A stretch of DNA of 64,000 bases from Tetracentron sinense (taxonomy: Eukaryota; Streptophyta; Magnoliopsida; Trochodendrales; Trochodendraceae). The stretch covers positions 9,302,938-9,366,937 of the forward strand of contig CM026574.1 in NCBI GenBank assembly GCA_015143295.1, in the 5' to 3' direction. A model generated the notes under the pieces. It searched no databases. It was not told where the DNA came from and saw only the letters and a list, made by a program, of their open reading frames with translations. A program made the translations under genes and the position numbers. Of this stretch, positions 1 to 64,000 are shown piece after piece. Positions within the stretch are counted from its first letter, which is position 1, and each line of letters opens with the position of its first letter.

Positions 1-430
1 ATCCTCCCGTGCCTGCTACGCAGCCTTAGCCTCCTGTGCCCTCCGCCTGTAGTGATCTACATCAGGAGCATGGAACTATGAGGGGGTAACACCCAGTCCA
101 TAAGTGCGGATACGCCTGTATCCATTTGGACCCATCACTTGGGTGAATACCTCATTCCGGGCAGTGCTACTCTCGATGCTCTGAGGATGCTGATTCAATC
201 TCTCAATCATCTGCCCCTGTAGTTATAGACATATCTTTTGCAAGAGTTTGCCCTTGCATCATCAGTAAAACTTTTGATATTGTTTGAGCGCTCATTTTTT
301 TCATTAGGAGGGTTCCACAAAGTCTCAATTATTTCCTTACACTTCATTGCCGATTTGGCTTGCATTGCAATTACCTTCTTTGCTTTAGCGACCTAACTAT
401 GCTCTATAAAGATGACACTCCATTTTGATG
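1..430 (-). pseudogene. CACTA (En/Spm) transposase C-terminal remnant
   Basis: Minus-strand translation of about 220-1 reads as the tail of a plant Ptta/En/Spm transposase, including the family-typical segment VFTQVMGPNGYRRIRTYGLG followed by VTP. The stretch 430-241 upstream gives a weaker continuation. The frame carries stop codons (complement of 76-78 and 16-18), so it is dead. It runs off the left edge of the window. It belongs with the CACTA terminus at 2120, giving one decayed element whose gene reads right to left. The family call rests on pattern recognition only. Confidence 0.6.
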
Positions 431-1329
431 TAACTAACCAACAATTCCATTACTCAAATTTCAAACTGGTATTGTGTGGGTTCAAGTTGTCCTGTATCAA
501 TGGCTTCAATAATTGCTAACTGAAAAAGAATTACTAACTAAATTGTTGAGATAGATAGCTAACCTTTCCAGTCATAAATTCAAACCTAATTCTATAATGT
601 CACTTAATAACATAAATAATGGGAATTAATCAACTAAAAGAAAATATACAATCTCATCAATCAACAAAACAAAAAAAAATGACATAAACTATGGAAATTA
701 ATCAAAAAATCTCATGAAAACAATTTTATTAAAAATCAGCATGTACTAGATATCTATATTGAAGCAACACTACCTTGTCGGAGAATTTAATACTCCACAA
801 TAGGGCTAGCACAGAGTTTAGCCACTAATTAATATAGAGTTTAGTTCAACATTAATATGAGTTTAAATTACAAAAAAACGTTAGGGAATTAGGGACAAAC
901 ACACACTATCAAACTCATTCAACCTCAAGATCTTTGCCGAAACTGACTTGTTATTAACATACCTATCAATACCTAATCCTGGGCACTAATGTGTAGTACT
1001 GATCACTAGATTAATAAATCCCATAACTATAGCAGCCCATCAAAACCCTATCGCAGTAATCTATCACGACAATTCACTTCTGCATTAAGCTAATCTAATC
1101 TTGGCATTTCAGTTACTCATCTCTATAAGTCAACCACATAAAAATTATGGAACTGTTAAACTTATTCCATATATTAAAGGTTTAAGATCCAGGCTAAGTT
1201 CAAACACTAACCAAAGCTAATATTGAAACCTACTTATAGAAATTAAAGCTATGTTGACATACCTAGCAAACAAAGGTCTGAGTCCACAATCGATGATGGG
1301 CGTGGAGTTGGTGGCGCTGAACCTGCACA
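431..1329. other. AT-rich interior of the decayed CACTA element, no gene seen
   Basis: About 900 bases without a credible reading frame or recognisable domain. It lies between the transposase remnant and the GA-rich tract, and probably holds decayed transposon introns. Confidence 0.4.
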
Positions 1330-1339
1330 GAGTCTACAA

Positions 1340-1700
1340 TTAGAGAGCACAAAGAGAGAAGGAGAGACAGAAATACAGAGAGAATAGAGTAGAGATAGAG
1401 AGAGACAAAGAGAGAGATTGAGAGAGAGAGATAGAGAGCGAGAGAGATAGAGACAGGTGAGAGAGAGAGAGAGCTCGGTAGAGAGAAAGAGAGAGCGTGA
1501 GAGAGACAAAGACAGGAGATGGATGAGAGAGGAGAGCTTGGTAGAGTGAGAGAGAGCTCGGTAGAGAGAGCGAGCGAGCGAGATAGAGACAGAGAGATAG
1601 AGAGAGAGAACAAGGGACTTACAGTGCTGGTCGGTGGTGGTGGGGGGGTGGTCGGAACTGAGAGAAGGAGAGCTCGCTCGCTCGCAGAGAGATAAGGAGA
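1340..1700. repeat. GA-rich imperfect microsatellite
   Basis: Long run of GAGAGA units with interspersed GAGCTCG and GCGAGCGAGC variants. The Ser/Leu-rich minus-strand open frames across it are artefacts of the repeat. It lies just inside the subterminal repeats of the CACTA relic. Confidence 0.9.
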
Positions 1701-1739
1701 ACTCTTAATTTTGGGGGGAAATACGAGTTTCGTGGGTTA

Positions 1740-2120
1740 TGGATTAAGTCATCGAATATAACATTATTAGAGACGGAAGTATTTCCGTGTCTAATACAAT
1801 TTAATCATTAGAAACGGAAATATTTTCGTCTCTACTAATGGTTCAAATACGGAAATATTTCCATTTCTAATGATTATTTAACTTAGAGATGGATATTTTT
1901 CATCACTAACAACAACTTCCGTGTCTAAATACATTAGAGACGGAAAATATTCCTTCACTAATATATGTTTTATTAAGAAAATATACATAAATGTTGGGAT
2001 ATGTATTAGAGATGGAATATTGGTGATGGAATTGTTTTCCGTGTCTATAAGTGTGGTATTAGAGATGGAACAATTTCCGTCTCTAGTATTCCGTTGCCAG
2101 TAGGTAGTTTTGTTGTAGTG
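1740..2120. mobile_element. CACTA element terminus with subterminal repeats
   Basis: The right end reads TTTGTTGTAGTG at 2109-2120, the complement of a CACTACAACAAA terminus. Inside it lie many short direct and inverted copies of a GAGACGGAAATATTTCC-like motif (about 1765-2095), the subterminal array expected for CACTA transposase binding. The bases following the end are ACA (2121-2123). The partner end is not in the window. Confidence 0.75.
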
Positions 2121-2339
2121 ACAAATCAGGAATCGCCTTCAGCATTAGAAGTTTCGAAATATTATTTCAACAATTCCTACCAAATACTCCAAAGAAAGGT
2201 TACATGTCAATCCAAATGAATCAACCGTTCCACGGAGGTGTATCTTTGCTTGCTAGGCAAGAGGATAGTAAGTTAAAAATTACATATGGGATGATCCTTG
2301 GATTCCCTCGCTATCAAATTACAGGATTTCTTAACCAAA

Positions 2340-3010
2340 GTCCAACAAAGATATCCCGACCCTAAGTGGTTAACCATTTATGAACATAGTTAACCATCGA
2401 CTGACTCAGCTAGCATAGCAGTGCTGTTTTCCCTATTTACATAACAAATTTGATAAACAAACCCTCTCCTGTATTTTTTTTAATATACACACCCTTTGGC
2501 GATCCTGAGAAACGCTCCGGGGAGCTTCAAGAAAGTATACTAAAGAAAGTCGGTTCTAAACCAACCAATATCAAGAAAGTATGCTTGCTGATATAAGAAA
2601 GGATTGAAAGCTTTCCCCTCTGAAAGATGCGGCTGTTGTGAATTGCAAGACGAAGAAGAGAGTTAAAAGTAGCTAAGAAAACAAACAAGCAGAGACAAGG
2701 TGCTGGTTTGGGTCGGAAAGTAGGAATAAATAGTATGAGAAAGAGATGTAGTAATGGAGAAAAAAGAAAAATGTGTATGTGCTTTCCTTTCCCTTCTTTC
2801 TTGATTTTTTCCCATCTTGAAGACAGGTATACTATGTTAATGATCCTAAAAGTGAAAAGTAGCTAAGAAAATGCACAGCCGCGCTGGTTTGGATCGGAAA
2901 GTAGGAATAATAGTATGAGAAAGAAATGTGGTAATGATGAAAAGAGAAGAAGAACGAGGTATATGTGTTTTCCATTCCCTTCTTTCTTGATCTTTTTGTC
3001 ATCTTTATCG
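2340..3010. repeat. Dispersed duplicated block, copy 1 (pairs with 26370-27130)
   Basis: Shares long near-identical stretches with 26370-27130, for example around GGCGATCCTGAGAAACGCTC and the GTTAACCATCGACTGACTCAGC region. Copy 1 lacks about 50 bases present in copy 2. Inside it, a unit of about 180 bases (CTGGTTTGG...GGAAAGTAGGAATAA...) occurs twice in tandem, as it does in copy 2. No reading frame with recognisable coding character is seen. Confidence 0.8.
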
Positions 3011-3057
3011 AGATCTAACCTGATCGGGAATGGGGGTTAAAATTCAGGTATTCACAC

Positions 3058-3330
3058 CAGTGTTTTCATAACCGGGCTGGTCGTCGAACCGGCTAGGTGG
3101 CCGGTTCCGGGTTTGACCGGTTTGAACGTGTCCCTTTTTTTATTAAAAATAATATTTTCTCATTTTTACCCGGTTTTGGCCGGTTCTCAACTGGTTCTAC
3201 CACCGGTTCTGGTTGGTTTTTAATGAGTTCCGATTTTGAGGGTTTTGGGAACCGGTGAGGAGACTAGTTCCCAATTTTTCTAGTTCAATCGGCCGGTCCG
3301 GTTCAGTCCGGTCCGGTTTTTATAATACTG
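3058..3330. mobile_element. MITE-like repeat rich in ACCGG motifs
   Basis: About 270 bases bounded by related inverted ends (CAGTGTTTTCATAACCGG on the left, complement of CCGGTTTTTATAATACTG on the right) and packed with CCGGTT/AACCGG words. The ends resemble hAT-type CAGTG termini. No convincing 8-bp target duplication is seen, so the class is tentative. Confidence 0.5.
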
Positions 3331-3339
3331 GTTAAAATG

Positions 3340-3619
3340 ATTATGTTTACTTTGATAACTCTGGTTATAAAAAGGATATTAGATAACAGTTATGTTCGTG
3401 ATCTAAATATTAATCATAGTTAGATATTAATCGTGATCGTATATTTCCCACGACAAACAATTATTACGGTTTCTTTCTGAACCGTGATGGAAACTCCTGT
3501 AAAAAAAAAATTATGCGATCTCTCCTTTGATTTATCGGGAATTCTATCACGGTTCCTATGGACATCATCATTGTTCTTGAAAAATGTAACTGTGATTAAT
3601 AAACATATTTGTAGTAGTG
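3340..3619. mobile_element. Probable CACTA-type terminus
   Basis: The right end TTTGTAGTAGTG is the complement of a CACTACTACAAA terminus. It is preceded by short inverted motifs (ATCACGGTT and ACCGTGAT, about 3475-3600) that look like a subterminal array. No left partner was found. Confidence 0.45.
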
Positions 3620-4859
3620 ACACTTCTCCTACTTTGAGATTGAACCTTTAGCATAAGGTATTTTTTGTATTTCTTATAAAATTTTATTTTTAACGAAAGG
3701 TATAGTACTAACGTACTAACGTATTGGGTTAGCTTAACGAGATCAGGCAATTGATCTCAACATCAAATGCACATCAACCCCTGTTGTAGCCCAATGTGGG
3801 GAATCATACATGCTTTTGGTCACTCCTAAAAAAAATACTGCAATTCCTACATTATATATTTTTTATTTTTTTGGATGAGAGATATATATCATTTAACTAT
3901 GTTAACAGAGTCAGACGGTCAGAAGTTAGCTTGGGCAGTGGAGCTCTCGCAACTCATACCTGGGTTTTAGGAGTTTCCTACATTATACTGTATGGCACAC
4001 CATTGCATGTTCATACTCTACTTTTAATATCTTTTAATATGTTATATTTATTTAATTATTCCTTTATTCCAATGATATTGTCTCTCATTATGTAATGCAA
4101 ATGAAATTTTAAATACTATCCAGATTAATATCAAAACACACGTCCATGGATGATTCAACTTCTCCAACTTTACTGCCATATAAAAGGTACATTATTTTGG
4201 TTGTAAATTATTTGTGATTTGCATTGATTTAAAATTTTAATCTTATGCCTCCGAATTATAATTCCAATATATAGTGGAAAGGAAAATCAAAGAAATTTTT
4301 TTTTTTTTATGAGAGATATCATTTACCTACATTAGTAGAGTCAGACTCTAGACCTCCTCCATGGAAGGCCACAGCCCTACAAACCTACCACTCACACAAG
4401 ACGGGGGGGGGGGGGGGGGGGTGTTGTTCGGAAAATCAAAGATTATAGAAGGGAAAGGAGGGGCGGTCCCATCACCAATGAAATAGGATGTAGCAATTCC
4501 TCTTATCTCTTATTACTATTTCTTTAACTGATTTTTGTTTTGTTATTTTTTGCCCTAATTGGAGCTCTTATAAGTCAGTATCTATCATGAGCATCCATCT
4601 CCATCATCACTGTAGGTAACTTTGAATTTTTGCATTGTAAGAGCAGGAAATGATCAAATTGCTTCTTAAAGAGCTTGATGACAGGAACCTATGATTGCCC
4701 AATATTTTGACCAGGGGCGATCATTTCAAATGACTAGGTATGCTTATTTGTTTGTGCATTGGTTTAATTTTTTTGTTAAATGAAAATTTTAGATTATTAT
4801 CTTAAATTTAATATTTTGAATGGACATGTAAAGATATAGGACTGTATACGGCCGTGCTA
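3620..4859. other. Intergenic, no gene seen; 19-base poly-G at 4403-4421
   Basis: AT-rich sequence with a few short open frames that show no domain or coding character. The uninterrupted G run at 4403-4421 is the only distinctive feature. Confidence 0.5.
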
Positions 4860-5068
4860 ACCCCAAAGCGGTGGACTAGTGGTTCCTGGGCCTTTCACCA
4901 AGTGGGAGGTCCTGGGTTCCATTTCTCACTCCTCCTTTGTGGCCAGTCCTGCCCTCATTTTTGGACTTCCCTGATGGGATGGGTTGCAGGCTCTCGTCAC
5001 ACCCCGGGGACTTAGTTCTGACGTAAAGGGTTGGGGACACCCGAGCTATAAAAAAAAAGAAAAAATGA
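4860..5068 (+). mobile_element. tRNA-derived SINE with target-site duplication
   Basis: Begins with a tRNA-like head (box A-like GGACTAGTGGTTCC, box B-like GGTCCTGGGTTCC) and ends in an A-rich tail after CTAT. It is flanked by imperfect 16-base direct repeats, GTATACGGCCGTGCTA at 4844-4859 and GTGTACGGTGGTGCTA at 5069-5084. The body shares the CTTCCCT...TGGGATGGGTTGC segment with the SINE at 8034-8205. Confidence 0.75.
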
Positions 5069-5094
5069 GTGTACGGTGGTGCTATATGCATGTA

Positions 5095-5244
5095 GGGAAA
5101 TGCTTTTGAGACCGTAGAAGGGCGGAGACCTGGAGCATGTGTGCAGGATTTCATGTGGTGCCCACCATGTGAAGATGGGCTCACCTGAAATTTCGCACAC
5201 GGGCACGAGGTCTCGGCCCTTTTGCGGTCTCCGTAGCAAAGTCG
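5095..5244. mobile_element. Mutator-type MITE with 9-bp target duplication
   Basis: 150-base foldback element. The left arm (GGGAAATGCTTTTGAGACCG) and the complement of the right end (CGACTTTGCTACGGAGACCG) pair over roughly 38 bases. Perfect 9-bp direct repeats ATGCATGTA flank it at 5086-5094 and 5245-5253. A 9-bp duplication is the Mutator superfamily signature. Confidence 0.75.
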
Positions 5245-5672
5245 ATGCATGTAATCCACTTCTAAGGTCTACTACCCTAGTACCCTTAAAGTTTTGAGTG
5301 ATTGACCTTTTAATCGAATGGTCTATTTTTTGTTTAGAATGATTTATCGAGAGAGAGAACTTTTTTTGGTTGATATGATATCATGTAACTGACACACACA
5401 CTCTCTGCACACACACAGCCAGTGAGAGAACTTCAATATTAAAAAAAGCAAGAGAGACAACTATTGCAAGTTATTTAAATAAACAGAAGAGAGAAAACTA
5501 ATGCATGATATTTTGCACAAGAATATAGTATGACAGCTATAGACCCACAATACATTTTGCCAATATAGATTACCTTTTATCAAATTCTATATAATATTTT
5601 CTTATGTACTGAATACATAATTAACAACGACGATTAAACTATATTAAACTTCAGGGCCCCTTGGTAGTTGTT

Positions 5673-5826
5673 ATTGAACTCAAGATAGTTCAATCGCACA
5701 TATGTGGCGCTTGACTACTTGCAGAGATTTTTATTTTTTATTTTTTAAATTTTCATTTTCGGCCTTCTTTTTTTCTCCTCCAATAGCCAAGAGCCACATA
5801 TGCCATTGAATTCTCTTGAGTTCAAT
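5673..5826. mobile_element. Foldback (MITE-like) repeat overlapping a gene 3' end
   Basis: Imperfect palindrome of about 154 bases. The left arm ATTGAACTCAAGATAGTTCA pairs with the complement of the right arm ATTGAACTCAAGAGAATTCA, and the arms extend about 40 bases through CATATGTGGC. Its right edge contains the stop codon of the DUF4220 gene. No clear target duplication. Confidence 0.55.
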
Positions 5827-7819
5827 GTCGATCGATTGGCCATCTTTGTTGCACGTGTTCGGTTAAACCAAGTTGTGCCATCAGAATCCAGACGTGAGTA
5901 AGCAGTTGTCCGCCTCGTCCGAGCTGCTGGGCATGGTAATTCCCTCTACACTTGATCGCGGCGAAATATAGCATCTCCAACCACACATCCCTCATCATCT
6001 TCCATCTCTCCTCTGTCCTTTGCAATGATTTGGCAAGCTCAATGCCATCCAATAGCACATTCTTGCTCATTTGTTTTTGCGCATCTTTAACATTCTGCTC
6101 AATCCATCGATTTGGCGAACTCAAATTAACTTCTCTAGGAAATTCAGTGTCCATATGAAGCAATATCGTGCAAGCTTGGATTTTATCTGATATTGTGCCA
6201 TCAGAATCAATCGATTTGGTTTTCTGTTCTTCTAAAATTTGCATGGCCCCAGCGCAGATGTCTTGAAACCTTATCTGCTCCGACCAAATTCTATAGTAAT
6301 TGGGCACATTGGGGAGGTCGTTCTTGCCTCCAGACAACAATGCGGCCCCTTTGGGCAACATGAAAGGACGCATGATGTGAAGGTACAACATATAATCTGA
6401 TATCAATTTGCTCACCTGACGTTTTGATGAACTTTCTTTAGAATCGGAATAATAGCATATCTCTGTAGCAATGTGCCAGAGAAGAAGGCTTCTCTCAAAT
6501 TGGACGCCAAAAATCCATTTGAATTTTTCATCAAATTGATGGATCTCTTTAAGCAGCTCATTATTTTCATAATTGTATGGATCCAACAGTTCGGAGAAAT
6601 TTGGTGATTTCTCTTGGAGCTTTTGGAAGATTAGTTCTTTCAAGTCACTAGATATCTCCACTACCGTCATATGCTGATACTTCTCTAACATTTCATTTAT
6701 GCGGTACAACTTGTGGATTCCAAGCGTCGACTTGTCTTTGAGGCAAAAACTTAGTAGACTCAATTGCCCCATGGAGTTGGAGCACCTTTTGTTGCTTGTC
6801 AATCGAAGAGAAGAGATGAGTCGAAGCATGAGATTCAGGAACGAGTTCTGGTGCTTGCAATTCCAAACTATCACCCAGTCAGAGGAAAGTAGTACAATGA
6901 GTGCATACATCTCTAGAACAATAGCTCCCACTATCAATATGTGAGTAATAATGATGTCAATGTTGGAGTAGCCATGCTTCTCAACCATCAAGAACACCCC
7001 AAACAGAGAAATAGTGGTTGACAAACTGATGGCGCGGAGAATGCAACCTAGTCTAGTGTAAACTATGCTCGCCTTGGTGTAGAGTACATCATACATGAAT
7101 CCAAGTTCCATCTCCACCACTTTGAAAGCATCTTCCCAAGATATTTGTTTGAAGTAGGTTTGGCTAAAATCCACATCAAAGACGGTAAGGAAAAGATCTG
7201 CAAAGATACGCTTGAACACCTGGAAGAAGGAATAGGCAACATGTACAACAACGGCATCAGAATGAGATAGATAGTGATATTGATTGAGCATAGATTTGCG
7301 AAAATGCTCGCTGCTTGCTGACCAGAGAACCCATGTCCTCTCTCCATACTTGATAATTCCTGGGACAAATATAGGAATGGCCAGAAACGAGATCCTATTT
7401 CCAGTCCAAGACCTAAGAAAGACATAAAATGCCACCCCTACTTGGACAAGTAGTCCAAGAAAGTGTCTTTTCCACAACTCATTGTCTTCTAAGGAGTAAG
7501 CAGTAATGGTATCGGGGCCGCCGAGGTGCAAAAGAAGAAATGGTGCCCATAATGCAATAAGTGCGTCATTCGGGTCACCAGAATCATTGTTATTGGAATC
7601 TCCTTGGCTGTTAGCGAGGATGACAAGTGAAACAGTTGCCACCCAGTCCGCGGACAAGTAGGCCGACCAAAGGATGATATGCACCCATTTTTTGGCAGTA
7701 TACTTCCTCCATTTGCCGAAAAAAATGAGGACGATTTGTAAAAAAAGGCTGAGTAGAACCATCACGCGGAGCTCCCATCCGTTCCACAGTTTCTGCACCC
7801 TTATTGGGAAAATCTCCAT
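5822..7819 (-). CDS. DUF4220/DUF594 multi-pass membrane protein
   Basis: Intact 665-residue single-exon plant protein. The N-terminal half is a DUF4220 domain: hydrophobic segments near residues 17-36, 45-68, 86-100, 120-136 and 143-157, with the family-typical LHLGGPDTITAYSLEDNELW at 97-116. Two further hydrophobic segments lie in the middle. The C-terminal end carries a DUF594 motif (YHAQQLGRGGQLLTHVWILM). The family is plant-specific and has no established biochemical role; a membrane location is inferred. The ATG at 7819 was chosen because a splice-acceptor-like TTGTTCTTCATAG lies just upstream (boundary 7834/7833), suggesting a 5'UTR intron that would remove an out-of-frame ATG at 7850. 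The stop codon falls inside the edge of a foldback repeat, so the last few residues may be recent. No breaks were seen. Confidence 0.9.
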   Translation of the reverse strand: MEIFPIRVQKLWNGWELRVMVLLSLFLQIVLIFFGKWRKYTAKKWVHIILWSAYLSADWVATVSLVILANSQGDSNNNDSGDPNDALIALWAPFLLLHLGGPDTITAYSLEDNELWKRHFLGLLVQVGVAFYVFLRSWTGNRISFLAIPIFVPGIIKYGERTWVLWSASSEHFRKSMLNQYHYLSHSDAVVVHVAYSFFQVFKRIFADLFLTVFDVDFSQTYFKQISWEDAFKVVEMELGFMYDVLYTKASIVYTRLGCILRAISLSTTISLFGVFLMVEKHGYSNIDIIITHILIVGAIVLEMYALIVLLSSDWVIVWNCKHQNSFLNLMLRLISSLRLTSNKRCSNSMGQLSLLSFCLKDKSTLGIHKLYRINEMLEKYQHMTVVEISSDLKELIFQKLQEKSPNFSELLDPYNYENNELLKEIHQFDEKFKWIFGVQFERSLLLWHIATEICYYSDSKESSSKRQVSKLISDYMLYLHIMRPFMLPKGAALLSGGKNDLPNVPNYYRIWSEQIRFQDICAGAMQILEEQKTKSIDSDGTISDKIQACTILLHMDTEFPREVNLSSPNRWIEQNVKDAQKQMSKNVLLDGIELAKSLQRTEERWKMMRDVWLEMLYFAAIKCRGNYHAQQLGRGGQLLTHVWILMAQLGLTEHVQQRWPIDRH

Positions 7820-7833
7820 CACCCTCCTCTTGC

Positions 7834-8023
7834 CTATGAAGAACAAACATCCGACAATGTAATACTAAACTAACTTATCAATATTAACAATCTAATCTAA
7901 ATAGACAAGGCTCGATAGTAACACGGAGAGTTGGGGGTTTAACCTTCTGAGTCAATAGACTCGATACTAATTATATTCTGTTTGGTAGATAATAAACACC
8001 ATTAAGCAAATAAACTAAGTCCC
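7834..8023 (-). other. Putative 5'UTR intron or promoter side of the DUF4220 gene
   Basis: The TTGTTCTTCATAG|GC acceptor-like site at 7834/7833 sits 15 bases ahead of the chosen start codon. The matching donor and transcription start were not identified. Confidence 0.35.
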
Positions 8024-8033
8024 ATCTATGGCT

Positions 8034-8205
8034 AATTCCGGGGGTGTAGCTCAGTGCCCAAAGGACGAACTGTAACCTCGAGGTCTTGAGGTCAATTCTT
8101 GGGCTTCCCTCAGTATCGGCTGTATGGGATGGGTTGCCTATACAGTGCGTGGGACTAGTTTGAGTCAATAAGGGTGAGGCTATCCACGTTTATCAAAAAC
8201 AAAAA
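8034..8205 (+). mobile_element. tRNA-derived SINE with target-site duplication
   Basis: The head carries GGGTGTAGCTCAGTG (box A-like) and GGTCTTGAGGTCAATTC (box B-like). The body shares TGGGATGGGTTGC and GTGGGACTAG with the SINE at 4860, and the tail is A-rich. Direct repeats ATCTATGGCT (8024-8033) and ATCTAGGGCT (8206-8215) flank it. The internal boxes show pol III ancestry, but it is not a functional tRNA. Confidence 0.7.
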
Positions 8206-8215
8206 ATCTAGGGCT

Positions 8216-8610
8216 GTCAAAGGAAAGGGCCTAGGGCCTAGGTCTTACCAGGTCAGCCTTCACCTACAAGGATTAGGGCATAGCCTTTGGAGGGCTTGAA
8301 ATAACTAGGCTCAGTCCTTATCCTTTAGGGCCATTGTCAGGGCATAAAGGATACCTACCTGAAATCATAGTGTAAATCTTAACTATAATTAAAGAGGGGT
8401 TAAAGGATTTTCAAAGTTAGGGTTACTTTTTTTAAAAAAATCATATGTACGCTGCAAGGGGCCTTTTGCAGCCGCTTGCAGCTGATTATTGTTCGGAAGG
8501 CATAGAGAAGGAGGTAGATGGGCATCACGTGCTTTGATTAGTACATTAGGATAATTGTAGCAACACTCTTGGGGGTGGAGTACTGGTTCAAAACCCGTGT
8601 AACTAAAGAC
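8216..8610. other. Repeat-derived intergenic DNA, no gene seen
   Basis: Starts with GGGCCTAGGGCCTAGG-type words resembling degenerate hAT MITE sequence. A GGTTCAAAACCCG box B-like fragment at about 8584 may be a broken SINE. No reading frame of note. Confidence 0.4.
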
Positions 8611-8621
8611 AATATCACGTC

Positions 8622-8759
8622 ACACCCCGCCTCTTGCGCCAGTGGTAGGGTGTGGCCTCTCTGTTGAGGAAGATTTGGGGATCCAATTCCCTGGGGTGAC
8701 AAGTCCCCAAGAGCTCCAACGGTTAAATGATACCCTCAGCCCAAAAAAGACAAAGGGAA
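8622..8759 (+). mobile_element. Short SINE-like retroposon
   Basis: About 138 bases with a tRNA-like head (GCGCCAGTGGTAGGG, then GGGGATCCAATTCCC) and an A-rich 3' end (CCCAAAAAAGACAAAGG). Near-identical direct repeats AATATCACGTC (8611-8621) and AATATCACATC (8760-8770) flank it, as expected for LINE-driven retroposition. Confidence 0.6.
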
Positions 8760-9004
8760 AATATCACATCTTTCTTTTAAATGTTGAATTTTGAAAGTAC
8801 GCTTGGTCAAGGGGTGTAGGATTCGGGGGTAGCTCTCAAATTTTTTTACAGCCAGTTCATATATCATCTCGACTACTTTTCTTTAACTCTTCTTTTAGGG
8901 CATGCATAGTACTTAGTATGCATCTAAATTTAATACAATAGTAATATAAAGGTATTTTGACATAATACTAACATAAAGTATAGTATTAGTATTGAAGTGT
9001 TACT

Positions 9005-9007
<3 letters not shown>

Positions 9008-9045
<38 letters not shown>
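9008..9045. repeat. (TA)n microsatellite
   Basis: Uninterrupted TA dinucleotide run of about 38 bases, 45 bases before the CACTA element that starts at 9091. Confidence 0.95.
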
Positions 9046-9544
9046 TATAGTGGGCGGCATGTGTGAAGCACGTGAGATAGAGGAAGGGGACACTACAAAA
9101 AAACTATCGCGCAGCGACGGAATAGTAGTGACGGAAAATTTTCCGTCACTAATACATCACTTATAGTGACGGAAACACATGCCGTTACTAATGGTCCGTC
9201 TTTAATTGCTTAAGATTTTTTTTAAAATTAAAATAACTAATAGCGGTGGAATATTTTCCGTCACTAATAGGGCTTATCTAATAGTGACGGACATTTTCCG
9301 TCACTACTTTTATTAGTAACGGAAGTTCTTTATAGAGACGGAATAATTTCTGTTTCTATTGATATTAAGAGTATTAGTGACGGAAATAATTCCGTCACTA
9401 TTGGGTTTAGATTATTAATGACGGAAATATTTCCGTCACTATTAGGTCTAGATTATTAGTGACGGCAATAATTTCGTCACTATTGGGTTTAGATTATTAG
9501 TGACGGAAATAATTCCGTCACTACAACTCATTATATAAAAAATA

Positions 9545-10019
9545 ATTTCAGAAACAACAAAATCTAATTTTTTTCCCCCCAAACTTTTCGGTCTCCCGCC
9601 TAAACTCATCTAAAGCCAAAGCCCAAAACTAAGTTTCCCCCCCAAACTTTTTTTTAATGAATTTTAATCTTCTGGGTTGTTTTCAGGTGAGGGACAAATC
9701 TCTCAAGGTGATTTTTCTCCAGCGAGTTGCAGCCATCATCGCTCGGTGTGCCTTGTGTACGAAGCCAGTGGTGGCCGGCAGAAGATTTCATGCCCGGCGG
9801 TTTGGTGTTCGGATTCATGACCGGCGGTTTGGTCTTGTGTGTCCTTGTCATCGTCTTGGGGGTTTGGGTTAGTGTTGTTGTGATTGCTATTGGTTTGCCA
9901 TTAGCTCCTGCTATGTTTCTGAGGTAAAGCGATGGTGCCAGGTCTTCTTCTTGAAGAAACCCACTGTTAGAAAGTCTATTCACAAGAGGAAAGAGAATAT
10001 TTGAAGAGAAAAAATAAAC
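9545..10019. other. Interior of the CACTA element, left of the nested insertion
   Basis: Not obviously repetitive. Open frames exist on both strands (a 109-codon minus frame across 9654-9983), and a TTGTTTTCAG|GTGAGG motif near 9685 could be a splice remnant. Together with 24162-24580 it may be captured host sequence, but no domain is recognised. Confidence 0.3.
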
Positions 10020-10024
10020 CCTGT
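10020..10024. repeat. 5-bp target-site duplication, left (CCTGT)
   Basis: CCTGT directly precedes the 5' LTR and is repeated exactly at 24157-24161 after the 3' LTR. Confidence 0.9.
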
Positions 10025-10340
10025 TGTTGATGATGGTTATTGAAAAGTTTGATTTGTGAAATTTTGAATTTAAGGACGTTGTTCATAATTCAATAAAATA
10101 ATGACACGTGGCTCAAAGGACGTTCTAGCATATTACACATACTAAAATCCTTTCGGGAATTGGTTAACAGAATTCCATGTTTATCTGATAAAAATGATTC
10201 TAGTCATTAATGATCAATGATTTTAAGCTCTTATGTTTTTAGTTCATACAAAGGATTTTCTGCTCATTTATGACAATTTTACCCTTATGTCACTAATGAA
10301 AGATGAAACTATTGCGCCTTTCACGCTATTGGCACAGATT

Positions 10341-10510
10341 CAAGTCCTAACGCTTTTTGGATATTGTTTCAGGCTCTAACGCCTTCGGATATCATTTCAG
10401 GCTCTAACGCCTTTGGATATTGTTTCAGGCTCTAACGCCTTTGGATATTGTTTCAAGCTTTAACGCCTTTGATGTTGATTCAGACTTCAACGCCTTCGGA
10501 TATTCTATAT
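10341..10510 (+). repeat. 28-bp imperfect tandem array in the LTR
   Basis: About six degenerate copies of a 28-base unit built on GGCTCTAACGCCTTTGGATA followed by TTGTTTCA. The same array is present in the 3' LTR at about 22820-22990. Position upstream of the TATA box suggests a U3 enhancer-like role, which is inference. Confidence 0.85.
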
Positions 10511-10786
10511 GACTTCAGTGCCTCGCTCTGGTTTACAACGCCTTTCTTATGATGATAGGTGTGGTATAGATTTGTACCCTCCTTGTATGCCTTTCTGAGG
10601 ACTTCTGCCAGAAAGGAGATTTGTTTTGTCAGGGGTGAACGGTATGGATTGGTACCTCCCCCGTGGGAATGAGTGTGGCTGTTTCCCCTCATTACCTATT
10701 CCAGTGAAGCATGGATTACTTCCTGGGCTGACAGTCAGGGAGAAAGCATTGAGGATGGATTTTTCCTCAGTTTCTCTTAAGGCCTG

Positions 10787-10945
10787 ACGGGAAGGGTGTC
10801 CTCGTCCAACACCTATGATTTCCCTATTGGACCTGAGCTACGGGAAGGGTGTCCTCGTCCAACACCTATGATTTCCCTATTGGACCTGAGTTACGGGAAG
10901 GGTGTCCTAGTCCAACACCTATGATTTCCCTATTGGACTTGAGAT
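10787..10945 (+). repeat. 53-bp tandem repeat, three copies, in the LTR
   Basis: Three copies start at 10787, 10840 and 10893, each beginning ACGGGAAGGGTGTCC. The third is slightly diverged. The 3' LTR has the same three copies, and two of the five LTR substitutions fall in the third copy. Confidence 0.9.
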
Positions 10946-11341
10946 GATTATTAGATGATTATCATCATCGTTATTATTAAACTATCATGATTATTACTCT
11001 AGAGGAGTGTTGCTGTCTGAACACTAATATATTACCTCAGCAGGACAGTACACCATGAAAGCGTATGACCCGCCTTCACGGTGTAGTTACCAATTGCTTT
11101 TGGGGGAGGATGATGAGTTGTGGTTTGGAGGGCTTGGATAGAATTTGTTAAAAGATGGATATTATGAATACCGCTTTTAACCTTTGAAGAAAATATCTGA
11201 AAGCTTTGGTCATAAAAGCTTAAAAGAGGTATGGTGACAAAACGCCTTTATCTTGATGGAATCCAATATTTTCTCTCTAAAAGTCGGTTACAAAAACGGT
11301 TATGACAGCTGTACAAGTTGGTTACAATTTTGATAATCACC

Positions 11342-11350
11342 TATAAATAG
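11342..11350 (+). promoter_or_regulatory. TATA box of the LTR promoter
   Basis: TATAAATAG in the 5' LTR, about 330 bases before the LTR end, with the pyrimidine-rich leader typical of plant LTR R/U5 downstream. A start near 11370-11380 is expected. The 3' LTR copy lies at 23822. Confidence 0.7.
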
Positions 11351-11676
11351 AGGTGACCCCTCCTTGTTGAAGAAGAGAGACTTTCCTTGAGTTCCCAGAA
11401 GATTTCCCAAGAACAACCAGATTTTTTTAAAAGAATTTACAGAGAGAGAAAGTAAAGGATTCATCAAGAAAAAAAAACATTCTGTCACTACTTTTCTTCA
11501 TCGTTCTTTCTTCTCTCCCTCTGAATCATTTCCTTATTTCCTCCTTTTTCTTTCTTGTGTTCTTTGAATCATTTCTTCCAAAAATAACTCAATTTAGAAC
11601 GGTCTGGATATCAGATTTAGGCTAGATTGAGGTTGCAGTAAACCCCATTTCTTCAAAGATCAAAATACCCCCTACA

Positions 11677-11700
11677 TTTTTGGCGACTCCGCTGGGGAAT
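11677..11700 (+). promoter_or_regulatory. Primer binding site
   Basis: TGGCGACTCCGCTGGGGA begins four bases after the 5' LTR. It has the TGG start expected for pairing with a tRNA 3' CCA end. The sequence resembles the tRNA-Arg-type PBS of Ogre/Tat elements; the tRNA identity is from memory and should be checked. Confidence 0.8.
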
Positions 11701-11723
11701 TCTGTAACAATTTTTGAGAGAAA

Positions 11724-14126
11724 ATGGTGACTAAAAGAGGTGCTTCGTCCCAAGCGCATGTTGTTCAAGAAGAAAATAGGGAAGAATCTCATACTTCCAG
11801 AGTGGAAGTTCCTGATCTTTCTGCTGTTCTTGGGCCTTTTCTTGCTCAGTTTCAGGCAACTCAAGTACAGATGCAAGCCCAGATGCAGGCTATCCAAACT
11901 CAGGTAGCAGCTCAGTTAGCAGCATCAGAAAAACAAATGCAGGAGTTTTTCAAAAAAGCCCATCGTGAAGATAATGTTCGCAATTCAGAGAGGATGCAGG
12001 AGCGTACACCTTCTCCATCTCAACATGACGAAGAAAATGACATGCACAATAATCCTCCCAGGAAAGATCCTATTCCTTCTTCTCCACCCTGCAATCATCA
12101 TGAGCAAGAAGGGAGGCATTCCTCATATATGACAGCCGAGGATTTCTCTGAAATGTTTGAAAAGGAGCAAGCAAAACGCTCTGGACTTTCGAATGCTTTC
12201 GATGCTAGACCTCCCTTTTCAGCAAGAATCATGAGAATGGAATATCCAGTAGGATATATCACGCCCCAATTCACTCTGTACAATGGAAGAACTGGAAATG
12301 CTCGAGAGCATGTAATGCGCTTCACTGATGCATTAAGCAGATATGCTAACAATGAAGAGCTTCGTCTCCGCGAATTTGCTAAATCTTTGACTGATCGTGC
12401 CTTCACTTGGTACACAACTTTGGCTCCAAACTCTATTCACTCTTGGGAAGAAATGGTCACTATCTTTTCCAAGAAGTTTTTCTCTGTAGAAGACCGTGTT
12501 ACTCTCAATACCTTGTCGAAAGAGCGGCAAAGACCTAATGAAGATCTGACACAATATGTTCGCCGCTTTCGATATTTGGTTTTAGATTGTCATGAACCAA
12601 CAACTGAGGAGCAACTTGTACAAATATGTGTTGATGGAGCAGCAAAAGAATACAGAGCCTATTTGGAGGTAGCTACTATCCCTTCTTTTGAAAAGCTTTA
12701 TGATGTTTCTCAAAGGCTCAACACAGTCATATCAAGAGCAACCCTACCAAGGTACGAAGATAGATATGGTAGGAGAGATAAGAGAGAATCAGCAATGGCG
12801 GCAGAAAATTCTGGAAGGCGGCCGTTTCAGAAAAATACTTCTTATCAGTCTGACAAAAAACCAAAGTACAACCCAGAAAGCATTCCACCTCCTTTTCCCT
12901 GTAGCATGGCTGAAGTACTACGAATTGTGGAAGTATGGATTGCTGATGGCGTTTTGTACTTACCATCACCATTCCAAAAGCCTACAGAAGAAGACAAACG
13001 AAGCAGCAAATACTGTGTGTATCACCAAACCATACGCCATTCAACAAAAGATTGTTTCTCTCTAAGGCGGATTTTTAATGACAAAATAGCTGCTGGACAC
13101 CTGAAAATCTCAACTAATCCTGAAGGATCTGTCCATCAGGATCCTTTGCCAAATCATAAAGCGAAAGATGTGGTTGCTATGGTCTGTCATAATTCAGCAA
13201 TTATGACAGAAAAAGAAATTGAAGAAGAAATTATCCTTAATAATCAGTCAGCAATAGAAACTCTTTCACAGAGTTCAAAGTTTAAAAACTTCTTTGACCA
13301 GATGCATTTCTCAAAAGCGGCAAGAATAGCTGCAACAGCGGCTTTGACAACAGTTGCAGAAGCTCATTCAGAACATTGTTTTCTTGCCTATTCTGCTACA
13401 AGAAAAGCAATGCCGGAAATTCAAGATGTGAGTTTTACTGCTGATGACATGAAAGCTTCATCGTTAGCTCACAACAAGCCTTTGTATGTTACAGCTTTAA
13501 TAAATTCTATTGAAGCAAAAAGAGCATTGATAGACCCTGGGTCTTCTTTGAACCTTATCCCATTATCAACAGCAATAGCAATGGGATTAGATCCTTCAAA
13601 AATTTCTAAGCAACCAATAGAAATTTCAGGATTTGGAGGACAGTGCCAGAACACTATTGGCTATGCTACTATTAATCTTCAAGTGGGGCCAATAAATTCA
13701 GCAATAAGAGTCCATGTTATTGAAGCCAATGTAAGCTATCATATTCTTCTTGGCCGCCCTTGGATTCACAAGTTCCAGCTAATACCATCAACATTTCATC
13801 AATGTGTTAAAGGAACATACAAGGGGAAAGTCATCAGAATACTAGCAACTGCCACACCATTTGATAAAGCCGAAGCTCATATTTCAGAAGCATTGTTTTA
13901 TGATGAGTTGGCTGAAGAAGGTGAAACCGCTTTTGAAAAGACCAAAGGAGTTATGCTACCATCATCCACTATTCTAACGCCATCAGAAATTTCAAAGGCC
14001 TCAAAAAGACCCCGAGACGAAAGTGTGAAAACAGAAATTCTAAGGGGGAATGCTATCAAAGAATCAAGAACTGGGGGCTGTAAGAGAGTGGTGCAACCAG
14101 ATGGAAGGGTTGTATATATCTTATGA
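11724..14126 (+). CDS. gag-pro: Gag-protease polyprotein (Tat-type retrotransposon)
   Basis: 800 residues from the first ATG after the PBS. A Gln-rich stretch (about 45-75) precedes the retrotransposon Gag core (about 193-310, with the LREFAKSLTDRAFTWYTTLA motif). A CHHC-type knuckle lies at C431-x2-H434-x4-H439-x4-C444, replacing the usual CCHC. The C-terminal part is a retropepsin: active-site D604-P605-G606 (DPGSS, a variant of DTG/DSG) and a later HILLGRPW. Gag packages the element RNA and the protease matures the particle. The frame ends in TGA (14124-14126) followed by CAATCA, and the same frame stays open into pol, so a Gag-Pol fusion by readthrough is likely. Confidence 0.93.
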   Translation: MVTKRGASSQAHVVQEENREESHTSRVEVPDLSAVLGPFLAQFQATQVQMQAQMQAIQTQVAAQLAASEKQMQEFFKKAHREDNVRNSERMQERTPSPSQHDEENDMHNNPPRKDPIPSSPPCNHHEQEGRHSSYMTAEDFSEMFEKEQAKRSGLSNAFDARPPFSARIMRMEYPVGYITPQFTLYNGRTGNAREHVMRFTDALSRYANNEELRLREFAKSLTDRAFTWYTTLAPNSIHSWEEMVTIFSKKFFSVEDRVTLNTLSKERQRPNEDLTQYVRRFRYLVLDCHEPTTEEQLVQICVDGAAKEYRAYLEVATIPSFEKLYDVSQRLNTVISRATLPRYEDRYGRRDKRESAMAAENSGRRPFQKNTSYQSDKKPKYNPESIPPPFPCSMAEVLRIVEVWIADGVLYLPSPFQKPTEEDKRSSKYCVYHQTIRHSTKDCFSLRRIFNDKIAAGHLKISTNPEGSVHQDPLPNHKAKDVVAMVCHNSAIMTEKEIEEEIILNNQSAIETLSQSSKFKNFFDQMHFSKAARIAATAALTTVAEAHSEHCFLAYSATRKAMPEIQDVSFTADDMKASSLAHNKPLYVTALINSIEAKRALIDPGSSLNLIPLSTAIAMGLDPSKISKQPIEISGFGGQCQNTIGYATINLQVGPINSAIRVHVIEANVSYHILLGRPWIHKFQLIPSTFHQCVKGTYKGKVIRILATATPFDKAEAHISEALFYDELAEEGETAFEKTKGVMLPSSTILTPSEISKASKRPRDESVKTEILRGNAIKESRTGGCKRVVQPDGRVVYIL

Positions 14127-14132
14127 CAATCA
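14124..14132 (+). promoter_or_regulatory. Candidate leaky stop between gag-pro and pol (TGA CAA TCA)
   Basis: One TGA interrupts an otherwise continuous frame from 11724 to 17879. The six bases after it, CAATCA, fit CAR-YYA, the context that drives readthrough of the tobacco mosaic virus stop codon. No shift of frame or overlap is needed for pol expression. Confidence 0.6.
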
Positions 14133-14171
14133 AAGGAAACTGATTCATCAAAAGAAAATCAGATTCCCGTG

Positions 14172-17100
14172 ATGGATCAAATATTTCAAACAGAAGAAAC
14201 AAGCGAAATTGGGGAAGCGCCAGAACAGATGCAGGATGGTGTAAAAGCGGTACAAGAAAGCCTTGAAGAAGTAAACATTGTAGAAAGTCTATCAGAAAAG
14301 CGTCCGGTACTTATCAGTTCCAAGTTAACCCCAAAAGAAAAAGAAGAATTGATAAATTTGCTCAAAGAGTACCGAGATATTTTTGCATGGAATTATGAAG
14401 AAATGCCGGGGTTGGATCCTACATTGGTCACACATAAATTGAATATTGAGCCAGGATATGTACCAATGAAGCAAATGCCAAGAAAATTCAGACCAGATAT
14501 TGAAGATCAAATTAAAATAGAAGTTGAAAAGCTTTTGAAAGCAGGTTTTATCAAGCCAATTCAGCATCCAACTTGGTTAGCCAATATTGTACCAGTCAAA
14601 AAGAAGAATGGGCAAATTCGTTGCTGTGTTGATTTCCGGGATTTAAACAAGGCATGCCCAAAAGATGAATTTCCTCTACCCAATATGGACCTATTAGTTG
14701 ATGCAACAGCAGGGCATGATGCTTTTTCATTCATGGACGGTTACAGTGGTTATAATCAGATTAAGATGGCAGCAGAAGATGCAGAAAAAACCGCCTTTCG
14801 GACACCAATTGGAAATTTTTATTATACAGTTATGCCATTTGGGTTGAGAAATGCCGGGGCTACTTACCAAAGAGCTATGACAGCCATTTTTCATGATATG
14901 TTCCATAATACAGTGGAAGATTATGTGGATGACATTGTTATTAAATCACGAAAGCGTTGCAGTCATGTTGAGGATTTAAGAAGAGTTTTTCAACGATGCC
15001 GCCATTATCAGTTAAAAATGAATCCGTTAAAATGCGCTTTCAAAGTGTCTGCAGGCAAATTCCTGGGGTTCATTGTGAATAGACAAGGTATAGATGTTGA
15101 TCCTACAAAAGCTCAAGCAATTGCATCCATGACAGCCCCAAGCACAGTCAAAGAGTTGAAAAGTTTCTTAGGGAAGGTATCCTATATAAGAAGATTCATA
15201 CCAGGACTAGCAGCTGTCACAGTACCCCTTATGCCGCTCCTACGGAAGAACTGTGTATTCAAATGGGAATCAGTACATGAAAAAGCTTTCAAACAACTTC
15301 AACAAATGATGAGTTCAACAACAACTATGATGGCACCAATCCCCAAGAAGCCTTTGGTCCTGTATCTGGCTTCAACAGAAACCGCTGTTGGAGCTCTTCT
15401 AGCCCAAGAAGATTTGTCTGGTTGTGAGCGGCCAATATACTATCTCAGCAGAATTCTCAGAGATGCAGAATTGAGATACCCTCGGATTGAAAGAAGTTGT
15501 TTATCTTTGATCTATGCCTTACAAAAATTCCGTCATTATTTACTATCTCATAAGATTTTTCTGATGACAAAATCTGATCCAATCAAATATCTCATGTCAA
15601 AACCAGTTCTTTCAGGACGAGCAGCTAAGTGGCTCCTTTCATTATCAGAATTTGACATTACATGCCTTTGCCCTCGTGCCATCAAAGGACAAGCAGTAGC
15701 AGATCTATTGGCAAATTTCCCAGGAAATGATGATTTGATATTAAGAGAAGAATTACCAGGAGAATTCCCTGAAGCAATGACTATTGAAGCAGAAGAGGAA
15801 TGGTTCATGTATTTTGACGGATCTAAAACTGCAGATTCAGCTGGGGCAGGTATTGTGTTAAAAGCTCCTGGGGGTGAGGTAATGTCTTTTTCTTTCAAAT
15901 TGGATTTTCCTTGCTCTAACAATATAGCAGAATATGAAGCTCTTCTCATAGGCTTGTCAATTGCTAAAGAGTTAAAGGCCAAAAGAATAAATGTAATAGG
16001 AGATTCCAATTTGGTAATTAGTCAAATGGAAGGGTCATTCAATGTAAAAGATGTTGGTTTGGCTCCCTACAGAACAGCGGTTCAAAAAATAATGACTAAT
16101 TTTGATAAAATAGAATTCAAATATCAAGAGCGTACAAGAAACCGCCATGCTGATGCACTTGCTACTTTGGCATCAAAGTTAATATTTGAAGGAGAATCTT
16201 CTCAGGTGGTAATTGAAAGGCGTATAATAGCTACACCGCTGATAGAAGAATTATGCGACACAGAATCAGAAGAAACAGATTGGAGAGAACCAATTTTGAA
16301 GGATGTCTTTTGCCTTCATGATTCAACAGTGGTCCCTACTACAACACTGAAAGTCTTAAAAAATTTCTTACAGATAAATGGGGATCTGTATTTCAAAGGG
16401 CCTGAAGGAGTCTTGATGAGATGTGTTGGAGCAAAAGAAGCTAAGAAACAAATGATGCAAATCCACACAAAAATATGTGGGTATAATCCTTCTGTTAGTC
16501 TGTATAGGAGGTTACAGCGTTTTGGAATATACTGGCCAACAATGGAAAAAGATGCTGCTATGTTACAGAAAGAATGTTCTGCTTGTCAAATATTGCCAGA
16601 TAAAAAAGAATGTCACTTTACAAATTCTTGGGAAGATTGGAGAAAACCATACAATGACTACTTCACAGATGGAATAATGCCTACTGATCAAAAGGAATCC
16701 TTCAAGTTTAAGAAGAAAGTTGCCAAATTCTATTTTGACAAAGGAGAATTATTCAGAAAAGGATACAATGGTATTGCTCTCAAATGCTTGACTGGAAAAG
16801 AGATCGAAATAGCATTGCATGAAGCTCATAGTGGAGATTGTGGCGTTCACCAAGGAAAAAGAAAGCTGTTTCAACACATTTTGGGGTTGGGATATTATTG
16901 GCCTACCATGGAGGCAGATTCACACTTATATGTTCAAAGCTGTCATCAGTGTCAGATAAGAGGGAATGTTATTCATGCACCTGCACAATCTTTACGGTAT
17001 GTTTCTACGCCCTGGCCCTTCCATACTTGGGGGCTAGATTTAATTGGACCTGTTAATCCCCCTGCTGAAGGATATGTTTGGATACTTGTGGCTACTGAAT

Positions 17101-17879
17101 ATTTCACCAAGTGGGTAGAAGCTATACCATTAAGAAAGGCTACAGGTATCATGGTGGCTAAGTTTATTAAAGAAAATATCATCTGCCGCTTTGGGATACC
17201 AAAGGAAGTCATCACTGATAATGGAACGCCTTTCATAAATTCTAATGTGAGAGAATTACTGGAGAAATATGATATCAAACACAAGAAGTCAACCCCCTAT
17301 TATCCTAAAGGGAATGGGCAAGCAGAGGCTACTAACAAGACTATCCTGAAGATAATTGGAAAAATGATAGAAGGAGCTCATAAAAAGTGGTGTGAAAGAC
17401 TTCCAACAGCACTCTGGGCTTACAGAACTTCAGCAAGGACTGCAACAGGTGTTACCCCTTTCTCTTTAGTATATGGGACAGAAGCCGTTGTACCTCTGGA
17501 AGTTAAGATACCATCTACAAGAATTGAAGTATTTGATGGAGAAGAGGCATGCCTCCAAGCTACTAGATTAGCTCAGCTAGAAGTTATGGATGAAAAGCGT
17601 GAAGCTATAGCTATAAAGACAAAAGCGTATCAAAAAAGAGTTGCTAAAGCGTATGACAAAGCAGTACGACATAGAATTCTAAAGGAGGGTGACCTGGTCC
17701 TTCGAACAGCTATTCATATCAGGAATGGTACAAAAGTGGCAAAGTTTACTCCTAATTGGGAAGGGCCATTTTTGATAAGACAAAGTTATGACAGCGGTTA
17801 TTGTCTTTTGTCTACACTATCTGGTGAAGTATTACATGATCCTATCAATGTAAAATGGTTAAAAAAGTACTATGCTTAA
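14172..17879 (+). CDS. pol: Pol: reverse transcriptase, RNase H, archaeal-type RNase H, integrase
   Basis: 1235 residues counted from the first ATG; translation probably enters through the upstream TGA. Reverse transcriptase: catalytic D189 (SFMDGYSG) and Y251-V-D-D254. The following Ty3-type RNase H has lost its first catalytic Asp (LYLASTETAVG). A second, archaeal-type RNase H keeps all four catalytic acidic residues: D549, E587, D611, D661. Two integrase HHCC-like modules follow. The first is degenerate (H765-N772-C802-C805) and the second intact (H886-H893-C924-C927). The integrase core has D956, D1016 and E1052, with 35 residues between the last two (DD35E). The order RT-RH-aRH-INT marks the Tat lineage. 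No frameshift or stop interrupts it. Confidence 0.95.
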   Translation: MDQIFQTEETSEIGEAPEQMQDGVKAVQESLEEVNIVESLSEKRPVLISSKLTPKEKEELINLLKEYRDIFAWNYEEMPGLDPTLVTHKLNIEPGYVPMKQMPRKFRPDIEDQIKIEVEKLLKAGFIKPIQHPTWLANIVPVKKKNGQIRCCVDFRDLNKACPKDEFPLPNMDLLVDATAGHDAFSFMDGYSGYNQIKMAAEDAEKTAFRTPIGNFYYTVMPFGLRNAGATYQRAMTAIFHDMFHNTVEDYVDDIVIKSRKRCSHVEDLRRVFQRCRHYQLKMNPLKCAFKVSAGKFLGFIVNRQGIDVDPTKAQAIASMTAPSTVKELKSFLGKVSYIRRFIPGLAAVTVPLMPLLRKNCVFKWESVHEKAFKQLQQMMSSTTTMMAPIPKKPLVLYLASTETAVGALLAQEDLSGCERPIYYLSRILRDAELRYPRIERSCLSLIYALQKFRHYLLSHKIFLMTKSDPIKYLMSKPVLSGRAAKWLLSLSEFDITCLCPRAIKGQAVADLLANFPGNDDLILREELPGEFPEAMTIEAEEEWFMYFDGSKTADSAGAGIVLKAPGGEVMSFSFKLDFPCSNNIAEYEALLIGLSIAKELKAKRINVIGDSNLVISQMEGSFNVKDVGLAPYRTAVQKIMTNFDKIEFKYQERTRNRHADALATLASKLIFEGESSQVVIERRIIATPLIEELCDTESEETDWREPILKDVFCLHDSTVVPTTTLKVLKNFLQINGDLYFKGPEGVLMRCVGAKEAKKQMMQIHTKICGYNPSVSLYRRLQRFGIYWPTMEKDAAMLQKECSACQILPDKKECHFTNSWEDWRKPYNDYFTDGIMPTDQKESFKFKKKVAKFYFDKGELFRKGYNGIALKCLTGKEIEIALHEAHSGDCGVHQGKRKLFQHILGLGYYWPTMEADSHLYVQSCHQCQIRGNVIHAPAQSLRYVSTPWPFHTWGLDLIGPVNPPAEGYVWILVATEYFTKWVEAIPLRKATGIMVAKFIKENIICRFGIPKEVITDNGTPFINSNVRELLEKYDIKHKKSTPYYPKGNGQAEATNKTILKIIGKMIEGAHKKWCERLPTALWAYRTSARTATGVTPFSLVYGTEAVVPLEVKIPSTRIEVFDGEEACLQATRLAQLEVMDEKREAIAIKTKAYQKRVAKAYDKAVRHRILKEGDLVLRTAIHIRNGTKVAKFTPNWEGPFLIRQSYDSGYCLLSTLSGEVLHDPINVKWLKKYYA

Positions 17880-17956
17880 TAAGAAAAGTAACAAAATTTT
17901 CCTTTTGTATTCATATGAAATTTCACAAGAGTTACAAAAGAATAAAGAAAAAGCTT
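17880..17956. terminator. 77-base spacer between convergent pol and the antisense gene
   Basis: The pol stop (17877-17879) and the stop of the minus-strand gene (17957-17959) face each other across 77 AT-rich bases. Both transcripts must end in or beyond the other gene, so overlapping 3' ends are likely. Confidence 0.5.
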
Positions 17957-19179
17957 TTACAAAATGTCAGCAGTAAAGCCTCTCTCATTCAGATATACAA
18001 GTCTTTCAGCAGAAGCTTTTAAACGAATATATTCTTCATGATCTGCTTTGATCTCTTCTTGTAGAACTGACAGACTATCTTGAGCAGCTTTTATTCCTTT
18101 TTCTTTTTCTTCCAATATGGCTTGATGGCGGGCAATCTCTTGACGAATCATATGAATATTATCTTGATCGTTTGATATCGCTTTCTTGATTTCTTCCGCT
18201 TTGACCACTTTATTTTTGTAGGAGCTATTCAGCCTGGCAAAGCTCTTGGCTTGAAAAAATGTAACAGATAGACTACTCAGAAAATCTGTTAACCATTTTA
18301 CATTAACATTGATATCCTCTAACTCCTTCAGCTCCTGCCCCCAGTCTTCAAGAGTCTTTATCCTCAGAAATGCAAGATGAGGCTTGATATCTCTGATCCT
18401 TCGGATGACAGAGCATACTGTCTCTATGCAACCCGCCCTAATGATAGGATTCTTCAGAGAACAGGAAGCAGTGATGTCCTGATAGCGTTTAATTATCTCT
18501 GTCCATAAAGGGACTGAGCTTTCAGAAACAGGGTATCGCCTCACAATGTCATCAAGAGAATCAACTGATAGCGGCTCTATTGAAGTAGAAGGTGTAGCAG
18601 GGTCCTCACTCATAAAGTTGCCAACAAAAGCGGATAATTCTGATGTAGTAACTGGCGAAAAAGCTGTCGTATGAAGATCAGAATCAGTGATTACCATTTC
18701 CTCATTAGAAGCAACATTAATTTCCATGACAGTACTGGTAGCTTGAATATCTTCATGGACGCCTTCCGGAGCAGCTTCTGTTTCAATAACTTCTAAAGAT
18801 CCAATTATAACGCTTTCAGTAGAAGCAATCACTTGAGCGCTGACACTCTCAGTTGAAGGCATTGGCGTATGAGTGCTTCCGCCAACGGAAGGAGTGTTAT
18901 CAAGAGAAGAAGAAACCTCTGCAATGATTTCAGGAAGAGGCCGTTGCACAGAACTCTGCACCACTGAAGAGAAAAACGCTATTTCACTGGCTGAAGGAGG
19001 CTCCACTTCGATAAGTTGTTCTGAGGCCTCAACTCCAGTAGTTCTTTCATCAAAAATATTGTGCACTTCAGCCTCAACAGCGTTTTGGTCCTTGGGAAGA
19101 TTATCAGAAAGGATCTCAACTGTAGTAGAAGCAGAAGCAATGTTTCCTGGTATTTCAGCCTGAACGCTTTCAGAAGGGC
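17957..19179 (-). CDS. Antisense PMD gene, last coding exon (coiled-coil tail)
   Basis: The open frame extends up to 19195. It is Ser/Thr/Glu-rich in its first half. It ends in a helical region with a strong coiled-coil pattern (segment from EEIKKAISNDQDNIHMIRQE to AERL), about 110 residues before the stop. The exon 5' edge is uncertain. An acceptor TTTTGAAG|GC gives an exon start at 19179, in phase with the donor GTAG|GTTAGT at 19277. An alternative acceptor TTCTAACAG (exon start 19196) needs a weaker donor. The function is unknown; a coiled coil suggests oligomerisation. No domain was recognised beyond that. Confidence 0.75.
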
Positions 19180-19276
19180 CTTCAAAATAATACATACTGT
19201 TAGAACATTATAATGATTGTAATGATAAGCATATAAGCATGAATATTGATGAAATACTTTTTAAACTGCTACTAAC

Positions 19277-19772
19277 CTACGCTCTCAGAATCATCAATAG
19301 CGTCAATCATAAGAGGTGATGAAGATTGCGCTGTCCTTTGCTGAAGAAGCGACTTCGCCTTGATAGCTTGCGATCTCATTCTCTTCAGAGATGTTAACGC
19401 TCTGGCTATGTCAATAGTTCTGGCAGGATTTGCAGTTTTCCGAACACCAGAAGCTTTAGCAGATTGATCTTTCTTTTTAGAAAGCGGAGAGGAACTAGGT
19501 TCACTCTCAGGCCAAACATTGGCCAAATTCTCAACTTGTACTCTTGCTTCCGCCGATGGAGGGAAAGGAATATCGGCAACATTATCTTCAGGGATGCTGA
19601 GTCCCACTGGAGTAGTTGGAGTTCCAGAGCTCCCTGCACCAACATCCGAAAGCGGTGCTGTGCTTTTTTCCTGAGTGACAGAAGCCTCAGTTCTTCCTAA
19701 CTCATGTTGAGTCTGAAGATTCTGCTTGCGCACAATCAAAGGCTCGTTATCTTCGCTATCAGAAGAAGGATC
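19277..19772 (-). CDS. Antisense PMD gene, middle coding exon (low-complexity linker)
   Basis: Begins after a clean acceptor TATCACAG|GAT (intron end 19773) and starts with an acidic Ser/Asp/Glu stretch in phase with the previous exon. The open frame runs to 19272, but a donor-like GTAG|GTTAGT ends the exon at 19277. The 165 codons are rich in Ser, Thr, Pro and charged residues, with a basic patch near KKKDQSAKASGVRKTANPAR. This looks like a disordered linker between the PMD and the coiled-coil tail. Confidence 0.72.
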
Positions 19773-19885
19773 CTGTGATAGATAAAAAAAAAATAATATA
19801 TATAAGTAACAAAAAATTATGCAAATGAGAAATTGAAAAGCGTATGAATAAGAAAAATGCTTTAATTATAAAATTGTTTGCTTAC
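19773..19885 (-). other. Intron of the antisense PMD gene
   Basis: 113 bases with donor CAATCA|GTAAGC and acceptor ATCTATCACAG after a T-rich tract. Phase 0 on both sides. The signals exist only on the minus strand, so splicing would not damage the sense genomic RNA. Confidence 0.8.
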
Positions 19886-21749
19886 TGATTGGCTCTTCCG
19901 TTTCTTAGAAAGAGGTGCCTTCTTTTTTATTGCAATTTTTTTGATTCTAGGCGCTCTTGGAGTAGCCGCCTTTGGAGCAGTAATAATTACAGGTTGGGGA
20001 GTAATGTTTTCCTCTCGGATTTCTGAAGAACCTCCAACGGCGGGTTTCGATTTAGATTTCTTGTGAGGAGAAGCTACCGCTTTCCTTTTCTTGCCTGCAC
20101 CAGGGGGCTCTTTCAGACATTTTTCTTTGTCCATAGCCAGATTAACAGTTTGACTGAGCATTGGCGGACCCTGAACAAAGGTTTTGAAGGTAGCAATGCA
20201 AGCTTTCCAGAAAAGCTGGTAGTTTTTCGTACATCTACCTGTCCTATGCTCCCCAGCCAAGTAAAAACCAGCAACAGATGGCCTTAAGTTTAAGGACCAA
20301 CTTTCCAGAATGAAAGCCTTCATGGTTCTCTTTAGAGAAAAAGATTCAGCTGTACCATCCGGAACGCCTTGATCAAGCCCAAACTGCCTCAGACACCGAT
20401 CAGGATTGTAAGATTCAAGGCAGAAACTGTTGGTTTTACCGCCATCAACGCTGTATAAACCGACCAAATGACACTTGGACAAAATGGCAAAACAGTGAAG
20501 ATCCTTCAAAGAAACTTCTGCTCTCTCCTCAGTACTCATGCCTATGAAAGATAAAGGCTCCTCAGAATGATAAAAGAATCTTTCAATACCTCTTGAAAGC
20601 TCAATGTAAGGTCTGAAGCAGAAGCATTTCTCCTTGTCAATAAAGTCAAAGATCAACGCATCCTTCTTTCTGGCAATACTACTCCACCGCCATGCCCTTG
20701 GACTTGGGAGATCTTCAACAGCGGTATTATCAGGTTGCAAAGGAGAAAACTGCCTAGCTGAAGGCGCATAACCGGGAAAACGTTCCCATAACCACATTTG
20801 AAGAAAAGCGGTATGAACAAATGATTCTATGAGAGAAGAACCTGCTGACCAGGCCTGACACTTATGGATTTGATCTAAATTCTTGTATAAAGTTCCCAAA
20901 AAATAAATTCCAAGAGGGAAACTCTGACCGTCAGCTAGGCGGAAAGCCAATGGAAATAATCTATCCAAAACTTTGTCAGTAGGAGCGCCTTCAAAGACAT
21001 ATCTAGACAGCCACATGCAGATGAACGCTGTCAACTCTAAAGGAGACTTGTACTCCTTTCCATATTGATAGTCTCTGACTCCTGTCTCTTTGTTCACAGG
21101 ACCTTTCTCCCTGAAGAAATAGCGTACCCAGCCGTAGAAATTTGGCCGCCTTGCATGAGACTCCTTTGAAGCTCCCCAAACTGGATTTACTCTCGATTCC
21201 CAAACCAGAGCATGCAAAAGTCTTGACGCTTTTATCTCTTCTCTACTCAAAACAATGTCTTGTATGTCATTATTCCCGAAAACGGGTAATCTCCATAACG
21301 CCATCACATCTTCCAAAGTAGGGGTGATTTCTCCCCATGAAGTAATAAAAGTGTGAGTTTGACTGATTCCACCTAGTAACTAACTGAGATAAACTATCTG
21401 TATCTTTCCTAATCTCAAAATCCTTCGAAAGCTCTATAGCTTTAAAAATCTCAGCTGCATGAAGTTTTGGCCCATACTCTGGGTGAGTGAGTATATAATC
21501 ACACCAAGCTGTCCACTCCTTGGTACAACCGCTGTGAGAACTAAAATTAACCTGAGAAAGCGTGAAATCTTTTCTTTCTATTCTGAACATAGTAGTAGCA
21601 AAAGGAGGTGGACAAAATCCTTTAGTTCCATCGATGTCACCATAGGGCAATGACCATCCATCTGAAGGAACAGCGGTATCCCAGGAATGATGCATAGCTG
21701 AATCCCAAAATTCGTTACTTAAAATATTTTTTTGAGAAGAAGATGCCAT
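19886..21749 (-). CDS. Antisense plant mobile domain (PMD) protein, main coding exon, one frameshift
   Basis: Starts MASSSQKNILSNEFW at 21749, two bases after a splice acceptor. It encodes a plant mobile domain (PF10536-like, aminotransferase-like family): a WCDYILTHPEYG region, then SWGEITPTLEDVMALWRLPV, then FICMWLSRYVFEG and RLFPLAFRLADGQSFPLGIY. The exon ends in two Lys-rich, nuclear-localisation-like patches (KKRKAVASPHKKSKSKP and KKIAIKKKAPLSKKRKS). The reading frame changes by one base near 21345-21352, at a CAAAC run: PMD homology continues from one frame into the other, so this copy appears broken by a single-base insertion. Host PMD proteins MAIN and MAIL1 act in gene silencing; whether this one counters or uses silencing is inference. 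Confidence 0.85.
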
Positions 21750-21751
21750 AG

Positions 21752-22044
21752 CTGAAAGCGTAAAAGTTGCAGAAATAAAAATAAATAAATTACAGTGTAT
21801 TCTAAAAAAAAATGGTGATGAAAATGAATGATGAAACAAAAAAAAAAAAAAAAAAAAAAAAAAAACAGTAACATACATATAATAACAACAATAAAAGAAT
21901 AAAAAGTAGATAAAATGACATAATTTACAGATGATCAAAATTTCTACAATGACGAAAAATAATATAATAAAAAAAAACAGCAAGCATAAGTATGAGCAAT
22001 CAAATAGAAATGATAAACAAAAAAGTAAAGAAGCAAAGACTCAC
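21752..22044 (-). other. 5'UTR intron of the antisense PMD gene
   Basis: 293 bases with donor AATTCTG|GTGAGT and acceptor ACGCTTTCAG|CT immediately before the ATG. It includes a homopolymer of 28 A on the plus strand (21838-21865, poly-T in the gene sense). Confidence 0.65.
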
Positions 22045-22216
22045 CAGAATTCTAAGAAGATGTCCTGGAAATCCAAATAAAGATTGAAGATCCTTGAAAA
22101 CCACAATAAGATCAATGAAAACACGAGCACAGAGGAAAGATAAAAACTCAAAGTATGCTTGCACGAAGAAGAAGATGAACAGTAAAACAATAAAGAACTG
22201 ATTATTTGCTTTTATA
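22045..22216 (-). promoter_or_regulatory. Promoter and leader exon of the antisense PMD gene
   Basis: On the minus strand a TATAAAAGC box (complement of 22208-22216) lies about 165 bases before the 5'UTR donor. A start near 22180 would give a leader of about 135 bases. This gives the antisense gene a promoter inside the element, independent of the LTR. Positions are predicted from motifs only. Confidence 0.5.
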
Positions 22217-22489
22217 ATGATTAAACATTTATGATATGCGGTTTCCAAGGAGCACGTTTTGATTCAAAATTCAAAAAAAAGGGGTACGATCATAATGACT
22301 TTGACAGGCTGGCTACATGATCTTATTGGCTATAAATGTGGCAAAACTATTTTAAGCAGGATCCGAAAAGACGTTTCTTTCAGACGCCAAATTTATGATA
22401 GTATATTATTTAATGAACTCCTTTTGTCATGATGGTTTGTCTGCTCAGACGCTTTTAGAGTAAGATTAGGCCTAAAAGCGCCTTCACAG
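22217..22489. other. Spacer between the antisense promoter and the PPT
   Basis: No open frame of note. Probably holds upstream regulatory sequence of the antisense gene. It contains several GACGCTTTTAG/AGCGCC words like those in the LTR array. Confidence 0.4.
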
Positions 22490-22503
22490 ACAGGGGGCTA
22501 AAA
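22490..22503 (+). promoter_or_regulatory. Polypurine tract
   Basis: CAGGGGGCTAAAA directly before the 3' LTR start TGTTGATG, the expected site for plus-strand DNA priming. It is slightly imperfect (CT in the middle). Confidence 0.75.
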
Positions 22504-24156
22504 TGTTGATGATGGTTATTGAAAAGTTTGATTTGTGAAATTTTGAATTTAAGGACGTTGTTCATAATTCAATAAAATAATGACACGTGGCTCAAAGGAC
22601 GTTCTAGCATATTACACATACTAAAATCCTTTCGGGAATTGGTTAACAGAATTCCATGTTTATCTGATAAAAATGATTCTAGTCATTAATGATCAATGAT
22701 TTTAAGCTCTTATGTTTTTAGTTCATACAAAGGATTTTCTGCTCATTTATGACAATTTTACCCTTATGTCACTAATGAAAGATGAAACTATTGCGCCTTT
22801 CACGCTATTGGCACAGATTCAAGTCCTAACGCTTTTTGGATATTGTTTCAGGCTCTAACGCCTTCGGATATCATTTCAGGCTCTAACGCCTTTGGATATT
22901 GTTTCAGGCTCTAACGCCTTTGGATATTGTTTCAAGCTTTAACGCCTTTGATGTTGATTCAGACTTCAACGCCTTCGGATATTCTATATGACTTCAGTGC
23001 CTCGCTCTGGTTTACAACGCCTTTCTTATGATGATAGGTGTGGTATAGATTTGTACCCTCCTTGTATGCCTTTCTGAGGACTTCTGCCAGAAAGGAGATT
23101 TGTTTTGTCAGGGGTGAACGGTATGGATTGGTACCTCCCCCGTGGGAATGAGTGTGGCTGTTTCCCCTCATTACCTATTCCAGTGAAGCATGGATTACTT
23201 CCTGGGCTGACAGTCAGGGAGAAAGCATTGAGGATGGATTTTTCCTCAGTTTCTCTTAAGGCCTGACGGGAAGGGTGTCCTCGTCCAACACCTATGATTT
23301 CCCTATTGGACCTGAGCTACGGGAAGGGTGTCCTCGTCCAACACCTATGATTTCCCTATTGGACCTGAATTACGGGAAGGGTGTCCTCGTCCAACACCTA
23401 TGATTTCCCTATTGGACTTGAGATGATTATTAGATGATTATCATCATCGTTATTATTAATATTATCATGATTATTACTCTAGAGGAGTGTTGCTGTCTGA
23501 ACACTAATATATTACCTCAGCAGGACAGTACACCATGAAAGCGTATGACCCGCCTTCACGGTGTAGTTACCAATTGCTTTTGGGGGAGGATGATGAGTTG
23601 TGGTTTGGAGGGTTTGGATAGAATTTGTTAAAAGATGGATATTATGAATACCGCTTTTAACCTTTGAAGAAAATATCTGAAAGCTTTGGTCATAAAAGCT
23701 TAAAAGAGGTATGGTGACAAAACGCCTTTATCTTGATGGAATCCAATATTTTTTCTCTAAAAGTCGGTTACAAAAACGGTTATGACAGCTGTACAAGTTG
23801 GTTACAATTTTGATAATCACCTATAAATAGAGGTGACCCCTCCTTGTTGAAGAAGAGAGACTTTCCTTGAGTTCCCAGAAGATTTCCCAAGAACAACCAG
23901 ATTTTTTTAAAAGAATTTACAGAGAGAGAAAGTAAAGGATTCATCAAGAAAAAAAAACATTCTGTCACTACTTTTCTTCATCGTTCTTTCTTCTCTCCCT
24001 CTGAATCATTTCCTTATTTCCTCCTTTTTCTTTCTTGTGTTCTTTGAATCATTTCTTCCAAAAATAACTCAATTTAGAACGGTCTGGATATCAGATTTAG
24101 GCTAGATTGAGGTTGCAGTAAACCCCATTTCTTCAAAGATCAAAATACCCCCTACA
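22504..24156 (+). repeat. 3' LTR of the Tat-type element
   Basis: 1653 bases matching 10025-11676 with five substitutions and one indel. TG...CA ends, followed by the CCTGT target duplication. Confidence 0.97.
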
Positions 24157-24161
24157 CCTGT
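24157..24161. repeat. 5-bp target-site duplication, right (CCTGT)
   Basis: Exact repeat of 10020-10024. Confidence 0.9.
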
Positions 24162-24580
24162 TGATTTGGATACGGTGAAAAACACCCTAACCAACTAACT
24201 CTTCTTCTTTGCTATTGATTGAAGTATATTGAGAGATACCTAAATGAGATTATCAAGAGACCATTACTCTTATTCAAACAACTCCAAATCATTCTCACTA
24301 TTATCGCTCGTAGTCGGCTCTTCTATGTACTTATTAATGATGAAATCCCTGTATTCTTTGTAGATTTGGGTATTTTTGAGATCGAGCTTCCATTGAAGAA
24401 CTCTTTCAAAGAAATTTTCTCGGTTTCGTGGAAGGGAAGAATCAGTGGAGATCAGAGATCCGGCTATCAAGCTCTTCAGGAGGATGATTCTGTTGCCGGA
24501 AAGTCGGATTCCAGCTGATTCTTGAGAGAAATCCGATCTGGATTGTGGATTTCAAAGATTTTTTTTTTTAAAAAAAAAAG
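24162..24580. other. Interior of the CACTA element, right of the nested insertion
   Basis: Minus-strand open frame over 24470-24270 (NRENFFERVLQWKLDLKNTQ...) has coding-like composition but no recognised family. It may be a captured exon. The segment would be contiguous with 9545-10019 before the retrotransposon inserted. Confidence 0.3.
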
Positions 24581-25155
24581 GGCATTAGTGACGGAAATTA
24601 TTCCGTCACTAATATTAATTTAATATTAGTGACGGAATAATTTCCGTCACTAATGCCTTTCCGTCACTAAATTCGAAGTTTAAATTACCAATATTAGTGA
24701 CGGAAACTTTCCGTCGCTACTAGTGACGGAAAAATATTTCCGTTACTAATAACCTTTAGCCACGGACGCATTAGTAACGGATTAGCGACGGATAGTTTTC
24801 CGTCACTAATAGTAAATAGTGACGGAAAATCAAGCATTAGTGACGGAAAATTTCCGTCACTGCTCGGTAGTTTTCTTGTAGTTGGAGAGAGATAATCCTA
24901 GTGAGATCATTTCGAAAAAAAAAAAAGATTATATTTTGGGTATAGAAACTTGAGGGGCATTTTGGTTAAAAAAATTATGAGGGACACGTTACTTATAGAA
25001 ATATGGCATAGGGACATTTTAAGAACCAAAAAACTTTAGAGACATTTTGGGTATAACAAAGAAAGGGGGCTGAGTGGAGCATTGGCGAGACGTTCTTCTT
25101 TTGGAGCATTTTCCAAGAGAGCAAGAAGTCTGACTACTCCTTTGAGGTCGTCATC

Positions 25156-25391
25156 TGTCCCTTGTAACACTTCTTAATTGCGGTTAAGATTCTATCATCC
25201 CTAGGGTTCACCCACTTATCCTTGGGTTTTCAAAAAAAAAATAATAATGAAAAAACAATTTAACTTTAGGAGTTAGTGAATTTTAACCAGGGTCCAAAAA
25301 TAAATTTTTTTTTTCTAAAAGCCAAAAATAAGTGGTTGAACCCTAGGGGTGAGTGAATCTTAACCATAGTTAAAGAGTGTTAAAAGGGACA
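25156..25391. mobile_element. Foldback MITE (GTTAAGATTC family), copy 1
   Basis: Arms starting TGTCCCTTGTAACAC and, from the other end, TGTCCCTTTTAACAC pair over about 60 bases, including GGTTAAGATTC and CCCTAGGGTTCA. Relatives lie at 50640-51580. Confidence 0.65.
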
Positions 25392-25460
25392 CATGCCGAT
25401 CTCAGTGGTGTAACCGACTCCAAGGATTCCGGTTACAACCGTAGAGAATTTCAAGCCTAA

Positions 25461-25770
25461 TAGATAGATGAGTGAGGGGTAATATGAGAACGAAGCAAAT
25501 ATTCAAGAGTTTGTCATTATATATAAAAAGATGAGATAAGAGCAAAAGATAGTTTTGGAATTACAACAAGATTCAATCAACGTTTTGAACAGGGACATCC
25601 TCTTTATATTAAGAAAGAGATGAGTGAGTGGTAGTATAGGAATTAAGCAAATATATAAAAGTTTGTCATTATATAAAAGAAGATGAGATAAGAGCCGAGG
25701 GTAATTTTGGAATTACAAAAAGATTCAATCAATGTTTTGAACAGGGCATCTATTTATATTAGTAAAGATA
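25461..25770. repeat. Tandem duplication, unit about 153 bp
   Basis: The stretch from AGATGAGTGAGGGGTAAT... through TTTTGAACAGGGACATC is repeated as AGATGAGTGAGTGGTAGT... through TTTTGAACAGGGCATC. Not coding. Confidence 0.75.
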
Positions 25771-26099
25771 AATCCAAATTATATACGTGTATATAATATA
25801 CAATATTATACATGTATATTATGAAGTACTGGAACATATATAGAGCCGCTTTAACCTAGTCGTCATGTTAGAGGGGTTTCGATAATTTGGGTATGGCCAT
25901 ACCTGGCCCGCAGGCCTTGTAGAAGAAAAAAATTCTTTGAATTTACGGGCTTAGGAGCGCTGGCCCAAGTGCCGTCACTGGCTGGCCGTATAACCTGCCC
26001 TAGCTATATCCAACCAATTGGGAAATAAAGTCCTTATACTATCAACGCACACATATTTGGATAGGATAATGCTAGCAACACTCTCTTTTTAAGACTAAC

Positions 26100-26272
26100 T
26101 CTCCTGTTGTGTTGAGTGGATAGAGTGTTGGTTTAAAATAAATGTCAACTGGTAGTGGAAGACAACAATACATGTCTTTCCCTCGAAGAAATTGAATTTA
26201 AAATAGAGTGTATGCATGAGTCAGTCTATAGGTACGCCCAAGTATACTCCCTAGGTACAAAAAAAAAAAAAC
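26100..26272 (+). mobile_element. SINE-like sequence with A tail
   Basis: A tRNA-like GTTGAGTGGATAGAGTGTTGG start, a weak box B region and an A12 run at the end suggest a decayed tRNA-derived SINE. Flanking direct repeats are not convincing. Confidence 0.35.
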
Positions 26273-26369
26273 CTCTCTAATCCTTGTAAATCAAATAATT
26301 AAGGGTCAAACTTAAATTAAAAGGTGTGGATTGACTTCCTTTATTTTTTCAAAAGTGTGCCACCTCAAC

Positions 26370-27130
26370 ATTTATCCCGACCCTTAGTGGTTAACCATTT
26401 ATGAACATAGTTAACCATCGACTGACTCAGCTAGCATAGCAGTGCTATTTTCCCTATTTAGATAACAAATTTGATAAAACAAACCCTCTCGTGTATTTTT
26501 TTAATATGTACACTCTTTGGCGATCCTGAGAAACGCTCCAGGGAGCTTTTAAGATTCATTTCCATGCATACCCATTTTGATTTTGTTTATTCTTATGCAA
26601 TCAGGAACTCAACAAATTCAGTTCTGAACCAACCAATATCAAGAAAGTATGCTTGCTGATATAAGAAAGGATTGAAAGCTTACCCCTCTGAAAGATGCGG
26701 CTGTTGTGAATTGCGAGACGAAGAAGAGAATTAAAAGTTGCTAAGAAAACTAACAAGCAGAGACAAGGTGCTGGTTTGGTTCGGAAAGTAAGGATAAATA
26801 GTATGAGAAAGAGATGTAGTAATGGAGAAAAAAGAAGAAGAAGGAGTAAATATTGTGCTTTCCTTTCCCTTCTTTCTTGATCTTTTTCCCATCTTGAAGA
26901 CAGGTATACTATGCTCATGATCCTAGAAGTTAAAAGTAGCTAAGAAAACACAGAAGCGGCGCTGGTTTGGGTGGGAAAGTAGAATAAATAGTACGAGAAA
27001 GAGATGTAGTAATGAAGAAAAAAGAAGAAGAACGAGGTATACGTGTTTTCCTTTCCCTTCTTTCTTGATCTTTTCCCATCTTGAAGACAAGTATACTATG
27101 CTTATGATTCTCTTCTGTAGTACTTGGGCA
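26370..27130. repeat. Dispersed duplicated block, copy 2 (pairs with 2340-3010)
   Basis: Long near-identical match to 2340-3010, in the same orientation, about 24 kb away. It carries about 50 extra bases after the GGGAGCTT position and the same internal tandem unit of about 180 bases. A 105-codon minus-strand frame here has no recognisable domain and is not conserved in copy 1, so no gene is called. Confidence 0.8.
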
Positions 27131-28371
27131 AGTTGTGATGGGGACTGACCGAAGAAGAATTTCTTCGTCTCAAGCAGAAAGTAATGGCCATGAATTGCTT
27201 TTCACGTACTGTTGTCCATGAATTTTTGTATTGTTAGAGGCTTTAGAATCAATCTCAATTCAACAAATCATATGCAAGGATTGTCCAAATGAAAGGTGCT
27301 GAGATTAGTTGCATCTCACTTGGATGGTCGTGATTGACTTGTAAAATCATAGCTTCAAGAACTCAGAAAGTATCCCTGCAGTCTTGAGGAGAGCCTCTCA
27401 ATTTGCAGGCTTATCTCCTTAATCTTTCAAATAAGAACTTTTGGATATTTTAGTCTATTTATTTAGGCCCCTTGGTTGCATTTTATTTTTTGTTTTTAAA
27501 AATTTAAATTTAATTTAATTTTTTTTTTTTGCATAAAGTACGTTTGTTAAAGAGGTTTCTATTTTTTTATTTTTTAAAAGTAATAACTAATAACACATGA
27601 GCTTCGTTTGGTTCCACTTTTATTTTATTTTATTTTTGTTTTTAAAAACAAACATTTGAAACTTTTTTGCATAAAACATGTTTAGTAAACATGTTTATGT
27701 GATATCTACTTTTAGAAATTGAAAACAAAAATAGAAAACACGGAGTGCTCACCACCACTATCACCGCCACCACCAGCCACCACCGACAACCACTACTCAA
27801 TACCATCCACCACCTCCACCTAGGGGTGGCAATCCAGCAGGGTTGGGACGTTGGCATGGTTAGTCCAAGCTCAACCCACAATTCAAAACCTTAGCCCAAA
27901 CATAACCCAGCCCAAGCACCCCAGGCCAAGCTCGGGCTTTGGGCCGAGTTCGGGTTGGCCCAAATTAAGCAGATTGTGGGCGGATCGAGTTTGGGGGCTG
28001 ACCTAGAGAAGCCATAAATTGTATTATTTTTAAGAATAAAATTTGCTTAAAAAAGGGGTTTCACTTATGTGGCCTTGTGGGCGTTGAAGAAAGAAGAAGG
28101 TTTTGGTTTTTCTTATTAATAGAGAGGGAGACCGCTGTTAAATCAAGAATGCAATGGATGAACCAGATTTGGGCCTAAACTCTCTCTCTATATAAATATC
28201 TATACTACTGCTAATAACCCTGTAGGTCTCCAAGTGGCTCCTTCAGAGGCCTCTGTTTGAGCTCTAGGTTGTTTCCACATGTTAGCTCAAATGAGCAAAC
28301 CCTCTTTTATTGATCCAATGAAAAAATGTAAAATCATACACTTAATAACCATTATTATTCCCTAACTTAAA
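27131..28371. other. Intergenic repeats: Tourist-like and hAT-MITE-like pieces, CCA-rich repeat
   Basis: GGCCCCTTGGTTGCATTTTA near 27467 resembles a PIF/Harbinger (Tourist) terminus, with GAGCTTCGTTTGGTTCCAC near 27600. A (CCA)n-rich tract lies at 27750-27820. TAGGGGTGGCAATCC at 27822 resembles a hAT MITE end, followed by GCCCAAGC-rich sequence. No gene is seen. Confidence 0.4.
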
Positions 28372-29020
28372 CTAGCTAAGACCTGTGCGATGCACAGAAA
28401 AATAGAAGGAAAAAAAAATTTATTTATTTGTTACCTATATAAAATTAGACCAAAATAATCAATTAATAGTTTAATACAGACAAAGTATTTTCAAAGTTAT
28501 ATTTTTTATTTAATCAGTAGAACATAAAATTGAAAAGAATATCCAAATCAGAAAAATGATAAAACAATACACATGATTACAAAGACCATAACCTTAAAAT
28601 CTGAAACTCAAATCCTTGTCTATTGTACATGGCAATACTTACTTTTAAGAGAAAATTTATAATATTTCAAACCGAAACTCTACGTAACACTTTTTCTCTA
28701 GATGTTACTTACAATAGCTAATGAGAGGACTTTGAGAAACAGAAACTCTAACCTTCCAAACAACCACATAAGAAGTTGGACCTCACTCTTATGGAGATAT
28801 TTCAACAAACATAAGAAGTCTTCATCATATGTGAATTTAATAAAAATTTGATTTAAAATTTTTTTTTGGTTCAGAAGCTAAATAAAACTACAATTCACAT
28901 ATATTAATGCACTTATACATATATTTAAATTAACGAAGATCGGAGGCTTCTTCCATGGCTTCTAAAGCATTATAGAAGTTTGGACAAGTCTTTCTAAAGC
29001 CTTATAGAGAAGTCTATATA
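28372..29020 (-). mobile_element. Helitron-like 3' end (non-autonomous, boundaries uncertain)
   Basis: Read on the minus strand, a perfect 6-bp stem (CTGTGC-ATC-GCACAG, 28383-28397) is followed seven bases later by CTAG and then T (28375-28371), the canonical Helitron 3' terminus. A possible 5' end lies near 29010 (TCTATAAGG on the minus strand). No Rep/helicase is present. Confidence 0.4.
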
Positions 29021-30804
29021 AATATGAAATAAAGAAGGGAAAGTCGCCATGCAATGCTCCGAAACGATCTTATTGACTTTTCGGCGTGTTTGCAAACAAT
29101 TTCCCTGATTATGCTTAAATGCTTAAATGACATTTTCGGAAAAAAGATTAAAACTTAAAATGACCAATTTAGCCCCTCAATGTGAAATGTCCATTTGACC
29201 CATTCATTCAATTTTTGAAAGAGGGGTTTAAGAGCTTTGTAATCTGAAGCCGTAGAATTGAATATGAAAAATCCTAAAAGGAGGAACTCGAGTACACCAG
29301 TAAAACAGGGCAAGATGAGGATTATGATGAAGGGTTTTGTGTTGAGAACACGGAAGATCAAGATGAGATGCTCGAAGCGGTTGTTATGAAATATATTGAA
29401 AGAATGAATGAGATTAGTGGAAGAACACGAAAGATGAGATTCTCAAAGGCACATTTTATTATTTTTGGGTTTTTCTATTTTAGCTCCAGGTTTGGGATGT
29501 CTTAGGAGGCTGCTTGCTATCACTGCTACTGTTTTAACAGCACCTATTGTGAATGATAGGTATGTTGCCTTACACTCTGTATACTTTAAGAGCTTATGTT
29601 AGTGGGCATGGAAAAATTATGATTGAAACTTTTATTTGTAGCCATAAATGCTAATTCATGTTAGTTGTTTGTGGATTACATTACTTCCTAGAGTAGATAA
29701 ATTTCTTACTTATTTTTTAAAATAACAACACTGGAAGGCAGATTTTTTCATGAGTACTAAGAGTCTATGGACACTATTTAAGTTACCTTTTTATATCTCC
29801 GGAAACTATAACAATGTCGTGGAACATTTAGGTACATCAATCCCTTATGTTATATGGCAGGCGTTGATTTCAGCGCTCCAGGTTTAGACTATCATGTTAG
29901 TGCATCTCTTTGAGCATTCTTCCAGCTAAGAATGCTTTTCTAGCATGCATTTTTGGACTATTGGGCAATGAAAAGATGAAACACCCACCCAGTCTTTGAT
30001 GATGTGTTCAAAAGTTGAGAATTGCAATTCATGACTTGTTCTTTTCCTTGCCTTATATTTCTCAGATACCATATTGATATAGTAGATTTTGTGATTATTG
30101 TATGTGTGTGTGAATTTATTCAGGAATTAATTTTCAGGAGCATTGTTCCAACTAAGCATGTTTTGATTTGATATGATACTCATTCAGTCATTAGTTGTGA
30201 TTAAACATTAAATGGAGTTGCTTTGGCTCCTATTTATTCAAATTTTGACATAATATATTTCTAATATCCATAGGTAAGGCGGCATTCTCCCGTTCTCCAC
30301 GAGTATCCCAGAACCTAACATCCACACGTTGATTATTGAAGAATTTGAAGAGGAAGACTGTTGTAGCAGGACGCATCAATGGAGATGCAACACCATTTTC
30401 CGATATATCCATATAGAGTTGTATGAAGGAAAAAGGAGACTTAAAACTTGTAGTGACACTAATTTAAAATAAATTAGGAAGATTCTCATCTGTTGCCCAA
30501 AAACCAAAGTTGGAAGAGAGCTTGAGAGCTCAAGAGAGGAGAGATGCGCGCCTGGGAAGATGAGAATGAGGTTTCTCTCATCCTTTAGGGTTTGCTACTA
30601 AGGATTTATAAAGACCAAGCAAAACTGGACACGTGAGGGAGAGAAAAAAGGTGGAAAAAAAAAAAAGGTTCTCTCTTAGTCAAAGTCTTGGACTTTCCCG
30701 CCTTTTTAGATGTTTGAATTAAGAGATTCCAGAGCTCTGCATCACGGTGATGAAGTTGGCACATCTGTAATTATTAAAATTGGCGGGGGTAATTTTTGCA
30801 ACAA
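29021..30804. other. Intergenic, possible orphan exons, no gene called
   Basis: On the plus strand, 29482-29570 looks like an exon: acceptor TTTCTATTTTAG, an open frame APGLGCLRRLLAITATVLTA, donor GATAG|GTATGT. A second tiny candidate follows TTATATGGCAG at about 29860. On the minus strand, 30412-30230 is an open frame of 60 codons. None was assigned to a family and they do not join into a model, so they may be captured gene fragments. Confidence 0.3.
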
Positions 30805-30820
30805 ATGTAATTACAAGATT

Positions 30821-31046
30821 TCCTTTTTGCTGAAGATTTTTTTAAACACACTAGTCACACACATTAGACCAAGTCTCAACCTAAGCTACAACCACACACA
30901 CCTCTCAAAAAAGAGAGGCATGGTGGGAGTACTTAAGGAGACAACCCTACCATCGGGTAAGCGATGTGGGACTAAAGGGTCTACACACTTAGGTTGAGAC
31001 TTGGTCTATGTGTGTGTTTAACAAAATCTTCACAAAAAAAAAAGAC
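30821..31046 (+). mobile_element. Foldback repeat with A tract and 17-bp direct repeats
   Basis: Flanked by AATGTAATTACAAGATT at 30804-30820 and again at 31047-31063. The insert is largely palindromic (AGACCAAGTCTCAACCTAAG with its complement near 30990-31010) and ends in a run of 10 A. A 17-bp duplication plus an A tail points to LINE-driven retroposition. Confidence 0.6.
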
Positions 31047-31189
31047 AATGTAATTACAAGATTGTCATTGTGATAGTGTAAAAAGGGGAGTTCCACTCAA
31101 CACGGTGAAGCAGAGCTCCTCTTTGTATTTAAACTATTGAATTAAAGTGGTGGAAACATTCCTATTGGTGCATGGTGCATGTGTGAGTG

Positions 31190-31216
31190 AAGAGAGAGAG
31201 AGAGAGAGAGAGAGGG
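31190..31216. repeat. (GA)n microsatellite
   Basis: Short uninterrupted GA run followed by GGGGGGAGG. Confidence 0.9.
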
Positions 31217-32456
31217 GGGAGGCCACTTTGGTCTCATCCCCCTCCGTCACAGTCACAAAAAACTGCATTTAAAAATAAAAAAAGTTTAAGGAAAAAAAAA
31301 ATTCAATCAAAGCACCTATGAAGAGAGTACATACCAGATCTAATCAACCCGAATTTTCCATAATTTCTTCAAAAGTGTCAACAGAATGCCTTTGAGATAA
31401 TTTTGATAAATTCGAACAAAATCACCTTTAATCACTATAAATCACCCGCTTTCAAATGGTGCCGACTTCAGGATTGGGGCACTGTCTGTTCAGTTGCAAC
31501 AGTCGTAGGTTTTACAGATTAGGGTTATGTTTAAGAGAGATAATTTCGATTTGGGTTAAGGGTTTAGAGATGCTTTGATACCTTGTTATATAAGTAATCT
31601 CAAATAGAGAGTATAAAGATTAGGGAAAGAGAGAATAATGATCTTTCCCAAATCTAATGGAATGATATATATGAGAAACTACAGGTAAAACATATTATAT
31701 TACAAATATAAAATATTTCCCAATAGGTAGCATATAGTTGTCAAGGGATATTTTGTAGCAAGTTTTGCAAATCAAATGGATCAGTTGTGTTGATCATAAA
31801 AGCATACTTATCAGCTGTGTTTTTCAAGATAGTTATGGAATCAATCTTCCCTCCATAAATTTATTGAAGAAAATGGTTCGTTATTATCAATTTCTGGTTT
31901 TGTAAAAAGGATTATCCAGTATGTCATCTGAGAAACTACAATTAGTGGACATTATTCTAATTGAAATTCACATGAATGGTATGTTGACATAACAATTTCA
32001 GTTTTAGATAATAAATTCGAATAAATCAAAATCTGTACCATTTAAATTAATATTAGTTTTCTTACTCTACAAAAATAGAAAATGAGAAAAACCAGAAACT
32101 TTGTTTGCAATTAATGAATGCTGCCAGTAACAAAACCCTCTTACCCTTTAATTCAGAAAGACAATCTTCTGATGAGTGGTGAGGATGCTTCACATGTTGT
32201 TACAGTAACAATAAAATTTGAAAAAATTGAGCTACCCCCCACCCAAAAATAATTTTGAAACAAAAAACATTAACCATAGCTACTCCATATGTTCAATTAG
32301 AACATATATACAGTAGATTGGTGCATTTAAGAAGTGATGAAACTCTTTACAATGAATCAATGCAAAAGAATGAGGCTGCTTCTATTCAAATAGGCAAGTA
32401 AAGAAGCTTTACCTTTAAACAATGATATATAACACTAAGAGAGAAGCATCTTTTCG
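31217..32456. other. Intergenic and 3' flank of the PIP5K gene
   Basis: No recognisable coding sequence. The 3'UTR of the minus-strand kinase gene should lie in about 32200-32456. Confidence 0.4.
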
Positions 32457-32736
32457 TCAAGTTTGAACAGGAAAAACTTTCTCCAAGAAATTGATAAAAC
32501 GTTTTGAATACAGCTTGGGTCCAACTGCGGAGATTGACATAGGGTCAAAGAATAGTGACTTGTATGCGTGCTCAATTTTCTTTCTCAGATTGTATTCCTG
32601 TAATATATCGATAATGCCAAGATAAAGAACAACATCATAGACCTCAAAGAGTTCAACCCCCATTGAATGGTCCCCCTCCTGCAGAAGCTTGCGATTAGCC
32701 TGAGCCGGCATGTTTACTCCTAGTTGCACACGCAAC
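32457..32736 (-). CDS. PIP5K: PIP5K exon f (last; activation loop and C-terminus)
   Basis: Follows the acceptor CTTCTGCAG and ends at TGA (32457-32459). It encodes LGVNMPAQAN, the YDVVLYLGIIDILQEYN segment whose IID is the kinase metal-binding motif, then KKIEHAYKSL and SISAVGPKLYSKRFINFLEK, and ends in VFPVQT. The KK and Glu of KKIEH are the activation-loop residues tied to membrane binding and PI4P preference in type I kinases. The enzyme would phosphorylate PI4P to PI(4,5)P2 at membranes. Length and ending match plant PIP5Ks. Confidence 0.92.
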
Positions 32737-33368
32737 CTGCAGAAGCAGTAAGCAGTTAAAGGCACATTAGCTAGTTTGTCATTAGTTAAACAAATGTTTC
32801 ACGAGTCTTCACTTCAAGGTTCACTTTAAAATTTCCATACCAAGGGGGTCGCACCACATACAATAATCCAATCAGAGTCTGGTCACCAATAACTAGGACA
32901 TTCAGAGTTTTAAGTAGGTTTTACTTATCCACGTACAGATCATATTAAAATCCTGAGAGTAAAGCTATAGGGTTGGAACTCCAACAAAATTAGGCACCAA
33001 GAGCAAGTTGGCAGACCAAAATCAGGTAAGAGTAAGAGAATACCTTCTGAAATTGAACCTAGCTAGTTTTTGAGACAAGTTATTGTATCGCAGTGTTGTT
33101 CTCCAATGCTAATATAAGTCCACTGAGATATTAAACATGACAACATCAAGAAGAATTGACTAAGGACGTGCTATGCTTCTTTTGACTGGTTATTTTGGTT
33201 GATCATGAGATAATTATGGTTGTCCATTAGAGTTCAACAGAAGCTGAAAATATCCTTATAGATCTTAGGGATAAAAGTTTTACTACGCTGAAACAATTCA
33301 GTAGTAAAAGATCATGTTTAGAAAATTCATATTTCTAAAATGTAAAATGAAAAATGAATAGCAACTAC

Positions 33369-33537
33369 CTTCCGGTCCCAGGAAGAAGAAGATCAACTTC
33401 CTCGTCTCCTGCAGCTGATGCTCTAAATGTACTTCCTCTAATGTGAGGACCTGGCACAGTGCTGACAGAGCCTGGCTCATGGGTAACCAAGGACAGACCC
33501 TTTGGAGGAATCATGAGCTCCCCATGTGAAGATGCAT
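33369..33537 (-). CDS. PIP5K: PIP5K exon e
   Basis: 169 bases between acceptor CCCACTAG and donor CCGGAAG|GTAGTT. It encodes the insert region with PPKGLSLVTHEPGSVST, GPHIRGSTFRASAAGDEEV and DLLLPGTGR, characteristic of plant PIP5Ks. It takes two bases of its first codon from its own start and one from exon d, 13.5 kb away, and the phase fits exactly. Confidence 0.92.
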
Positions 33538-33607
33538 CTAGTGGGTCCAGAAAGTAAGTCAAAAAAGGTAATCGGCAAAGTAATGAACTAATCATAAACA
33601 AGGCAAT

Positions 33608-34407
33608 CTGTAAATGCACACTATTCAATAATTGAATTTCAAAAATAAAATAAAATAAATACTGAAGTGAGAGTCTTGCAAAAAATTGAAGTCAGTTACG
33701 TCTCATTACAATCAATAAAAATGGATATATTGTATATATTTGAATACTTCTTGCAGTGCTCTAAATCTAGTCTTCAATCTAATGTTGTTGAAATGGGATT
33801 TTGTGAGACTAAACTAATTGAGTAAGTACATAAATATCCTTAGAATGATAAGGAGTTATCCTAGCATCTTATACCATCATTTGACCCATACACATTACAT
33901 GCTTTTTTTTCATATATTTTTTTGCTTACGTATTTCATATTTAGAAGTAACATACTGTGCTAAATATAAGTAACAAAGTGATTATATGTATACGGATTAT
34001 GGAAGAGAGTTTTGCTTTTAGCCAACGAGTCCACTAATTCATTAGCATGAGAGAAAATATAAGATTCCACCAGTCAGCAAGCTCCTTCATAAGATCATCG
34101 CTCACTATACCCCCCAATAGTGTTACAAATCTCGTTCTCGGGTTTTTACCGGCTGAAGTTTTTCTCAGGAAATTTTCTGGTATTTCTCGCCTAAATCCCG
34201 GCAATGATTAAAAAAACATATTAAAAATATCACCAAGTTATAAATATATAAAACCAACAACATTGTGTATTTTTCACGATATTTTTAGAATATCAGCTAA
34301 ATCTTGCGATATTTATGGGATAAAAAAGAAAATTATATTTCTCGCGAGATTTTTAAAATGTCGCAATAAAAACAGAGTTTTATAGGCTTTGTCTTTATGT
34401 TATCTCT
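33608..34407. other. AT-rich intronic sequence with a degenerate repeat
   Basis: No gene. Around 34125-34385 there is a GTGTTACAAATCTCG...CGCGAGATTTTTAAAATGTCGC region with weak inverted symmetry that may be an old MITE. Confidence 0.3.
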
Positions 34408-34701
34408 TATAATGACAAAGTTGGGGATTGGGGAATAATTCGGCAGAGGTCAAGTTCAGAAAAATTCGGGAAAATTTAGGAACAAATAAAAAATAAATAT
34501 AAAAATATACCGAACAATTTGATTAAAAAATATACAAAATAAGTAGTTTTTTTGCCAAGTTTAAAAAAATAATTCGAAAAATTCGGGAATAATTCAAAAA
34601 AGTCGCGAATAATTTGGAAAATCCCTGAATAATTCGGCAAAGCAAAAATGCGTGAATAATTCGCGAATTTTTGAAAAAAACGGAGTTTTTTTGTTACAGA
34701 G
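34408..34701. mobile_element. Old hAT-type MITE (AATAATTCGG family)
   Basis: Left end ATAATGACAAAGTTGGGG...GGAATAATTCGGCAGAGGTC closely resembles the complement of 45130-45228 at the end of the hAT relic. The right end is GGAGTTTTTTTGTTACAGAG. Repeated AATAATTCG words lie between. No clear 8-bp target duplication. Confidence 0.5.
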
Positions 34702-34888
34702 CTATTAGTAGCTCTTATATACTAATAGTAGACCATTGGTGGAATATATATAATAAAGTGTGAGAGAGATCATTAATCTCTCTCACTATTTTTCCCTATA
34801 CCTAATCTTCTTCTTCCTCTCTTTCAAAACCAAAACTCTTAAACCCTTTCTACTTTCTATCCCTAATAACCTTACAAATTAAACCAAC

Positions 34889-34902
34889 TTAGTATCAAAG
34901 TC
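34889..34902 (+). promoter_or_regulatory. Degenerate Copia primer binding site
   Basis: TTAGTATCAAAGTC resembles the initiator-tRNA-Met PBS TGGTATCAGAGC, following a pyrimidine-rich LTR-like leader (34790-34888). It marks the start of Copia relic A. Confidence 0.5.
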
Positions 34903-35559
34903 AAAGGGAAGACCCAAGGAGTACAACTCAGCAAGACAAACTCAGAGTGCTGATGTCAGCATGATGTCATGCAGCTATACGGTCAATTTTTTTTTATTGT
35001 TCGATGTGATAGATCGTAATTTTTTGAGAATTGTGTTTATTTTTTGAGCTCCGGAGATGTAATTTTTTTGAGTTTTTGTCAAAAATTAGAAAACAAAAAC
35101 CAGATTTGGTTTTTTGGATTGTGTGATTGATTTTTGAGTTTTTTAGGGACTCAAAACTGTTGTGTATGATCCATACGATAAATATTGATGGATTGAAACA
35201 AGTTTTGTGAAGATGGGAGAAATATTGAATGCCCTGCGAATGTTCACCCCCATAATTGCCGTTTTTTTTTATTGTTGGGGCCTTTTTTTTGTTACTTGGA
35301 AATTGATATATGACTAGTGGGGGCTATTCTATGGATTTCTATTATCCCGAACACTGTTAGGTTGTTGTAGGGTTGCTGTTTTTTTTTTTTTACTATTCTA
35401 CCTATTATGGAGGTACTTTTGAGTGTTTTTTAGATTGTGGAACCCTAGCTTATTGCTGTTTTTTGAAGATTAATACTTTCTTTGGGTTGATTTGTGTAAA
35501 ACAGCCTTGTGACATTCTTGATGGATGAATCTGAGGTTAGCCGGTTCATAGTGTCTCTG

Positions 35560-37950
35560 TACAGGGTGGAGGGAGTATTGGGGTTAATGCTAGTGATGCA
35601 CCAAACCTCCAGATTACTATAATGAAGTTAGATGAGACAATATTTCTTACTTGGTTTCAATCTGCGATGTTGTTTATTAAAGGCAAGAGGCAGATGAAAT
35701 ACTTAAAAGGTACTATCTCCACTCCCAAGTCTACAGATCCAGCCTATGGCAAGTAGGAAACTGAGATTGCAATTGTAATGTCATGACTTCTCCACTCTAT
35801 ACAGCCAGACATCATTAGTGTCTACTTGTTCTTTCCTCCCGTAAAAGCTATATGGGATGCCGTGAAATAAACCTATTCTGAGATAGGGGGTACAACTCGT
35901 GTTTATTAGTTGCGTCATAGTATCTCACAACTTAAGCAGGGGGAAATATTTATTCTTAGCTATTACTCTACTCTTCACCATCTCTGGGAAGAGCTAGATC
36001 ACTATCAGACCTTCCAGGCTAAATGCCCTGAGGATGCAGTTGCTTATATAAAATTGGTTGAACGGGCTGAATATGGACTATGAATAAGTCAGGGTTCAAA
36101 TACTTGACAAAGACCCGGTCTTACCCCCTAATGAGGTCTATGCATACTTACATCGTGAGGAGCGTGGTTGGAGTGCTATGCTCCCTCCTCTCATTATTGA
36201 TAGATTTACACTAGCCTCCTCATTCCAGCGGGGAGGCAGGAGTCAGGAGTCGGGAGTCAGGAGTGATGGTCGTTTTGGATCTTCTGGATCTTCTACTGAT
36301 GAACGGGACAAACTTAAATGTGACCATTGTGGACGCACACATCATATAAAAGACATTTGTTGAGATCTACATGGTCGTCCACCCCCACGGGATCCCAGTG
36401 GTGGACGAGAAGACAGGGAAAGAAGACCTGGAGGAGGTTCGAGTGCACACTCTATTACATTCAAAACCCTAGTATCTAATTATGTACCTCCATTTGATAG
36501 CTCTCACCTGCCCCAAGATGAAATCGATGTCTTCTGCCGTTTTATATCCCAGTTGGCGACACCAAGTATCGCCAGTGCCGCCTCAGTCCCTTACTCAGGT
36601 ACCTCAACCTCGGCTCTCAGTGCATCTGTTTTTGATCATAGTCACTCCTAGATCATAGATTTAGGAGTATATGGTCATATGACTGACGTCTTCTCTTCTC
36701 ATTCCTATTTTTTCCTTTGGCAGTGATTATAAACAAAGGGAGTGTGAACCTATGGTCAAAGAATTGCAGGTATACAAGAGAAGGTAGAAAGAACCTCATA
36801 AGCCCCACTAAGAGACCTCTTCTGATCCAGGTAATATTGTTGTCCATTCTATTCCTAACATTGTTGAGTCTAAAATTCATATTGCCCTTAGGAGAGGCAC
36901 TAGAACATGTACTCAGCATCCTATCTCTAATGTTGTATCTTACCATGTCTTGTCTTCTTTGTATCACTTGTTTGCCTTGCTTTTTCTTCTGTGTCTGTCC
37001 CTCGCAGTTTAGCAGATGTACTGTCTCAACCAGAATGGAAGCAGGATATGGAAGAAGAGATGTGTGCACTCGAAAAAAAAGTACCTGGAATATAGTAAAC
37101 CTATGAAGAGGGGGTCAGTTGAATGTAGGTGGGTGTTTACAGTAAAACACTGCTCGGATGACGCAGTTGAGAGATATAAAGCTCACTTGGTTGCAAAGGG
37201 GTATACTTGGACGTACGACATAGGCTATCAAGAGACATTTGCTACAATTGCAAAAATGAACTCATTGAGTAATTTCTCTTGCAATCAATCAGAATTGGCC
37301 TTTGTTTCAACTTTGATGCGAAGAATGCATTTCTTCACGGTGATTTAGAGGAAGATGTATATATGGTACCACCTCCTGAGTTCAAATGCCCCTCAAATAA
37401 AGGGAAGGTGTGTTAGCTATAGAAGACTTTGTATGGACTGAAGCAGTCCCTCAGAGCATGGTTTGAGTGTTTTCGCAATGTTATGATGAAGAATGGTTCT
37501 AGACAAAGTCAAGCAGACCACATATTGTTTCTCAAGCAGTCGTGCCAGAAAGTGACTATCTTGATTGTTTATGTGGATGACTTTGTTGTAACAGGTGATG
37601 ATTTGAATGAGATAGAATCTCTGAAGGGCAAGTTGACAAAGGAATTTGAGATCAAAGATGTCTTCTAACGTATTTCTTTGGAATTGAAGTCACCAGATCT
37701 AAGAAGGGCATATTTGTCTCTCAGCGCAAGTATGTACTTGAACTACAGGAGGAGACATGCATGATGGGTTGTAAGCAATATGATACACCCTAATCATAAA
37801 CTTAGACAGGCATTGCTTATGTTGTCAGTGTAGTCAGTCAATTCATGCATTCACCAACTACTGGCCACCTGGAGGTAATGAATCGGATCCTCCACTACTT
37901 AAAGTCATCTCCTGGGAAGAGTTGGTTGTACACTTGTAATGAGAACTTAA
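35560..37950 (+). pseudogene. Copia retrotransposon relic A (gag, protease motif, RT)
   Basis: Multiple frames and stops. Recognisable in order: a Copia Gag stretch (35580-36060, KLDETIFLTWFQSAMLFI); a CCHC knuckle CDHCGRTHHIKDIC (36318-36360) just before a stop; the protease region IIDLGVYGHMTD (36650-36690), with the active-site Ser replaced by Leu; then RT from about 37010 (WVFTVKH...HLVAKGYTWTYDIGY), MYGLKQSLRAWF at 37429 and YVDDFVVTGDDL at about 37570. Integrase is missing between protease and RT, so an internal deletion has occurred. It is dead, lies inside the PIP5K intron, and is antisense to that gene. Confidence 0.85.
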
Positions 37951-39837
37951 GGGTTGAGCACAACCATTCGTCGTGTTTTTAGATTCGGAATCACATGCTT
38001 AACTGTGTTTCAAGGGCACCTCTATTTTAATCAGGTTGGTGTGCGGCGTGTGCCATATTCAACCTTTCAATCAAAGTATAAATCAAGCGCCTATGACAAC
38101 CAGGTAGACACAACCATTTCAAATTTTGCACGGGAATTCATGGTATGACCTGCCTAGATCCTAAACCTGGTATAGGGGGCCTGTTGGCCTGGTGAACCAT
38201 GCCAAGCCCAACCCTTTATGCAACAGATCTTATAACCAGGCCCATGGCAGAGGCAGCCCACGAGCTGGTGGGGACCTTCCAAGGCAAGCCAAAAAGCCAA
38301 ACCTAGAGGCCATTAGGTCAACCAGGCACGCACGAGCCCCTAGATATGAATTATATTAGAATCAACCATTTCTGCTATCCATTAGATGTTCATTACTAAT
38401 TGTTTCTTGTAGGGGCCCTTGTAGGGGACTAGGAGGGCATGGATTAGAGACTATATAGTAGGGACATGGACATGGCCATGGAAATTTAGTGGTCCTTTGT
38501 GCAACGTTATTGACTACAAGTCTACAACACAATGAGAATAGGAATAGCATTTTCTGACATGATTCATTAACTAGCCCAAACCCGCCCAAATTTTCACGAG
38601 TTAGGGCTCATAATGAGGACCTGAGGGACAGGTTTGGTTGGGATTTCTCGGTCCAATAATCCAATTATTATAATATATATTTTTATTTTCAATTGGTTAG
38701 ATGGGTGGATAGGGTTGTGAAATTACTCTTGATATGATCTCACAACACCTAGAGGGGTTGAATAGGTCTCGTAGGGTCTGTCTATCCAATTTTAAAATTG
38801 AAAATTATATCAAGACAATCACAAAGAACATATACATGTTACGTCAAAAACCCTCACGGGAAAAACCATGGAACATTGTCCAGCAAATAGATAATCACTA
38901 ACAGATAAAAAAAAGTAAAAACTTGAACCTTACCCAAACAGGACTCGACAACTCGATCCACAGTACAGATTCTGCAACACTTGCATGACCACAATTCTCA
39001 CATATCTCAACTCTCTCGAATATATCAATTTTCCTTCAAATTCGTTTTGGGGAGCAATTGATATTTGTAGACAACTACAAAAATCAGAGTTTTAGCAGTT
39101 CTAAAAACTGTCTTTGTGGTACTTGTTCGATCCAGCATGTCTTGCTCGAGCGAGTTGGTTACTGTCATTACCGACACAACCCAAGAGAATCTCACTCGAG
39201 CCAGCTTAAAGTCGCTAAAGTGACTTAGCTATTGGAGTCGCACCATTCTCAGACATCTCAGTAGTTCGAAACCCGAGACCAATTCACTCAAGCCAACATA
39301 CCTGGCTCGCTCAAGCCAACATGTCCGCAAAGCTGTTTTGATGTCTGAATTCCCATAATCAAGCCAAGTTACTAGTCACCTATGTGAAACAAGTTATCTA
39401 AGCCAAATGACCTAAGGTATGGACTAGGTAATTTACCATCCTAAACGGTGAGAGCGAAGCTTCAGTAATCTCCATCTTCAGTAGTAGCTTCATCCTCACA
39501 GATTCTAATGAACACGAATGGACGGACTCAAGAATACGACTAGATGAGTTTTATCAATGGGATTAAGCCAATTACAAATTTGGACTTTATAGGTTGAGGG
39601 TGCCTTATTGAGTTGGGTTCAGGTTTGTCTTTTTCCAACAATTTTATAAATTGATTGTTTTTGGGTCAAGAGTGTATTTAATTGCTCATCACTTGACGAC
39701 TCGAAACACAAAGCAACAGAATCCATTGCCACCCCTAAGGAAGAACATATAATGGAAGAAACTAGCATGGAAAGAATTGAATGATAAGTATTGGAAATTG
39801 AAGAAGCTAACTTCCAATTGTTTCCACCCAAACCCCT
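37951..39837. other. Repeat-derived intronic DNA between the two Copia relics
   Basis: 38160-38640 has GGCCTGGTGAACCATGCC-type words typical of MITE or LTR debris. Near 38740 the phrase CTCACAACACCTAGAGGGG resembles a widespread plant retrotransposon leader. 39120-39330 repeats CTCGAGC/AGCCAACAT words. No gene is seen. Confidence 0.35.
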
Positions 39838-41540
39838 TGTCTGTTCTTCATGTTCCAAATTTATCGACAAATTTGTTATCCATTAGTAATATTACTAAAA
39901 ATCTTAACTATTGTGTAACATTTTTTACTACCCACTGTGTCATCTAGGACTTGACAATGAGGGAAACGATTGGGAATAGTCGTGAAGCAGACGGTCTCTA
40001 TCTCTTGGATGTTGCTAGTTTTCCTTCAGCATTACAGTGTAGTAGTAGTCTAGTAGGAGTAATAAAGATGTTCAAATCAGACGTGGCACAGTCATTTAGG
40101 TCGTTTATCCTTTCAGTCATTGAAGTTAGTTTTTCCTAACTTGTTTGAGTTTGCCTCTGATATTTGTCTATAATGTGAAGTTTGTGAGTTGTTCAAGCAT
40201 CGTAGAACTTTTTTTTTCCAAAGTATGAATAAAAGTTCATTTGCATTCTAACTTGTTCATTCTAATGTATGGGGACCTACTCCTACAATGTCTATGCATA
40301 AATATCGTTATTTTATTACTTTTGTAGATGACTTCTCTTGTTGTACTTGGCTCTACTTGATGATGACCCATGATGTAGTCTCAGTTTGAGAAGCAGTTAA
40401 AGGTCTTCTGATCTGACAATGCAAGAGAAACTTTGAATGTGAACTGCTTGAAAAATTATGGTATTATACATCAGAGTACATTTCTATACACTCCTCAGCA
40501 AAATGGGGCTGCGGAGAGAAATATCTAGCACCTTATGGAAGTTGCTTGAGCCTATTCATAGGAATGAAAATACCAAAGAATTTTTGGGTCAAATCAATTC
40601 TTACAGCGGCCTTCCTTATCAATCTTATGCTGTCTCGGATACTGAAGTTGAATTCTCTAGTCCTCCTTCATTGTTCCTCCTCGATTCTTCGGGTGTGTTT
40701 GCTTTATCCCCGTCTTAAGTCCAAATAAGAATAAATGGAAATCCATTCAAGGTGTTCTCTTAGGGTCTTCTTACACTCAAAAAGGATACAAGTATTTTGA
40801 TTCAGGGTCACGAAAATAGTTTGTTACCATGAATGTCACTTTCATTGAGTCTGAACCTTTCTTTCTTCGTCTTCCTACCACTCTTCAGGAGGAGCATAGT
40901 GAGTGGAAGTGAAGCAACATTCTTCTTTAGTTCCTCTTCCTCATCTTGTCTTTGATGTTCGTTCTCATTGCATTATTTTGGGACAACATTTAGCTCTTAC
41001 TACGGCTATAGTTCCACATGAAAAGGAATTGCTAGTTTACACCATACACAAGAAGGGAGAAGGGACCACTTTGTTAAGTCTAGCTACCAAATCGGATTCC
41101 TCATAACTAGACTTGATTTAGGTAATCCTAACTACTCATTAGTATCTATTTCTATTAATGATGATAATGCTCCTATTGCCTTATGCAAAGGGAAGCGTTT
41201 ATGTATTGTGCATCTTATTTCGAATTATGTCTCCTATACAGCTTTGTCTCCTTCCTATTCTACTTTCTTGTACTACATTCCTTTTATTTCTTTACCTTTC
41301 AAATTTTAGGACAGCGGTCTCCGATGCTAAATGGTGTAAGGCTATAATGGAAGAGATGAGGGCTTTAATCAAGAATGAAACTTTAGAAACAATTGAGTTA
41401 CTCAAAGGAAATGGGCCCGTTGTTTGCAAGTGAGTGTTCATTGTGAAACACAAAGCCGATGGGTTCATTGAAGGGTATACGGTGAGATTGGTTGCTAAGG
41501 GATAAACACAGACATATGAGATTGATTACAATGATTAACT
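39838..41540 (+). pseudogene. Copia relic B, 5' part (pre-integrase, integrase, start of RT)
   Basis: Begins LSVLHVPNLSTNLLSISN, then the GAG-pre-integrase region ETIGNSREADGLYLLDV (39964-40015). The integrase core follows with TPQQNGAAERNI near 40490-40520, and the RT start CKAIMEEMRALIKNE (41337-41380) and RLVAKG near 41490. Numerous stops and frameshifts. It breaks off near 41540 and resumes at about 45330, so the hAT relic lies inside it. Confidence 0.8.
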
Positions 41541-41599
41541 CTAAGAAGAAGAAGAAGAAGAGTCTCGTGGCTCACCCGGCTCACGCCTCTCTGCATCGC

Positions 41600-41910
41600 C
41601 TGTGTGCTTCCTCCCTCAAGGCTCAAGGTCAATCTCGGTTCCACCTCTCTTCTTCTTCACGCCTCTGTGCTTCCACAGTTCCACCTCTCATCTTTTTCCT
41701 TTTTTTTATTTTCTTTTGTTATTAAAAAAAAAAAACCCTCTTCGGTGATTAGGGTTTAACAGAGAAAAAGAAGAAGGTCACGTGCCTCACTCGGCTCATG
41801 CCTCTCTACATCTCCTGTGTGCTTCCTCCCTCAAGGATCAAGGTCAGTCTCGGTTCCACCTCTCTTCTTCTTCACGCCTCTGTGCTTCCACGGTTCCACC
41901 TCTCTTCTTT
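41600..41910 (+). repeat. Tandem duplication, period about 215 bp
   Basis: The stretch TGTGTGCTTCCTCCCTCAAG through TTCCACCTCTC at 41601-41690 recurs at 41816-41905 with few changes. It lies between the Copia break and the hAT gene and may be hAT leader sequence. Confidence 0.7.
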
Positions 41911-42744
41911 TTTTCTTTTTTTTTCTTTTCTTTTGTTATCCCATTATGAGAGACATGCCCTAGGAGTCATTTTAAATCAACATACCTAATGCCTTCCTTC
42001 CTTAGGTATGTTCTCACAAAAATCATATTTTGGATCATATATTTCGCTTGCTGCCCGCTAGAATTTTGCTTGCTGCCTTTTTAAAAAAAAAAACTTGTGG
42101 TCATATATTTCTGGAATTTTGCTTGCCTTGTGGAATTTTGTATGCTACCATGTCTTCAACTGAAGAGACTGCTCTGATTTAGTTATATATTTCTGTAGGG
42201 GAACAATGGATGGTCATATATTTCTATAAAATATAAACAAATATACCAAATGATTTAGTTACCTGTATTTATAGAATAATTATAATTTGGACAAAAACTG
42301 CTTAAGATTTCCTAAAACACCTGAAGTATTTAGAAGCTTAGCAAATATAGTGAAGTATAACTGAAGTCCTATAGATAACTGTCCACATTTGCTGAATGCA
42401 TGCTTTTAACCGTGGATTTGAAACCTTAATTACTGTGGGAATATGAAGGACCTTAGTCATCCATTTGTTGGACATCATTAGTCTATAAATACTGGATTTT
42501 TACCATTATCTGCATTTGATTATTAAAACTATGCAGCATTGTTGTTGCTTATTTGAATTTACATGAAGGTAATTGTGCTTATTTGAATTTGATTTGTGTA
42601 GGTAGTTATGCACTTTTGCTTGATTTTAAACTTGCACTTGCACTCATTGCATGCTAATATTTTAAACTTTTTGGTGTATTTTCTTTACGTATTAGGATTA
42701 CTGGATTAAGGTTTGAATCAATTAATCAAAGTATCAAAGTTAAA

Positions 42745-44842
42745 ATGCTAAGAGCTAGAGATTCTTTTTGGGAGTATGTGACTGCAGAAGGAGGGGCAAA
42801 GATTCGATGCAATTTTTGTCAAGAGACGCTTATGGGTAGTATTACCCGTATGAAACATCACTTTGCAAAACAATTGCAAAGAGATGTGAGGCCTTGTCCT
42901 TCGGTGCCTGATCTTGTTCATGAAAGGGGATTACAGGCCATACAAGAGATGGAGTCACGTAAGAAGACAAAAGTATCAGATTTATTGCAACCATCTCAAG
43001 TTGGTAGTGGAAGTTCTACAGGATCGATTTCAAACATGACTTGTGGTAATTTAGGAGGAGCTCAGCCGAAGGTAACTCAGCTCATAAAGAAGAAAGAAAA
43101 AGATGTTGCAGATCATTTGATGGCAAAAGCTTTTGTGGTGAATAACCTTCCATTTAACTTGCTAAGGTCGCAAGAGTTTAAAGACACCATCACAGCTGTT
43201 TCAAATCATGGTCCGGGTTATGTTCTTTCAAGTAGTGAAATACTTAGGGTAAAGTTATTGGCAAGCTTAAAGGATGAAGCAGAAGAGTATGTCAATACAA
43301 CTAAAAAATCTTGGGTTGTTTCAGGATGTACTTCATTGTCTGATTCTTGGACTGATGCAAAAAAGAGGTCACATGTGAATTTGTTGGTGACATCTCCTAT
43401 GAGAACAATATTTTTAAAAAGTAAGTGTACAATTGGAAAGAAGAAAGATGCAACATACATAGCAAATTTTATTGCATTTGGGATTGAAGAAATTGGATAA
43501 GAAAATGTTGTTCAATTCATATCAGACAATGCTTCCAATTACAGTGCGGCCGGAATCATTATTGAAGATAGATATCGAAAAATTTTCAAGACATTATGTG
43601 CAGCACATTGTTTGGATTTGATTTTAGAGAGTATTGATGAGCTTTCTCATGTGAAACCAATTTTAGAAAATGCGAGACTTATTGTGAAGTTTTTATATAG
43701 GATTCAACATGTTTTGGATTTGATGAGATTACACACCCAAAATAGAGAACTAAAGAGGTCTAGTGCTACTAGGTTTGCAACACAATTCCTTTGTTTACAA
43801 TCTATTCTCAAAGAAGAACAAGCATTAAGGTTTATGATTGCTTCAGCTGAATGGCGAGCTCTATCTCAAAGTAAGACAAATGAAGGAATAGAAATTGCAA
43901 ATATTATACAGGGGAATATGCTTTAGGGGAAGGGAAGAGAAATAATACAAACAATTGAGCCTCTTGTTAGGGTCCTACGGATGGTGGATGGTGATGGTTC
44001 TACTATGGGATATCTTTACGAAAGTATGGATAGGGCGAAAGAGGCAATCAAAGAAGTACATAAAGGCAATAATGAGAAGTATATGCCTTTTTGGAAGATA
44101 ATCAATGAAAGATAGAATAGGACATTGCACAGCCCCTTGCATGAAGTTACCGCCTACCTTAATCCTAACTTGTTTTATAATAAACTTGTGAAAATGGATA
44201 AGGAAGTAAGGGTGAGCATTGAGAAGATGATTGATAGGATGATCCCTAATTTTGAGGAGGCAAAGAAGTTTAACAAGGAGTTGAAACTTTACCACCAACA
44301 AGACAATTCCATCTTTACCAATGGGGAATTGAAAACCTTTGTGATACACATCCAAGTAAGTTCATTACATATTAGATTTTAGTTTTAATAGTTAACATTT
44401 TAAAAATGTATTTGTATTATAATTAGGACTTTGATGGGACATGTATGGACAACAAGTTCCAATCCTTCAGAAGTTGGCAATCAAATTGCATAGCCAACCA
44501 TGCAGTGCCTCAGCATGTGAAAGAAATTGGAGTGCTTTTGAGGCTGCACACACGAAGAAGAGGAACAGATTAGAGCCAAATAAGTTACATGACTTGGTGT
44601 TTGTTCGTGAGAACTTGCATTTTATGAAGACAAGTGCACTTAAAATAAAGGACAATGAACCAATTAATCTTGAGAAAATTTTGGCATTCCCAGATGTACT
44701 TGAAGTTGAAGTTGAAGGGAATCATGAACTTGAAGATGAAGCACCCTCTTCCAATGAATCTTTAGGGAATGAAGATGATGCAGATTTTGATGACCTTGAT
44801 GATAATGTCGCTTTTAACCAATTAATAAATAAGAATGAATAA
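42745..44842 (+). pseudogene. hAT transposase (BED finger, DUF659, hAT C-terminal domain), broken by stops
   Basis: A single frame from ATG 42745 to about 44354 encodes a BED-type zinc finger (IRCNFCQETL with later MKHHFAK), a DUF659 region (FNLLRSQEF to LVTSPMRTIF) and the catalytic core start (FISDNASNYSAAG). It is interrupted only by TAA at 43498, TAG at 43924 and TAG at 44113. A donor CATCCAA|GTAAGT at 44355 and an acceptor near 44427 suggest an intron. The last exon carries the dimerisation domain (LQKLAIKLHSQPCSASACER, then NWSAFEAAHTKKRNRL) and an acidic tail. A fourth stop (TGA 44432) replaces one Trp of the usual WW-x-Y-G. The few stops indicate recent death. Confidence 0.88.
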
Positions 44843-45129
44843 TTTTATCATGTAATTTGTATTCCATGATACTGGAAGAACAGTTTGTATTTTGTGATAC
44901 TTTTTGTTGATGAAACTGTTAGAAAAAAAACAATCAGTTTTGTTTTTAATCTTGATAATTGATTTCCTAATGAATTTTGATGCCTTGATAGCTTGATGGA
45001 ATGAAATTGGATGTTTAAATGATGTTATGGACTTATTGTTGATTATAGTTACTTTTTTCTATATTATCTCATCAAATTGTTAGATATATTAATTAATATT
45101 ATGTATATAATTTTTAAATTATTTTTTCG

Positions 45130-45228
45130 TTTTTTTCCCTAAGTTTTACCCTTTTTTTCCATCTTTTCCGAATTTTTCCGTACTTGACCCTTACCGAATT
45201 ATTCCTGTACCCCGACTTTGTGACTATC
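45130..45228. mobile_element. Terminal region of the hAT relic
   Basis: Ends CCCCGACTTTGTGACTATC. Its complement matches the left end of the MITE at 34408 and resembles the CATAGTTACCAAGTCGGGG ends of the MITEs at 61540 and 62607. This ties the transposase gene to that MITE family. The other terminus of the hAT was not found. Confidence 0.55.
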
Positions 45229-45329
45229 AAGAGATACAGTCAGGCAATATAATGAGGATAGACTACTAATAGAGTCGTCTTGATCACTCTCTTTTCTAGA
45301 TGTCATGAATAATTAATTACAGTTTTAAT

Positions 45330-45870
45330 TGTCTATGTGGATGACATTGTCGTGATAAGAATTTGAGATCAAAGACCCAGGAAGTCTCAAGTATTTTTTT
45401 GGTATAGATGGGGCTCACTCAAAGAAGGGCATTTTTATGTCACAGAGTAAAAATATACCTTACACTTACTTAAAGATATTGGGAAGCTAGGTTATCGACT
45501 TGCAGATACTCCGATTCATCCAAATCACAAGTTGAGCACCAGTGACAGACAATTATTGGACGATAGAGAGATGTACCAAATACTTGTAGACCGCCTTCTT
45601 TATTTCTCTCTCACCAGGCTTGACATAGCGGTTAGTGTGGTGAGTCAATTTATGCATGACCCTAGGATTCCTTATTATGAAACTGTTGAGAGGATCTTCC
45701 GGTATTTGAAGACTACTCTAGGGAAAAGCATACTATTTGCGAATCACATACATATCCTTCTAGAAGCTTACACTAATGCGGACTTGGCTGGAAACGTTGA
45801 TGGTCTACTGCCCCATGAACCACTCATGGAAGATTTCAATGAGTCAGAAGAGGAAGAAGTTTTTGTTGAA
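45330..45870 (+). pseudogene. Copia relic B, 3' part (RT end and RNase H)
   Basis: Starts with IVYVDDIVV at about 45325 (short internal deletion after it), then FFGIDGAHSKKGIFMSQ and RLLYFSLTRLDIAVSVVSQF (45590-45650), the Copia RNase H region, ending with LLEAYTNADLAG. Together with 39838-41540 it forms one element interrupted by the hAT insertion. The middle of RT is missing. Confidence 0.78.
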
Positions 45871-45879
45871 GAAGGATGA

Positions 45880-47080
45880 TGACAATTTTGATGCCGAGTA
45901 TGCAAGTTATGGCCTTGTAGGATCTTTCCTATTAGACATGAATGTAAAATTCAGACTGATGAGGATTGATGACTTGTAGTCTTATACTTTATGGTTCTAT
46001 TTTATTACTGATTGATAGAGTTAGGGTAATGCTTATGTACTGGTTACAATTTTACAGATAGTCAAGTAGATTTTCAAACTTCATGTTTATGTAATGATCT
46101 TGGAAGGTAATTTCATTGATTTCATGCATTTTCAATTATTTCTTAATTTTTATGTGCATTCATATATTTTTTCAAGGTTTCTACAACAATGAAAATGCAT
46201 ATCAATCAAGAATAAAAGATGTTACAAAAGTAGAGTTCATATTGGGGGAAGGAGGGAATTTTGTACCAAGTAGTTCATCAAGCAACCGCCTCAGGTTGCC
46301 TTGACAACCAAGATTTGAATTCAAAACTCTACAAATAAGAGTTTTGAGCTGTAAACATTCATCTCTGATGAATTGATTATATCATTATTATATTTTTGTT
46401 AATCTATGTAATGGAAACTTAGTTTTCTAAGGATAAACATCCCCTTTATTGCTGGAAATTTAATCATTTGGAAGAAGCTTTTTGGGTACTGTTCTACCCT
46501 ATAGGCTGATAACATCAACTTGCTACTACTACAAGTTATATTCTCTGGGTCACTACAGCGTGGTAGAGATTTGGATTATCAATATGCATTATCAACACCG
46601 GGAGGGGGGCAGACTCATTCGTAGTCTAAGGAGGAATATTGTAACTGAGACTTTTATCTTCTTTTTTTCACGTTTATATAGTCTTCTTCCTGGCTAATTC
46701 TTTGAGGTCATCCTCTTTATACTCTTTCTTTTATTCATCCCATTAACTCGTCTCTCAACTCTTTTGAAAAGAAAGACAACATCATCTTCACTATGATTTT
46801 TTCTCAAAATTACCTTGTATCCTGCTAAAGTAACAGTATTTCATGCTTCAAGCACTTCTACTGTGGTGGTTAAAACAACTACATATCTAACAACAGAACT
46901 ATAATCTAGTGCTAATAGATAACGGTAAAAAATGAACTTTGTGAACATGCTCTATTTGTATCCCGAAAAAAAGTTCCTCGACAACTGAATGTTTTTGCTA
47001 TGAACAGAAAACAATAATAAGCATTGTGAAAATAACCATGGATTTAGAAAAAAGAAAACAAGTTTATAGTTAAAAGGGAT
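45880..47080. other. Intronic sequence, no gene seen
   Basis: AT-rich with short open frames only. It may include the decayed 3' LTR of Copia relic B, but no ends were recognised. Confidence 0.35.
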
Positions 47081-47086
47081 ATATAC

Positions 47087-47241
47087 CATCATCAGATGAT
47101 GAATTTTCATGATTGTGCAGTGTATCTGTAGGTTCTAAGAGGGCTTTCAAATGCTCAGGAGCTCTAAAATGCAGTCCCAGCAGGAGGCTATAATCAATTA
47201 TGCATTGCGATTCCAGAAACATGCAATCTAGAGATATTTGT
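47087..47241 (-). CDS. PIP5K: PIP5K exon d
   Basis: 155 bases between acceptor TTTTGGCAG and donor GATGATG|GTATAT. It encodes QISLDCMFLESQCIIDYSLL followed by LGLHFRAPEHLKALLE. The IDYSLL motif corresponds to the family catalytic MDYSLL, with Met replaced by Ile and the essential Asp kept. Phases match exon c (one base borrowed) and exon e (one base donated). Confidence 0.92.
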
Positions 47242-47646
47242 CTGCCAAAATAAAAATTCCAATGACAATTATAGGTTAGAAGGGACTCATCATACAGTGA
47301 AAGATAGGCAGATCATAATACTATAGGATGCATATTTCAACTGTGAGCAACAAAATATTTCTCAACAAAGTAAAGGAACGTAAGTTGTAGTATTGCAAAT
47401 CAGATACGATAAAACACTTCATAAAGAAGTAGCAGTGGTGAAAAGGTGAAAAAGTACAACTGCATTTGGAAAGACAAGCATCTTGTTTCAACCATATTTC
47501 TTGTTCTGATCGCAATCTATTTTTAGCCTATTTTAACCTTCATTTCATATACATTTGTTTTTCAGATTTGCATTCTAAGTTTTACCTAGTTTAAGCTCTC
47601 TGAGTTCATCTAGGACAGAAGTAGAAACCTAAGGTTGCAGTTTGTT

Positions 47647-48080
47647 GAGATATGTTATTATTATGGGTGTAAATAGTAGATACAACGTATCATGTCAGTA
47701 AGGGTATTATTGTAATCTTCCTTTTTAATTGATATAAAAACATAACGGGGGATCAGCCCCTAATCTCTCTTTAATTTTTCTCCTCTTCTTCCTCTTTCCT
47801 ATAGGTTTCACTTTCTACTTAGTTTTAGAGCAGCTTTTTTTCGATCAAGATCAACAAAGGAGTACAAAAAACAAAGGGCGAAGCGTAATGCTGACTGTTG
47901 AGATATGTTATTATGATAGTTGTAGATATACAGTATTGTATCATTAAAGGTAGTATTCTAATCTTACTTTATGAGTGATATAAATAATACAAAGAGGGAA
48001 TCGGCCTCCAAATCTCTCTCCAATTTTTTTCCTCTCCCTCTACTTTCTTCCTTTTGGGTTTCACTTTCTACTATGACGTC
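47647..48080 (+). mobile_element. Two tandem Copia LTR fragments
   Basis: Two related stretches both begin TGTTGAGATATGTTATTAT (47647 and 47900) and both end near GGTTTCACTTTCTACT (47820 and 48075). A degenerate PBS-like TTAGTTTTAGAGCAGC follows the first. The segment between them (AGGAGTACAAAAAACAAAGG) resembles the leader of Copia relic A. Confidence 0.6.
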
Positions 48081-48498
48081 AATCGCCGTATGGAAGCAGT
48101 CGTCCCCCCGAAAAAATAAACAGGTCAACAAGAATGTAAATCTGGTTTTTTGTGTACTTTTCTGGAATTTTTGGATAGTGTTTAGAGCAAGGTGTTACGC
48201 AAGAAAAAATAAATTTTTAAAAATCCGATTGGTATGATTTGTTAGGGCTATTTTGCCGAGGAAATTGGTATTGTTTGATGATTTTGAATATATTAGAATT
48301 TTTAAAACTTGTTTGGAGAAGTTCCGTAAAGAATTCAAGTTGGGGTGATGATTTTGTTCCCTCTTTAATAATGTTTTTGTTGTTTTTGTGTTTTGAGGGT
48401 TTCAAATTTCATAGGTTGAGATTTAGGAAACCTGTAGAGATTCAGCAGGATATCATCACCAATGTCGACTGAAGGGGGGTATGAATTGATTTCTAGAG

Positions 48499-49633
48499 TG
48501 TTGATGGTCACTTTTTGACATGCTGACATAGAACCAGTATGGACATGTGTCATCAAAACAACCAAAGGAAAACAGTCAACAAGGCACCCTCAAGACGCTG
48601 GCAAGGCACACTAAGGCGCCAAAAGCGCCCTGTCAAGGCATCTCCAAGGCGCCGTCAGGTCATCTCCAAGACACACTTGGACACCGTCAGGTCATCTCCA
48701 AGACACACTTGGACACCATCAGGTCATCTCTAAGGCACCACCAAGTACACTGAGGCGCCGCCGAGGTGCAATGGAAAGATCATATTTTTTACCCGTGACA
48801 AATTACCCACTCTTGCAGACCCATGCATCCCAAGCGTGTGATTGTTAGTTAAAATTGATTACAATGGGCTAAAATGCTTCAAATGGTAAATTTGAAGGAA
48901 AAAGATTAAAAGAAAAAAACGCCATCAATGTTGCGCCCTCGTAAAAGTACTGTTATCTACGGGTCATAGCAATTCAAACAACTACACGAGCCACGGGGTG
49001 CCTTCAACAAGCTAAAGAGCCTATATAAATTGCCTGTTGCCCATGGGTTACTACACCTCAAGACATGGTAATTTTCTAAGAATAACTAGGACTTGTGGTT
49101 TGGCAGGCATAGAGGATTGCTAACAAAGATAGGAGCCCTCACTCTTCCATATTCCAAGGCAAGATTGCAAAGTGGGTGCCGCCTTTGTCAGCCCACTTAG
49201 AGTACGAAAAGAGTGAATGTCTTCTTGGGCACCCGAGGTAACGACGCGAGAAATTTGGGACTTCGATAAAATTTTGTAACCGAAATGGCCGTTATAGATA
49301 GACATTGATAGTCTTCAATGTTCATCTGTTACTGGATTGAATGGATTTTATCAAGTTACATAATAGGGATCATGTCCCTAGGAAATGGCAACCACTCATC
49401 AGATTCCGAACAAGGAAATCTTTCTTCAGTCGTTTTTAGACTTGACCTTAATACCATCTTCTCTGAAGTGTGCTTTACTGTCCCTTCCCAGTGCCATTTT
49501 ATCTACTGATAGTGCCCCAGTCAGTACGGCCGTACTCAAGTTTAGGCTGACATGGTGATTATCTCCCATACCCTTTTTCTTGAAGTGCGCATGTGGCCAT
49601 CTAGCTCAACACTCGCAAAAACCACCCCTTACA
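48499..49633 (+). repeat. Decayed LTR of a Tat-type Gypsy element
   Basis: Starts TGTTGATGGTCA and ends CACCCCTTACA, matching the end patterns of the intact LTR (TGTTGATGATGG...CCCCCTACA). A PBS-like TTTGATGACCAGTGGAGA follows. It contains a 32-bp tandem array (CCGTCAGGTCATCTCCAAGA unit) at 48650-48735 instead of the 28/53-bp arrays. No 3' LTR is nearby. Confidence 0.65.
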
Positions 49634-49699
49634 TTTGATGACCAGTGGAGATTTGATACAACAATTTCTAAAAATGCTTCAAATCAAGGGCAATCCGAT

Positions 49700-50430
49700 T
49701 CTATAGGGAGAGATGCTGAAGAAACTAGTCATCCTCAATAAACTGCAAACCTCATAGTAAAACTCGTTTCTACCTTGACCCCTTTCCTCCAGGCAATGCA
49801 ACAGACCCAAATACAAGCCTAAACTACGATTTTGAGTCTTTTGAGAGAGTTCAGTATTGGACCCTCTGTGGACCTAATCATCTTGTCTGACAATGTCGTC
49901 CTTGATGGCACCTCTGATGGTGCCCGAGAGCTGTAGACATTCAAATCACCCCATCTACAACATTAACAATGCCAGAGGCGCCTGTTGTTCCTCAGACACC
50001 CAATGAAAGTTTTGTCACAACAGTCGATGTCACTACGATACTGAAAAGACATAAGGCAAAAGTATTCAACGACAATTATCAGACAAGATTCAAACTTGTT
50101 GATATCCTTGAGAAATCGTACCCCAAAGGGTATGTCGTCCCTAATTTCTCCCAGTACAACGGAAAAGAAAGAAACAACTGAGCATGCGAAGTGATTTATC
50201 AACGTATTCAAGATGCATGCTAGCAATCATGAACTTCGCCTCCACAAATTTTCGAAGTCTCTTTCCAAGCGAGCCTACACTTGGTATAGTGATCTTGCAC
50301 CAAACTCAATACATTCCTGGAACAATATGATTGTTGCGTTTGCCAAGAAAATTTTCTTGGCCAAAGACTGAATCTCTTTCATCGACCTCAATCGCGAAAG
50401 ACAATAAATTTTGTTTATACAAGACTTAAT
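49700..50430 (+). pseudogene. Tat-type gag remnant
   Basis: Broken frames encode YPKGYVVPNFSQYNGKE and HELRLHKFSKSLSKRAYTWY followed by LAPNSIHSW, clearly related to the Gag core of the intact element at 11724. Stops and shifts are frequent and the element is truncated after Gag. It lies directly downstream of the LTR at 48499-49633. Confidence 0.8.
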
Positions 50431-50639
50431 CAATATGGGAAGAGAAGGAGATGGTTGAACTATCGGTGACCCTGCATCGAGAGGAAAAGAAGAGAACTGT
50501 AATTTTATTTGACTGTGAAGTGGATGTAATTATGTAAATATAAATTTTTATTTTTTATGAAAACAAGCATGACCTCTATGCCAACATATAGATTACAGAT
50601 TTTTTTTATCTGAAATTTTTTTAACAGGTCATAACATTC

Positions 50640-51690
50640 AGTTTTTTTTTTATTGTGATTAAGATTCACTAACCCTTAGGGTTCAACATTATAACCTTTG
50701 TTTTTAGAATTTTTTTTTTAACTCTAGTTAATAATTTTTAACCCTTAGGAGTTAATAGTGTTCTTAAAAAAATTAAGATTATATTGTTGAACCCTAAGGG
50801 TCGGTGAATATTAACCACAGTTAGAAGGGGTTAAAAGGGACACATGTTGACCTATGGGTGCAATTGAGCTCATGAAGGGTTCAATGGCAATTGATTGTGA
50901 TCCAATCTCAAATACAAATGGTTTTGGCACCTCTATTTTTTTATTATTTACAAAAACATACTTATTAGCTAATATTAGTTTTGCCAAATGCCCCCAATGC
51001 CTCCTCACATGATAGAAATGGTAGCCCCAGTCGCACAATTCCAAAGATGCAAGGTGATGTGGACAAGTGTCAAAACATCACCCTCTTACCTTTTGTTTCC
51101 TTGAAATCGGATCACAGCCAATTGTGAGTTCAATCGCACCCACAGGTCAACACGTGTCCCCTTAACCTCTATTAACTATGGTTAAGATTCACTAACTCTT
51201 AGGGTTCAACAATCTAACCTTGGTTTTTTGAAAAAAAATTAACTCTAAAGTTAAAAATTCTTAACCCTAGCGTTAATATTTTTACAAAACCAAGATTAGA
51301 GTGTTGAATTCAGTTCATAGGAGTTAAAAAGGGACACGTGTTGACTTGTGAGTGTGATTGAACTCTCCCTTTTAACTCTTATTAACCGTGGTTAAGAATC
51401 ACTAACCCTTAGGGTTCAACAATATAACCTTGGCTTTTACAAAAAAAAATATTAAAAAATTTAACTCTAATGTTAAAAATTCTTAACCCTAGGGTTTATT
51501 TTTATTTTAAAAAGCAAGGTTAGATTCTTGAAAGGGTTAGTCAATCTTAACCACAGTTAATAAAGTTAAAAAGGACACGGTGGGCCGTGGGTGCATTGAA
51601 CTTGGGTGCGAATGAACTCTTTGGATATGATTGACAGTGATCCATTTTGCTGAAATGTAAACACAACACACCATGCACGACTGAGTGAGG
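50640..51690. repeat. Cluster of foldback MITEs (GTTAAGATTC family) in nested inverted arrangement
   Basis: Imperfect palindromes at about 50657-50840, 51155-51345 and 51367-51578 share arms such as GGTTAAGATTCACTAACCC and CTTAGGGTTCAAC. The spacer between the first two is itself bounded by inverted GACACATGTTGACCTATGGG and CCCACAGGTCAACACGTGTC. The family also occurs at 25156-25391. Confidence 0.7.
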
Positions 51691-52690
51691 CTAGCACTCT
51701 TCCTTTGTGTAAATATAAACCCAAATCTCATAGGCCATTCCAAATTAGGCAGAAAAGAAAGGGGCAAAGGGGGAGGGGGGACGAACCTTCTGTGATCGAC
51801 GATGGTAACGTATGAATGCCCACGGCAACAACAATTGGCGATCCCACCACAGGCACAAGTATGTATCCTAATCGTTTCTTCCTTCTCTACTAAAAATCAG
51901 TATTTTTGGATCCTTGAAGATTTATAGAGGACCCATCTCGGCAATCTTCTTCACGGGGTATTATGTGTAGACACTGTATAGAGAACCCATTTTCTACTTC
52001 TCAATCAATTTAGTAGCCCGTATCAGACAGTCCGTGCGAATCTATTGAATTTTTTGGTGACTTGTATAGAAAACCCATTCTCTCCCTCTCTTTTTAATCT
52101 CTCTCCCTCTTTTTATTTTTTGGATGGTAACTGTTGGTGCTGGGTAGACATTTCTGAATATATTGTCCATTTGCTTTTACTGCTGAAAATCCCATATCGG
52201 CTTCGTATCGCTCATATCGGGCCGTATTGGTACCATTACGTGCGATATGGTGTGAATATGGGGAATATTTTTTTAAGGCGTATCTAGATATCGGGTTTGT
52301 GAAAAAACGATATGTAATGGCCAGTATCGGCCAGTACATATCGATATTTGGAACCATGATTTTGAAAAAATCCACACTTGTTCAAAGATTGCAATCCAAA
52401 CTCCACAAGACCAAATCATTTGAAAGACGGGTCAAGAACGACCCAAATACATACCACACCACTATTTTAGTGTCTCATAGTGAGTTAATGGCAAATCAAT
52501 GAAAAAAACTGAATCAGCCCTAGTTTTCCAACAATCCTTGTTTTGTTTAAAAAAAAAAGCCCTAAAGACTAAACCAAAAACATACATATAAATATACATT
52601 CTATTGGTACCAACCTTGAGGCAAACTGACAATGTCAGCCGAATGACAACAGCTAGGAGATGGCATAGCTCATGGTCCCTATTCATGTTG
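51691..52690. other. Intronic sequence with a CATATCGG-type repeat
   Basis: 52185-52365 has inverted words (CCCATATCGG, GGGCCGTATTGG, CCAGTATCGGCCAGTAC) suggesting an old MITE. No gene is seen. Confidence 0.4.
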
Positions 52691-52691
52691 C

Positions 52692-52985
52692 TCTGATACC
52701 ATGCTATTTGATAAAGACTGGGAGATGGGGGAGAAGAGAAAGAAGACGACGATGAGAGAGAAACCCTAAAGATAGATGTTTTCTTCTTTAGGTTAGATTC
52801 ATTATATATACTTTACAATATAATGAAATTACACAACTATCCTTTACGTTATTACACATATGAGACACTTGGATGACATTGATATGCAAAGAGAAAACAT
52901 CTAAAACCCCACCACACCACCTCAAATATGAGCCCACCAACTACAATAGCTACCTTCTAACCAACTTCTACTAGTTGATGCTCTT
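52692..52985 (-). mobile_element. Copia-type LTR end and PBS, antisense
   Basis: The minus strand reads GCATGGTATCAGAGCAACAT at about 52711-52692, a perfect initiator-tRNA-Met PBS (TGGTATCAGAGC). It is preceded on that strand by a leader with a TATATATAATG-type box and pyrimidine-rich stretches like an LTR R/U5. No coding domains follow, so it could be a TRIM-like or truncated element. Confidence 0.5.
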
Positions 52986-53950
52986 CACCGAAAAAGACGC
53001 ACAGACTCTAATTCTTCCATCTCCATCAACCTCTGATTCTCACTCACAAATATCCAATATCCAAGCTCTTGATTAGTGGCAGATATCAAGCATGCATGAA
53101 TTGGGAGGCTGAAAATGCAATAAGACAAATTGCTAGAGCAAGATAAACATTCCTTTTTTGGATGCCAATGATCCAAGAACAGAAAACAGTTGACCAGAAA
53201 CTTCCACCCTCCTCCAAGGACAATCTGAATAGGATCTGAAGTTCTGAACGTTATCCATCATCCTTATTAAAAATGGGAGTGGAACCCTACATCTTATCCT
53301 TACGCACTCTTTGATCAGCTCTTAGGTTACACCATCCCTCTCGAAACAACCCACCAGAATCTCTGAAGGTATTCACATCTTTTCAATGTACCTTCCCCCT
53401 CTAACTCTATGTTTCCAATTTCTATTCCCTTGCTTTGGCACCCGCCGGAATTCACCATTTGCTAAGATGTGCTGCTGTTTTGCAGTCCATACTCCATAGA
53501 ACTAGATATGAGAATTCGCAAACTGATCCCCTAAATCCTTCGACAGCCCTTCTCTGTAACAAAGTTTTCCCACCCCAACTTCCTGGAGTTGGATGCTTCT
53601 AGCCTGAAATTGCTCTTTCTACCTACAAAACCTTGAAAGAGAAATTTTGCATAACCCTTACCATTGTTTTCAAGATATCATCTTGGATAAAAAGGAGTCC
53701 CTGCCCTGTCTTGGCTTACCAACCATAAGCAGGAATTCTTTCTTATGTGGGATTACGCTACTTGCACCACACAGAAAACCCATTAGGCTTACTAGATAAC
53801 AACTCTACCTTCCAGGAAGTAGGAAACATGGATACTGATAAGCTCAACAATTCCCAAATTACATACCTCTATTTCCTGCCTCCATTAATTCCCATTTTCT
53901 TTCCAACTCCACACCACCAACTTCAACTTTGCTAATCTTATCAAAGCATA
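52986..53950. other. Possibly decayed coding sequence, unrecognised
   Basis: The minus strand shows coding-like pieces (for example GKGYAKFLFQGFVGRKSNFR near 53680-53600, with later stops). No family was assigned. It may be the body of the antisense Copia-type element or another retroelement. Confidence 0.25.
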
Positions 53951-54475
53951 ACTCCTCACCCAAATGCCCCTCTATCAGTATCTTGTTTCTTTCTGAACCT
54001 CTCTTAAATGGTTAGAGCATTAACTTCCCATTTCCGTTTCTTCCTTCCTATTTGCATTTGAACTCTGTACCCTCAGATTCTATGTTATTTAGTTATTGAT
54101 TGGTAGTACGGAATACATATTTTAATAATTTTTGCCGATTTGTCTACTTTAAACCAATATTTTAAGAATTAACTACAAACTTATCAGTCTAGCGGAAGCC
54201 TATACATTTCACTGAAATCCTAAGTCATCATCATTCAGGGAAATCACAAGGAAGTTTAAATATCGGCCAAACTACTTAAAGGTCTTTGAAAGAAAGGCCA
54301 GCTGAAACAAATTCAAATTTTGTGCAGAGTTTCAAAATTAAGCAAGAGTAGCCAGGAATAGCAAATAAGATCTTCAGATATGGGTGTAGTTACCAATAAA
54401 AGCCACTATTTTATCAACTAACTGGAACAACATTGGGAAAGATGACATTGCAAACTGACATAATCGGGAACTTAC

Positions 54476-54663
54476 TTGAAAAGGGACTCGCGCAACGATT
54501 TGTCCATATGAAATACATATGACAGATCCAGATCTTTCAATGTGGTATTTTCATCAATTTTACATTTTTCTGTAGATCTTCCTTGAGATGAACCTTTCAA
54601 ATCATAACGACGGTGAATTCGTAGTTCCGTGCAAAACATATTCCCCATGACTACAAAGCGTAC
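54476..54663 (-). CDS. PIP5K: PIP5K exon c
   Basis: 188 bases between acceptor GCTTCGCAG and donor TTTTCAA|GTAAGT. It encodes VRFVVMGNMFCTELRIHRRY, then DLKGSSQGRST (the DLKGS motif of PIP kinases) and KIDENTTLKDLDLSYVFHMD. Clean phase with exons b and d. Confidence 0.93.
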
Positions 54664-54751
54664 CTGCGAAGCAAAAGCACAGAATGAACCAACACCAATA
54701 AGAAGTAAAAGTGCAGGGAAAAAAACAGGACCACAATGAGAGACTAGATAC

Positions 54752-54862
54752 CTTTCTTCCGACTTTCAATGTTATTCGATGAAGCCCAAAAAATTTTGTT
54801 ATGAGGGTATTATCATGGGTTCCCACGTGGTTGTAATAGTCAGGAAGCATCTTCAGTAGAAT
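54752..54862 (-). CDS. PIP5K: PIP5K exon b
   Basis: 111 bases (37 codons, phase 0) between acceptor TTAATGTAG and donor AGAAAG|GTATCT. It encodes ILLKMLPDYYNHVGTHDNTL and ITKFFGLHRITLKVGRK, the conserved N-lobe segment of PIP kinases. The intron to exon c is only 88 bases. Confidence 0.93.
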
Positions 54863-56364
54863 CTACATTAACAAAACTTGTAGGGTCAACACCCTTTGAA
54901 ATAAGGCTACCAAAAACCACTCCTCATTTATTATCTTTACCAAAAAAACGTGAAAAATAAGGAATTGCTAAATTAATAAGGAGAAACATCAAATTTTAAT
55001 TTTAAATATCGTACTTAATCACAAGGGAAGAATAGCAGTATTTTATTAATTCCATAAATCATTGGCAGTAAAGTCTTAAGATAAACTTTACAGGGACTGT
55101 GCACGTTTATAAAATTCATAACTTTGCAGAAGACAGTCATCATTTCTATAAGCATTTAGAAGTAACAACTATCATGTAAGGGGAGAAAATAATTAGTAAA
55201 GGATAGTGAAAACTAGTCCTAGTAAGAAATTAATTCCAGAAAATCCAGCTTGATGTACCAAATGCAACAGATACAACTCGGAGTCTAACCCAATTACTAG
55301 AAAGGTGGGGGCTCAGTACAGAGATCAAAACTACAAATGACAGATTGATTTTCAAAATCCCAAAATAAAATTCCAAGTGTACCCTAGAGAGGCAGTGAAC
55401 CAGAAAATCCACTTTCATGTGCATGTCATGGATCCAAGGCACCTCAAAAGAAAGAAAAAGGTTAACTTTCCATCAATTATAAGGGAAAGACGTCAGGATG
55501 AAGAAGAATCGTGATAGGTCCATCTGACAACTAAAAGGGGATTGCATCAAACAATCACAATCCTGAGTTTCATATCATGTTCCTTTTTTTCCCTTTTTGT
55601 ATAGGTAATTTTTTATTTTTGAATTCACATTTGAGAGTCCCAATAAATTCCATCTGATTATAAGAAATTAAGAATAATGAAATAGTATACCTATAAATTA
55701 ATTCTTGCCAAAAATTCAAAAAACGAGCATCAAATACGTTTACCAATGTGGAATAGACAAGTCTAGTATTCATGCATAACATGCACAAAACTATCTGACA
55801 ATCTTTCTACATTTTGCTTTCAGTGGAAGCTCAGGTTTATATCTATCGAGGAATAACATTTTCTCTAATAAATTACTGGGATGTATACATTATTCCCTAA
55901 AAAAATCACTTAATTAAATAAAAGAGAATTTAGATTGCATCTGAGAAGAATGAGAACAGTTCATTTCCCAGTAGAAAATGGTACAATGTCAATGGAGAAT
56001 ACTATCATTTTCTTTCTTCTCAAGTTTTGCATCTCTAATTTATTTAGAATTTAATTTGTAGCTCATTATCATATACAATATGGGTGAATTTCATGTCCTC
56101 AATAGCTGACATCTGAGCTACATCAAGCAAGCAAAGACAAATTGAATCATGAAAAAGAAAATGCTTATGAGACTGCATTTTAAAATAGGTGAAATTCTTG
56201 GCAACATTTCTTTAAAAAATAGCTAATTAACTGATAATGGAATCTTAATAGGAAATAAAATTTCATGTGAATAGATAAGCCAATTAATCAACAAAGTTGA
56301 TATATTGACTGTACAAAATACTGGCCAAACGTATTCCAGTATGAAATTCTCCATATATTCAAAC
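54863..56364 (-). other. PIP5K intron between exons a and b
   Basis: 1502 bases, AT-rich, with donor TTGAAG|GTTTGA at 56365/56364. No genes or recognisable repeats. Confidence 0.7.
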
Positions 56365-56530
56365 CTTCAACTCAGATCTTCGTAAAGTCTTAATCACAAA
56401 TCTTTCATCATGGGAAAGATAGAATATACTGCCACTTTTCCCTGGAGAAGAAAGCTCCCTCAGACCATCATCACCGCAGATGGACATCATATAATCTGCA
56501 GCATCTATCTTGAACATCTCCCTCAAGTTC
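56365..56530 (-). CDS. PIP5K: PIP5K exon a (first visible)
   Basis: 166 bases after acceptor TTACTTTTTCAG. It encodes [20 protein letters not shown], then [20 protein letters not shown] (Gly-rich ATP-binding loop) and [13 protein letters not shown], where the Lys of VIKT is the ATP-binding lysine. The exon begins with the last base of an Arg codon, so at least one upstream exon is required. The usual MORN-repeat N-terminus is not found up to 64000. The six visible exons total 1069 bases (about 355 residues) without a stop or frameshift. Confidence 0.93.
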
Positions 56531-58494
56531 CTGAAAAAGTAAGGTTCCATGCCATAGATATTTGAACTTTTTAGAACTGTATATATTATTCAAACATTAA
56601 GAACAAAAGTCATGGGAATAAATATCTAGCATGCAGAGTCACAGACAGCAAAGAAAACAAGATGTGGGTTTGAGAATATAAACAAAGTAAGAATGAGTTA
56701 GGTCCTTGAAACTCATGGCAATATAATGTTTTGTGAGGACTAGAGTGACTAAACCATCCCAATGGTAAGATATACAAATATTAGGGGCATAAATACATTT
56801 AATCTCATGTATTTTACAAATTTATACTATCTTAATCATGGAAGGATAGTGAAAGGAGAAGGAAGAGAAGATATTTTGGTGATGACAAAAAGAATATAAG
56901 AAAAATACTTTCAGGAGAAATATAAGTTCATTGTCAAAAAGATGCACTTCAAAAAATGTTGGGGTTGGGAGAGACTTTCAGATTCTTTTGAGGCCATGAC
57001 AGTAGAGGTGTCAAAATCAATAATACCAATTCCTCACAAGCACCATTGCCTATTTTACCTAAAGAGGAGGAGGTAACACTTGTGATGATTTTCATGGAGG
57101 TCGGCATGGTGTGTGAGGCAGGTGATTTTCATGGTTCTAGTTGTGATCAAGGTGGTTGCAACCCTTCATCATGGTTTTAAAAAACTGACAAATTTTCTAT
57201 TGTTTCCTATGAACTACATTCGTATCCATGGGTACTAACACAAAACCTACCAGTGACATAACCATTACAATATTTCCCAACTCATTTCTTTATGGTTAAC
57301 ATCTTTTGTGAAACTCTTCATTTTTTTCTTCATTTATTCACCTTTGATCCCATTTTTTAATGGATAAAACCGACCCCTTCTTTGTGCTAATTTTTGTAAC
57401 ATAAATATTTTTAAAATGTTGGTAATCATGCATAATGTACTATTAATACATTTAAAATGTAAGGGTAGCCCATTACCTATATTGTCAATTAATAGTGACT
57501 ACAGACTTTAATTGGTTAGTTATTGTTATGAAACTCTTTTCTTTATTAAAATGGCAAAATATTTGTATTATAATTTTAACATATATGCTAATTCCTATCA
57601 AATATGCATGTTTCTGCATTTTAATACTAATTCCAAATATATATATATATATAAACTATTTCTAAATTGAAAAACAATATTCCAAGCCACATCTCAAATC
57701 TATGTGGATGTGTCTTGTGAATCATGTGATGTGCCGATTTATATAATTTTGAAATGTTTTTTTTTTTTTTCTGACTGACTATAGGTAATTTATTATTTGT
57801 ACTTTTGAGGCTACATGCACAACTTTTGCTACTTGTTATATATCTCACTTTTCCTCTTCCAAATTATTGTTTCTTGCTAAGAGAGTTTTGAGTGTGTATT
57901 GATACTTATTTATAATTTTATAAAATAGCAATACATGTGTTTATGTTTTCCATAATGTTTCATGGTTTCCAAATTTTCACAATATTTCCATTGACTTCAA
58001 TAAATTTCCACGAAATGTTTCCACTTCCTCGATGACTGAAGTTTAAAACCCTGCTTCACTTTAGCAGCTATTCTCCATGTCATGATGTAGCTCATGGCGG
58101 ACCATGGTCCCACTCAAAGTTTTAAACATCGTTTTCTTGGGACATATTGCAACTTGAAATAGGGATATATCTCAAGATAATATCAAAATGGAGGATTTTT
58201 CCCCGTTCAAGAGAAAATTAGGGGAAATTTAAAAAGCACAAGACATTTTTATGAAACTTCATGGAATGTTGAAATAAACATTCAGGAATCAAAAATGACA
58301 AAAGAACCAATATATGTAAGAGAAGCATTTTTACAAGGGAAAACATATGTGTTGGAGACGGTATATCATAATCAGAAAATGTTTAATACATCCAACGTAC
58401 ACAAATGTTTAACACAGCCAATAAACACAAAAAAAAAAAAAGGCACAAATGAAAGCCAACAAGTATATAAGACTACTTCACAACAAGAGCTACA
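56531..58494. other. Probable upstream PIP5K intron, no gene seen
   Basis: AT-rich with an (AT)n run at about 57640-57652. No MORN-like or kinase-like reading frame on the minus strand, so this is taken as intron leading to exons beyond the window. Confidence 0.35.
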
Positions 58495-58960
58495 TCAAAT
58501 CCACATGGAAATATGTGAAGGCTCAAAGTCTTTGCCTCTGTCCTGACCAGGAGTGTAATAAGACAAGTTCTCCACATAAATACAATATTGTGCCCAGTTG
58601 ATCAGATTATAGTATTGTGCCTTATGCTCACAAACATAACCCAAAGTACTCGTCTTTAATCTATACCAACACTCCCAACGGTGGATGCTTGCGTAATGAT
58701 TCATTGTCCCAATCATATCACGTGAGACTCTGCACATCCATATGGCTCATACCTAGAAGCATATCAATGAAGAGGATACCCATAACCTAGGCCATGGCCT
58801 TGACCATATGCATAAGAGTATCTCGGTAGCTAACTCTGGAACTGGGAGTCCGATGCTTGGGAATGAACATCATGAACAGAGGAATCATTCTCGTGAAACG
58901 ATGCAGAACTAGACCCTCTCTACCCATATCCCACATCTACCAATCTGTATCATTCTGCAA
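58495..58960 (-). pseudogene. Decayed hAT transposase tail-like sequence
   Basis: Minus-strand frames encode an aromatic, Tyr/Gly-rich sequence (YAYGQGHGLGYGY, ASRYEPYGC) and an upstream Ser/His-rich stretch, resembling the low-complexity tail after the hAT dimerisation domain. It would continue the minus-strand relic at 62340-63640. Several stops. The assignment is tentative. Confidence 0.35.
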
Positions 58961-59255
58961 CGTTTCGCTCTTTCTCGTGGCCCTCCCCTTGCTTCTTGCG
59001 ACAAGAGAATTGCAGACTGAACTGACACACTCATAAATGTGGAGGTGGAGCACAATGATCCAAGTCTTGAACAGCATGGTTAAAGGATGTACCACATTGA
59101 GTTACGTACAGGCTCAACAACTCAAATACAAAGTACATAATCATAATGTTTCCATGAAAATACATAAATTGTGTACCAAAATGAGTACATCAGTACCACA
59201 TTGAGTTATGTGTAGTCTCAAAATATTTGTCGCTACTAGAGGAATGGCCTCAAAG

Positions 59256-61480
59256 GTTTATGTAGAGCCCCGAATTATTATTCTTAATACCTATGATGTT
59301 TATTAAATTCCATGGAAAACTGTGCTTAATTTTAATGTGTTTAAGCTTGCAAATTTAATGCTAAAAAGTGGTGGTTTTAAAACCCGAATAAAACACTTAA
59401 TTTAAATCATTTTTAAGGTTTAATTGCATGAAAAAGGAGATAATCAAAAAGTAACAAAAGAGTTAAAAAAAAAAAAAATCGGCGCCTCGGCCGAACGATC
59501 GCCCACCGGCGGCGATCAATCGCCCCTGGCGGCGACTGATCGCCCAAAATGCCGTTTTGAGGCCTCTTTTGCACGTTTTTCCGACTTGTGGAGTTCCTAG
59601 GGCTCCCAACACTATAAATACCCCTTATACTCCTGGGTTGAGGGTTAATAAAAATTTTTAGACCTAAAAGAGAGTGAGAGAAGGAGATTTTGAGAGATCC
59701 AAGAGGAGGGATCAAAGGTTTTGCAAGGAAGAAGGGTGAAAAAGCTTAGACCCATCCCATTCGCAAGCGCGTGATCGTAGGGAAACGATCGGCAGAGGTA
59801 AATATAACTTCCTTCCTATCAATATAGGGATTTTTGATATGAATACTATGAAAAAGATAGAATTAAGCAAGAACAAACAAGATTAAGCATGATTGCGATG
59901 TTTCAATCCCTTATAAAAATATATATGATGTTAGAGGATCTTATGAATTATGATTTCCCTTATGAAAATTATATATGATGTTAGAGAATGCTTTGAATCA
60001 TGACTTCCTTATGGAAAAATACATATAAAGATCTGAGAGTGTTTTAAATCATGCTTTTCTTGTGGTAAATATATCTGATGTTTAGTGAGTATTTTAAATG
60101 ATGATTTTCGTATGGAAAATATATATGATGCTTAGGAAGTGTTTTAAATCATAATTTTCTTGTGAAAGATATTGATGGTGTTCAAGATATTCTTAGAATT
60201 TTATAATTCATATCAATAAGGGAAAGGGAATGAATTCGTGGTTATATATGACGGAGAATGGAGAAATAGATAACAATTGGATTTGATGGAATGATTATTA
60301 GTTTACTCTAAAATTATGATGTATTATGAAATGAAGATTCGGTGAGATTTATCTGAATAAAATTTATGTATTAAAAATTGAGACATTATAAATAAAATTG
60401 TCCCTTATTTTATTGTTGGAAAACTTGATAGATCTATGTTCTATATTGATCAAATTATGGGAAATTCTGCATGTTTAAATTTATGCATGATTTACAATCA
60501 TCATTATTGCACTCACATTAATTCACAAAATTAAATACGAACAAACATGAGAATAAAACAAGATGACAAGTATTATGCAAGTACACAGGGACACAAGCAT
60601 GATGTATGATTGAGTTTTGCACTGACCGAGTACCCACAAGCCTATGATCAAGGCAAGACTAGCCGAATGCACCGGCGAATCTGTAGACAAGCCGTATACA
60701 CCGGATAATATGTAGACAAGCCGTATGCACCGGATAATGTGTAAACCGTGTGGTACCTCGGAAAGTAGGGTATATATTAGCCTCTACCCAATATATGGGG
60801 TAGAGTTATATTAAGTTATTGTATTTGCATGTTGTTGGATACATTCACGAACAAGAAAACAAGTAAGATAAACAAGAGAAATAAGCACAAGAGATCATGT
60901 GTAAGAATCGAAATTGAATTATGCTTCCGCACTCTGAATTGTTATATGTTTACATATTATGTTGAATTTTAAATCATGTTTATATTAAATATTGTTATAT
61001 TGTTAGATATGATTTTATATATACGCTGGGTAACTTGTTACTCAGCCGATGACTGTTGTTGTTGGCAGGTTCTAGATTTGGCATCTGTGCTCCAGGACCT
61101 TGGGAAGAGGAGGAAGAGGAAGAGCCAGCAGGTAATTACCCTGATGGGGAGTGAAATTTGGATTGCTGGCCATATACTGGACATTAGATTACTAGCATTG
61201 GATTTTGAAGTTTAGACATTGTAATAGACTTAATTATAGATTTATAGTTAGTTTGAATTTATGATTGGGAATCATAGAGGATGCTTTTAATTGATTATGA
61301 TGTTTTAGTATTTATTCCAGACATTAGACTTAAATAAGTATTTATTTAAAAAGAAAATTTTTAGCTTCATGTTTTAGAATTGCCTTAAATGTTTTATGAC
61401 AGGAAATTATGGAAGTGATGATTAAGTCACGTGCCAAAGTCTCACATTAAGTTGGTGGGATTTTGGGGCGCAACAGTTTA
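59256..61480 (+). mobile_element. Solo LTR (2215 bp) with 5-bp target duplication
   Basis: The LTR spans 59261-61475, starting TGTAGAGCCCCGAA and ending TTTTGGGGCGCAACA. Perfect GTTTA repeats flank it at 59256-59260 and 61476-61480. A TATAAATA box lies at 59613-59620. Internal repeats include about 58-bp units in 59920-60180 and a CAAGCCGTATGCACCGG unit near 60680-60740. No internal retrotransposon domains remain, as expected after LTR-LTR recombination. Chromovirus-like ends are a guess. Confidence 0.85.
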
Positions 61481-61539
61481 CATGTATGCCTGCCAAACAT
61501 GGTTGTTGTATTGAACCCCACTCACATAGTTTTGATACC

Positions 61540-61869
61540 CATAGTAATAAATTTTTCCGATTTAAAAAAAATCCCGAATAATAGCCGACTTTTGCATCGA
61601 ACGATTAATTCATGACTTTTGGAAAAATAGTGATTTTTGAAAAAATCATGAATTTTGCGAATTAATATTTACAACTTTTTGAAAAAGCCATGAATAAATA
61701 TCTAATATATGATACATATTTGTCTATTATTTTCATTATTAGCAATCCTATTTTTTTCATATCTTGGCCGACATTTTCTTGATTTATTTCCGAATTTTAC
61801 AAACTTTAGCGAATTCTTTCAAACTTTTCCCTCGACAAATAATTCTCGATCCCCGACTTGGTAACTATG
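61540..61869. mobile_element. hAT-type MITE A
   Basis: 330 bases, starting CATAGTAATAAATTTTTCCG and ending CCCCGACTTGGTAACTATG (complement CATAGTTACCAAGTCGGGG). 8-bp target duplication with one mismatch: TTGATACC (61532-61539) and CTGATACC (61870-61877). Confidence 0.8.
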
Positions 61870-61919
61870 CTGATACCAACTCTAGTAGTCCTTGCAATAC
61901 TTCCCATACTACTCAAGAG

Positions 61920-62332
61920 CACTGGAAAAAAAAACCCCGACGAGTTGACTCAAAACTCAATCAAGTCAACTTGATTGAGTTTCGGGTCGACTCGCCTAAA
62001 AAACTCGATCTCTCTTTTACCCGAGTAACTCGAGTGACATGTTCGAATCAGGCCAAGTGACTCGATTGAGTCACTTGAGGACATAAATGCCTTTCAAAAA
62101 TCATCCGACCATTACAATTATTTTAGGATTGTTTTTAATTGTAAAAACAAAGTTTGCAATAGAATTGTAGAACTTAGAAATTATTTTGCGGTAGAATTTT
62201 TTTTATCTATATTGGATAATATATATATATATATATATTCTAAGTCGGTCGAGTTGATTTTTTTTAGCTTTCCGAGTTACTCGACCCAACTAACTTTTGA
62301 GTCAAGTCAAGTTTTCGAGTTTTTGAACTATG
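61920..62332. mobile_element. hAT-type MITE C (CGAGT-rich)
   Basis: 413 bases rich in GAGTTGACTC, ACTCGAGT and GAGTCAAG words in both orientations. It begins CACTGGAAAAAAAAACCCC and ends AGTTTTTGAACTATG. 8-bp target duplication with one mismatch: CTCAAGAG (61912-61919) and CTCAGGAG (62333-62340). Contains an (AT)n run at 62219-62240. Confidence 0.7.
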
Positions 62333-62339
62333 CTCAGGA

Positions 62340-63640
62340 GTATAAAAATATACCATCACAACTGGTTGTATAACTGGATAAGCGATTAGAACTGCTAGGT
62401 GCCCATAGCTACAATAAGAATCCAATGACTGTGGCAGTGTATCCTACCCCGAGGTCCCCAACCCCATCATTGGGCAAAGTGGAGAGTTCTTCATTGATCA
62501 TCTGAATGGCATGGAGGATGGCATCCATACCCTAAAGCATCTTATCTATGTAGGCGCTCGATGCTGCCTACATTTTCGCTAGTGTTGTGCCTTTGATCGG
62601 CGTCACCATAGTTACAAAGTTTTCTGATTTTTTAAGAAAATCCCGAATATTACCCGACTTTTACATTGAACGATTAATTCAAAGTGTTCATGACTTTTGA
62701 AAAAAAAATAGTGACTTTTTGAAAAAGTTGCGAATTTTGCGAATTAAAAACACAAATTATTCATGACTAATGGTAAAAGTCCTGAATAAATATCTAATAT
62801 ATTATATTTATTTTTTTTTGTAATTTTCATAATTTAGAAATCTTATTTTATTTTTTCATATCTTGCCCAACATTTTCTTAATTTATTTCTAAATTTTCCA
62901 AATTTTGTTATTTTTTTCATGCTTTTCCTTAGACAAATAATTCCCAAACCCCGACTTGGTAACTATGGGTGACACTGGTATGTGCGCAATGGAGCACCAT
63001 GGTCTTGATAATGTGTAGCATGATCAAAATACTGCTCTGTGAAATCAATGTCTCCTCGCCTATCCTCAGTTACAGACTGAGGCGGTTGTGAATAATGGCC
63101 TATGCTAACACCACTGATCCCAGCATCACCACCATCATCATTATCGTCATCACTACCATTACCATCATCATCAACACCGTCGCTGCCGCAGTCATCTGAG
63201 CAAACACCAGGGCTTGAAGGTCTAATCAAGTTCCCAAACTCCTCTTCATCATCTAAACCTCCACTCAACTAGCTCCACCAAATGGCTGAGATCCAGCCCC
63301 TCGCCTAGGCTCATCAATTTGGTTCATCTAACGCTACCTCCCCTTGCTGATCTAACCAATTAGATAATGGGTCATCTTCCTCAAATACACTGTTGAGGCC
63401 TATCGGATTCAATATTCCCTCATCCTTCTTCCTATATTACTTTAAGTGTCTAAGGCTTCACCTCATGTCATAGTAGGCATAGCCAAGTTTCTCAAGCTTG
63501 CTATTATTAATGTGGTTTCGTGGTTTTGAGTGATAGTGTACTCTAGTTTCTCTCGCATCCACTTGAAGAATTCGTCTGAGTGAATCCTCAAAGCAACTCT
63601 TCTCAAGTTAGGAGCATCCATCCCATACATAAATTGTAAT
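62340..63640 (-). pseudogene. hAT transposase C-terminal relic with acidic tail
   Basis: The minus strand from about 63630 encodes MDAPNLRRVALRIHS and, after frame changes, LEKLGYAYYDMR, matching the C-terminal dimerisation domain region of plant hAT transposases. An Asp/Gly-rich tail follows (DDDGNGSDDDNDDGGDAG, 63268-62968). Stops and shifts are frequent. MITE B interrupts the tail at 62607-62967. It is distinct from the hAT at 42745. Confidence 0.6.
62607..62967. mobile_element. hAT-type MITE B
   Basis: 361 bases, starting CATAGTTACAAAGTTTTCTG and ending CCCCGACTTGGTAACTATG, clearly the same family as MITE A. Flanks GGCGTCAC (62599-62606) and GGTGACAC (62968-62975) match 6 of 8 bases, an aged target duplication. 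Confidence 0.75.
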
Positions 63641-64000
63641 AAACCAATTTTTAAAATTGGGGCTTTTGGGGCCTGGTGTACTCACCCCTGTGGAACCCAC
63701 AGAAAGGGAGTCCTTAGTAGAGGTTTGGGGTGGTTTTCCTTTCTCTAAAAATTTAAGAGATGTTTGGTTGTAAATTAATTAAGTTTAAATGGGAATTTTA
63801 ATTATTGCAATTAGGGGGAATTGGTGTATTTTAACTAAAGGAAGTGAGGCTAAACTTGAGTTAATTAATGTAAGGCCTTAGGGAATGACTATCTTTTAAA
63901 TTGGGGGTAAATTAGTCGAAAGTTAAAAACATAGGTGTGGTTGTTTGAATTTCTAAAAAAAAGTAGGGGCAGATTGAAGGAGGAGTTGAGAGATTTGAGG
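63641..64000. other. AT-rich sequence at the window edge, no gene seen
   Basis: No reading frame or repeat end recognised. If the PIP5K gene continues upstream, its first exons lie beyond this point. Confidence 0.4.

Follow-up and report, generated by a model that had tools for sequence, protein, structure and literature searches.

A conserved antisense gene predicted to encode a plant mobile domain protein in a young Tat/Ogre-type retrotransposon of Tetracentron sinense

The window analysed here, a stretch of 64,000 nucleotides of Tetracentron sinense contig CM026574.1, contains an LTR retrotransposon in which an antisense, spliced gene had been proposed between pol and the 3′ LTR. This locus raises the question of whether such a gene is maintained by selection and what its product might do for the element. 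The element is flanked by a 5-bp TSD, CCTGT, and the order of Pfam matches in pol is RVT_1, RT_RNaseH, RVT_3, Integrase_H2C2, and rve (Table 1). Since the Tat lineage is distinguished by a second domain of RNase H type that separates RNase H from integrase (PMC6317226), this order places the element in the Tat (Ogre/Retand) lineage. The LTRs and TSD bear out the initial annotation as a retrotransposon. The PBS read from the sequence is TGGCGACTCCGCTGGGG; the Ogre lineage is defined by RT phylogeny and a tRNA-Arg PBS. The element is young, with 5 differences between its two LTRs over 1652 aligned sites.

Table 1 Features of the retrotransposon and its antisense gene in the window.
Feature	Position	Strand	Remarks
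Whole LTR retrotransposon (Ty3/gypsy, Tat/Ogre type)	10025..24156	+	TSD CCTGT at 10020-10024 and 24157-24161
5′ LTR	10025..11676	+	28-bp tandem array 10328-10499; 53-bp array 10734-10943
gag-protease frame	11724..14126	+	UGA at end
pol, in the frame of gag-protease	14127..17879	+	RT, RNase H, second RNase H-like domain, integrase
Exon 4: variable stretch, PEARLI-4-like domain, coiled coil, stop	17957..19196	-	Profile matches, pN/pS, joined frame
Intron 3, phase 2	19197..19272	-	Splice sites in siblings, joined frame
Exon 3, linker	19273..19772	-	Indel contrast, pN/pS, joined frame
Intron 2, phase 0	19773..19885	-	Indel contrast, splice sites in siblings
Exon 2, ATG at 21749	19886..21751	-	Encodes plant mobile domain and, at its end, basic tail; window copy changes frame between 21400 and 21340
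Intron 1 (5′ UTR)	21752..22044	-	Indel contrast, splice sites in siblings
Leader exon	22045..22185	-	5′ end estimated from TATA box
TATAAAA box of antisense gene	22210..22216	-	49/49 alignable copies
3′ LTR	22504..24156	+	
AARGCG sites, 52 dispersed (21 on +, 31 on -)	10320..22484	both	Candidate binding motif RAARGCGK

The antisense gene, located between pol and the 3′ LTR, comprises four exons in our model, and its splice sites and exon frame were confirmed in sibling copies from the same genome. The splice GT and AG were kept in 49–50 of 50 siblings: both were present in 49/49 at intron 1 and in 50/50 at intron 2, each with the boundaries initially annotated, and the AG of intron 3 was kept in 49/50. 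This last intron had also been proposed and holds as an intron, but its bounds had to be corrected to 19272-19197, as only the GT at 19272, among candidate donors at 19280, 19276, and 19272, lets the reading frame run on from exon 3 into exon 4 when the exons are joined. The gene had further been called complete, which does not apply to the copy in the window. This copy is slightly broken: it is one base longer than 49/49 aligned siblings between 21400 and 21340, and its plant mobile domain (PMD) exon is split there over two overlapping frames. The TATAAAA box ascribed to the gene was found in all alignable copies; however, 11% of the 7-mers around it were kept equally well, so its conservation is weak evidence on its own and was rejected as a strong argument. 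A promoter belonging to the antisense gene is plausible.

We then compared substitutions and indels among the siblings. Indels per kb per pair numbered 11–27 in introns versus 0.2–0.4 in exons 2 and 3, and 69% of indels in exon 2 were multiples of three in length, compared with 8–36% in the leader and introns. When the exons were joined unedited, a single open frame of 1,187–1,200 codons resulted in 11 of 19 copies (20 were sampled, and L052 was excluded because most of exon 4 is missing). The pooled pN/pS, computed from intact exons only and biased towards low pN by the collection of siblings by protein score, was 0.093 in exon 2, the PMD exon (36/50 copies; 7 with a length not divisible by three and 7 with stops excluded), 0.292 in exon 3 (47/50), and 0.372 in exon 4 (41/50, many partial as the locus ended). 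In the shifted frames of exon 2, the values were 1.61 and 2.38, and variants shared between copies were more constrained than singletons (0.07 versus 0.25). Among 115 copies found by RT, at least 68 carried an antisense PMD; in the matches listed, none carried a PMD on the same strand and 47 carried no PMD.

The exon/intron contrast, the pN/pS values, and the joined frame take the model beyond chance. The initial annotation would have failed had the siblings been as degraded as non-coding sequence; instead, the indel pattern, pN/pS, and joined frame indicate that purifying selection keeps the antisense protein in this family. Together with the splice sites, they support the dedicated, intron-bearing accessory gene that had been suggested. 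It is almost certainly a genuine spliced protein-coding gene, for which transcription and splicing are inferred. No intronless copy was detected at the leader/exon 2 or exon 2/exon 3 junction with up to 3 mismatches allowed, while the same kind of search returned 181 sites for the unspliced exon 2/intron 2 border; splicing would thus have left no trace in the genome at introns 1 and 2. The three introns would be usable by minus-strand RNA only, so that the genomic plus-strand RNA would carry them unchanged through reverse transcription. Placing introns on the strand opposite the genomic RNA would be a route by which a retroelement keeps them.

Splicing would yield a protein of approximately 1,190–1,200 amino acids, with a PMD, a basic NLS-like tail, a linker, a PEARLI-4-like domain, and a coiled coil. 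A profile search, the check proposed initially, placed the PMD (PF10536) of the window piece well above the curated cut-off (E 2.3e-30; 106.4 bits versus 34.9), and the siblings scored about 156–168 bits over positions 2–346. The basic patches resembling nuclear localisation signals were located at the end of exon 2. Exon 4 had been described as a coiled-coil exon; coiled-coil-type matches do occur at its end, but a PEARLI-4-like domain (PF05278) had been overlooked. The latter scored 34.6 bits (2e-8) against a cut-off of 29.9 in the window and exceeded the cut-off in 7/7 sibling exons scanned. Most of the score came from the stretch ahead of the coil, which yielded 29.2 bits without it, just under the cut-off; the assignment is therefore weak when the coil is removed. 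No homologue of exon 4 was found in the protein database at E ≤ 0.001. Among PDB entries, the best relative of the PMD had an E of 0.54 and was not credible, and the AlphaFold model of the PMD piece (five sequences, mean pLDDT 32.7) was discarded.

A possible target of this protein is the dispersed motif RAARGCGK, which occurs at 37 sites in 12.5 kb of the element versus 4 in 48.6 kb of flanking DNA. For the hexamer ranking and the flanking-base test, both LTR arrays were set aside. Over 49 copies, the computed retention of motif sites was 0.919 versus 0.746 for other CpG hexamers. In exon 3 and the introns, the motif was not clearly enriched, and the few sites in exon 3 were retained less than controls (0.755 versus 0.825). 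The presence of the motif throughout the element makes it more likely that the protein would act on the element's own DNA.

Taken as a whole, the best explanation, to which we give slightly less than an even chance, is that the gene encodes a nuclear antisense-strand protein that is directed by the motif and counters silencing of its own element. From the features above, we infer a protein located in the nucleus that would bind the element's DNA, directly or via a partner, through the dispersed RAARGCGK sites and thereby sustain expression against host silencing. The odds are even that the protein acts as a nuclear regulator on the chromatin of its own element; anti-silencing in particular, suggested by analogy, is less likely than not.

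The same gene may have another job, such as exporting RNA, bringing the complex into the nucleus, or serving integration, with the motif bound by a host factor or due to another cause. This reading is possible, though we lean against it: selection and the gene model would fit any function in trans, and antisense accessory proteins of plant elements have been discussed in such terms, comparable to retroviral accessory proteins (PMC7264820, PMC11963269); however, it leaves the density and retention of AARGCG throughout the element unexplained by itself. The motif could instead be a by-product, since it includes a CpG and a young element retains CpGs that the older flank has lost, and since it was chosen post hoc on the very element used for testing. 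We consider this somewhat unlikely because the enrichment of AARGCG exceeds that in shuffles preserving the codons or dinucleotides, including CpGs, of the element, motif sites outlive other CpG hexamers, and the enrichment was absent at the other PMD loci (L001-L005, L008). That the antisense RNA alone is functional, with double-stranded RNA tuning the element as raised in PMC7264820, accords with a transcript end that adjoins or enters pol and overlaps the genomic RNA, but is highly improbable because the low pN/pS of exon 2 and its frame-keeping indels require a protein.

The preferred reading, a nuclear protein acting on its own element, can be set against known systems. Gypsy elements with PMD genes have already been published, as have antisense accessory genes; a PMD and PEARLI-4 gene with three introns was not found in the published literature. 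PMD-A clades, restricted to gypsy elements, were described by Ikeda 2017 (PMC5418596), and a PMD was reported in 57% of Ogre elements by Neumann 2019 (PMC6317226). Here too, a Tat/Ogre-type element harbours its PMD in an additional gene, whereas the exon structure, selection test, PEARLI-4 fusion, and element-wide motif are, relative to those accounts, described only here. Antisense genes between pol and the 3′ LTR are also found in Grande (gene23), RIRE2, and Retand (PMC7264820, PMC11963269); gene23 is reported to be driven by a promoter of its own and to give rise to a nuclear product (PMC7264820). For Retand-lineage genes, these reports describe Transposase_28, unlike the PMD, PEARLI-4-like domain, and three introns found here. 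Ogre and EVADE likewise have introns in a plant LTR element, but on the genomic strand rather than the antisense strand (PMC12786077).

VANC of VANDAL offers a published parallel for anti-silencing by an element-encoded protein with dense motifs (PMC5735166). As in VANDAL, where the short motif is dense in its own element and partly in tandem arrays (PMC5735166, PMC10398659), the motif here is dense in its own element and lies partly in tandem arrays, and the encoded protein is the candidate. VANDAL is a DNA transposon, whereas here the motif is dispersed through an LTR element, coding parts included. Self-recognition of the VANC type, in which the PMD and PEARLI-4 protein would recognise RAARGCGK across the element and lift host silencing, is an unlikely though specific form of the proposal. 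The host proteins MAIN and MAIL1 share the PMD and have a role of their own in nuclear silencing of transposable elements (PMC5418596, PMC7156037, PMC9899485); they are products of host genes of the PMD-C clade, for which these sources mention no PEARLI-4. According to PMC5418596, the function of the PMD itself is undetermined, and the origin of host PMD genes such as MAIN and MAIL1 from gypsy-borne PMD genes is fully open. With its gene model defined, its numerous young copies, and its candidate DNA motif, this family makes the relationship between host and gypsy PMDs testable. If the proposed role is true, the host silencing proteins MAIN and MAIL1 would be relatives of an element-borne antagonist of silencing.

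The accessory gene was examined in an alignment of the window copy with 49 sibling copies, namely 29 loci from the PMD-score list (the window's own locus aside) and 20 of its other 59 rows; the list itself comprises the best 89 of 764 candidates scored for a protein match to the accessory PMD in a genome of 1.16 Gb (1,479 contigs). Introns 1 and 2 stood as placed in the initial annotation, with the donor GT conserved in 49/49 and 50/50 copies and the acceptor AG in 49/49 and 50/50, respectively. For intron 3, GT occurs at 19280, 19276, and 19272. By arithmetic, a donor at 19280 or 19276 would throw exon 4 out of frame; 19272 was therefore adopted, and here GT and AG were conserved in 50/50 and 49/50 copies. 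Indels per kb per pair of copies were 17.8, 27.0, and 10.7 in introns 1, 2, and 3 and 13.2 in the leader, and 0.40, 0.16, and 2.9 in exons 2, 3, and 4. In 60-base windows, the rate was zero or nearly zero over most of exon 2, increased slightly in its basic tail (20040–19921), and leapt at intron 1, intron 2, and the beginning of intron 3. All three modulo-3 classes are represented among the intron lengths. When the exons of unedited single copies were joined, 11 of 19 copies gave one frame from the ATG to the final stop (1,187–1,200 codons including the stop).

The gene had been described as complete, which does not apply to the window copy. It carries one base more than each of the 49 aligned siblings in the stretch 21400–21340, and its exon 2 is split across two overlapping frames; as read from its sequence, the full protein would not be produced from this copy. 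In many siblings of the PMD-score list, a single open frame runs through the PMD.

Features of the element, its accessory gene, and the surroundings of the insertion (window positions)
Feature	Position	Strand	Remark
5' LTR	10025-11676	+	TSD CCTGT at outer edge
3' LTR	22504-24156	+	TSD CCTGT at outer edge
Tandem array, 28-bp unit	10328-10499, again in 3' LTR		every unit carries AARGCG/RAARGCGK
Tandem array, 53-bp unit	10734-10943, again in 3' LTR
TATAAAA box	22216-22210	-
Leader exon	between TATAAAA and intron 1	-
Intron 1	22044-21752	-
Exon 2	ATG at 21749, ends 19886	-
Intron 2	19885-19773	-
Exon 3	19772-19273	-
Intron 3	19272-19197	-
Exon 4	19196-17957	-
674-codon frame, DUF4220 + DUF594	5822-7846	-	likely host gene
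251-codon frame, zf-BED + DUF659	42745-43500		presumably fragment of hAT-type transposase
Short repeats, type AGTGACGGAAAT...ATTCCGTCACTA	9368-9523 and 24579-24693		flank insertion on both sides; an older mobile element may surround the site

Purifying selection on the sibling antisense frame, to which the initial annotation had looked, was borne out. Pooled pN/pS was 0.093, 0.292, and 0.372 for exons 2, 3, and 4, values calculated from intact exons of copies picked by protein score and thus biased toward low pN, and exon 2 read in its two shifted frames gave 1.61 and 2.38. No pair with enough changes (601, 844, and 661 pairs for exons 2, 3, and 4) reached a pN/pS of 1. Exon 2 variants shared between copies had a lower pN/pS (0.07) than singletons (0.25), the pattern predicted when selection is exerted on the lineage that transposes and is relaxed once a copy has inserted. 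To cross-check the sampling, the genome was searched with 581 bases covering the promoter, the leader, and part of intron 1, and the best 40 of 230 candidates were scored. Twenty-eight of these 40 rows were also in the PMD-score list, 25 of them with a frame no shorter than 621 codons and no stop within the match. Six of the other 12 rows were examined; the PMD exon was broken over frames in five and mostly lost in one. A search by reverse transcriptase (RT) yielded 115 rows, at least 68 of which had an antisense PMD 3' of pol; among the matches listed for these rows, no same-strand PMD was found there.

The PF10536 profile detected the PMD piece of the window copy at 106 bits, in agreement with the initial domain assignment, and the nuclear-localisation-like patches noted earlier are present near the 3' end of exon 2 as KKRK, KKSK, KKK, and KKRK. 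The PMD had four protein-database matches at 22–28% identity; the three named ones are from Asparagus officinalis (one) and Quercus suber (two). PEARLI-4 exceeded the cut-off in exon 4 of the window copy (35.2 bits) and in 7/7 sibling exons scanned. Profile-match rows also placed PEARLI-4 1.0–1.1 kb downstream, on the same strand, of four PMD rows outside the PMD-score list (C16:33503443, C18:18314888, C23:5360310, and C14:9884820; 56.9, 47.1, 44.3, and 39.0 bits, respectively, each above the score of the window copy), and therefore the pairing extends beyond the closest copies. Separately, PEARLI-4 rows, several of them with open frames, form a cluster at G000:C11:20741810-20990877 that may be a tandem host-gene array. 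Loci L004–L008 make up a second group of repeated PMDs, whose PF10536 scores are nearly equal (172.8–174 bits).

Mismatches between the two LTRs number 5 over 1652 aligned sites, with two gap columns in addition (K ~0.003); the insertion is therefore young. Gag-protease and pol share one reading frame and are parted by a single UGA directly followed by CAATCA (together 14124–14132), which fits the CARYYA readthrough context. In about 45 of the 115 RT-found rows, the pol frame measured exactly 1250 codons, as expected if this UGA is a family feature. Pfam profiles placed RT first, followed by RNase H, a second RNase H-like domain, and integrase, in line with how PMC6317226 defines Ogre and Retand.

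In a screen of the element for possible target sites, AAAGCG (30 vs 4.4 expected) and AAGGCG (22 vs 2.6), counted on both strands, were over-represented more strongly than any other hexamer. When the LTR arrays were excluded, with coding parts shuffled by codon and all other parts by dinucleotide, AAAGCG still ranked first (27 vs 6.8, z 7.5) and AAGGCG second (17 vs 4.2, z 5.9); the highest z of any hexamer over the 200 shuffles was 5.29. Observed and expected counts of the motif, which was picked and tested on the same element, were 12 vs 0.55 in the LTR, 3 vs 0.39 in promoter and leader, 6 vs 2.2 in gag, 11 vs 2.4 in pol, 8 vs 2.7 in the PMD part of exon 2, and 6 vs 2.0 in exon 4. There was no clear enrichment in exon 3 (3 vs 1.2) or the introns (1 and 1), and none in any of the four flank pieces. 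Sites occur throughout the element (10320–22484), in coding as well as non-coding parts. With the two LTR arrays excluded, the preceding base was a purine in 38/46 sites (p 0.002 vs other AA) and the following base G or T in 37/46 (p 0.03 vs other GCG), neither position having played a part in the choice of motif. RAARGCGK occurred 37 times in 12,479 element bases vs 4 times in 48,601 flank bases. Motif density was 4.3–6.0 per kb at four element loci (median 5.4 over 50 aligned copies), and counts were at background at six other PMD loci (L001–L005 and L008); AARGCG enrichment was absent in the three loci tested of the second PMD group (L004, L005, and L008). Across 49 copies, 23 motif sites were retained at 0.919 vs 0.746 for region-matched CpG hexamers, a level reached in 2 of 20,000 draws; the three exon 3 sites were retained less than controls (0.755 vs 0.825).

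Splicing before reverse transcription could remove introns that lie on the genomic strand. Antisense introns would present CT...AC borders in the genomic RNA, and the usual spliceosome does not use such borders. Retrotransposition reporters, as described in PMC12786077, are the mirror image of this antisense-intron design. Among papers of the open-licence PMC collection, judged by title, opening of the abstract, or passages, we recognised none that describes a PMD gene with introns in antisense orientation, a retrotransposon gene combining PMD and PEARLI-4, or a comparable dispersed motif. PMC5418596, PMC6317226, and PMC9289625 already report PMDs inside gypsy elements, and Steinbauerova 2011 is cited in that literature. 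Antisense genes are likewise published, among them gene23 of Grande (PMC7264820) and genes in Retand elements (PMC11963269). Host PMD proteins function in silencing (PMC5418596, PMC7156037, and PMC9899485), so the accessory protein, whose job we infer, may act by interfering with this host pathway. According to PMC5735166 and PMC10398659, the motifs bound by VANC proteins are short and occur densely within the element of each protein, and VANC proteins bring about methylation loss. The dispersed RAARGCGK sites are the nearest counterpart to such targets in this element.
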